Virus record (IMG/VR): IMGVR_UViG_3300009420_002879
Span: 1-35,472 of that record
DNA length: 35,472 bases
Origin: a virus
Direction: 5' to 3' (one strand)
In this document: positions 1-35,472 of the stretch, piece by piece
Numbering within the stretch: the first letter of the stretch is position 1
Layout: every line of letters starts with the position of its first letter
Notes under the pieces: generated by a model
What the model saw: the letters and a program-made list of their open reading frames with translations, nothing else
Databases searched by the model: none
Told to the model about the DNA's origin: nothing
Program-made: the position numbers and the translations under genes

Positions 1-1135
1 ATTTATATCCTTTAATTATATCTGTTATTCTTATTATATCTTTGTCTGTTAAGTCTGGATGGTTTGGGACATAGAATCCGCATTTATCAATTATAGATAC
101 ATTAGGTAGCTCAAGCCTTCCATATTCTTTTACATAAAAGGGTTGTGTACCCATTGACCCACAAATCATAGGCCTAACTTGTATATCATTTTTAATTAAC
201 CTTTCGACTATTTCATTCTTTCTTTCACTTATTATGGGATATGCAAAACTTGAAATAAAACCTCGATCGTAAGCTTTGTGGCCAAGATATTCCTGGTAAA
301 GCTTGTAGTTCTTATTTCTTTTTATGCATATATCATCCAATTTATCTATCTGACCTAAGCCTATAAATGCCTGTAGATCTGTAGATCTTAGATTAAACCC
401 TGAATGATAAAATGTATATAGTGAATTAAAGTCTGATGTATTCCATTTGCCTCTTAGTTCATTTTTATACTTTTCGCTTGCATCTCTATCCCATCCATGA
501 CTTCTTATTGACTTTAGTACCTCATATAACTCTTCATCATCTGTTGACACAAAGCCCCCTTCTATGGTAGATATATGATGTCCAAAGTATGTTGAAAAAC
601 TAGACATCAATCCAAATGTACCTAATTTTTGATTCTTATAATTTGACCCCATACTTTCGCATGTATCTTCCAAAAGTATTACATTATACTCATCACATAA
701 TTCAGTTATTTTTTGCATATCTGGAACCAAACCTAATACAGATACAAGTAATAATACATCTGGTTTTGTTTCTATAAATATTTTTTTCAAATGCTTTATA
801 TCAACAGATAAATCTTCTAAATTAGAATCGCATAATATTGGAGTCATCCCAAGTTGTATCACAGGAGCAAGATCTGTTGCCCAAGCTACAGATGGTACAA
901 CTATTTTTGCATCTCTTGTAATTCTATTTGCCTCAATTAGTGCCCACAACATTAAAAGATTTGCTGAAGAACCTGAATTGCAAAATATTGAGTGCTTTGT
1001 TCCTAGCCAATTAGACCACTTCTTTTCAAGCTTTGGTGTTAGCTCACCCTTTGTTAATTGTGGATATGTTTTTAACCAATCTATCAATCCATCTATATCA
1101 CTATTACTTATTGTATCCTCAGTAAGTTTTATCAT
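1..1135 (-). CDS. ColD/RfbH-type PLP-dependent sugar 3-dehydratase (DegT/DnrJ/EryC1 fold), C-terminus cut by window edge
   Basis: The frame opens with ATG at 1135 and stays open to base 1, giving 378 visible residues of a family usually near 390, so only about ten residues are missing. It has a DegT/DnrJ/EryC1 aminotransferase layout: an early FCNSGSSANLL phosphate-binding stretch, EDTCES near the middle, then YFGHHISTIEGG. In ordinary aminotransferases a Schiff-base lysine lies in this last motif. Here there are histidines at residues 186-187 and no lysine. That substitution is the known hallmark of ColD (His188; GDP-4-keto-6-deoxymannose 3-dehydratase) and of the RfbH/E1 3-dehydratases. The inferred reaction is PLP-dependent removal of the sugar C3 hydroxyl. 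The start overlaps the stop of the upstream GDP-fucose-synthase-like gene by ATGA, so the two are translationally coupled. Family placement is firm; the exact substrate is inferred. Confidence 0.8.
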   Translation of the reverse strand, partial: MIKLTEDTISNSDIDGLIDWLKTYPQLTKGELTPKLEKKWSNWLGTKHSIFCNSGSSANLLMLWALIEANRITRDAKIVVPSVAWATDLAPVIQLGMTPILCDSNLEDLSVDIKHLKKIFIETKPDVLLLVSVLGLVPDMQKITELCDEYNVILLEDTCESMGSNYKNQKLGTFGLMSSFSTYFGHHISTIEGGFVSTDDEELYEVLKSIRSHGWDRDASEKYKNELRGKWNTSDFNSLYTFYHSGFNLRSTDLQAFIGLGQIDKLDDICIKRNKNYKLYQEYLGHKAYDRGFISSFAYPIISERKNEIVERLIKNDIQVRPMICGSMGTQPFYVKEYGRLELPNVSIIDKCGFYVPNHPDLTDKDIIRITDIIKGYK

Positions 1136-2037
1136 TTTCTAGTCTCCTCATAGTTATTTACAAACCACTCTACTGTCTTTCCTATCCCCTCTTCTATTGG
1201 TGTAAACTTAAAGTCTGGAATTAAATTTATTAGCTTTGAATTATCTGCAGGTTTTCTAAATTGTCCATCTGGCTTTGTGCTGTCAAAGACTACCTCTCCA
1301 TTAAATTCCATTGCCTTAACTATCAAACCAACAAGTTCTTTTATAGATATCTCATGTGATGTTGATAAAATTATAGGTTCACTATCATTATAATTTTCGA
1401 GACACCAATTAACTAGTCTACCAATATCATCTGAATATATAAATTCTCTCAGTGGGTTTCCACTACCCCATATCTCTAGGCGTGTATTATTCTTTTTTGC
1501 AAGATAGCACTTATGTATCAATGCTGGTAATACATGAGATGTTTCTAGATTAAAATTATCATTTGGGCCATATACATTTGTTGGTACAACACTTACAAAG
1601 TTAACATTATACTGATCTCTATACACTTTTGCTTGTACATCTAGCATCCTTTTTGAGTATGCATATCCGTAATTTGACCAATGTGGTTCACCCAAGTGAA
1701 TTTTCTTTTCTGTAAGTGGGTAGTCTATTTTATCTGGAAATATACATGTAGAAAGAAGTGATACCACCTTTTTAGTATTATGAATTCTACATGCCTCAAG
1801 GATATTTGTGTTTATCATAACATTGTCATAATAAAACTCACCTTTTGCAATCATATTTCCATAAACACCACCTACTCTTGCTGCACAATGAACAACATGT
1901 GTAGGCTTATATTTTTCAAATATACTATTTACTGCAGACATGTCTCTTAAGTCTCCATCCTTAGAGCCTAAATGCACATCACCTTTTATTGCTGAGCCTA
2001 CTAGGCCAGTTCCGCCTGTTATTAATATTCTATCCAT
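1132..2037 (-). CDS. GDP-L-fucose synthase / GDP-colitose synthase-like epimerase-reductase (SDR fold)
   Basis: A 301-residue extended short-chain dehydrogenase. The Rossmann motif GGTGLVG is at residues 8-14, the catalytic serine lies in LLSTCIFP (Ser96) and the YxxxK pair is Tyr125/Lys129. Cys98 and His168 (in SHVLPAL) match the acid/base pair Cys109/His179 that E. coli Fcl uses for double epimerisation of GDP-4-keto-6-deoxymannose. The enzyme is therefore expected to epimerise and reduce a GDP-4-keto-deoxysugar with NADPH, giving GDP-L-fucose or, after ColD, GDP-L-colitose. It sits between a ColD-like gene (4-nt overlap) and a small DegT-like gene (8-nt overlap). No GDP-mannose 4,6-dehydratase is visible in this window, so that step must come from outside it or from the host. 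The fucose-versus-colitose choice is inference. Confidence 0.85.
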   Translation of the reverse strand: MDRILITGGTGLVGSAIKGDVHLGSKDGDLRDMSAVNSIFEKYKPTHVVHCAARVGGVYGNMIAKGEFYYDNVMINTNILEACRIHNTKKVVSLLSTCIFPDKIDYPLTEKKIHLGEPHWSNYGYAYSKRMLDVQAKVYRDQYNVNFVSVVPTNVYGPNDNFNLETSHVLPALIHKCYLAKKNNTRLEIWGSGNPLREFIYSDDIGRLVNWCLENYNDSEPIILSTSHEISIKELVGLIVKAMEFNGEVVFDSTKPDGQFRKPADNSKLINLIPDFKFTPIEEGIGKTVEWFVNNYEETRK

Positions 2038-2698
2038 TTTTATTTCTCCAAACTGAGTATCCTGATAAATCTTTATATTTCCAAGAACCTCCTGAGTCTT
2101 TATTTATTTGTGGTAATTCATCAAAAAGCTCTATGCCTCTTGCTGCTTGTTCTGGTGGCATATAAAAGTTCCAACCAAGAATTTCTATATCATCTATTGA
2201 GTCATGGTGTTGCCTATTGTTTCTACCTTCATATCTTGCAAGCCTAAACCAATCTGCTGCATCTTTGTCATCTGTTAGGATCATTCCACCTTTTGCAATA
2301 CCTAAGATTTTTCTTATATGGAATGATAAACAGTGATATGTGCCTTTTATATACATGTCTCTTGTAAACCTTGTTGCGCCGTCAATTACAGGATAGGGAT
2401 CTAGCTGATAAGCACCACTCCATTCTCTATCATCCCACTTAATTTTGCAGCCTGCATGTAATATTAGTCCTGGCACTGAAAGATATGTCCTTTTTGGTAT
2501 AGAAATTTCACCTTCTGCACCAAGATATTTTAAGCACATAAACATTGCATTTGTGCAACTATCACATGATACTGCATATTTACTTCCTGCATATTTTGCT
2601 ACCTTATCTTCAAATGCATCAACAACATCCCAAGGGTCTCTTATGTCATAGCCTTGACCCTTTAGTCTTTCTATAATATCCTCTAAGTTTGTATACAT
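2030..2698 (-). CDS. Compact DegT/DnrJ/EryC1-like PLP-fold protein
   Basis: At 222 residues this is little more than half the usual 370-390 of the family. It keeps the N-terminal large-domain pattern: KYAVSCDSCTNAMFMCLKYLG (21 residues, positions 40-60) resembles the cofactor phosphate-binding stretch, VIDGATR (105-110) takes the place of the aspartate motif, and SFHIRKILGIAKGGM places Lys130 where the Schiff-base lysine is expected. The normal C-terminal small domain is almost entirely absent. It ends shortly after GWNFYMPPEQAARGIE, which resembles the conserved G.N.r...aaa.G region. It may be a minimal aminotransferase, a partner subunit or a degenerate paralogue. Its stop overlaps the downstream start by 8 nt. 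Family placement is good, activity uncertain. Confidence 0.65.
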   Translation of the reverse strand: MYTNLEDIIERLKGQGYDIRDPWDVVDAFEDKVAKYAGSKYAVSCDSCTNAMFMCLKYLGAEGEISIPKRTYLSVPGLILHAGCKIKWDDREWSGAYQLDPYPVIDGATRFTRDMYIKGTYHCLSFHIRKILGIAKGGMILTDDKDAADWFRLARYEGRNNRQHHDSIDDIEILGWNFYMPPEQAARGIELFDELPQINKDSGGSWKYKDLSGYSVWRNKNG

Positions 2699-2699
2699 A

Positions 2700-3353
2700 T
2701 TATTTGTCCATTATATTATAATACCCACCTATGATGAATTTATTATTCATAGTTGCACTTTCTAATTCATATCCCTCATCATAATTACAAGGTGGTACAA
2801 TTCTAAAGTCAAAACTACACCTTGTTTGCTTTGTGTCATTAAACCTATTAAAGTGTCTCTGTCTATTTCCATAGAACATTATAACTTCTCCAAACTCCAT
2901 CTCACGAGACTTATAGTCGCCTAGGCCTGGCATTGACTCAACATACATTCCATTATTACCATACATTTTAGTTAAAGGCATTAGTATATTAATCTCTCCA
3001 GATGGATGCTTATGATCTTTATCTCCATCACAATGAGCCACATAAACAGCCTTACCTCCTGGCTGGTTAACCCTAAATGATGGAGACTTTTGGTATATCA
3101 TTTTAGTTTCGCTGGTAAACATTGGTGCTAATTCTTTCTTAATAAATAGCTCATATAAATCTATAAACTCTGGCCAGCCTTGTCTTAGTCTGTCATAAAA
3201 CTTTGTGTGCCATTTTGAATCTGTATCAGCACCTAAGTCTCCACCTGTGTGGTCAAGGTTGTCATCTAATATACTTAATGGTACATCATATAGATCAGCA
3301 ACCATTTTATCAAATGGATACCTCTCTTTATTAAATTTTATAATTTTTGTCAT
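2700..3353 (-). CDS. 2OG-Fe(II) oxygenase-like protein (StrG-like)
   Basis: A 217-residue soluble protein with a candidate facial triad: HxD at His107/Asp109 in VAHCDGDKDH, a distal His167 in GNRQRHFNRF, and a following Arg178 that could bind 2-oxoglutarate (TRCSFDFR). A beta-rich core between them (INILMPLT, MYVESMPGLGDY, GEVIMFYGN) fits a jelly roll. Proteins of this StrG-like type occur in streptomycin and surface-sugar clusters, matching its place among glycosyltransferases and sugar-nucleotide genes. A hydroxylation or oxidation of a sugar or lipid-linked intermediate is inferred. It overlaps the upstream GT10-like gene by 23 nt and is separated from the next gene by one base. Confidence 0.55.
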   Translation of the reverse strand: MTKIIKFNKERYPFDKMVADLYDVPLSILDDNLDHTGGDLGADTDSKWHTKFYDRLRQGWPEFIDLYELFIKKELAPMFTSETKMIYQKSPSFRVNQPGGKAVYVAHCDGDKDHKHPSGEINILMPLTKMYGNNGMYVESMPGLGDYKSREMEFGEVIMFYGNRQRHFNRFNDTKQTRCSFDFRIVPPCNYDEGYELESATMNNKFIIGGYYNIMDK

Positions 3354-4242
3354 ATCTAAAGTCTTTTATTGTATTAAATTTATTGTCATTATTACAGCTC
3401 TGTATTAGTCTTAGTAGTACATCATCTGGGTTTATATATCCTTTTGCAATATAATAATTTTCCTTGATATACGGCAACATTTCCTTATATTTTTTATGTG
3501 AAATATCATTTAATATATCTTCCAATTCATCTATATCTGTCCATTGGACTATTCCTCTTGCATCAAAGAAGTCTCCAATGTTCTTTGCACCTCTATATAT
3601 AGGTACATTTTTTGTTATAAAGCAATCAATTATCTTTTCTGTATAGTAGAAGTCATCTATTGAGTTCTCCATTGCGATTGAAAACATGTAACTATTTAAT
3701 GTGTCCGACTTTAGGTCAACTTGTGTTCCTCCACCAAATGTATCTATTTTATTGCTATATCTTTCTACAACCCTATGCCTTAGAGGCCTATCTATTCCAA
3801 CTTTTGTAGAATTTAACATAGATACAAGCTTAGACTTTTCATTGCCTCCGTGAGAGGCTGCCTCTATAGAGCACCAGTCTGCAGGGATAAACTTATATTT
3901 GTCTGGGTCTTTGTCAATTAATTGCTTATTAAAGGTGAATATAAAGTCTAATAAATCTTCAACATCTTGTATATCACTATAAGGTTGATAGCTATGAGCA
4001 ATTGGTTCCATTATAAGACCTATTTTTATTGGTGAAATAACAGAATTTATTGTATTTCTATTAAAGTGACTATCTGTAAATACAGTTATTCCATCATGTG
4101 ATTTTTGATTTCTAATCCACATAGTGTCTTTAGGGCCTGTAATTAAGTCTGAGTCTGGTATTCTTATGCCACGCATTAGTGCAGCTTCTTTCCAGCTATT
4201 TGCATGGGCAATATTTGTGTCCCATATGTTTATTTTAATCAT
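3331..4242 (-). CDS. Glycosyltransferase family 10 (fucosyltransferase-like)
   Basis: The start is placed at ATG 4242, not at an in-frame ATG at 4314, because 4239-4242 forms an ATGA overlap with the upstream stop, a junction used repeatedly in this operon. The protein has 303 residues. Residues 185-222 contain SYMFSIAMENSI, DDFYYTEKI and NVPIYRGAKNIGDFF. This is the GT10 donor-site signature (F-ENS---DY-TEK--…P-Y-GA-NI) of alpha-1,3/4-fucosyltransferases, which use GDP-L-fucose. Upstream, KLVSMLNSTK and a following Arg-rich helix match the family linker. The predicted role is transfer of fucose or a related GDP-6-deoxyhexose to a glycan. The nearby Fcl/ColC-like and ColD-like genes fit a supply of such donors. 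Confidence 0.72.
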   Translation of the reverse strand: MIKINIWDTNIAHANSWKEAALMRGIRIPDSDLITGPKDTMWIRNQKSHDGITVFTDSHFNRNTINSVISPIKIGLIMEPIAHSYQPYSDIQDVEDLLDFIFTFNKQLIDKDPDKYKFIPADWCSIEAASHGGNEKSKLVSMLNSTKVGIDRPLRHRVVERYSNKIDTFGGGTQVDLKSDTLNSYMFSIAMENSIDDFYYTEKIIDCFITKNVPIYRGAKNIGDFFDARGIVQWTDIDELEDILNDISHKKYKEMLPYIKENYYIAKGYINPDDVLLRLIQSCNNDNKFNTIKDFRYDKNYKI

Positions 4243-5552
4243 CTTCTCATCATTCCGTAGTCTACATTTCTTTGTTGTATGTCGCTCCATCCATCCTCTT
4301 GATACATTAACCAAGGGTGGAAAGCATATGCATTTATCTGCCCAGCAGCTTGTAACTCTGCATATTGTACATCAATTTGCCTGTTAACAAACCTTGTTGC
4401 TTCTAATAGCTTATCATATACTGTATCCTTTATAATATAAGCTGATGTTGTATATGCATAGTTGCACTTTACTACCCTATCATTTATTCTTGTATATGGC
4501 TTTTTGTGATTGCAACCTAGATAGATCATCTCCCAATCTTCTGGTATGTGCTTATAGCCTTCAAAGAATTTTTCCAATACATTGTCAGTAAATACTACAT
4601 CATCCTCTAGTATGAGAATCGACTTTAACCCTCTAGCCTTAGCTTCTGATATTATATTGAAGTGGCTAAGATAGCAACCTACTTCGCCAGGCATAAGATT
4701 TGGGTGATTAGCTTGGTCGTCACCTTTTACTGCCTCAAATCTTTTAAAGTTTATAGATAGATCTTTTAGCCTAGAACTAGACCTCATCATCCTATCTGGT
4801 CTTGTATTCATATTTATAACATATGTCTCTTCAAACATGCCATTAAACTTCTTTGATAGCCTTGTCTCTTTTCTTACAAACTTATCCTTACAAAATTCAA
4901 GTAGCTCATCCTTTCTTGATCTAAGTTCCTCTTGCCTCCCTTGATCGTGTTGGTCTGATTCTAATATGAAATTATTATTAGATCTCTTTAGGCTACCTTT
5001 ACATTTATACTTAAAATAATAGCTTAGCCATAGATCTTCAATAAATTTATACCTTTCTGGTAGCTCTTCAAATAGTTCGTTTTCGGTAAACACACGAATT
5101 GGTAATATCATACCACCAGTACCACAGTAATCAACATCCTCTCCAGGAGTGTCAATCCCCTCCTTATCCCAATAAGAGTCTTTGATCTTGTGCGCATAAA
5201 ATGAATGTATTGTGTCTGGTCTAAATTCACTAATAAATGTTTCCACCATATCCTCACCAAATTGAACATCATCATCAATAAATATACATGGTCCATCATA
5301 CCCAGTATTTGCAACCTCTTTTGCAAAATAGAACCTTCCAATACCACCTACATTCTTATTTGAATGTTGTACATCTATCTTATATGAGAGCTTATACATC
5401 TTTACAATTTCATCTAGCTTCTCTTTGTCTTCTGCATTATTGTTCCAAATATATAGCTTAAATTCATGATTTGTCTGGCCTTCTAGCATTGCAAGAGTTC
5501 TAGGTATATTATCCGTCCTCTTCCAATTACACATTATAATTGGTATTTTCAT
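4239..5552 (-). CDS. Two-domain glycosyltransferase: GT2-like N-terminus fused to GT25 (LPS-type) C-terminus
   Basis: The protein has 437 residues. The N-terminal half starts IPIIMCNWKRTDNIPRTL and carries FIDDDVQF (Asp93-95), a GT-A nucleotide-sugar and metal-binding motif typical of GT2. Residues 243-430 form a second enzyme: YVINMNTRPDR opens a GT25 domain, GCYLSHFNI (292-300) matches the GT25 GC-LSH motif, and LILEDDV (313-319) is its metal-binding acidic motif. Two catalytic domains in one chain suggest consecutive sugar additions. GT25 members typically transfer galactose or glucose in LPS or collagen glycosylation, but donor and acceptor cannot be read here. The stop overlaps the GT10-like start by 4 nt and the start overlaps the upstream GT2 stop by 4 nt. 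Confidence 0.82.
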   Translation of the reverse strand: MKIPIIMCNWKRTDNIPRTLAMLEGQTNHEFKLYIWNNNAEDKEKLDEIVKMYKLSYKIDVQHSNKNVGGIGRFYFAKEVANTGYDGPCIFIDDDVQFGEDMVETFISEFRPDTIHSFYAHKIKDSYWDKEGIDTPGEDVDYCGTGGMILPIRVFTENELFEELPERYKFIEDLWLSYYFKYKCKGSLKRSNNNFILESDQHDQGRQEELRSRKDELLEFCKDKFVRKETRLSKKFNGMFEETYVINMNTRPDRMMRSSSRLKDLSINFKRFEAVKGDDQANHPNLMPGEVGCYLSHFNIISEAKARGLKSILILEDDVVFTDNVLEKFFEGYKHIPEDWEMIYLGCNHKKPYTRINDRVVKCNYAYTTSAYIIKDTVYDKLLEATRFVNRQIDVQYAELQAAGQINAYAFHPWLMYQEDGWSDIQQRNVDYGMMRR

Positions 5553-6199
5553 TTCCTTAGCCCCATTTCTCTTTCCTTATTATCATGCCAAGCATTATCA
5601 CTAACTTGTTTTTCTAGTGTCTTCTTATGATAGATTGCATATAGCTCTTCCTCAGGCAATGTTGCAAATGTGTCTTGGCCTATTAATCTTCCATGAGGTA
5701 TAGGGTTAAAGTGTATGCCTTTGTTATTTCTGAATAGCCTATCTTGAGAGTCTGGCCAGTTTACTCTGCCTTCTTTGTCTAGCTGCCAACCTCTTGAAGC
5801 TCTGTACTCCTCTGTTAGGCCTTCAACTATATTTGTTCTTGGTAAAAAGAATACATCAACATCATTTGTATTTATAAGATTGTGTACTATCATATAGAAT
5901 CTATCATCAAGCAATTCATCAGCATCTAGGTAAAATAGATAGTCTGTATCTGCTTGCTTTGCTAGCCAATTCTTTTGATCATGGATTGCCTTTTCTATAG
6001 GCTTTTCAAATGATATAATTTCATCCTTATAGCTTTCCAAGATATACTTTGTCTTATTATTATCACCCTTAGAGTCTCTGACAACATAGATCTTATCATT
6101 TGGTCCCTTGAGTTCTGTAATTTGCTTTAGTAATTCTTCTAATGATTTGCCTTCATTTTTACAAAGGATCATATATCCTATATTGAGTTCTTTCGCCAT
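5549..6199 (-). CDS. Family 2 glycosyltransferase
   Basis: A 216-residue GT-A enzyme. IGYMILCKNEGKSLEELL is the first beta strand and nucleotide-binding helix; IYVVRDSKGDNNK follows, and LFYLDADELL supplies the DxD motif near residues 92-96. RASRGWQLDKEGRVNWPDSQDRLFR downstream (25 residues, about 133-157) resembles acceptor-side motifs of bacterial GT2 proteins that glycosylate surface polymers. It starts inside the end of the upstream gene (22-nt overlap), a start retained because it includes the complete first beta strand. The protein is short but covers the catalytic GT-A core. The donor sugar is unknown. Confidence 0.82.
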   Translation of the reverse strand: MAKELNIGYMILCKNEGKSLEELLKQITELKGPNDKIYVVRDSKGDNNKTKYILESYKDEIISFEKPIEKAIHDQKNWLAKQADTDYLFYLDADELLDDRFYMIVHNLINTNDVDVFFLPRTNIVEGLTEEYRASRGWQLDKEGRVNWPDSQDRLFRNNKGIHFNPIPHGRLIGQDTFATLPEEELYAIYHKKTLEKQVSDNAWHDNKEREMGLRK

Positions 6200-6657
6200 T
6201 GTTCTTCTATCTTACTGTTAAATTTATAATCTAATAATTGCAATCCTCTTAGCTTTGTTGTAAAGAATGTTCTATAAGCATCGCCCATACCAAATGAATT
6301 TGTTCTAGTTGTTGCTTTTAGAATAGTCTTATAGAAAGATCTTGGATCAGCTGTCATCTCTAGTATTGGTATATCTACTGCAAGTATTTCAGGATTAACT
6401 AGTGTCCTTACACCTACGTTTTCAACCCATCTATTAAAATTACTAAATGTTATTTTATCCAAAGACAGGCAATGAGTCTTCCTTAAGTGCTCGGCATTTA
6501 GTACAACTAATACTTGCCTCTTACTTCCTCCAGACAAACCTTTATATCTTGTTTCAATAATCATGCCCCTCTCGAGACTACCATAATTAATTGGATACTT
6601 AGCCTTTACACGGACTAGGTGTTCATTTAATCTTCCTTCTACTTTTTGATTAGCCAT
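6178..6657 (-). CDS. Conserved-looking phage protein of unknown function
   Basis: A 159-residue basic, soluble protein with no signal peptide or membrane segment. I do not recognise the family. SLERGMIIETRYKG followed by KRQVLVVLN gives a short beta-barrel-like N-terminus vaguely like SH3/PemK-type barrels, but no catalytic signature is visible and I do not assign one. The C-terminal half (SFYKTILKATTRTNSFGMGD, YRTFFTTKLRGLQLLDY) is helical and basic. It starts on the last base of the upstream stop (TAATG) and overlaps the GT2 gene by 22 nt, so it belongs to the same transcript. A role in glycan decoration or in virion assembly would be a guess from position alone. Confidence 0.6.
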   Translation of the reverse strand: MANQKVEGRLNEHLVRVKAKYPINYGSLERGMIIETRYKGLSGGSKRQVLVVLNAEHLRKTHCLSLDKITFSNFNRWVENVGVRTLVNPEILAVDIPILEMTADPRSFYKTILKATTRTNSFGMGDAYRTFFTTKLRGLQLLDYKFNSKIEEQWRKNSI

Positions 6658-7109
6658 TAAAACTTCACCTCGCCCATTTCATTACATGCCTCCAAGAATC
6701 TCTTAAAATGCTTAGTATCTTTTGTTTCTAATTTAGACTCATACTTAAGTGTTCCCTGGGACACACTAGAAGACTCTTCTTCTGTTAGTTTGCTAATTGG
6801 TGTGTATGACCAACCCCACTTATCTTTAGTGCCTTCTGGATATACCATACCTTTCTGAGTCTGTATAGTTGTTGGATACCAATAAGATTCTCCATCATCA
6901 AACCTTAGACTTTTCATAAGTTCTGGCATCTTATCTTCATACTTGTCAACATCAAACTTTGGATTCTTTTTGTAATTTAGTGGGTTTTCATTTGTATAGA
7001 ATCCACTTCCAACACACATCTTAGATTCTCCATGCCTATCATCAAATTCTACAATTACATGCTTTTCTTTTGTTATTGGGCTTATACCCCATTCAGCTTT
7101 ATTATCCAT
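6657..7109 (-). CDS. Unknown phage protein, Trp/Tyr-rich
   Basis: A 150-residue acidic, soluble protein. Visible features are EWGISPITKEKHVIVEFDDR at the N-terminus, aromatic-rich stretches ESYWYPTTIQTQKGMVYP and KWGWSYTPIS, and a C-terminal helix (KHFKRFLEACNEMGEV). No cysteine cluster or membrane segment is present. The start overlaps the end of the upstream GT4 gene by 8 nt in ATGGATAA, and its stop shares a base with the next start. The family is not recognised. The tight coupling and compositional similarity to its neighbours support a real gene. Confidence 0.6.
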   Translation of the reverse strand: MDNKAEWGISPITKEKHVIVEFDDRHGESKMCVGSGFYTNENPLNYKKNPKFDVDKYEDKMPELMKSLRFDDGESYWYPTTIQTQKGMVYPEGTKDKWGWSYTPISKLTEEESSSVSQGTLKYESKLETKDTKHFKRFLEACNEMGEVKF

Positions 7110-8361
7110 TTACTTTCTCCAATTTTGGTACATTTAATTTAATCTTTTTTGCAAACTTTGGAAGATTTGAATTAAGTATCCCCTCGAATGCTTTTGTCAT
7201 CTCATCCAAGTTAAAGTCTTCTCTTATTAGTCTAGCTTGCTTTCTTGCATCTGGTATATATTTCTTATAATTCTTAAATACATCTTTTAATATATTTGAT
7301 GCGTATCCATAGTCAACATAGAACCACTTAGAGCCTTTTAATATCATATTGTTTGCAGCTGAGTTGTCAACTTCTCTTAGTGACCCCGGGAGCTTTACTG
7401 CGTGAGTTATAAAGTCTACTTGTCCAGACCAGTTAGAAACAATTAATGGCTTTTGTGTGATAGAGAACTCAGCTAATGGTCTACCATAACCTTCACCATG
7501 AGTAAGTGAAACCATAGCTTTCACCTTTGGGTGATTATACAGCCCATTCATCTCATCCTCACTTAACTTTCCTTCAAGTACATATATATTTGGAGGGTTA
7601 TCATAGCCTTCAGTTATCTGACTTATCTTCTTATCTATTTCATTATATTCAAGTATGCTAAATGTGGCGCCTGATGTTTTTAATACTAAAGCTGGCCTTT
7701 TATTTACGCTAGTATTCTTAAATGTTTCAATGAATGTCTTTATTGTCCCACTAACATCTTTCCTATCGTGGCCAAAATTGCCAGCAATCCAGTGACCAGT
7801 ATACAGAAAGCAAAAGTCTTCCTTAATCTCATCTAATGTTTCTACTATTGTACTTGGTATCTCAGCCTTAGAAACCTTTTTGAATATATCTGTATCTATT
7901 CCTTCAAATAATACATCTATTGGAACTTCACACTTAAGTTGGCCTACACTTTCACCTGACTGGTCATTTCTCTTGTCATATATTGTATCAAGTAGAATTT
8001 GCCTTGAGTGATGTGAGGGTACTATTACTCTATCCATTCTATTGCACCCTTCAATCCACTCAGATGGAGCCTGAGTTGTTTCTATGCCTGCAGTTATTCC
8101 TATATTATATTTTGCAACCTTCTTAAATTCATTCGGCACAGAAACTTGCATAAATACATCAATTTGCTGCTTTTGATCTCTAAGTATATACTTTTCGAAC
8201 TCTGGGTAACTATCACTTGGGCAATCACCCCAGTTTGTTGGTACACACTTAACATCAAATCCATCCATTGCAATTAAGCTTTTTAGTAGATCTCTTGAGT
8301 GATCACCATATCCAGATCTTGAAAAAATTGGGGCTTGAAAGCCTATTACTGTCTTACTCAT
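7102..8361 (-). CDS. GT4-family glycosyltransferase (GT-B fold)
   Basis: A 419-residue retaining GT-B enzyme. The N-terminal domain opens with TVIGFQAPIFSRSGYGDHSR, a glycine-rich acceptor-domain loop. FCFLYTGHWIAGNFGHDRKD marks the start of the donor domain, and HGEGYGRPLAEFSITQKPLI near residues 290-310 is the GT4 E-x7-E signature that contacts the sugar nucleotide. Helical residues near the end (KKYIPDARKQARLIREDF) complete the fold. Start and stop are both coupled: ATGA with the upstream GT4 gene and an 8-nt overlap with the downstream gene. Two consecutive GT4 genes suggest sequential sugar additions; donors and acceptors are not predictable from the sequence. Confidence 0.85.
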   Translation of the reverse strand: MSKTVIGFQAPIFSRSGYGDHSRDLLKSLIAMDGFDVKCVPTNWGDCPSDSYPEFEKYILRDQKQQIDVFMQVSVPNEFKKVAKYNIGITAGIETTQAPSEWIEGCNRMDRVIVPSHHSRQILLDTIYDKRNDQSGESVGQLKCEVPIDVLFEGIDTDIFKKVSKAEIPSTIVETLDEIKEDFCFLYTGHWIAGNFGHDRKDVSGTIKTFIETFKNTSVNKRPALVLKTSGATFSILEYNEIDKKISQITEGYDNPPNIYVLEGKLSEDEMNGLYNHPKVKAMVSLTHGEGYGRPLAEFSITQKPLIVSNWSGQVDFITHAVKLPGSLREVDNSAANNMILKGSKWFYVDYGYASNILKDVFKNYKKYIPDARKQARLIREDFNLDEMTKAFEGILNSNLPKFAKKIKLNVPKLEKVNG

Positions 8362-9776
8362 CTTATAACTCCTGTTGGGTATTTTAATTTTTTAGTATTT
8401 GTCTTCTTTTTTAGACTAAAGCTCTTTCTTGGTTTCCAATTATCAAAGCATATATTGATTGACTTGGAGATTCCGTCAGCCATAGCTTGGGCAGTAAAGT
8501 GGTTTAGTATTGCCCATTCTCTACCTTTAGCTCCTGCACTATCTCTATCATCTTTGCTAAGTGAGTATACATCAGCAATAGCTTTTGTTATATCATTAAT
8601 ACTAACTCTACTATCATAGATGTATGGTGTAACTGGTGAACCAACTAAGTTAAGTTGTGGCCACAATGGGAATGCCCATTCTCCATGCTCTTTATATCTA
8701 CCATTACTATTACTTGGCCAATCTGCCGTATAATCTTTTATCGTTAGATCATTGCCTTTTTCATTCTTAAGCCCCATCTGATCCTGTAAGCCTCCAATGC
8801 ATGAAGCAATAATTGGTGTTCCAGACATTATTGATTCCATAACACTTAAGCCAAAGCCTTCTGCAGAGCTTGGTTGGCATGTTACATCTGATAAGTTATA
8901 TAGATAGTTTAGTTGTTCTGCTGGTATCTTTCCACTTGAAAATATAACATTTGCACCTTCTCCTAAGTTTTTAACTACTTCAGGCAGGTCAGTTCCATTT
9001 TGATCTACTGGGTCTGTGTGTAGTATTAAGAATGTGTTTTGCTTTTCTGCTTCAGTGTCCATAGACTGAACAAAGTTTTTATATGCAAGTATTAGATCCT
9101 GGGGTCTCTTTCTTTGTATATTTCTACTATTAAATAGCAATACAAATGAGTCATCATTCAATGCTGGAAAGTACTTTGCCTTAAATTCAATAAGTCCTGG
9201 ATCAGACTTATCTAGTGGCTTAAATACTTTCTGGTCAACACCATGTGGCACATATGTCAAGTCAACATCCTCTTTTCTTGGATTTTTCTGGCATACATGC
9301 TTATTAATGTTGTATGTCTGTTTTGATATAGCAATCAAAGAGTCACAGCAGTCATAGAATGGTTCATTCCAGTGTGGGAATGGTAGATCATCCCAAATGT
9401 TATAATACATAATTGGTGTAGTTTGCCTTAGCTCATTTTCCATTTGATATAGCCAACCCCAAAACCTTGGGTCTGTAAAGTGTATTATTGCATCTGGCTT
9501 CTCTATATTTAGCACCTCGCTTAGTATTTGCTTGTTTCCATACCCTTCAACTGGATACAGCTTAAGATAGAAATTCTCAAAACCACTATCTCTTTTTACA
9601 TCTTCGTTGTTGCTAAGGTCAACCACCTTACCTTTTTCTGGTGATTGTATTGCACCTGATATTTGTACCCAATCAAATTTGTCTAATGATTTTAGTACTA
9701 TTTCCTTACTCATCGTTCCAACACCTGACGGCAGTCTAATGTCATCTCCGAGTAAAAGTATCTTCTTTTTTGTCAT
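8358..9776 (-). CDS. GT4-family glycosyltransferase (GT-B fold)
   Basis: I place the start at ATG 9776 (472 residues), not at the in-frame ATG at 9839, which would lie within the ribbon-helix-helix gene. The 9776 start has AGGGAAAAGG just upstream and begins with the expected first strand, KKKILLLGDDIRLPSGVGTM. FVLLFNSRNIQRKRPQDLI begins the donor domain, and SSAEGFGLSVMESIMSGTPI is the GT4 donor-binding motif. Cysteines are scattered with no cluster. It is the first gene of the glycan-decoration operon, 13 nt after the ribbon-helix-helix stop. The family call is firm; the sugar specificity is not known. Confidence 0.85.
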   Translation of the reverse strand: MTKKKILLLGDDIRLPSGVGTMSKEIVLKSLDKFDWVQISGAIQSPEKGKVVDLSNNEDVKRDSGFENFYLKLYPVEGYGNKQILSEVLNIEKPDAIIHFTDPRFWGWLYQMENELRQTTPIMYYNIWDDLPFPHWNEPFYDCCDSLIAISKQTYNINKHVCQKNPRKEDVDLTYVPHGVDQKVFKPLDKSDPGLIEFKAKYFPALNDDSFVLLFNSRNIQRKRPQDLILAYKNFVQSMDTEAEKQNTFLILHTDPVDQNGTDLPEVVKNLGEGANVIFSSGKIPAEQLNYLYNLSDVTCQPSSAEGFGLSVMESIMSGTPIIASCIGGLQDQMGLKNEKGNDLTIKDYTADWPSNSNGRYKEHGEWAFPLWPQLNLVGSPVTPYIYDSRVSINDITKAIADVYSLSKDDRDSAGAKGREWAILNHFTAQAMADGISKSINICFDNWKPRKSFSLKKKTNTKKLKYPTGVIR

Positions 9777-9789
9777 AACCTTTTCCCTA

Positions 9790-9957
9790 TTATTTATTAA
9801 ATTTACTTCTAAACTCTTTGTCTTTAATATACATCTCAAGAGTTAGATTCACTAACCTTTGGAATGTAATTCCTTCTTTTATACTAAGAATTTTGAACTC
9901 CTGGTGAATGTTTTTATCAACGTTCACAGATGTTAACCTTTTTTTGTGTTTATCCAT
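9790..9957 (-). CDS. Small ribbon-helix-helix (Arc/MetJ-like) DNA-binding protein
   Basis: A 55-residue ORF starting at the second of two tandem ATGs (9960 and 9957). GGAGG lies 5 nt before the 9957 ATG and only 2 nt before the 9960 ATG, so 9957 is preferred. The sequence begins MDKHKKRLTSVNVDKNIHQE and continues FKILSIKEGITFQRLVNLTL, ending with a charged tail. A short beta strand (RLTSVNVD), a helix, a Gly-Ile-Thr turn and a second helix are the classic ribbon-helix-helix layout, in which paired strands contact the DNA major groove. It lies immediately before the glycosyltransferase operon and downstream of an AATATA box (9985-9990). It may autoregulate or control this operon. Its DNA target is unknown. 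Confidence 0.75.
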   Translation of the reverse strand: MDKHKKRLTSVNVDKNIHQEFKILSIKEGITFQRLVNLTLEMYIKDKEFRSKFNK

Positions 9958-9996
9958 CATAACCTCCAATTATATTTGTATATAAATATATACTCA

Positions 9997-10398
9997 TTAC
10001 GAAATAATTACGACTTTTTTATCATTTTTTTTAGCTTCCGTAAGTGCATGGTTTGTCCCTCTTGCATCATTTCCACTAGCTATAAACCCTATGACAACAT
10101 CACAATACTTTGCTAACATTATATTTCTTATAAAGAAATGTCTTGTATTGTATTGCTTTCCGTAATACTTCTCAGTAAGAGCAGAATAAAAGTTATAGAC
10201 AGTGTGTGCTGGGTTAAACTCAACGTATTTACAATTAAATTCTAATGCAAACTTCTTTGCATATCTATCAGCACCATCCTTGCAACCTCCACTAACAATT
10301 GTTAGCTTAGTTCCAAATTTCTTCTGTAGATTAAAGATTGTGTCCTTAACCTTCTTTCTATTTTCGTATTGCCTACTTCCTATTATTCCTACTTTCAT
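9997..10398 (-). CDS. SLOG-superfamily (DUF2493/YspA-like) Rossmann protein
   Basis: The start is set at ATG 10398 (133 residues) because 10395-10398 is an ATGA overlap with the upstream nuclease and the first strand MKVGIIGSRQYENR begins there. An in-frame ATG at 10428 would lie inside the nuclease. The motifs GSR (N-terminal), IVSGGCKDGADRYAKKFA (glycine-rich loop and helix) and ASGNDARGTNHALTEAKK (C-terminal) are those of SLOG domains related to DprA and YspA. The family binds nucleotides or nucleotide-derived ligands. Phage members are of unknown function. Coupling to a RecB-like nuclease is compatible with DNA processing or defence sensing, but this is inference. Confidence 0.78.
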   Translation of the reverse strand: MKVGIIGSRQYENRKKVKDTIFNLQKKFGTKLTIVSGGCKDGADRYAKKFALEFNCKYVEFNPAHTVYNFYSALTEKYYGKQYNTRHFFIRNIMLAKYCDVVIGFIASGNDARGTNHALTEAKKNDKKVVIIS

Positions 10399-11312
10399 TT
10401 TACTAATTTTCTGTCCTTTTTCGGACATAATTCATAATTCTTCTTAAATGAGCAATACTGGCACCCAGTCCTTAGTGCGGGATAGTGTGCCTCCTTATTG
10501 TGCTTTCCATTTGCTGTAAATGCGTGGCCAATAAACTCAGTTAATAACTTCTTTGTTCTATTCATTGATACCTTACCATGTGGTGGTTGGTATTGTTGTA
10601 TTCTCTTTTGTGGGAAGTCCATATTTTCATATAGCTTCCTCTTGACAATAAAGTATTCTATGTTTATATTTTCCTCTGGTACATCATATTGCTTTGAGAA
10701 ATACCTTTTGTATATTCTAAGCTGATCACCTTCTGCCTTTTTCTTTTTTGCACGCCATCCAAACATTGACGTCTTAATGTCATATATTGTAATTGTATCA
10801 CCTTGCTTCATTACAATATCTGCAAAGCCCATTAGCATTATATTTGTATTGTCATCACTTTCACATAGGATAGGTATTTCAACACCAAGTAGTTCTGTAT
10901 TCTTTTTTGAGAAGTATGCACCCCGCCTTTTCTTGAAGTAGTCTATGATTAATACACCTTCATCATAGAACTCTTGCATTTCTGCAGCATCTGAGAAGTG
11001 TGATCCGGTGTCTTTTACTGCCCTCTTGTATTCTGTTGCCATGCATTCCTTAAGCATCTTTTCAGAGTCATGTGCGTTTGCTGCTACTGCAGTTTTTTCA
11101 TACATTGTTGTTAAATACTGTTGTAGTACTTCATGCATGGCTGTACCAAATACCAGAAACATTGAAGGTATAAACTCTCTGTGTTTGTCAATATATGTAA
11201 GCTTCCATTGTAGTGGGCAGCCTTTGTACATATTAAGTTGGCTATATGAGATGGTCTTTTTACCCATCATCCTGGCTTTTATAGCTAAGTCTTTTGGTGT
11301 TTTTAATTGCAT
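10395..11312 (-). CDS. PD-(D/E)XK nuclease, Cas4/AddB-like with probable Fe-S cluster
   Basis: A 305-residue protein with a RecB-family nuclease core: TAMHEV (His60), GFADIV (Asp165), YDIKTS (Asp178-Ile-Lys180) and GDQLRIY (Gln197), in the canonical order and spacing. Cys32 in KGCPLQW precedes the core, and CQYC plus ELCP (Cys284, Cys287, Cys296) follow it. One N-terminal and three C-terminal cysteines are the arrangement that binds a 4Fe-4S cluster in Cas4 and AddB. The predicted role is DNA end resection or exonuclease activity during replication-recombination. The gene starts 5 nt after an AATATA/TATATT box with no Shine-Dalgarno, and follows a copy of the intergenic repeat. It is coupled to the SLOG gene by ATGA. 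Confidence 0.82.
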   Translation of the reverse strand: MQLKTPKDLAIKARMMGKKTISYSQLNMYKGCPLQWKLTYIDKHREFIPSMFLVFGTAMHEVLQQYLTTMYEKTAVAANAHDSEKMLKECMATEYKRAVKDTGSHFSDAAEMQEFYDEGVLIIDYFKKRRGAYFSKKNTELLGVEIPILCESDDNTNIMLMGFADIVMKQGDTITIYDIKTSMFGWRAKKKKAEGDQLRIYKRYFSKQYDVPEENINIEYFIVKRKLYENMDFPQKRIQQYQPPHGKVSMNRTKKLLTEFIGHAFTANGKHNKEAHYPALRTGCQYCSFKKNYELCPKKDRKLVK

Positions 11313-11386
11313 AGTTAAATATAATAAAATTTACGCAAGATAAAAAATTTCTGACGTATAATAGTAGAAAGTTATTAACAATCTAT
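11311..11386. repeat. Intergenic repeat, copy A
   Basis: The 76 bp here match 32929-33004 at about 70 of 76 positions and more distantly match 20732-20805. On the minus strand the element starts at the upstream stop, contains the perfect palindrome GTTAATAAC (11371-11379) followed by ACTTTC, then TACGTCAGA and TCTTGCGTA arms (11350-11358 and 11332-11340) that can form a hairpin with one mismatch and one G-U pair. It ends with a TATATT box and the nuclease ATG. Conservation in non-coding DNA far apart in the window indicates regulation, possibly a terminator/promoter/operator module. Confidence 0.85.
11318..11323 (-). promoter_or_regulatory. TATATT box, 5 nt before nuclease ATG (predicted leaderless start)
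   Basis: Read on the minus strand, ATTTTATTATATTTAACT precedes the ATG at 11312. If TATATT is a -10 element, transcription would start at or next to the ATG. No Shine-Dalgarno separates the box from the start codon, and no clear TTGACA-like -35 box is present 17 nt upstream. Confidence 0.5.
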
Positions 11387-12042
11387 TGTAGCTTTGACCA
11401 ATTTACTGGTGCTACGTAAGGTGGTGATCCTGCATGTGGGCCTGTCCATATTCCCTTAATCTGATCTAGGTGTTTTACTACTGAATCTGTATATTTTTGA
11501 GCTACTACTTTATAGCTTTTTGAGTTAAATGCATCATAGAACTCAGACCCCATCTGTACTGGTATGCCTGGAAATACAACTGTATTTGTTATACCTGGTA
11601 GGATGCCTGGGCTGTTTGGTATTATTGGTAGGAATGACTGGCCAGTCCAGTATGTAATTATTGCAGTTGCTGGTAGTAGATATGGTGGCTTTCCCATTGA
11701 AACTTTCATCTTCGACTGAATTAGGAAGCACTTCTTCCATGCATCAAACAAGCCTTTAACCTTACCTCCAGTAAACTGATACTTACCAGTTACTGCATCC
11801 CACTTCCAATCTGTTGGTGGCTTTTTCTCATCTGGGCCTCTAGAATACTTGTCTTGATCTCCCCATGAATTGTCCCACACTGTAGTCCTTATTGCTATAT
11901 TACCAACTGGGTCCATTGCAGGAATACCTATATTTCTATGATAGCTTGAAGCTAAGAATGTTGCACACTGATCTAGGCCAGAAGACTTTCCCTTACTTAG
12001 ATAAGATTCTACCTCTTTTTTTAATTGTTCACTTTTAATCAT
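11383..12042 (-). CDS. Unknown phage protein, Pro/Gly-rich C-terminal half
   Basis: A 219-residue protein. Its N-terminus is helical (SEQLKKEVESYLSKGKSSGL, DQCATFLASSYHRN). The middle is Trp-rich (TVWDNSWGDQDKYSRGPDEK). The second half contains a proline/glycine-rich run (PIIPNSPGILPGITNTVVFP) and a repeated helix (QKYTDSVVKHLDQIKGIW) before a proline-rich end. I recognise no enzymatic motif. The composition and architecture would suit a virion or assembly protein, but that is weak inference. It is the last gene before intergenic repeat copy A and overlaps the upstream DUF3310 gene by 8 nt. Confidence 0.6.
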   Translation of the reverse strand: MIKSEQLKKEVESYLSKGKSSGLDQCATFLASSYHRNIGIPAMDPVGNIAIRTTVWDNSWGDQDKYSRGPDEKKPPTDWKWDAVTGKYQFTGGKVKGLFDAWKKCFLIQSKMKVSMGKPPYLLPATAIITYWTGQSFLPIIPNSPGILPGITNTVVFPGIPVQMGSEFYDAFNSKSYKVVAQKYTDSVVKHLDQIKGIWTGPHAGSPPYVAPVNWSKLQ

Positions 12043-12250
12043 TTTGTTCTGATACCTTGAATTCGATTAGTTTGTCTAAGTATTGCTTTGCCTTTAATAG
12101 ATCTTCAATACCATTTTTATCCTTCCATCTTGTAACATACTTTATTATGTTGCCTTCAAAGAAGTCAAGGTCTTGAGAGTGGGCGTATTCCCACATCTCA
12201 ATTCCCCTGGTGTAGTGCTTTGGGTGCTTTATATTATCTGTCTTAGACAA
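12035..12250 (-). CDS. DUF3310 protein (SaV-like)
   Basis: A 71-residue protein with the DUF3310 pattern: HPKHYTRGIEMWEYAHSQDL, then FFEGNIIKYVTRWKDKNG and IEDLLKAKQYLDKLIE. The family is widespread in phages. It is often annotated as a nucleotide kinase or left unknown, and its biochemical role is not established. The sequence predicts a small all-helical protein. It overlaps its neighbours by 8 nt on both sides, so expression is coupled to the small-gene cluster downstream of GroEL. Confidence 0.85.
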   Translation of the reverse strand: MSKTDNIKHPKHYTRGIEMWEYAHSQDLDFFEGNIIKYVTRWKDKNGIEDLLKAKQYLDKLIEFKVSEQND

Positions 12251-12491
12251 TCTTTAGCCCCTCATTGTCTTTCTTAGACTTAGGTAGGAATGCATCATTA
12301 ATGTGTGAACACTCATCGCACTTAAATATCTGCATTGGTACTAAGCTTTTCTTTCCGTTTGGAGAGACTACTGCAGATACCTCCTTAAATAGAAAGACTG
12401 GTACAAATGTTTGACCTTCGCACTCATCACAATTAACATCTTTCATATCTTCTGGCTTAATGTTAAGATTCATATTTCCACCATTATTCAT
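12243..12491 (-). CDS. Small zinc-ribbon protein
   Basis: An 82-residue protein with two cysteine pairs, NCDECEGQ (CxxC near residues 20-23) and FKCDECSHIN (CxxC near 57-60), separated by a beta-rich loop. This is a four-cysteine zinc-ribbon arrangement. Such small phage proteins may bind nucleic acid or RNA polymerase, but no specific partner is visible. The ATG at 12491 overlaps the upstream stop by 8 nt. A second in-frame ATG at 12473 is preceded by GGTGGA and could be the real start, giving 76 residues without changing the zinc site. Confidence 0.65.
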   Translation of the reverse strand: MNNGGNMNLNIKPEDMKDVNCDECEGQTFVPVFLFKEVSAVVSPNGKKSLVPMQIFKCDECSHINDAFLPKSKKDNEGLKIV

Positions 12492-12717
12492 CTTTGCCCT
12501 CCTCCCTTTTTACATTTAGTAATGAAGTTAATAAAGCAATCTTTCCATCAGCTGATGATATAGTATCTACTGCTTTGTCCATCTCACCTAAAATGTCTGG
12601 GTGTTCGCCAACACCTACTGATTGATTTGCGTATAAATTTAGTATAGCGATTCCCTCAGCCTTTTGAGCTTGGTATCTTCTAACTAGTGCGTCCATAAAT
12701 TGTTGTCCTTGTGTCAT
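12484..12717 (-). CDS. Small helical phage protein, unknown
   Basis: A 77-residue protein predicted to be mostly helical: TQGQQFMDALVRRYQAQKAE at the N-terminus, a loop with VGVGEHPDILG, then helices DKAVDTISSADGKIALLTSL and a charged tail. No cysteines, signal peptide or membrane segment are present. Its start is 10 nt downstream of the GroEL stop and it has an AAGGAG-type ribosome site. The family is not recognised. Its place between GroEL and the zinc-ribbon gene puts it in the same transcript, but gives no clear function. Confidence 0.55.
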   Translation of the reverse strand: MTQGQQFMDALVRRYQAQKAEGIAILNLYANQSVGVGEHPDILGEMDKAVDTISSADGKIALLTSLLNVKREEGKDE

Positions 12718-12727
12718 GTCTTTCTCC

Positions 12728-14383
12728 TTACATCATTCCAAATCCACCACCCATTGGAGCAGCTTCTTCTTCATTTTTATTTTCATTAATAATTATACAT
12801 TCAGTTGTTAAAATTGTACCAGCAACTGAAGCAGCCTTTTCTAGTGCAACTCTTGTTACTTTTGCTGGGTCAATAATTCCTGACTTCATCATATCAACAA
12901 CTTGTTCAGTTCTTGCATCAAATCCCCAATTCATTGATATAGTGCTTTCATCTGTCATTCCGTCAAAAGCATGTATTTCATTCCATATTTGATTTGCATC
13001 TAAGCCTGCATTTGACATAATAAGATTAAATGGCTCCTGTATGGCTTGCATTACAATTCTATATCCACTTACTTGATCATCATTCTCAAATACTCCATCC
13101 TCAACTTCGTCATCAAAGCAACTTCTTAGTGCTATTCCACCTCCAGGTACAATACCTTCATCAAGTGCAGCCCTAGTTGCATGTAATGCATCCTCTACTC
13201 TATCCTTTTTCTCTTTCATTTCAATTTCTGATTCAGCGCCAATCTTTAGAATTGCTACTCCTCCAGCCATCTTTCCCACTCTTTGTTGGTAGCCTTCCTT
13301 CTCATAGTCTGAATCTGATTTTTCAAGTAATACTTTTATTTCGTTAACTCTGTTTGCAATAACTTCTGGGTCACCTGCACCATCAACAATTGTTGTTGAC
13401 TTACTTGTAACAGTAACCGTTTTTGCACTACCTACAAAGTCTGCTATATTAAGTGTATCAAGCTTGTGACCTTTACTCTTACTGATAAGTGTTCCTCCAG
13501 TAATTGTTGCGATATCCTCAAGTAGTTGAGTTCTCTTTTCACCAAATTCAGGAGCCTTAACTGCAGCAACCTTAAGTGTTCCCCTTGCCTTATTAACAAC
13601 AAGTCCAGCTAATGTCTCACCTTCAATGTCATGTGCAATTATTAGTAATGGTTTGTCTTGTGCAATTGCAGCTTCAAGTGGCTTTACTAGCTCCTTAAGG
13701 GTTTGAATCTTTTTATCAACTAAGATGATCCATGGGTCTTCAAATTGTGCATGCATATGATTGTTATCAGTTACAAAGTACGGTGATATATATCCTCTAT
13801 CAAATTGAACACCTTCAACTGTTTCTAGGTATGTATCATTTGTTCTAGACTCCTCAACTGTTATAACACCTTCTCTTCCAACCTTCTCCATTGCAGTAGC
13901 TATTAACTTTCCTACCTCTTGGTCATTGTTTGCAGAAATTGTTGCAACTTGTTCAATCTCATCCTGAGAAGAGATATCTGTAGCTATCTCCTCAAGCTTT
14001 TCAACAACTGTAGTTACACCAATATCCATTCCTCTCTTTATATCAACTGGATTAGATTTTAGTTCTGTAATGATGTCAAACCCTCTTTTTAAGATTGAGT
14101 TGGCTAATATAGTTGCCGTTGTTGTTCCATCACCTGCCTCATCATTAACTTGATTAGCAACTTCTTTTACCATTTGTGCACCAGCATTCTCAATTTCATC
14201 TTCTAAGAAGACCTCTTTTGCAACTGATACTCCATCCTTTGTTGATACAAACTCACCATTCTTTTCAAGTATTACATTTCTACCCTTTGGTCCTAAAGTT
14301 GCAGATACTGCAGATGATAACTTTTGCACACCACTTCCGATTAGCTTTCTAGCATCCTCGCTAAATTCAATTCTTTTCTTCAT
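12728..14383 (-). CDS. groEL: Chaperonin GroEL (Hsp60), full length
   Basis: A 551-residue protein, close to the usual 545-550. ATPase motifs are intact: TLGPKGRNV (29-37), STKDGVSVA with Asp50, GDGTTTAT with Asp85 and [15 protein letters not shown] in the C-terminal equatorial domain. The apical domain keeps hydrophobic substrate/GroES contacts ([33 protein letters not shown]), and the C-terminus has a short GGGFGMM tail. It folds substrate proteins inside a double ring capped by GroES. It follows groES by a TAATG junction. Full GroEL genes are uncommon in phages, which more often encode only a GroES analogue such as T4 gp31. A large capsid or a host chaperonin incompatible with phage proteins could explain it. 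No disruption is seen. Confidence 0.97.
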
Positions 14384-14676
14384 TATTTCTTCTCTTTATA
14401 AATTGTTAAAATTTCGTCCTCTCGACAAACGATAAACTCTACTCTGTCAACTTCTAATCTCTTACCTGCAAACTTAGGATAGAATACTACATCTCCTACT
14501 TTGCATTGCATGTGACCTCTATTTCCAGTGTTAAGTAGTGGGCCTGGGCCTACTGCTAATACTTCGCCTCTAAGTGATACTTCAGCATCTACTTCTGGCA
14601 TAATTACTCCACCTGATGTCATTTCATCTGGTTCTAATCCTTTTAATACTACATTTCCTCCTGTTGGTTCAAACAT
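14383..14676 (-). CDS. groES: Co-chaperonin GroES
   Basis: A 97-residue Hsp10. EPDEMTSGGVIMPE is the mobile loop that inserts into the GroEL apical domain, with the conserved Gly-Gly-hydrophobic motif. GEVLAVGPGPLLNTGNRG and KVGDVVFYPKFAGK are the beta-barrel core and roof region. The length and order match bacterial GroES more closely than T4 gp31. It starts 7 nt after a strong AAGGAGG ribosome site, on the last base of the upstream stop, and its own stop overlaps the groEL start. The pair should supply a phage chaperonin chamber in the host cytoplasm. Confidence 0.96.
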   Translation of the reverse strand: MFEPTGGNVVLKGLEPDEMTSGGVIMPEVDAEVSLRGEVLAVGPGPLLNTGNRGHMQCKVGDVVFYPKFAGKRLEVDRVEFIVCREDEILTIYKEKK

Positions 14677-15404
14677 TATATTGCCTCCTTATCTTTAATT
14701 CTTAATTTGTTTTCTATTTCATGCGAGCTTCTGATACATGATATTCCTAATTGCTCTTTCATCACTTCCGGTGTTGTGCAAGACTGGTTAAAACTTGCAA
14801 AGTCTGTTTTACTTGGGAATCTTCCACATCCTGCAAATAAGCATCCAAATGCATTTGATAGGTAGTCTGCAGCTGCATAGTCACATTTCCCTATTGCATC
14901 ACATCCAGGCCTAAAAGCTTTTGCTGCATCTATTCCCATTTCTATCATCTTTTCTCTTAATAGCCAATGCAAACCTACAATAAACTCCTCCTCGCAGAAC
15001 TTTAGCCTTCTTGACATCTGCCCTCTTAGTGAGTTTATATTTTGTTCTACTACGTATGTACATTCTCTAGACATTAAGTTGAATAGCTCTTCATTTTGTC
15101 CAAATTCGCCTTCAGACTCTCTGTGCTTTTCCAGTTCAGATAGCGTTTTTATGACTTTGTCGCGAAAGTCTGAGTTCTTCTCCATTAACTCATAAACTTG
15201 AGTATACACAACATATGTCGGATTCGGATTCACTTCATACTGTTTGAATTTGATTCCTACTCTAGCCCTTGAATGCTGGTCATATTGGCAAATTGGAGTT
15301 CCTTTTACTCGGTACTTTATCATACCGGAAGCTGGATGCCAATTTATTATATCCACTTCTAGGTTTTTTACTCCACACTTTATTTCAACGTCATTAATTT
15401 TCAT
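14676..15404 (-). CDS. Unknown protein, possibly distantly ThyX-related
   Basis: A 242-residue protein. Two segments faintly resemble flavin-dependent thymidylate synthase: GTPICQYDQHSRARVGIKFK has the length and polarity of the ThyX R-H-R...S...S-R loop region, and QNINSLRGQMSRRLKFCEEE resembles the nucleotide-binding N-R-LL-F--LR-c--AQ-E-R helix. The C-terminal 60 residues are unusual, with several cysteines (PGCDAIGKCDYAAADYLSN and AFGCLFAGCGRFPS). These resemblances are weak and could be chance. The start overlaps the upstream ThyX-like gene by 11 nt, and the stop shares a base with groES. If related, the two adjacent genes could be diverged paralogues or subunits. Confidence 0.5.
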   Translation of the reverse strand: MKINDVEIKCGVKNLEVDIINWHPASGMIKYRVKGTPICQYDQHSRARVGIKFKQYEVNPNPTYVVYTQVYELMEKNSDFRDKVIKTLSELEKHRESEGEFGQNEELFNLMSRECTYVVEQNINSLRGQMSRRLKFCEEEFIVGLHWLLREKMIEMGIDAAKAFRPGCDAIGKCDYAAADYLSNAFGCLFAGCGRFPSKTDFASFNQSCTTPEVMKEQLGISCIRSSHEIENKLRIKDKEAI

Positions 15405-16212
15405 AAAATAATTCTTTATCCTCTTTGCTTAGGTCATTAAACTTATAATCTCTTATCTTCTGTAGTACCACATCTGTATTTTCAAATATAACACTTAGGT
15501 ATAGCCCTATGAATGGGAACTTTTTACCAACAACATCTACAAGCTCCTTATAGAGCATTGATAAAGACTGATCTTTAACATCATCACCAAACTGGCCTGA
15601 TGCATTGAATCCCCTCATTGATACTAGTGATAATAAGTTTTGGCCAAAGTGATATGAATGCTGATAGCTTTGTGGTAAGAATGTTCTACCAGACTGCCAG
15701 CTTGATTGATCTTCATTTAATACATCTGCATATATTTGCTTTAGATCACTAAATGTCTTCTTCTCTTCTTTCGATAACCTCCTTTCACCAACAGTAATTA
15801 TGTCAACATCAGACTTATTATTGTCTCTACATCCAATACTCATAAAACTTGTGAATGGGGTTTGTGTGTGATAGTCAAATAGCCATCTAGGTACACCCCT
15901 TACTCTAAAGATAAATTGCACCATCTCTCTTGCCTGGGGTAGTGTGTTGTGAGTTAATACTGCTTTCACAACCTCAAACTTACCTTCAGGTGTAGTGTCT
16001 GGCCATTTTTGTTTGAATTTATTGTCACCCCATGTACTAGTGCTAGTAACAAACATTGACTTATAAGGATTTGTCATGTGGTCTTCTAGTGTGACCTCAA
16101 CCTCATCAGACATGTCATGAAACTCAGTGACAACTGGGGGCCTTTCCTCTGGTAGGGTGCCCATAACTTTTCTTAGGTTTTCTATAACCTCGTAACTTAA
16201 TTTGTCTTCCAT
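15394..16212 (-). CDS. Divergent ThyX-like protein (flavin-dependent thymidylate synthase superfamily)
   Basis: A 272-residue protein. AREMVQFIFRVRGVPRWLFD matches the ThyX strand-helix FxfRieGvsR-----, then DYHTQTPFTSFMSIGCRDN occupies the place of the RHRxxSxNExSxR signature but loses both arginines of RHR. SWQSGRTFLPQSYQHSYHFG and QNLLSLVSMRGFN follow in the order seen in ThyX (AR--LP, N-R-LLHF--LR), then a long helix. Classical ThyX methylates dUMP using FAD, NADPH and methylene-tetrahydrofolate. With the signature altered, the reaction here may differ or be lost. The gene begins downstream of a TTTATTATATTA box and an AAAGG ribosome site. Family placement is moderate; activity is open. 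Confidence 0.55.
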   Translation of the reverse strand: MEDKLSYEVIENLRKVMGTLPEERPPVVTEFHDMSDEVEVTLEDHMTNPYKSMFVTSTSTWGDNKFKQKWPDTTPEGKFEVVKAVLTHNTLPQAREMVQFIFRVRGVPRWLFDYHTQTPFTSFMSIGCRDNNKSDVDIITVGERRLSKEEKKTFSDLKQIYADVLNEDQSSWQSGRTFLPQSYQHSYHFGQNLLSLVSMRGFNASGQFGDDVKDQSLSMLYKELVDVVGKKFPFIGLYLSVIFENTDVVLQKIRDYKFNDLSKEDKELFYEN

Positions 16213-16248
16213 AATTTTATAACCTTTATTTAATATAATAAATATCTC
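16213..16248 (-). promoter_or_regulatory. Candidate promoter: TATATT box upstream of ThyX-like gene
   Basis: This gap, read on the minus strand, is TTTATTATATTA (TATATT at 16232-16237) followed by an AAAGG ribosome site and the ATG at 16212. The box matches those before the nuclease, polymerase and UvdE genes. Here a leader of roughly a dozen bases with a Shine-Dalgarno is possible. Confidence 0.45.
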
Positions 16249-17208
16249 TTAAATATAAAAATGTAACGAATCAAATTTTATATTTATTTTAACATTTTCT
16301 ACCATTGCATTAGCATTTTTATCTAACCATGTCTCTATCATCATGCATATAGATATAAAGTCGTGATTAAATAGGAAAATATTTGAAGATCTAAAGTTGA
16401 CATTTACATTTAGTGTGCTACCTCTAAGTAGAATGTGAACATAAGATAAACATTCATCATCTGTAAATACAAACCTTCTACTAAGTGACCCCTCTTTCTT
16501 TCCGTAGTATCCTGATAGCTCTGATTCTAACTTTTTTGTGAACTTTGCTAATTGAAATTTATAACTGTCAATCTCAAGCTGCTGATAGTCATTTATATTC
16601 TCCAACCCTGCAAATAGATCCTTTGATGACCACTGCTCTACATCACTACAGGTCATGTCTAGGTCCATCTTGTAATTTACAAGCTCCTTAGTCCCCATGT
16701 GTTCACTACCAAACTCTTGTAATGCTGTTATTGCAGTTCCCATTTGATGTTCTGGGCTTAATAGAAATTCATTATACATTTCTATAATGCCATTAATTCT
16801 TTTTGCAATATGTCCTGGATCATCCTCTCCATCTATAATCCAAAAGTTTCTATGCTTTGCAAACCTGATAGATAGATCTTTGTATATTTCTGCTACATGC
16901 TTTATTGCTGACCAAGTCTGGAATTCATCTCCTCTCTTAGAATATCTCTTGTGTAATTCAGCCTCACTAATATCAAAATAGAAAACTATATTATCATTTA
17001 GGTATGATATAAACTCTTGTTCTCTTTCCTCATTATTGTCGAATCTGTTATGCAGCATGCCGTAAGCCATTATTGACATCAAGCCTCTATCGTTTAATAG
17101 GACGTCAAAGTCGTTGCCAGATTGTATATTTTCCCAAACCTTTTGGTATTGAGTTGTCTTGCCTGCACAGTCAGGTCCTTCAAATACTAATTGTAGTCTC
17201 TTATTCAT
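16249..17208 (-). CDS. Fusion of a thymidylate/NMP kinase-like domain and a thymidylate-synthase-like domain
   Basis: About 319 residues from ATG 17208; ATG 17211 is equally possible, both near AAAGG. The N-terminus is a P-loop kinase: LVFEGPDCAGKTTQ (Walker A at 11-19), then LLNDRGLMSIMAYG with the Asp-Arg of TMP kinases (40-41), YFDISEAELHKRYSKRGD as the lid side and FWIIDGEDD. The C-terminal third resembles thymidylate synthase: SRR (243-245), Cys253 in DDECLSYVHILLRG, then NVNVNFRSSNIFLF matching the TS L-QRS-D-FLG motif, ending at HFYI like the TS HIY. The stretch between SRR and Cys is shorter than in TS (the usual AWNP...LPPC region is missing) and the Asp of RSxD is Asn. A TS-fold pyrimidine C5-modifying enzyme linked to a kinase is inferred. 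It follows the polymerase with an 8-nt overlap. Confidence 0.65.
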   Translation of the reverse strand: MNKRLQLVFEGPDCAGKTTQYQKVWENIQSGNDFDVLLNDRGLMSIMAYGMLHNRFDNNEEREQEFISYLNDNIVFYFDISEAELHKRYSKRGDEFQTWSAIKHVAEIYKDLSIRFAKHRNFWIIDGEDDPGHIAKRINGIIEMYNEFLLSPEHQMGTAITALQEFGSEHMGTKELVNYKMDLDMTCSDVEQWSSKDLFAGLENINDYQQLEIDSYKFQLAKFTKKLESELSGYYGKKEGSLSRRFVFTDDECLSYVHILLRGSTLNVNVNFRSSNIFLFNHDFISICMMIETWLDKNANAMVENVKINIKFDSLHFYI

Positions 17209-19447
17209 CATTAAACCTTTCATATATTTTATTTAAGAACATTGTCTCACTGTCTTTGAATCTACCAAGAGATATCAATACTAATTCACCTGGTTCTATT
17301 TCCTCAAAGCCCTTCATCTTATTTTGCCATATAAAGAAGTCTATTGAGCCATTGTCATCCTTAAGTGTTGCAATACCCATAGGCTTACCAGATGACTTAC
17401 TTCTTTTTGCAATGTATTTATCAACTATACCAATAATATAACAGCCCATTCTATCACCAAGCTTCATTCGCACCTCACTTGGTAGCATTGTATTTTGAAA
17501 CTTAAAGTCTCTTTCGGTAAGTATTTGTACCATTTCCTTTATTGTATCATTAATAAGATACTTAACATTAGTAGACATTGCACCATACTCAAGCTCCTTA
17601 AGTTCAGTAAAGTTAAACTTCTTAGCTTCATAGTCAGGTTGCTTTTTCTTAGGTAGTCTACCTTTATGGAAGTGATTGTATGTGTCAACCTCCTCATCCC
17701 ATGAGTCAAATGCACCTGCAAAGATTAAGTTTTCTACCTTTGATTTGTTTTTAATTTCAGACCTATCTAAGAAGTCTTGAAAGCTTTCATAGGGTGCATG
17801 CTTTAACATTAGTTCGACATCGGCAGGAGACACAGTCTTAATTGCATCAAATCCAAATAGTATTTTTTTATCAACTATTGTAAAGCCTTTTTGAGATGCA
17901 TTTATATTTGCACGTTCTACTTTAAAGCCTAACTTTTTTGCAACATTGATGTGCTTCATCATATCAGTTCCAGGTTCAGAGTTATCAAGCATTACCTTCA
18001 TGTATTCAATTGGATAGTTTGCCTTAAAATAGCCACCCCAATATGAAATAAGCGAGTAAGACACAGAGTGTGCCTGGTTAAATCCGTATGCAGCAAATGC
18101 AGCACATTTTTCAAATAGGTCAAGTGCATCTGATTCCTTTATATAAACTGACAAGCCTTTTATAAACTTTTCCTTATACAAGCCAATGTTCTTTTGCCTT
18201 TGCTCCATTGATTCCCAATCACGATACTTAACAAGAACCTTTCTAAACTTATTTGATTCAGAGTCTGTAAACCCTGCAATTAATGCAAGTTTCATAATTT
18301 GTTCTTGGTATGTAATAATTCCGTATGTCTCTTCTAGTACAGTATTAAGTGGTTCTGGCCACCTTTCATACTCGCCTGAGTGCTTCCTCTTTGCATACTC
18401 AGTTGGCATACCTTCCATCAGTGGGCCAGGCCTTAATAGTGCAGATACAGCTGATAGTTCGGCAACTGAATCCGCCTTAACATCCTTAAGTATACCTTTT
18501 GCAGTACCTGATTCAAATTGAAAGATTGTATCGGTGTCTGATGTGTGGAATATCTTCTTAAATGTGTATTCATCATCAAGTGGAATCTCGCCCAGCTTCA
18601 TGTTAAGTCCATGCCTTTCATTGACAAGATCCATAGTTGCACCTACTATTGATACATTCTTTAGACCAAGTATATCAAACTTTACATATCCCATATGCTT
18701 AAGGCCATAAGTTCCAGTACCTTCCTCCCATGCAGAAGATATTCCATCACCAATCTTATTTAGTGCTATATTTTCATCAAGATTTTCAGATGATATAATA
18801 ACTCCTGCAGGATGTGTTCCATAATTTCTAAGCATTCCTCTAATCTTTTCAGCATAGTACTTGACCTTTGGGTATTGCTTAAAGTATTGCTTAAGCTTAT
18901 CAAAGTCATTTGCAAGTTCATCAAATGTCTTCTTTTCAGTATCATCACCTGCCATTATTGTCTTTGTCATACCAAAAGTATCCTTTGCAGGGACTCCTAA
19001 TGCACCAGCAACATCTTGTATGATTGCCCTTGTTTTTGCAAGCTGATATACACCAATTTGCTTTACCTTTTCCCTACCAAACCTTTCATATATGTAGTTG
19101 ATCACCTTCTGCCTTCCGTGCCTGCACACATCTTGATCTATATCAACAAGGTCGACATCACCATGTGTTATCATTTCAGGCTTACTGTCAGTGTCTATTG
19201 GGTTATCTTCATATATATCCAACAGCCAATACAAGAGACTATTGAGTTTATTTCCAGGTAACTTCTTACCTTTATTCTCAGTCATAAACTCCTGAATCTG
19301 CTTGTATTGGTCTGGATAACGTGCTTGATAAAAGTCAATTGCATCACACTCCTGCTGTAGCCAAGCAATATGCTCATCAAGACCTCTTTCCCTAAGGACC
19401 TTTGATGCACTGACAAATATTTTATCTCCAATTAGTATCTTACTCAT
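17201..19447 (-). CDS. dnaE: DNA polymerase III alpha, C-terminal part (palm, thumb, fingers, OB fold)
   Basis: A 748-residue protein. After a ~95-residue N-terminal stretch with no family match, it resumes DnaE at DVDLVDIDQDVCRHGRQK. Asp102 and Asp104 correspond to catalytic Asp401/403 of E. coli DnaE, and Asp258 in YVKFDILGLKN to Asp555. THPAGVII, FQFESGTAKGILK, LLRPGPL, ITYQEQIMKLA and YGFNQAHSVSYSLISYW are standard Pol III motifs. An OB fold (MGCYIIGIVDKYIAK…) lies near the end, and the chain stops without the usual tau-binding tail. The N-terminal PHP part is the adjacent upstream gene, so the palm is divided between two proteins. This polymerase replaces the T4 gp43-type PolB expected with this replisome. 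The gene begins 2 nt after the upstream stop in another frame. Confidence 0.93.
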   Translation of the reverse strand: MSKILIGDKIFVSASKVLRERGLDEHIAWLQQECDAIDFYQARYPDQYKQIQEFMTENKGKKLPGNKLNSLLYWLLDIYEDNPIDTDSKPEMITHGDVDLVDIDQDVCRHGRQKVINYIYERFGREKVKQIGVYQLAKTRAIIQDVAGALGVPAKDTFGMTKTIMAGDDTEKKTFDELANDFDKLKQYFKQYPKVKYYAEKIRGMLRNYGTHPAGVIISSENLDENIALNKIGDGISSAWEEGTGTYGLKHMGYVKFDILGLKNVSIVGATMDLVNERHGLNMKLGEIPLDDEYTFKKIFHTSDTDTIFQFESGTAKGILKDVKADSVAELSAVSALLRPGPLMEGMPTEYAKRKHSGEYERWPEPLNTVLEETYGIITYQEQIMKLALIAGFTDSESNKFRKVLVKYRDWESMEQRQKNIGLYKEKFIKGLSVYIKESDALDLFEKCAAFAAYGFNQAHSVSYSLISYWGGYFKANYPIEYMKVMLDNSEPGTDMMKHINVAKKLGFKVERANINASQKGFTIVDKKILFGFDAIKTVSPADVELMLKHAPYESFQDFLDRSEIKNKSKVENLIFAGAFDSWDEEVDTYNHFHKGRLPKKKQPDYEAKKFNFTELKELEYGAMSTNVKYLINDTIKEMVQILTERDFKFQNTMLPSEVRMKLGDRMGCYIIGIVDKYIAKRSKSSGKPMGIATLKDDNGSIDFFIWQNKMKGFEEIEPGELVLISLGRFKDSETMFLNKIYERFNDE

Positions 19448-19449
19448 AA

Positions 19450-20733
19450 TTATATCATTTTTACGAATGAAGCTTTATCTCTACCTAGGTCCAAGAACCT
19501 TTCAAAGATCAAGCCCCAGTCTAGTGGATTCACTTCTGTTAAACCTAGTACATATGCAATAAGAGACCCTGCAACTGAACCTCTACCTGGTCCAACATAT
19601 ATCTTCTCCTTATGGCAGTACTGTATTATGTCTTCAAGTATCAAAAAGTATCCAATGTAGTTCATCTTTCTTAATACTGAATATTCATATCTTATTCTTT
19701 CTTTTACCTCATCTGTGATTGTTGTTCCAAATCTTTTTGATAGACCCTCTTTTATCTTTTGTTGAAAGACAATTTGTTCATCATCATAAAGCTTAGGCAG
19801 TTTAACATCAGCATCAAAGTTTGTGTCCTGAACAAGGTCAAGTATTTTGTGACAATTGTTTGCTGATTCAATAAACACCTCCTCTGTAAACCATTCATTT
19901 GAGTGGTGCTTTTTCCATGATGCATGCATCTCATCATAGTTTTTATAATAAAGTTCTCTTGCATGGTACCCCTTAAGGTTTTCGCAATCAGTAATTCCAT
20001 CCTTATTGGATCTATCTCTAATTGTTATTAGCATGTCATGAACTTCCTGGTCATCATAGCGAATATAGTGAGCGTCATTGGTCACAACTGTTTCTATTTC
20101 AAGTTCTTTTGCAATTTGTACTAACTGTTTGTTGCAGTCAATTTGTTCTTGCATCTGATGTACTTGTAATTCTATAAAGTATTTGTCACCAAATCTATCC
20201 TTATATCTTTTAGCAACACTTTTGGCCTTTTCGTAGTCACCATTCATTAAATGGAATGGTATCTCACCACCTAGACATGCAGAAGTGATTACAAGACCCT
20301 CACCATATTTACTAAGCATTTCAAAATCTGTTCTTGGTTTAGAATAGAAGCCGTTCATGTGGGCATCATTGTTTATTCTAATCAGATTCTTTATTCCTTT
20401 ATCATTATATGCTAAGACAAGAAGGTGAAAATACTTTCTGTATTTTTGTTTGTTTTCATCTATCTGCCTATCATCCTCAGACATAAATCTGTGATTGTTG
20501 ACATATAGTTCACAACCAAACACAGGAGTAATACCTTCTTGTCTAGCATACTTCCATAACCTGGCCCAGGATGAGATCACACCGTGATCAGTAATTGCTA
20601 AGTGACTTAAATTGTTCTCCTTACCGAAGGCAATAAGTTCCTGCAACTTTGAAAGTGCATCTCTGGTTGAAAATTCACTATGGCAATGTATTTGTACGAA
20701 GCCATTCTTAACATCTTTCCTGGGTTTTATCAT
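19450..20733 (-). CDS. dnaE: DNA polymerase III alpha, N-terminal part (PHP domain and start of palm)
   Basis: A 427-residue protein. The PHP domain is intact: HCH (His16/His18), ITDHG (Asp49/His50), FGCELY (Glu75), ITSACLGGEI and TNDAHYI, the metal ligands that give some DnaE proteins 3'-5' exonuclease activity. The palm begins with GPGRGSVAGSLIAYVLG at 381-397 and FERFLDLGRDKAS, after which E. coli DnaE would reach PDFDVDF. Instead the chain ends FVKMI. The catalytic aspartates are on the next gene, so the two products must associate. No cysteine or HN/serine junction typical of a split intein is present. The ATG lies 6 nt after a TATATT box in repeat copy C, with no Shine-Dalgarno. Confidence 0.93.
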   Translation of the reverse strand: MIKPRKDVKNGFVQIHCHSEFSTRDALSKLQELIAFGKENNLSHLAITDHGVISSWARLWKYARQEGITPVFGCELYVNNHRFMSEDDRQIDENKQKYRKYFHLLVLAYNDKGIKNLIRINNDAHMNGFYSKPRTDFEMLSKYGEGLVITSACLGGEIPFHLMNGDYEKAKSVAKRYKDRFGDKYFIELQVHQMQEQIDCNKQLVQIAKELEIETVVTNDAHYIRYDDQEVHDMLITIRDRSNKDGITDCENLKGYHARELYYKNYDEMHASWKKHHSNEWFTEEVFIESANNCHKILDLVQDTNFDADVKLPKLYDDEQIVFQQKIKEGLSKRFGTTITDEVKERIRYEYSVLRKMNYIGYFLILEDIIQYCHKEKIYVGPGRGSVAGSLIAYVLGLTEVNPLDWGLIFERFLDLGRDKASFVKMI

Positions 20734-20805
20734 AGTACTAATATAACAATTTTTATTGAAGTAAAAAAACTTTTTACGTATTATTTTTGAAAGTTATTAA
20801 CAATT
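20732..20805. repeat. Intergenic repeat, copy C
   Basis: This gap shares 28 of 29 bases with copy B over ACGTATTATTTT.GAAAG and the adjoining TTATTAACAAT, including the GTTAATAAC palindrome (20793-20801). The remaining part has diverged but keeps the length (~73 bp) and position between a stop and an ATG. Here the hairpin is GTAAAAA/TTTTTAC. Confidence 0.7.
20740..20745 (-). promoter_or_regulatory. TATATT box, 6 nt before the dnaE N-terminal gene
   Basis: Minus-strand AAAAATTGTTATATTAGTACT leads directly into the ATG at 20733. A -10 element at TATATT would start transcription at about the start codon, predicting a leaderless mRNA. No Shine-Dalgarno is visible between box and ATG. Confidence 0.5.
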
Positions 20806-21154
20806 ACATGCAATGGTTCATCCACTTTCCGTAAAACTTAAGGTATTCTTTTTCCAGTCTGCCAAATGTTAGTGTCTTATAGTGCACGCCTTCTAGCTTA
20901 TCATTTGGGAGGTGTGTTGAAAGATAGTTATCTATTAAATTTTGTAAACCTTTTATGTCATGATACTGTATAAGATTAGTAGGGAAGCAAAACATGAACT
21001 CTTTTGTGCCGTCTTCTCTATTTAGTACATAGCTCCAAAAGTCATCTATATATAATCTTGAATCTATATTACTCTCTACTTGTGATTCCCAGAATTTAAT
21101 CTCAGCCTTTGCAGCTGGATTTTCATAGAAGCAGGTTGTTAATTTTACTTTCAT
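20804..21154 (-). CDS. Unknown phage protein
   Basis: A 116-residue soluble protein, strongly basic and aromatic at its ends (LTTCFYENPAAKAEIKFWES, EYLKFYGKWMNHCM). It has no catalytic or zinc motif, and the four cysteines are not clustered. It begins 32 nt before the end of the MazG-HAD gene and has AAAGG upstream. It ends at intergenic repeat copy C, so it is the last gene of that transcription unit. The family is not recognised. A role in nucleotide metabolism or replication is suggested only by its neighbours. Confidence 0.55.
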   Translation of the reverse strand: MKVKLTTCFYENPAAKAEIKFWESQVESNIDSRLYIDDFWSYVLNREDGTKEFMFCFPTNLIQYHDIKGLQNLIDNYLSTHLPNDKLEGVHYKTLTFGRLEKEYLKFYGKWMNHCM

Positions 21155-22055
21155 GTTTTATACCTTTATTTAGTTTTCTATCTAGCGTCTCTTCTGTATA
21201 TAAGCCAAAGTTTGGCTTTAAGTATACTTCAAATCCACTATCATTTAATTTATTTGCATTATTTATATCATCATCTATACAAAATGCAACCTGTTCAGGG
21301 TCAAAGTTGTTTATAATATACTTTTCCTTCTCTTCATCAAACACAATTGCATCATAGCATATACCATTGTCCTTAAGCCACTTAATTGTGTCTGAATATA
21401 TTCTAAAATACTTTTTATATGGCCTTGCAGTAAGAAGTACAACACTATATTTCTTACATGCGTCTTTCATAAACTGTTTTGCGCCATCTAGCACATTAAG
21501 CTTAGCCTTCACACCACATGTTCTATATTCAGACTTTATTCTGTATTGTTCTTTTTTGTCAACAAGTCTCTTAAAGTCACTAAGTGAGTCATATCCTGAC
21601 CACTCTAAGAAACCACCTGGCCAGTCAGCAAGTACGCCATCGATATCAATAAATGCAATCTTCTTTTCAGAAGCCTTTATCTTCTGCATCACCTTCTCTT
21701 GCTTAAACTTTGCCTCTACAACATTAGACTTGTCAATAAACTTTTCATATAATTCATCTACACTAAAGCCATTAAGCTGAATTATTCCAAATAGATATTT
21801 TAATACATCTACACATTCTTCAAGCACATTGTCATTTACATCTTCAGTCTTTTTAGTTGTATGCATCTTCCAGTCAATCTCATCTAGAACTTCATAGACC
21901 TCTTTTGATAGTGCAAGTATGTATTCTTTATTCCACTTTATTTTTAACTCTTTATCACTAATAATATCTTCTATTGTTAGCCCATGCTTTGATTGAAAGA
22001 ACTTCTCAGTGAAGCCTTTTTGCAGTTCAAATATTTCTTTTAATTTATCTTTCAT
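21123..22055 (-). CDS. MazG/all-alpha NTP pyrophosphatase-like domain fused to a HAD phosphatase
   Basis: A 310-residue protein in two parts. Residues 40-120 are helical and have the acidic pattern of all-alpha NTP pyrophosphatases (MazG/dimeric dUTPase): SKEVYEVLDEIDWK (Glu52, Glu55), then LEECVDVLKYLFG with ExxD (Glu80/Asp83). Residues 132-300 form a HAD domain: IAFIDIDGVLADW (Asp137/Asp139), VVLLTARP and a late CIDDDINN acid motif, the layout of 5'-nucleotidase-type HAD enzymes. Together these would hydrolyse an NTP to NMP and then dephosphorylate it, or clear a non-desired nucleotide. A dUTP/dUMP or dTTP/dTMP target is attractive given the thymidylate genes nearby but unproven. Confidence 0.75.
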   Translation of the reverse strand: MKDKLKEIFELQKGFTEKFFQSKHGLTIEDIISDKELKIKWNKEYILALSKEVYEVLDEIDWKMHTTKKTEDVNDNVLEECVDVLKYLFGIIQLNGFSVDELYEKFIDKSNVVEAKFKQEKVMQKIKASEKKIAFIDIDGVLADWPGGFLEWSGYDSLSDFKRLVDKKEQYRIKSEYRTCGVKAKLNVLDGAKQFMKDACKKYSVVLLTARPYKKYFRIYSDTIKWLKDNGICYDAIVFDEEKEKYIINNFDPEQVAFCIDDDINNANKLNDSGFEVYLKPNFGLYTEETLDRKLNKGIKHESKINNLLL

Positions 22056-22056
22056 C

Positions 22057-22971
22057 TTATTTCATTTTCAATTTTAACACTCTTTCAAGTACCTCATTAG
22101 CCTTAATCTTGTGATTCCACTGTGCAAATCTACCTAGCATGACAACATTGCCTATCTTATCTATGTCTATGCTATTTTGTATCTGAATTGGTAGTCCTTC
22201 AAATTTATTTATTGTTGGATATGGTGGAGCTATAGGATCTACAGATTCATACACCATATAGTCCTTAAAGTATGTCTTTCTTGACCAACCTTCAGAGTGG
22301 CCATAGATATAGTCGTATTTAGAATACTCACCCTTGTTTGTTTGATAAAAGCACTTTGGGAGTGTTGTTAGATCATAATTATCTAGATGATCACCTTCCC
22401 AAATCTTTGCTAGTAGCTTTAGGTTGAGTGTGTTTATAATTGTGGTGTAGAACTTAGGCTGCCCAGGGAAAACATATCCACCTGGCTCAATACAAGTAAC
22501 CTTCTCTTTTATGAGCTGACCCCTGCCTTCTATTAGTTGAAGTAGTGTCTTGAATAGGAATTTATAACTATCCTCTCCCATGTCTTCTATCTCTAGATGT
22601 TGTATTTCATTCTTACCTTCTGACAAGTAGCTTGCCTCAGACTTGCCTTTTCCCCTAGTAAGCTTTGTATACTTTGACTTAAACCCAGGGGGTGGCTTTG
22701 GGTATCTTTCGCCATCATCTTCATATCCAACACTTGCAACTACTGTTTTTATTCTGTAGCTATGTAGGCCAGCATCATCTAGTACACTTCTAATAAACTT
22801 TTCAAACCAACTTGTCTTTTGTAATAGTCTTGGTCCAGGTATGAATGGTAAATTTAATTGGCCTAGAGGATTTTCATCATATATAGTGTATTCTGGAAAG
22901 TAATATCCAGCTATTAAGCCAGCAGGTCCAGCACCTAATATACAACCTTGTTTCATGTTTTTGTTTTTCAT
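22057..22971 (-). CDS. FAD-dependent Rossmann-fold protein, UDP-galactopyranose-mutase-like
   Basis: A 304-residue flavoprotein. CILGAGPAGLIAGYYF supplies the FAD dinucleotide-binding GxGxxG at residues 13-18, followed by YTIYDENP with the acidic residue at the strand end. The C-terminal GNVVMLGRFAQWNHKIKANE resembles the second FAD motif and the GR-A-WNH motif near the end of UGM-like and amine-oxidase-like flavoproteins. The chain is shorter than UGM (~380). It could act on UDP-sugars for the distant glycan operon or on another substrate. It starts 5 nt after a TATATT box with no Shine-Dalgarno and ends 1 nt before the MazG-HAD start. Confidence 0.55.
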   Translation of the reverse strand: MKNKNMKQGCILGAGPAGLIAGYYFPEYTIYDENPLGQLNLPFIPGPRLLQKTSWFEKFIRSVLDDAGLHSYRIKTVVASVGYEDDGERYPKPPPGFKSKYTKLTRGKGKSEASYLSEGKNEIQHLEIEDMGEDSYKFLFKTLLQLIEGRGQLIKEKVTCIEPGGYVFPGQPKFYTTIINTLNLKLLAKIWEGDHLDNYDLTTLPKCFYQTNKGEYSKYDYIYGHSEGWSRKTYFKDYMVYESVDPIAPPYPTINKFEGLPIQIQNSIDIDKIGNVVMLGRFAQWNHKIKANEVLERVLKLKMK

Positions 22972-22976
22972 ACTTT

Positions 22977-22982
22977 AATATA
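22977..22982 (-). promoter_or_regulatory. TATATT box, 5 nt before the flavoprotein gene
   Basis: The minus-strand gap reads AAAATTGTTATATTAAAGT into the ATG at 22971. The box has the same spacing as at the nuclease gene and no ribosome site follows it. It lies in the 35-nt gap after cysteine synthase. Confidence 0.45.
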
Positions 22983-23006
22983 ACAATTTTTTGTGAATAA
23001 AAAAAA

Positions 23007-23936
23007 TTATAAGCAACTAAAATACCTTTCACCTCTATCACAAAGTATTGTTATTGCATTTCTTCTATTATTATCTCTTAGCCATTGGAATGCTGCCATC
23101 ACATTAGCTCCGGCTGATATTCCTACAAATAGTCCATATCTTAGAGCTAAATGCCTTGCAACTGCCTTCGCACAATCAGTCTTAATTGGTATAACACAAT
23201 CTATATGATTCATGTCTACTAAGAACTTGCTTCCATCTCCAATACCTTGTATTCCATGTAAGCCAGGACACCCTCCAGACATAACTGCAGATTCAGCTGG
23301 TTCCACAGCTATTATATTTATTCCTGGCACCTGCTCCTTAAGGTACCTACCTGCACCCATAATTGTACCTCCGGTACCAGTTCCTGCAACGAATGCCTGT
23401 GGCCAAGAGTCGGTCAAGTCATCATATGCATCATGTATTTCTGGTCCTGTAATTTTATAGTGTGCCTCTGTATTTAGTGGGTTGTGGAATTGGTTGCAAT
23501 TGAACCATCCATTCTCTGTACACAGTTTGTCTCTTAGTGCTATTGCTCCATCAAAGTCTCCAGGTTCTACCTCTATAAGTTCTGCGCCATAGAACTTTAG
23601 CATTTGCTTCCTCTCTTCACTCATGTTTGAAGGCATAATAATCTTCATGGTATATCCCCTCTCAGCTGCTAACATTGCAAAAGCAATCCCAGTATTGCCA
23701 GAGGTTGCCTCACATAAAGTGTCACCTTTCATGATTAGCAAATTTCTTTCTGCATCATTAAGAATATATGTGGCCATTCTATCCTTAACTGATCCCGATG
23801 GGTTCATAAACTCACACTTTCCCCATACTGTATAGTTTCCCAGCCTAATTGGAACTAGTGGTGTCTTGCCTACATAATTACTTAACCTTACTTCTTTTTC
23901 ATAACGAATTCGTCTATATCCTCCTGCGATGGCCAT
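23007..23936 (-). CDS. cysK: Cysteine synthase (O-acetylserine sulfhydrylase)
   Basis: A 309-residue fold-type II PLP enzyme. YVGKTPLVPI is the N-terminal substrate-loop segment, EFMNPSGSVKDRMA carries the Schiff-base Lys51, CEATSGNTGIAFAM is the substrate-binding loop, VAGTGTGGTIMGAG binds the PLP phosphate, and VGISAGANVMAA is the conserved C-terminal motif. It replaces the acetyl group of O-acetylserine with sulfide to make cysteine in the cytoplasm. The ATG is set at 23936 because AAAGGAG lies 6 nt upstream, so the gene starts inside the 3' end of the zinc-ribbon gene (49-nt overlap). It may supply cysteine for protein or cofactor synthesis during infection. All catalytic residues are present. 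Confidence 0.95.
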   Translation of the reverse strand: MAIAGGYRRIRYEKEVRLSNYVGKTPLVPIRLGNYTVWGKCEFMNPSGSVKDRMATYILNDAERNLLIMKGDTLCEATSGNTGIAFAMLAAERGYTMKIIMPSNMSEERKQMLKFYGAELIEVEPGDFDGAIALRDKLCTENGWFNCNQFHNPLNTEAHYKITGPEIHDAYDDLTDSWPQAFVAGTGTGGTIMGAGRYLKEQVPGINIIAVEPAESAVMSGGCPGLHGIQGIGDGSKFLVDMNHIDCVIPIKTDCAKAVARHLALRYGLFVGISAGANVMAAFQWLRDNNRRNAITILCDRGERYFSCL

Positions 23937-24094
23937 CTTATCTCCTTTTTACAATCCTTACATACCCACATTATACTGCTTGAACTTCCGACAAAAGACA
24001 TGTCTTGATCTTTATGACTGCAGTGTTCCTGTATTTTATTTATTTCTTTCTGTAACCCTTTAATCTTCTTGTTAAGATTTTCTATTGGTTCCAT
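23888..24094 (-). CDS. Small coiled-coil/zinc-binding protein
   Basis: A 68-residue protein. The first half is a heptad-like helix (NLNKKIKGLQKEINKIQE) and the second half has CSH and VCKDCKKE, a probable Cys-His/Cys-Cys zinc site. The last ~16 residues overlap the start of the cysteine synthase in another frame. It begins 5 nt before the ribonucleotide-reductase large-subunit stop. Family not recognised. The compact zinc-finger plus coiled-coil design suggests a protein- or nucleic-acid-binding accessory factor. Confidence 0.55.
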   Translation of the reverse strand: MEPIENLNKKIKGLQKEINKIQEHCSHKDQDMSFVGSSSSIMWVCKDCKKEIRWPSQEDIDEFVMKKK

Positions 24095-24099
24095 AGTGT

Positions 24100-25869
24100 T
24101 TATCCCTCACAGACAGCACATTCCTTCATGGCGTTAGCGGCAATATCTCCTCTAAGAACACTTTCTGTTCTAAAATAATATAGAGTTTTTATGCCTTGCC
24201 TCCATGCTTCTAAGTGAACTTGGTTGATCCACTTTGGTGTAGCTTCTTTTGGGAATGCAAGGTTCAAAGATACAGCTTGATCAATAAACTTTTGTCTAAT
24301 GCCGCCCTGTCTTACTAATTCTAATTGGTTAATTTCCTTAAATGTTTTGTAAACCTCTTTAACTGAAACAGGGTCATCTAGTTTGCCTGCATCACTACAT
24401 AGTATTAGCTTATTGTCAAGATAACACCACTTATCCAATTCTTTAATATCCTGGACGCTTCCACCATCTGCAAGTATCTTGTCCCAAGTCTCTTTATTAT
24501 TTATTCCGGCTTTTCTTAGTACCTTTTCTAGTTCTCTATTCTTTCTAATAAAAGTCCCTTTTGCGCTTTGTTCCGTATATACATTTGCAGGTATTGGTTC
24601 AATTCCAGAACTTACTCCACCTGCAAGCTTACTATTTGAAACTGTTGGTGCAACAGCTCTTAAGTGTGTATTTCTCTTTCCTGTTCCTACACACCATAGC
24701 GGTTCACCAAATGCAGTTGCTAAGTCTCTTGATGCTTGATCAGATTCGGTCTGAATTTGTCCAAAGATTCTTCTTGTCTCAAATTGTGCAGGTAAACCTT
24801 CAAATGCTATACCTTTTTGTTGTAAGTATGTATGCCATCCTAACACTCCTAAGCCTAGTGCCCTACCTTTCTCTGCACTCCTTACTGAGTTTTCAAAACC
24901 TTGTCTATGCTTTGCCTTTTCGATAAATTCTTGTAATACTCCATCTAGGAACCAAGTTGCAGTATATATTAGATCAGTATCTTTCCATTCTTCATATTTT
25001 GAAAGATTAAGAGAGCTTAAGCAACAAACAAATGAGTGGCTTTCATCTGTGTGTAAGACTATCTCGCTACATATGTTTGTCATGTAAACCTTTAGTGCAT
25101 TCTTTTTATATGCCTCAGGATTCTGTTTATTAACATTACCTCTATACAGTATATATGGCTCACCTGTTTGCCTTCGCTTTTTTAGTAGATTCATCCACTT
25201 TCTTCTGGAGTCGGGGTCACCTGCCTCTAGATTTCTCATAAACTTGTCACCTACAACAGCACACTGGTGCATGTTAAGTGACTGCCTATTTACATCGCCT
25301 TTTGGCTCTCTTATTTCAAGCCAATCATCAAAGTCTGGATGTTCTATGTTTAGATTGACACTAGCTGCTCCTCTTCTTACTGCACCTTGATTTGTTGCAA
25401 GGATTGTTGAGTCATATATCTTACAAAATGGCACTACTCCATCACTGGTTCCGTTACCTGTTATCTTAGCTCCAGCTGGTCTTATTTGGTTTATTCCTAT
25501 CCCTACTCCACCTCCATGCTTTGCTAGCAACATCATTTCAAGATTCTTTCTACCAATATCAACAATGCTATCTGCTACATCTATGCCAAAGCAGCTAATT
25601 GGCAAACCTCTTTCTAGTCCTGTATTACTTAGTACTGGACTAGCTAAACATAGCCACCCTTTCCAGATGTAGTCAAAGAATTTAGTTGCTAGCTCAGGCC
25701 TATCTAGCCTCTTTGCTACTGTTGTACATACTCTCCAGTATGCATCTTTAGGCTTCTCACCATTATACAAATATCCATTTGATATTGTTTGTACATATAC
25801 TTGATTGTTTGCCCAGCTTGGAAAGTCTACATCGATTTCCCAACCTAAGTGTTCTGCGTAATTTTTCAT
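24100..25869 (-). CDS. nrdA: Class I ribonucleoside-diphosphate reductase, large subunit
   Basis: A 589-residue catalytic subunit that reduces ribonucleotides to deoxyribonucleotides. MTNICSEI carries the thiyl-radical Cys267 flanked by Asn265 and Glu269. Cys93 (ISCFGI) and a cysteine in FVCCLSSLNL form the reducible pair. HGGGVGIGINQIRP and a late TLYYFRTESV (paired radical-transfer tyrosines) are also conserved, and the C-terminus ends in ECAVCEG, the CxxC shuttle for thioredoxin/glutaredoxin. No N-terminal ATP cone is present, so classical dATP shut-off is probably lost, as in many phage enzymes. The gene lies 15 nt after nrdB in the same transcript. Confidence 0.96.
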   Translation of the reverse strand: MKNYAEHLGWEIDVDFPSWANNQVYVQTISNGYLYNGEKPKDAYWRVCTTVAKRLDRPELATKFFDYIWKGWLCLASPVLSNTGLERGLPISCFGIDVADSIVDIGRKNLEMMLLAKHGGGVGIGINQIRPAGAKITGNGTSDGVVPFCKIYDSTILATNQGAVRRGAASVNLNIEHPDFDDWLEIREPKGDVNRQSLNMHQCAVVGDKFMRNLEAGDPDSRRKWMNLLKKRRQTGEPYILYRGNVNKQNPEAYKKNALKVYMTNICSEIVLHTDESHSFVCCLSSLNLSKYEEWKDTDLIYTATWFLDGVLQEFIEKAKHRQGFENSVRSAEKGRALGLGVLGWHTYLQQKGIAFEGLPAQFETRRIFGQIQTESDQASRDLATAFGEPLWCVGTGKRNTHLRAVAPTVSNSKLAGGVSSGIEPIPANVYTEQSAKGTFIRKNRELEKVLRKAGINNKETWDKILADGGSVQDIKELDKWCYLDNKLILCSDAGKLDDPVSVKEVYKTFKEINQLELVRQGGIRQKFIDQAVSLNLAFPKEATPKWINQVHLEAWRQGIKTLYYFRTESVLRGDIAANAMKECAVCEG

Positions 25870-25884
25870 TTGTAACCTCTCTTC

Positions 25885-26877
25885 TTAAAATAAATCATCC
25901 CAATTATCATCTTCACCGGCCTTACTATAATCAGTAGGCCTAATACTAAAAAAGTCAGTATGAGTATGGCCACCAGTAAGGTGATAGAACCAGTCCAGAT
26001 TGCCAGCTTGCTTTTCATTAACTTCGAAAATACTTTCATACCCTAATTCCCTTAATTTGTCATTTGTTCTTTGCTTAATAAATTCTTTTAGATCAGATGC
26101 CTTTAGATTTTCTAGGTCTCCCATCTCAAACATTTTATCAATAAACTTCTCTTCTAATTCTACGATTAGCCTTGCAGCTTCAATTATTGCATCCTTAGAC
26201 TCTCCTCTTAACTCTGGGTATTCATCACATGTATCATTAAATAACTTGCAACCCATCCTACTATGAAGTGATTCATCTCTTACACTCCACTTCATTTGCT
26301 GGCCAACACCTTTTAGCATGTTTCTCATCTGAAAGCTATACAGTACTGCAAAGGAGCTATATAAACTCACACCTTCTGCAAATGCAGAAAATATAGCAAG
26401 ACTTTTTGCAACATCCTTTCTGGCTTCTGGTGACTTTGCTAAGTCTTCATGCGTATAATCTCCTCCAGTATTCATTAGTAGATCAAACTTATCTGCTGTT
26501 GCAGGTTCATGTAAGAATGCCTCAAAATCTTCAAGGCCTAATGTTTCATTAAGATAACTATATGCAATTGCATGTATAGTCTCTTGCGAGCCAAACATCA
26601 TTGCCATTTGTCTTATCTCATGTTTTGGATACCACTTAGTAACCATCCCAGTCCAATAGTCAGATACTGCACATTCCGTTTGAGCAAAGCCCAAAAGTAT
26701 ATTTCCAACTAAATTCTTTTCACTAGATGTAAGATTCTCTTTCCAATCTTTAACATCTCCCTGCATTGCTATTTCAGTGTGTAACCAAAAAGCTTGTGCC
26801 TGTTTAAGCCAACCCTCTGTGTAGTATATCGGGTATTCAAAAGGCTTAAAAGGCACTCTTTCTTCAAAAAGCGCCAT
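25885..26877 (-). CDS. nrdB: Class I ribonucleoside-diphosphate reductase, small (radical-generating) subunit
   Basis: A 330-residue ferritin-like R2 subunit. QETIHAIAYSYL places Glu99 and His102 as metal ligands and Tyr106 at the radical-tyrosine position, so it is a tyrosyl-radical rather than a Phe-substituted type. FAEGVSLYSSF and VRDESLHSRMG supply the later Glu and Glu/His ligands. The C-terminal DDNWDDLF is an acidic/aromatic tail that normally docks into the large subunit. It begins after a CGGAGAA ribosome site and a TATAAT-like box in the 58-nt gap. The partner gene nrdA follows directly. Confidence 0.95.
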   Translation of the reverse strand: MALFEERVPFKPFEYPIYYTEGWLKQAQAFWLHTEIAMQGDVKDWKENLTSSEKNLVGNILLGFAQTECAVSDYWTGMVTKWYPKHEIRQMAMMFGSQETIHAIAYSYLNETLGLEDFEAFLHEPATADKFDLLMNTGGDYTHEDLAKSPEARKDVAKSLAIFSAFAEGVSLYSSFAVLYSFQMRNMLKGVGQQMKWSVRDESLHSRMGCKLFNDTCDEYPELRGESKDAIIEAARLIVELEEKFIDKMFEMGDLENLKASDLKEFIKQRTNDKLRELGYESIFEVNEKQAGNLDWFYHLTGGHTHTDFFSIRPTDYSKAGEDDNWDDLF

Positions 26878-26935
26878 ATTATTCTCCGTTTATTATTGTT
26901 ATTTTTGTATCTATAAATATCATTATATATGTATA
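26878..26935 (-). promoter_or_regulatory. Candidate promoter before nrdB
   Basis: The 58-nt gap contains, on the minus strand, ATATATAATGATATTTATAG (TATAAT at 26922-26927), about 45 nt before the ATG, and a CGGAGAA ribosome site close to it. No good -35 hexamer is visible. It separates the helicase gene from the ribonucleotide reductase operon. Confidence 0.45.
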
Positions 26936-28294
26936 TTAAGCCTGTTCTTCATTGAGTTCCCGAAACTTATTTTTAAGTAATTTCCTTGTTGTCTCTTCAT
27001 GGTTGTCCATCGTATTTTGAACCTCCTTACCTTGTACAGATGATTGTGCAAATATCTCTATGTGTCCATTACTTGCATTCATCTTACTAGGAAGTGTGAT
27101 TCCATCGGGACCAAACCTATTTTTAATGACGTGCCATCTACCTGTTCCATCAACCTTGTCTTCTATCTTTCTAGACAAAGAGATTACTAAGTCGGCAGTC
27201 ATTATCTTACTATATGATTCTGCAATTTTATCTGCCTGTATTATGTCTTCTTGGAGTGCAGACCTATTCGCTTGAGATGCTGTCCATACTGGTATTTCTT
27301 GTTCACCTGCAAGACCCCTTAGATCTTCATATATATTACCTAGCTGGATCCTTAGCTCAGTTGACTTACCCTGACCTCTTAGTAGATCTGCATAATCAAC
27401 TATAACTAGATCGGGATCTATGCCTTGCATTCTACACCTCTCTATATGGCCTGCAATAGTATTGACTGATGCACCTTTTGTAGGATAGTACTTTACAATA
27501 AGATTACCTGTAAGCTTTTCTACAGTTTCCTTAACCTCATCTATATTGTACTTTAGGTTTTGTGCTGCAATTCCCGTAAATACACTATCATATCTTAGTC
27601 CAACATATGCTTCATTTAACTCTAGTGTATAATGTAACACAGTCTTTCCAGCCTTAACTGCATTTGCAGCTACATTTACAAGTGCCCATGACTTACCAAT
27701 ACCTGCAGGAGCTACCATTACTCCTAGCTCACCTTTACCTAAGCCACCATCTGCCAACTCATCAATTACATCCCATCCAGTTGTACATGTGTTCCTTACT
27801 GATTCTGAGTATCTGTCATCAATGTTTACTAGATATTCATGACCTAAGTTTCTCTCTGCACCAGCCTTCATAGCATCATCAATTAAAGACTTTATTGAAT
27901 CATATTCTCCACTCTTTAATAGGTCTACAGACTTTACAATTGCATTCTTTAAGTTTTGATTCTTACAGAAGTCTAGTGTTTGCTCCTTAACAAAGTCTAG
28001 GTCTTCAGAGCCAATATATCTATAAACATCTTTTAGATGAGATATTACAGTCTCTTTTAAGACATCATTATCTATCTCTGTAACTTTTACCTTAAGAACC
28101 TCCTTAGTTGGTGAGCTTTTATAGTCACTAAAGTATTCTCTTATAATATCTACTAAGAATTTATTTGCATCATTTTCAAAATACTCGGCATGCAGGATGT
28201 CTATAATTTGCTGGAGGAATGCCTTATCAGTAAACAGACATGTTAGTATCTTTATCTGAAAGCTATATCCGTATTCTGATAGTTTATTGCTCAT
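26936..28294 (-). CDS. Replicative DNA helicase, DnaB/T4 gp41-like
   Basis: A 452-residue RecA-fold helicase. The N-terminal ~150 residues are helical, then TTGWDVIDELADGGLGKGE leads into VMVAPAGIGKS (Walker A at 195-202). VLHYTLELNEAYVGLRYDS, DLVIVDYADLLRG (Walker B), PVWTASQANRSAL and KNRFGPDGITLP are DnaB motifs H1a, H2, H3 and H4. The hexamer would unwind the replication fork ahead of the phage polymerase. It overlaps the upstream FEN gene by 11 nt. No separate primase is recognised in the window. Confidence 0.92.
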   Translation of the reverse strand: MSNKLSEYGYSFQIKILTCLFTDKAFLQQIIDILHAEYFENDANKFLVDIIREYFSDYKSSPTKEVLKVKVTEIDNDVLKETVISHLKDVYRYIGSEDLDFVKEQTLDFCKNQNLKNAIVKSVDLLKSGEYDSIKSLIDDAMKAGAERNLGHEYLVNIDDRYSESVRNTCTTGWDVIDELADGGLGKGELGVMVAPAGIGKSWALVNVAANAVKAGKTVLHYTLELNEAYVGLRYDSVFTGIAAQNLKYNIDEVKETVEKLTGNLIVKYYPTKGASVNTIAGHIERCRMQGIDPDLVIVDYADLLRGQGKSTELRIQLGNIYEDLRGLAGEQEIPVWTASQANRSALQEDIIQADKIAESYSKIMTADLVISLSRKIEDKVDGTGRWHVIKNRFGPDGITLPSKMNASNGHIEIFAQSSVQGKEVQNTMDNHEETTRKLLKNKFRELNEEQA

Positions 28295-29345
28295 CCTTAT
28301 CCTCTACTATTGAATATGAATCTAAACTTCTCCATGTATCTTGCAACCAAAATTCTGGGTTCTTCATTGTGCTGTTTATTCTGTCTTCTAAGAACATCTT
28401 TAAGAATTCAAACTTTATTAACCTCTGTATTGGCCTCTTTACAATATCCATTATAGAAGTCTTTGCATAACCAGATATATCAACCTCTCTTAGTTGCATT
28501 AGATCAAAATTAAGCTCTATCTTCTCTGATGAGTCTGATATGTCGCCTAAGATCTTTGCTTCATCCCTGTGCTCAGTTGCATATTTAATAATATCATCTA
28601 CACTTACTTTTTTGTCATCAAAGATTATTGGCAACCTCTTTTGTAGAGTCTTAAGGCCACACCCTTTAATTCCTGGAATGTTGTCTGAGCTGTCACCTAA
28701 TAGTGTTCTATATTCTAAGAAGTTCTTTGCAGGAACTTGAAATTCCTCTAGTATAGTTTCCTCAAAGTAGAACTTCTTCTTTGTAGGAGACCAGACCTGA
28801 ACCTTGTCGTTTACAAGCTGTAAATAGTCTTTATCAGTAGACATTATAAACTTCTGAGACATTGGATATATTTGCTCACATATGTAAGCTATTGCATCAT
28901 CTGCTTCTATGTTTTCTGTAGCTAATACAGTAACTGGTAGTGTTTCAAGATATTGTGTGAGCCTTTTTATTTGTTGGCCCATTGCAATTGATTCATCACT
29001 AACATTACCATAGTTAGACATCCTAGTTAGCCTAGTCCTAACCCTCCTATTTGCTTTATAGTCTGGGAATATCTTCCTGCGCTTGGCAGAACCACCCTTC
29101 CCATCCCAGCATATTATAACTCTTGTAGGCTTTATATTCCTTACCGCATAACCTACAGATTGAAGGAAGCCGGTCATACCACCTACATGTACACCATCAT
29201 CATTTGAGCTGGGGTTAACAGCAAAGCTTCTGATGAATGTATTTAGTCCATCAATTAGTAGAATTCTACTATTTTTGTGAGTTTCCTCAGTGGTCTCTTT
29301 AAGACCGTCAAGTATCCTAAAATACCTTTCTCTTCTTTCATCCAT
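28284..29345 (-). CDS. 5'-3' exonuclease/flap endonuclease (FEN, T4 RNase H-like)
   Basis: A 353-residue nuclease. ILLIDGLNTFIRSF contains catalytic Asp32, IICWDGKGGSAKRRKIFPDYK (21 residues, about 100-120) is the PIN-like helical arch region, and NIEADDAIAYICEQ plus STDKDYLQLV supply the clustered acidic residues. GDSSDNIPGIKGCGLKTLQK is the helix-hairpin-helix DNA-binding motif. The likely role is removing RNA primers and flaps on the lagging strand. The start ATG is preceded by TTATAATTT with no Shine-Dalgarno, another AT-box-to-ATG arrangement. It is in the same region as RecA and DnaB. Confidence 0.92.
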   Translation of the reverse strand: MDERRERYFRILDGLKETTEETHKNSRILLIDGLNTFIRSFAVNPSSNDDGVHVGGMTGFLQSVGYAVRNIKPTRVIICWDGKGGSAKRRKIFPDYKANRRVRTRLTRMSNYGNVSDESIAMGQQIKRLTQYLETLPVTVLATENIEADDAIAYICEQIYPMSQKFIMSTDKDYLQLVNDKVQVWSPTKKKFYFEETILEEFQVPAKNFLEYRTLLGDSSDNIPGIKGCGLKTLQKRLPIIFDDKKVSVDDIIKYATEHRDEAKILGDISDSSEKIELNFDLMQLREVDISGYAKTSIMDIVKRPIQRLIKFEFLKMFLEDRINSTMKNPEFWLQDTWRSLDSYSIVEDKDEQ

Positions 29346-29364
29346 AAATTATAACTTTTTTATT

Positions 29365-30489
29365 TTATCCCGTAGGGACATCATCATTACCAATTACGAT
29401 ATCATCAATACCAAATTCATCTGCTTTATAGTTCATAACAAGAGCATCACAAATCATCTTATAGATTCTCTTTTTATTAACCTCATCCTTTAGTACTCTT
29501 GATTCGAAGTCCTTAGACTGGAACTTAATCTCTTCATTTGTTTCTGGGTCTGTATAGGTGTACCATGCACCAGACACTGTGACTAGTTTATAGTCTTTTA
29601 GTACCTGTAGCCATCCACCTATGTCATCTACACCAGATTCAAAGAATATGTTAAACTCAGCAGTCCTTAATGGTGGTCCCATTCTGTTTTTTACAACAAC
29701 ACACTTAGTCTTAATTCCAATAACCTGTTCTTTGCCCTTTACCTTAGCCTTAATTTGTCCTGCAGCCTTTAACCTCAACCTACAACTTGCATGGAATTGT
29801 AGTGCCTTTCCACCACTTGTTGTCCAAGGGTCTCCAAACATTACTCCAAGCTTTTGCCTAAGCTGATTAGTAAATACACATGCAACTCTTTGCCTACCAA
29901 TAAGATTTGTAATTTTTCTCATTGCCTTAGACATAACAATTGCCTTGCCAGTAGACCAACCGTCCTTATCATAGTCTGCCGACTGTTCCACTCTTGTGGT
30001 TGCAGCTGCTATTGAATCTACAACTATAGTTACTAGTTTATCCTTATCTGATTCCCTAGCCTTTATAATAATAGTTTCCATCACCTCAAATATATCCTCA
30101 ACTGTTTCCAGCTGAACATATAACATCTTTGACACATCTATACCAATTGCTCTTAAGAACTCTTCATTCATAGCATTTTCAGTGTCAATATAGACTGCAG
30201 TACCACCTTGCTTTTGTGTATTAGCCAAGAGATGGGCAGAAAGCAGTGACTTACCACTTGCTTCCATACCCGTTATCTCAGTTATTCTACCTACTGGTAT
30301 TCCACCGTGAGGCCTATTGGCAATAGCTAGGTCTAGAACAGAAGAGCCTGTTGATATCCATTCAGTTAGATCTGTTGGTGTATCTTCAGAACCATCCAAA
30401 AAATAAGCAACCTTAAAGTCCTTAAACTTTTTATTTAGTGAGTCAGCAAGTATACTTGCCAAATCATCTCTTTTGTTTTTCTTAGCCAT
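29365..30489 (-). CDS. RecA/UvsX-type recombinase
   Basis: A 374-residue recombinase. GMEASGKS (74-81) is Walker A, YIDTENAM contains the catalytic Glu104, IVVDSIAAAT (Walker B) follows, and TNQLRQKLGVMFGDPWTTSG covers the DNA-binding L2 region and the Gly-Gly after it. This looks closer to bacterial RecA than to T4 UvsX, but the SSB and helicase neighbours match the T4 replication-recombination set. It forms filaments on single-stranded DNA for recombination-dependent replication and repair. A good ribosome site (AGAGGT) precedes the start and it lies 9 nt after the SSB stop. Confidence 0.95.
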   Translation of the reverse strand: MAKKNKRDDLASILADSLNKKFKDFKVAYFLDGSEDTPTDLTEWISTGSSVLDLAIANRPHGGIPVGRITEITGMEASGKSLLSAHLLANTQKQGGTAVYIDTENAMNEEFLRAIGIDVSKMLYVQLETVEDIFEVMETIIIKARESDKDKLVTIVVDSIAAATTRVEQSADYDKDGWSTGKAIVMSKAMRKITNLIGRQRVACVFTNQLRQKLGVMFGDPWTTSGGKALQFHASCRLRLKAAGQIKAKVKGKEQVIGIKTKCVVVKNRMGPPLRTAEFNIFFESGVDDIGGWLQVLKDYKLVTVSGAWYTYTDPETNEEIKFQSKDFESRVLKDEVNKKRIYKMICDALVMNYKADEFGIDDIVIGNDDVPTG

Positions 30490-30498
30490 GTTTACCTC

Positions 30499-31260
30499 TT
30501 ACTTTTTATCATTAAATAAATCATCAAATGCATCACCAATATCATCCTTCTTTTGAACTCCGGCAGGTGCAGCTTGAGCTACTTGTGGAGTATTAGATTC
30601 TTCTTCTGAACCTCCATCAAGCCAAGTTTGTAGTGCAGCTTTCATTGTGTCATAATCTACTTTTTTGTAGATGTCAAAGATGTCTTGTTGTCCATTTAAG
30701 ATCTTTTCAGCAATGTTCTTGTCCTCAGTTGCTGGTGACTGGTTAGGTTTAACCATAATAGTAGTCTTAGGGAATCTTTCTGCTCCATCTGCTGGATGAA
30801 AAGTTACCACTACATCTCTACCACTGTTAACATCTGTAATGTCACCATAATCTGGGTCAGCTATAAATTGTAATAATTCTTGATAGACTGTCTTACCAAA
30901 TCCCCATAGCTTTACACCTTCTGATTCTGCACCTCTTACCAATACTGGTAGATAGCATCTCATTTTAGGTTCCATCTTCTTACCTAACTTCCAATCATCT
31001 CTATTACCTGATGATTTTAGTTTTTCTGAAAATTCTACTACTGGGTCGGTTTCACCAAATGTTACTGGTGATAAATAGTTCTTCTTACCTAAGTCATAAT
31101 GAAAATACATTTCTATGAATGGATTGTCTTTATTAAATTGATAAGGTACTATCCTTACTTGGTTTTTGCCTGGTTCAGGCTTCCAAAGATTGTTTGTTCT
31201 AGTCGTTTGACTTTGTAAATTGTTGAGCTTAGCTCGGATTGCGTTTAGGTCAATTGCCAT
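30499..31260 (-). CDS. Single-stranded-DNA-binding protein, T4 gp32-like
   Basis: A 253-residue SSB. The N-terminal stretch (DLNAIRAKLNNLQSQTTRTN) resembles the gp32 self-association region, followed by LWKPEPGKNQVRIVPYQFN and other aromatic/basic strands of the OB core. PKMRCYLPVLVRG and KLWGFGKTVYQELLQFIADP are typical of phage gp32 homologues. The zinc-binding cysteines/histidine of T4 gp32 are missing. The acidic tail DDIGDAFDDLFNDKK matches the gp32 C-terminal partner-binding tail. It is expected to coat ssDNA and recruit polymerase, helicase and recombinase. It has a strong AAGGAG site and precedes RecA. Confidence 0.82.
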   Translation of the reverse strand: MAIDLNAIRAKLNNLQSQTTRTNNLWKPEPGKNQVRIVPYQFNKDNPFIEMYFHYDLGKKNYLSPVTFGETDPVVEFSEKLKSSGNRDDWKLGKKMEPKMRCYLPVLVRGAESEGVKLWGFGKTVYQELLQFIADPDYGDITDVNSGRDVVVTFHPADGAERFPKTTIMVKPNQSPATEDKNIAEKILNGQQDIFDIYKKVDYDTMKAALQTWLDGGSEEESNTPQVAQAAPAGVQKKDDIGDAFDDLFNDKK

Positions 31261-31276
31261 TTTCTTCTCCTTTTAA

Positions 31277-31450
31277 TTATTTATTATTTTTAATTTCTTG
31301 CACATTTTTACGTAAATCTTGTGCTTGATTCTTCACTTCTTGCATTGCTTTTCTAATTCTTGTTCCAGCTGACATATTACCGTTGTTAAACTTGTCAACA
31401 TCTGCTAGAATGTTAGTTAGAGTAGCTTGTATTTCTTCTAATGAAACCAT
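31277..31450 (-). CDS. Histone H1/Hc1-like small DNA-binding protein
   Basis: A 57-residue ORF, too short for common ORF cut-offs. It starts 7 nt after AGGAG and ends 16 nt before the SSB start. The sequence contains an N-terminal helix (VSLEEIQATLTNILADVDKF), then NGNMSAGTRIRKAMQEVKNQ and AQDLRKNVQEIKNNK. The central AGTRIRKA.QE.K motif and overall helical design match the small histone H1/Hc1-like proteins found in some bacteria and large viruses. It probably binds and compacts DNA or modulates replication. It has its own TATATT box at 31490-31495. The homology is judged from memory of the motif. Confidence 0.72.
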   Translation of the reverse strand: MVSLEEIQATLTNILADVDKFNNGNMSAGTRIRKAMQEVKNQAQDLRKNVQEIKNNK

Positions 31451-31507
31451 GTTTTTTCTCCTGTTTTTGTTATTATTAATTTATTGTTTAATATAATAAA
31501 AATTTCC
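31451..31507 (-). promoter_or_regulatory. Candidate promoter before the Hc1-like gene
   Basis: The gap reads on the minus strand TTTTTATTATATTAAACAA (TATATT at 31490-31495), then AT-rich DNA and AACAGGAGAAAAAAC before the ATG at 31450. Unlike the leaderless cases, there is room for a ~34-nt leader with a strong ribosome site. Confidence 0.45.
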
Positions 31508-32530
31508 TTAACTTGAAACTTTTACCAATCCTTTTTTGTATTTATTTAAGTATCCTAATACTGCTACCTCCTTATGTTTTGCTTCTACAACAACATCTAT
31601 ATCTAAGCCATAGTCTAGTATTTCATCTACGATAAGATCTGAGTGAGCCTGCACCTTTATTTTGCTGGCATCCTTGTATAGAGTTTCCATAGTTGGGAAG
31701 TCGCCTATATTATTTAATGTGATATTACTTTTATTTAAGAACTCTTCCACAATAAGTGTCTGTTCACGCCTACGTGATTCTGAATAGTGAGTGCATTGCT
31801 TTACTCCAGGTGGCCAAGTAGATGCAGCCAATCTTAGAGCCTCTTCTTCTGATAATTCACCTGGACAGAATTTATGGTGGTGGTAGTCGAATACAATTGG
31901 AATACCAACACGTTCATATACACTGTAATATAGATCACGAACTGAATACATAGATGCTTTGTCATCATTTTCCACAGTAAGCCTTGCCTGAACAGATGGT
32001 GATGTCCTTAGATAATTTTTACAGAATCTGTCTAGTGCAGACTTTTTATCACCGTATGCACCTCCAATATGTATATTTATCTTTGACATGCGAGACTTAG
32101 GTAGTCCCATAAGGTCCATAATTTCTGCATTTTTATCCAATTCACCAATAGCTGCAGTTACAACATCTTGGGTAGGGGATGCCAACACACAGAACTGACC
32201 AGGGTGAAATGATAGTCGTTGACCATATTTCTTAGCCAGGCTACCAGCACCACTGAGTAATGTGCAGATCTTTTTATAATCTGGTAGGTCTGAGAAGTTA
32301 TAGTGAGACATCCATGGGAATATATCTGAAGGCATTCTGTATACCTTAATACCATTGTTGTGATTCCATTTTATAATTTCTATAAGTCCACGTACATTTT
32401 CCACACATAGTTCTGATACATAGGGTAAGCCTTTTGCATCAAATGTGCGTTTTATTAAGCCACGTTTTGCGTGAATGCCGTCCTTACGTAATTGCATATT
32501 TATACATGCATATCCTAATTGCTTTGCCAT
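31508..32530 (-). CDS. uvdE: UV-damage endonuclease (UvdE/UVDE)
   Basis: A 340-residue TIM-barrel metalloendonuclease that nicks DNA 5' to UV photoproducts and some other lesions. LGYACINMQLRK starts the barrel, and YRMPSDIFPWMSHYN follows. RLSFHPGQFCVLASP, NIHIGGAYGDK, LTVENDD and PIVFDYHHHKFCPGE supply the His, Glu and Asp metal ligands. The C-terminal HSDLIVDEI is also typical. The length is close to bacterial UvsE (~300-340). The ATG is 6 nt after a TATATT box with no Shine-Dalgarno, predicting a leaderless transcript. It fits a phage exposed to light but does not prove it. Confidence 0.92.
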   Translation of the reverse strand: MAKQLGYACINMQLRKDGIHAKRGLIKRTFDAKGLPYVSELCVENVRGLIEIIKWNHNNGIKVYRMPSDIFPWMSHYNFSDLPDYKKICTLLSGAGSLAKKYGQRLSFHPGQFCVLASPTQDVVTAAIGELDKNAEIMDLMGLPKSRMSKINIHIGGAYGDKKSALDRFCKNYLRTSPSVQARLTVENDDKASMYSVRDLYYSVYERVGIPIVFDYHHHKFCPGELSEEEALRLAASTWPPGVKQCTHYSESRRREQTLIVEEFLNKSNITLNNIGDFPTMETLYKDASKIKVQAHSDLIVDEILDYGLDIDVVVEAKHKEVAVLGYLNKYKKGLVKVSS

Positions 32531-32536
32531 AGTTAT

Positions 32537-32542
32537 AATATA
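32537..32542 (-). promoter_or_regulatory. TATATT box, 6 nt before uvdE
   Basis: The minus-strand gap AATTTATTATATTATAACT leads directly into the ATG at 32530. The box-to-ATG spacing matches the dnaE N-terminal gene. No ribosome site is seen. Confidence 0.5.
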
Positions 32543-32554
32543 ATAAATTTATCC

Positions 32555-32899
32555 TTATTTCCAAAACAACTGAACACTTATTATGCCAGCAGATAGAATT
32601 AAAGAAGTTGCAGTTTTAATTGTGATACCTTCACCCATAAAATACCATGTTAATATAGCATATGATGATATACCTAATGCGAAACCTAAGAATCTACCAG
32701 GCCATAATTCACCATCAAAGTATTCAAAGGCATATCTTGTGCCCATTATAAATGTGTATGAAATTGTTGTACCACCTACTAGGGAAAGTAAGAAGGTGTT
32801 GTTTGCGAACCATTTCCATAAAAATTGTCCGTTGGTTTGAAACCAAATCATTGTTTGTCCCGTTAGGAAGAAAAGAATCGTAATTGCGAGTTTGCTCAT
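32555..32899 (-). CDS. Small integral membrane protein, four predicted helices
   Basis: A 114-residue protein with four hydrophobic segments at about residues 4-20, 35-53, 70-88 and 93-112, and short hydrophilic loops (TRYAFEYFDGELWPGR is the longest). There is no signal-peptide cleavage site or recognised transporter motif. It may sit in the host inner membrane as a lysis, superinfection-exclusion or transport-associated protein, but this cannot be decided from sequence. A 101-nt upstream gap includes repeat copy B and TATATT boxes; no Shine-Dalgarno is evident before the ATG. Family not recognised. Confidence 0.65.
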   Translation of the reverse strand: MSKLAITILFFLTGQTMIWFQTNGQFLWKWFANNTFLLSLVGGTTISYTFIMGTRYAFEYFDGELWPGRFLGFALGISSYAILTWYFMGEGITIKTATSLILSAGIISVQLFWK

Positions 32900-33000
32900 A
32901 TGTCAGTTATTATTTGTTATTTATTAATATAGTTAAATATAATCAAAAATACGCAAGATAAAAAATTTCTGACGTATTATTTTAGAAAGTTATTAACAAT
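32900..33000 (-). promoter_or_regulatory. 101-nt gap with two TATATT boxes
   Basis: Minus-strand TATATT boxes lie at 32936-32941 and 32926-32931, followed by a ~26-nt A/T-rich leader (ATAAATAACAAATAATAACT) before the membrane-protein ATG. The upper part is repeat copy B. No ORF is seen in the gap. Confidence 0.45.
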
Positions 33001-33004
33001 CTAT
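32929..33004. repeat. Intergenic repeat, copy B
   Basis: This copy matches 11311-11386 with about six differences over 76 bp and copy C over its palindrome half. It has GTTAATAAC (32989-32997), hairpin arms at 32950-32958 and 32968-32976 followed on the minus strand by a T-run, and ends in a TATATT box. The T-run makes this the copy most like a Rho-independent terminator. Confidence 0.85.
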
Positions 33005-33402
33005 CTTTTTACTTTGATGTAGATAATTTCATGTACTTCTGTATCTACTCTTTTTAACCCAGCATCATTGGTTAATAGCATACAGTTTCTATAATTTTCC
33101 CAATCTACTTGGAATGTTGTATCTAATACTCCGTTATTTACAGACTCAATTAATCTATTTAATGCATTAATTGTGTAAAGTGTATTAGTATTCTTCTTTC
33201 TATGTAGTGATATAGTATTCTCTAGTATTGTAATGTCACTGCTTGCCTCAACATTATAAGTACACATTAACTCTCTAGTGTCATTAACATTTTTTAGCAC
33301 AAAAACTTTATTATATAGAACATCATACGTCTCAACAACTAGGTCAACAGTCTTTGTTAAAGCCTTAGTGTTTGAAAATGTACATAGTAGTTGAGTTCTC
33401 AT
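33001..33402 (-). CDS. Unknown phage protein
   Basis: A 133-residue soluble protein predicted to mix strands and helices: RTQLLCTFSNTKALTKTVDL at the N-terminus, VETYDVLYNKVFVLKNVNDT, then ITILENTISLHRKKN and a C-terminal EIIYIKVKR strand. No catalytic motif, membrane segment or cysteine cluster is visible. The start shares one base with the upstream stop (TAATG) and the stop directly abuts repeat copy B, so it ends a transcription unit. Family not recognised; position suggests relation to the large upstream virion-like gene. Confidence 0.6.
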   Translation of the reverse strand: MRTQLLCTFSNTKALTKTVDLVVETYDVLYNKVFVLKNVNDTRELMCTYNVEASSDITILENTISLHRKKNTNTLYTINALNRLIESVNNGVLDTTFQVDWENYRNCMLLTNDAGLKRVDTEVHEIIYIKVKR

Positions 33403-35444
33403 TACATTATTACCTTTTTATTCTTTAGCATCCAAGCCCATGACCTAGTTGTTGTACCTTGAACACTAAAGGTTAGCTTGTTATCTCCACTTGATCTATA
33501 TGCAACTTGTGTATATGTAGGTCCATCTTGTAAAAAGTCATTTAGTACATATACACCATTATTTGTATATCCTGCAGCCTGTACATTTGATTCAATTACT
33601 AGGCCTGGTACAGTCTTAGTCTTAAACTCATCAAGTATACTTGCCTTTTTCTCTCTAAATTCTGCCCCTGAAAATAAGTAGCTATATGCACCACTACCAT
33701 CATTACTCATGTATACCTTATATATTGGAAGGTTAGTTGAGCCAAAGTGCATTTCTTTTTCAAGTTCTACAAAGTCTTCTAGAATCTTAGATGCAGACTT
33801 TATATTTCCAGACTGGTTAGACATCATCTTTTTCATAGTATCATAAGCTAAAAAGTTAACCATAAACTTTATTACAGTATTTGCTCCAGGATTACCTTTA
33901 GGTAGTGAAGATGTCATAGGTGGTTTAGATGCTGGTGTCTTTGTTATTCCATTACCTGAACCAACCTTTCCAGTTACATCTTTATAAGCTTTAATTGCAT
34001 GACCTACAACATCATTATATTTCTTTTTACTATTCTTATGGTATTCATTTGTTACAGCCTGAGAGAATGACCATGGGTCTAGTCCTTTACTTTTTGCCTC
34101 ATCTAATTTTAAGCCTTTGCCTAACTTTTTTATTAAATCATCAGCAGGCTTAGTACTAGTCTTAGAAAGTGCAGAGACTACTGATGAGCTGAAGCCTTTT
34201 AGCTTCCCTCTAACAGCTGAGATAGTAGATTGATATTTGTCTTTTAGAAACTCAAGGCCTGCCTTAAAATAGTCCTTTAGGCCTTCATTTAATAAGAATT
34301 CACTGCTTTCATACCTACCAATGTCTTCAAACATAAATCTAACAGCATCACTCCATGATGGTAGTCCGTATCTTGCCTTAACCAATCCAGTGACTCTACC
34401 TAGTTGTGCACCAGTAGCTGATTTCTTATTACTTACTTGCCAGAATACATCTCCAGAGGATGTTGTACATTTCCCATCACTTGTATATGTTACTGAGTCC
34501 TTGGCTATATTTTTTATAAGTGATTCAGGGCTACCTTTAACAATTATGCTGTCAGGTGTAGGTACTTTTCCTCCAGCTTTTGTATCAGCTAATTTTGGAT
34601 TTGAATTGTGAGCTGTATAATATGCATCTATTTTTTTATGAATAAAGTTCCAACCTAAACAATTTTTATCGGATGCAAACTTATGAGTTCCATTTGCTAG
34701 TTCAAGTGCCAGAATTAAATCTGGAATACTGCCTTCAATTCCAGAAGCTACTAAGCTTCCTGCCCTCATCTCACCACTTGACAGTGCAGACTTCATATCT
34801 TTTATTGCATCTTTCTGAGCCTTAGCAGCAACCTTTTCATTACCACTTAGCATTGCATTAATATATGGCTGTGGGTTAAAAGACAGACCAGCTAATGCTG
34901 CAGATTCTAGTGTTGTATCTTTCCACTTTATGCCTGCAGAGGTGTCACCATAGTGGCTAAACTTATTACCTATTGTGTCAGCTTTTCCTATTATCTTCCA
35001 CACAGTAGAGCCATCAGTTAGATATACTTCTGTAGTACCAGATCCTGCAGTACCTATATTTTCCTCAGGCACATCCTGTGGCTTTGCCTTCTTTATTATC
35101 TTAGGTATCTTTCCAAATCTCTTTGTCCACCACCCAATATCTTTATCTTTAAGTATTATCTGATGTCCTACTGGATAGCTACTTTTGAATATTGAAGCCT
35201 CAGTTATTAGCTCGTCCTCACTTAAAGACTTTCCTAGTTCTACACAAAATCTTTGAAAGTCCTCTGCTCCACTATTAGGATTACGCATGTTAGAAATTAT
35301 AATATGTGCTTCACTTGTTGAGCATCCAAGCTCAGGTAATATCCTAGACAATACCTTTAGATGAACTTCATTAGTAGAGTCAGGACATCCGTCTTTCACT
35401 CTATATGCCCACTCATTTATTATTTTATCAATACTAAGCTTCAT
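33402..35444 (-). CDS. Large unknown phage protein, possible virion component
   Basis: A 680-residue protein. The N-terminus (SIDKIINEWAYRVKDGCPDS followed by LKVLSRILPELGCSTSEA) has the EWAYRV-DG-P pattern that I recall from the start of many proteins in T4-like marine phages. Two similar helical segments near residues 365-420 and 520-560 flank a Lys/Ser/Thr/Pro-rich linker (ITKTPASKPPMTSSLPKGNP). The rest mixes Gly/Ser-rich loops and short strands, without an enzymatic signature. Size, composition and the N-terminal motif suggest a structural or ejected protein; this is inference. The first 28 nt of the window upstream (35445-35472) hold no gene. Confidence 0.6.
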   Translation of the reverse strand: MKLSIDKIINEWAYRVKDGCPDSTNEVHLKVLSRILPELGCSTSEAHIIISNMRNPNSGAEDFQRFCVELGKSLSEDELITEASIFKSSYPVGHQIILKDKDIGWWTKRFGKIPKIIKKAKPQDVPEENIGTAGSGTTEVYLTDGSTVWKIIGKADTIGNKFSHYGDTSAGIKWKDTTLESAALAGLSFNPQPYINAMLSGNEKVAAKAQKDAIKDMKSALSSGEMRAGSLVASGIEGSIPDLILALELANGTHKFASDKNCLGWNFIHKKIDAYYTAHNSNPKLADTKAGGKVPTPDSIIVKGSPESLIKNIAKDSVTYTSDGKCTTSSGDVFWQVSNKKSATGAQLGRVTGLVKARYGLPSWSDAVRFMFEDIGRYESSEFLLNEGLKDYFKAGLEFLKDKYQSTISAVRGKLKGFSSSVVSALSKTSTKPADDLIKKLGKGLKLDEAKSKGLDPWSFSQAVTNEYHKNSKKKYNDVVGHAIKAYKDVTGKVGSGNGITKTPASKPPMTSSLPKGNPGANTVIKFMVNFLAYDTMKKMMSNQSGNIKSASKILEDFVELEKEMHFGSTNLPIYKVYMSNDGSGAYSYLFSGAEFREKKASILDEFKTKTVPGLVIESNVQAAGYTNNGVYVLNDFLQDGPTYTQVAYRSSGDNKLTFSVQGTTTRSWAWMLKNKKVIM

Positions 35445-35472
35445 AATTGTCTAATTGTCCAAAGGCCCAAAG

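Follow-up and report, generated by a model that had tools for sequence, protein, structure and literature searches.

Among the nearest known counterparts of the cassette examined here is that of Escherichia coli O55, in which a reductase gene is followed by a ColD gene with a 4-nt overlap and the locus also holds gmd and an annotated alpha-1,2-fucosyltransferase. We take the two overlapping genes to be colC and colD, on the basis of the match to ColD; RefSeq names them by family. Among phages, the annotation of Synechococcus phage S-CAM7 gives the order gmd, GDP-L-fucose synthetase, putative CDP-4-keto-6-deoxy-D-glucose-3-dehydrase and GT11; the island closes with a tail fibre gene, which lies seven genes beyond the dehydrase. 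A like block is present in ACG-2014f. A ColD cassette in a phage is therefore not new as a kind, since these two phages already carry it. Among literature titles we found none on a phage-encoded colitose pathway.

The window, by which we mean the whole stretch of 35,472 nucleotides of viral DNA that was analysed, shares with E. coli O55 the gene order, the overlap and the presence of His in place of Lys. It differs in that the cassette is phage-borne and has a GT10-like transferase nearby, in that the ColD-type protein is 32% identical to its E. coli counterpart, and in that the reductase belongs to another clade. S-CAM7 and ACG-2014f have the same two enzymes in identical order and the same GHH motif, with gmd upstream. 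Their dehydratase is 36% identical to that of the window, the reductase is again of another clade, and the half-size DegT protein described below has no match in either phage. We consider the cassette to be, more likely than not, that end of a phage glycan island at which the sugars are made (Table 1), with the route proposed below.

Table 1. Cassette genes and neighbouring glycosyltransferase genes of the window.
Feature	Position	Strand	Basis
ColD-type PMP-dependent 3-dehydratase (putative), 378 aa	2..1135	-	PF01041, match to ColD 2gms, His clade; C-terminus truncated by contig end
GDP-L-fucose-synthase-like epimerase/reductase (SDR), 301 aa	1132..2037	-	4e5y and 1bsv matches; Cys98, His168, YxxxK
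Half-size DegT protein, 222 aa	2030..2698	-	PF01041 in two pieces, invariant residues, predicted fold, 3dr7 match
Fe(II)/2-oxoglutarate oxygenase, 217 aa	2700..3353	-	Invariant residues in relatives, fold matches, TIGR04324 below cut-off
GT10-like glycosyltransferase (possible fucosyl-type)	3331..4242	-	PF00852 31.5 bits, partial; 2nzw (alpha-1,3-fucosyltransferase) E 5.7e-07
Two-domain glycosyltransferase, GT2 + GT25	4239..5552	-	PF00535, PF01755
GT2 glycosyltransferase, conserved core	5549..6199	-	PF00535; homologues in relatives
Glycosyltransferase, conserved core	7102..8361	-	phrog_2170; no Pfam match; homologues in Flavobacterium and Microcystis phages
Glycosyltransferase, conserved core	8358..9839	-	PF00534 E 1.9e-15

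The product of the gene at the contig end is a member of the DegT family (PF01041, E 2.5e-60 in the Pfam profile search) that carries HH at residues 186-187, the lysine position of aminotransferases. In phmmer alignments this pair falls on the HH of ColD, including His188 of the E. coli enzyme (2gms, E 3.2e-57), and on the HH of E1/RfbH (3bcx, E 3.3e-39), and a MAFFT alignment likewise places H in the lysine column. The tree, for which the lysine rows from bacteria were the first 26 fitting among the matches listed from the genome scan, revealed a His clade of 18 of the 48 rows (support 100/100) that contains both ColD and the window protein, apart from the lysine enzymes and from the longer RfbH-like proteins of 433-449 aa, which form a separate group. 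The initial annotation had described a DegT-fold protein with GHH (His186-His187) at the position of the catalytic lysine, a description with which phmmer, MAFFT and the His clade all agree. The active-site comparison with ColD, RfbH and aminotransferases that it proposed, carried out by sequence alignment, found His, and a plain aminotransferase was rejected on this test. An E1/RfbH-type identity was also rejected, given that the RfbH-like proteins group separately and that no cysteine of the window protein lies opposite the cysteine-rich stretch of E1 (3bcx) in the phmmer alignment, which argues for a ColD-like protein, lacking the [2Fe-2S] cysteines of E1 and SpnQ, rather than an E1-like one; the score against the RfbH model NF011936 was 206 bits, below the cut-off of 423. 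The assignment as a ColD-type histidine enzyme, a predicted 3-dehydratase, is supported at sequence level.

The ATGA overlap joins this gene to that of the reductase, whose matches include 4e5y (E 1e-103), which we take to be human GDP-L-fucose synthase, and 1bsv (E 4.5e-48), presumably E. coli Fcl. GDP-L-fucose synthase uses a Ser/Tyr/Lys triad and a Cys/His acid-base pair, and the window protein has Ser96, Tyr125xxxLys129, Cys98 and His168; it scored 238 bits against the GDP-L-fucose synthase model NF047922, below the cut-off of 500. Its identity is 34% to Fcl and 28.5% to ColC of E. coli, and in the reductase tree (19 of 22 rows kept, two SDRs of L156 and one 232-aa SDR of L161 having been dropped) these two enzymes formed one supported clade that excludes it. 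ColC orthology was thereby ruled out, so that of the earlier proposal of a coupled Fcl/ColC-like epimerase-reductase the coupling and the Cys98/His168 pair stand and the orthology does not. Since the reductase is nearest to 4e5y-type enzymes and lies outside the ColC/Fcl clade, its sequence does not show colitose-making. Adjacency to a ColD gene, a label set by hand, changed 4 times on the tree, at least 3 of the changes being forced by supported branches, and is therefore not lineage-specific.

Both the affinity to GDP-L-fucose synthases and this scattered adjacency favour a cassette that yields GDP-L-fucose only, through Gmd and the Fcl-like reductase, with the ColD-type enzyme devoted to another sugar or to some other NDP-hexose. 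The close relative G001 points the same way: it has a reductase 61% identical to that of the window together with gmd, GT10 and GT11 genes, and no full-length DegT was found in it, so that fucose alone is possible there. For the window we regard such a cassette as unlikely, if worth keeping in mind, because the reductase gene overlaps the ColD gene translationally, just as colC overlaps colD in E. coli O55, and because phages from three branches of the reductase tree share this neighbour order.

The contig ends inside the ColD-type gene, which is why gmd is not visible in the window. The initial annotation had expected this missing partner just outside, and 10 of the 14 ColD-bearing relatives (among them G014, whose full-length DegT belongs to the ColD branch) have gmd at E<1e-100, while in an eleventh the profile match is split into two pieces within a single frame. 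It adjoins ColD in L151, L152, L154 and L159; G002, G008 and G016 gave no gmd-grade match. For the neighbourhood maps, genes were called simply as longest ORFs and clustered by BLAST, and statements on gmd rest on separate matches and not on map cluster c0, which mixes gmd with other SDRs. No contig continuing the window past base 1 was found with two exact DNA patterns in viral_contigs, which gave 0 and 1 stretch, the latter (L240) being another phage with 69.9% DNA identity over 1073 columns. There the oxygenase gene directly follows ColD and no gene was recognised as gmd across the next 8.8 kb.

A GT10-like fucosyltransferase two genes away had also been claimed. The position is confirmed, as the half-size DegT and oxygenase genes lie between it and the reductase gene, and the ORF (3331-4314, with a likely ATG start at 4242) modestly passes the Pfam cut-off of 23.9 bits; the name fucosyltransferase reflects a partial match, to positions 21-127 of the 182 in the profile. 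Further glycosyltransferases follow, and those of the same core in Flavobacterium phage immuto are 32-43% identical to the window's. The thymidylate-kinase-like and polynucleotide-kinase-like genes of the window could suggest that these enzymes act on modified phage DNA bases, which appears very improbable: ColD, Fcl and gmd are not known to take part in DNA hypermodification, and the scan, which covered some of the window's proteins, named no gene for base hydroxymethylation.

The half-size DegT protein and the Fe(II)/2OG oxygenase were absent from the list of the initial annotation. The former scores 71.6 bits against PF01041 (cut-off 19.8) in two pieces that cover only positions 25-87 and 163-242 of the 360 in the profile, less than full large and small domains. 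Its best profile and Foldseek match is GDP-perosamine synthase (3dr7, E 2.8e-13; 3bn1, E 4.8e-17), although several other sugar aminotransferases score as high in VIA-align. It shares the fold and the lysine active-site segment with DegT sugar aminotransferases, GDP-perosamine synthase among them, Lys130 aligning on the synthase lysine. It has 222 residues against about 370, however, and lacks the greater part of the C-terminal domain as well as a central segment. The predicted fold is confident (AF2 pLDDT 94, pTM 0.91) and 207 of its 222 residues align on 7b0d with Z 20.8 and rmsd 3.1. Roughly 42 central and 97 C-terminal residues of GDP-perosamine synthase have no counterpart in it, which might mark the protein as the remnant of a decayed enzyme, or as one with a PLP fold but no enzymatic role. 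That is improbable in view of the well-modelled fold, of Lys130, Asp106 and Ser125, invariant in 23 sequences, of purifying selection (dN/dS 0.03-0.13 in pairs with finite dS), and of its retention in phages and two bacterial phyla, including a homologue at 39% identity in immuto.

We propose from its sequence that it is a conserved PLP enzyme of about 200-220 residues, probably active and most likely aminating a keto sugar; if it works, it would be unusually small for the enzyme class, and nothing on such a protein was found among literature titles. The gene is directly followed by gmd in 4 of the 7 bacterial loci examined and, among the phage loci, in L150 and L167, and an amidinotransferase lies near it in two phages, an arrangement that fits amine-making. 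Two candidate neighbours were set aside. The WbuC-type cupin of L177 was considered as a sugar ketoisomerase, but has no useful PDB relative and reaches 38 bits against the TIGR04366 cut-off of 42; most of its PDB matches, named Cake and Scone, are presumably designed proteins. Radical SAM neighbours were unsupported as BtrN-like dehydrogenases, with one weak PDB match for L170 and none for L039.

In alignments of the oxygenase with its relatives, H107xD109, H167 and R178 are invariant, giving the HxD...H pattern with the Arg, and the predicted structure matches PtlH (Z 13.1) and SptF (E 5e-08); the window protein itself has no Pfam match. The relatives partially match TIGR04324, the sporadic carbohydrate cluster oxygenase (E 4e-13 for L156), at 49.5 bits, far under the curated cut-off of 150, and the window protein reaches 16.2 bits (E 0.0058). 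The oxygenase gene lies at most one gene from the half-size DegT gene in 25 of 29 loci. Three genes separate the two in L150, where the island also has GT11, sulfotransferase and FkbM-type methyltransferase genes. No oxygenase was recognised in half-size DegT loci L035, L036, L037, L039, L008, L170, L171 and L173 or in the bacterial loci, the search of 50,697 records of named phages gave no match at E 1e-5, and among literature titles nothing related to DegT with a 2OG-Fe oxygenase in phages was found.

A bolder and rather doubtful reading is that the half-size DegT represents a new minimal fold-type I PLP transaminase class, paired with an oxidising partner that makes the sugar ketone for amination: the Fe/2OG oxygenase in the window's clade and perhaps, in S-SCSM2R and L039, a radical SAM enzyme. 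Phages would thereby decorate their glycans with amino groups, followed in two cases by guanidino groups, and an enzyme that has lost most of its small domain might be able to act on sugars already within a glycan.

In the route that we infer from gene identities, the His for Lys replacement, conservation and linkage, Gmd, coming either from a gene beyond the fragment or from the host, would provide GDP-4-keto-6-deoxymannose. The ColD-type enzyme would remove the C3 hydroxyl by means of PMP and His186, with regeneration by glutamate, and the coupled epimerase/reductase would yield GDP-L-colitose, or GDP-L-fucose from the undeoxygenated intermediate. The GT10-like enzyme would transfer the sugar, the half-size DegT would aminate a keto sugar, for which GDP-4-keto-6-deoxymannose is again a plausible candidate (a GDP-perosamine-like reaction), and the oxygenase would act on the same glycan or its precursor. 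Our tentative view is that the glycan may be placed on the phage's own virion proteins. A less likely destination is the host envelope, modified during infection to block superinfection or change the surface. LPS-type genes of cyanophage are read in this manner in one article (PMC9602691), and bacterial half-size DegT genes lie about 6 kb or less from a Wzz-type gene in L176 and from a Wzi-type gene in L177; against it stand, without being decisive, the lytic-type replication gene set of the window and the tail fibre gene that ends the S-CAM7 island. That tail fibre gene is the one feature from which the preference for the virion derives.

Phages of different reductase branches would thus carry a 3-deoxygenating route from GDP-4-keto-6-deoxymannose, and phages may consequently direct the synthesis of rare dideoxy sugars. 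The half-size DegT, if working, would be a simple, testable biocatalyst, and Flavobacterium phage immuto, which has both its homologue and the core glycosyltransferases, offers a cultured system.

The glycan island occupies bases 1-9839 of the 35,472-base window, an IMG/VR virus record, and all genes described here are on the minus strand.

Features of the glycan island, from the contig edge inward
Feature	Bases	Strand	Position
ColD-type DegT protein	2-1135	-	outermost at contig edge
Fcl-like SDR	1132-2037	-	second from contig edge
Half-size DegT	2030-2698	-	third from contig edge
Fe/2OG oxygenase	2700-3353	-	fourth from contig edge
GT10-like protein	3331-4242	-	fifth from contig edge
GT2+GT25 protein, then more glycosyltransferases	inward of 3331-4242	-	

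Outside the island we found GroEL and a GroES-like Cpn10 (adjoining genes, 12728-14676), DNA polymerase III alpha, both ribonucleotide reductase subunits, DnaB helicase, UvsX, a gp32-like protein and the UV endonuclease UvdE (31508-32530; PF03851, E 5.6e-59). The polymerase is split into adjacent ORFs (17201-19447 and 19450-20733), the break falling within the PF07733 domain and the PHP part being separate, and the same split is present in the close relative L041. Beside the glycosyltransferase core lies a small protein of the SLOG family (YAcAr, PF10686, E 1.3e-08; 9997-10428), which is conserved in relatives.

The initial annotation had described the outermost product as a DegT-fold protein with histidine in place of the catalytic lysine, and this was borne out. 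Residues His186-His187 align on the HH of ColD, the first histidine of which is residue 188, and a 100/100 branch of the tree built from 48 DegT sequences separated the 18 with H in the lysine column from the 30 with K. The window protein and E. coli ColD belonged to one supported group of 15, which left three longer RfbH-like proteins outside and conserved HH in all 15 rows, mostly as GHH. In phmmer searches of the PDB, ColD (2gms, E 3.2e-57) ranked first, followed by E1/RfbH (3bcx, 3.3e-39) and perosamine synthase (3bn1, 8.9e-32). A review (PMC8987622) considers the replacement of lysine by histidine to be what chiefly distinguishes 3-dehydratases from aminotransferases, and states that ColD, unlike E1 and SpnQ, has no Fe-S cluster. 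Where the alignment covers the cysteine-rich part of E1, the window protein contains no cysteine. Sequence comparison supports a ColD-type assignment, and colitose would be a plausible product of the cassette.

The neighboring reductase had been considered Fcl/ColC-like and coupled to the ColD gene. Coupling and likeness to Fcl stood: the two genes overlap by 4 nt, identically to ColD (2702-3868) and the reductase (3865-4788) of the E. coli O55 locus L239, and the window SDR was 34% identical to the translated O55 Fcl and 28.5% to ColC. Its nearest match was GDP-L-fucose synthase 4e5y (350 bits), presumably the human enzyme, with 1bsv, presumably E. coli Fcl, far lower at about half that score (167 bits). 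Orthology to ColC was rejected by the tree of 19 SDRs, where ColC, Fcl and cyanophage SDRs formed one supported group and the window SDR fell in another. Adjacency to ColD, a label set by hand, requires four changes on this tree, of which supported branches force at least three. Pairing with ColD was thus gained or lost several times, and sequence is consequently insufficient to name the reductase a colitose synthase.

Precedents place the cassette within a kind already known in phages. Synechococcus phage S-CAM7 carries in a row gmd, a 'GDP-L-fucose synthetase', a 'putative CDP-4-keto-6-deoxy-D-glucose-3-dehydrase' and a GT11 gene; in ACG-2014f the genes follow one another in the same way but are named more vaguely, the first SDR being 56% identical to one member of the gmd-containing cluster; and a published account reports gmd, GDP-L-fucose synthase and fucosyltransferases in S-SCSM1 (PMC9602691). 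The ColD protein was matched by 83 of 50,697 phage records, the histidine being checked in three of the 83 (S-CAM7, ACG-2014f and LR756502). No title found by literature search named a phage colitose route, a weak negative confined to titles. Among 14 records with a known ColD-branch protein (G002-G010, G013-G016 and G021, with G005/G006 and G009/G010 apparently near-identical pairs), 10 had a GDP_Man_Dehyd match at E<1e-100, G014 was matched in two pieces (1.7e-76, 8.8e-39) of one 403-codon frame distant from ColD, and the fragments G002, G008 and G016 had no match of E<1e-100 grade. The gmd gene directly followed ColD in L151, L152, L154 and L159, was one gene away in L153, and was not recognised within 8.8 kb after ColD in a further phage relative, L240.

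Less ordinary than the cassette as such is the conserved half-size DegT, together with its oxygenase. This 222-residue protein matched PF01041 (71.6 bits) only at profile positions 25-87 and 163-242 of 360; aligned to GDP-perosamine synthase, 35 of its residues stand against 77 of the full enzyme and its last 29 against 126. Lys130 aligns on the synthase lysine and, together with Asp106, Ser125 and Thr71-Tyr72, is invariant across 23 sequences. The AlphaFold2 model (19 sequences) reached pLDDT 94 and pTM 0.91. Foldseek ranked GDP-perosamine synthase first (3dr7, E 2.8e-13) and VIA-align another sugar transaminase (7b0d, Z 20.8, rmsd 3.1 over 207 aligned residues), and numerous structures came within 2 Z units of the latter. 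These rankings therefore identify the fold clearly, but not the substrate. Pairs with finite dS gave dN/dS of 0.03-0.13, dS being close to saturation. In phage loci L150 and L167 the gene directly precedes gmd. Among named phages, seven records matched it, and Flavobacterium phage immuto accounts for four of these. Core glycosyltransferases (window 5549-9839; L171:423-4280) are also common to the window and immuto, at 32-43% identity, and among named phages the 7102-8361 protein matched, besides immuto, only Microcystis phage Mel-JY01. A Bacteroidota host is one guess for the window phage.

The oxygenase has a predicted 2OG oxygenase fold (pLDDT 90.9), with H107xD109, H167 and R178 invariant in relatives; three relatives matched TIGR04324 (sporadic carbohydrate cluster oxygenase) weakly, under cut-off, and the window protein matched no named phage. 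In 25 of 29 loci the oxygenase and the half-size DegT stood no more than one gene apart (18 overlapping or at most 6 nt apart; L035, L036, L037 and L039 were without the oxygenase), as they did in 14 of 17 after near-copies were removed at 95% identity. Against a fixed pair count the three genes that separate the two in L150, and the more distant half-size proteins (L008, L170, L171, L173 and bacterial loci), beside which no oxygenase homologue was recognised. In L240 (327-2134) the oxygenase directly follows ColD, no half-size DegT being recognised in the 10.3-kb stretch, and it may therefore serve the ColD sugar too.

Bacterial relatives appeared in at least 63 loci of a genome_contigs scan; among those listed, three (L175-L177) held a half-size protein of 196-202 residues and the rest mostly full-length DegT proteins. 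The three have polysaccharide-type neighbors: Wzz (L176), Wzi (L177), and a glycosyltransferase-like protein with an ABC transporter (L175). By profile searches (E<1e-30), seven genomes out of 245 in the L177 phylum (labelled Marinimicrobia) and two out of 296 in the L176 phylum (labelled Bacteroidetes) carried half-size proteins. In the loci of seven of these nine genomes, the order WbuC-like cupin, methyltransferase, half-size DegT, gmd occurred four times (L177, L242-L244).

A clue to function comes from cyanophage S-SCSM2R (L170:7992-11656) and phage contig L039 (5238-12347), in both of which the neighborhood of the half-size DegT includes a radical SAM gene as well as an amidinotransferase. 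The two amidinotransferases are 38% identical, and that of L039 matches inosamine-phosphate amidinotransferase 1bwd (E 3.4e-82), presumably StrB1. In streptidine synthesis, StrB1 acts on an amine made by the DegT enzyme StsC. By this precedent an amine-making role would fit the half-size DegT, the clue specifying neither carbon nor sugar, and a guanidino-sugar route from the three proteins is possible in these two phages.

The closest long relative, G001, has 20 genes of L041 in common with the window, at 74-96% identity. Against the window, its oxygenase is 87% identical, its SDR 61% and its half-size DegT 46%, and a full-length DegT was not found in it. Exchange in the cassette is therefore faster than among the remaining genes, as would be expected under antigen-like or host-range selection.
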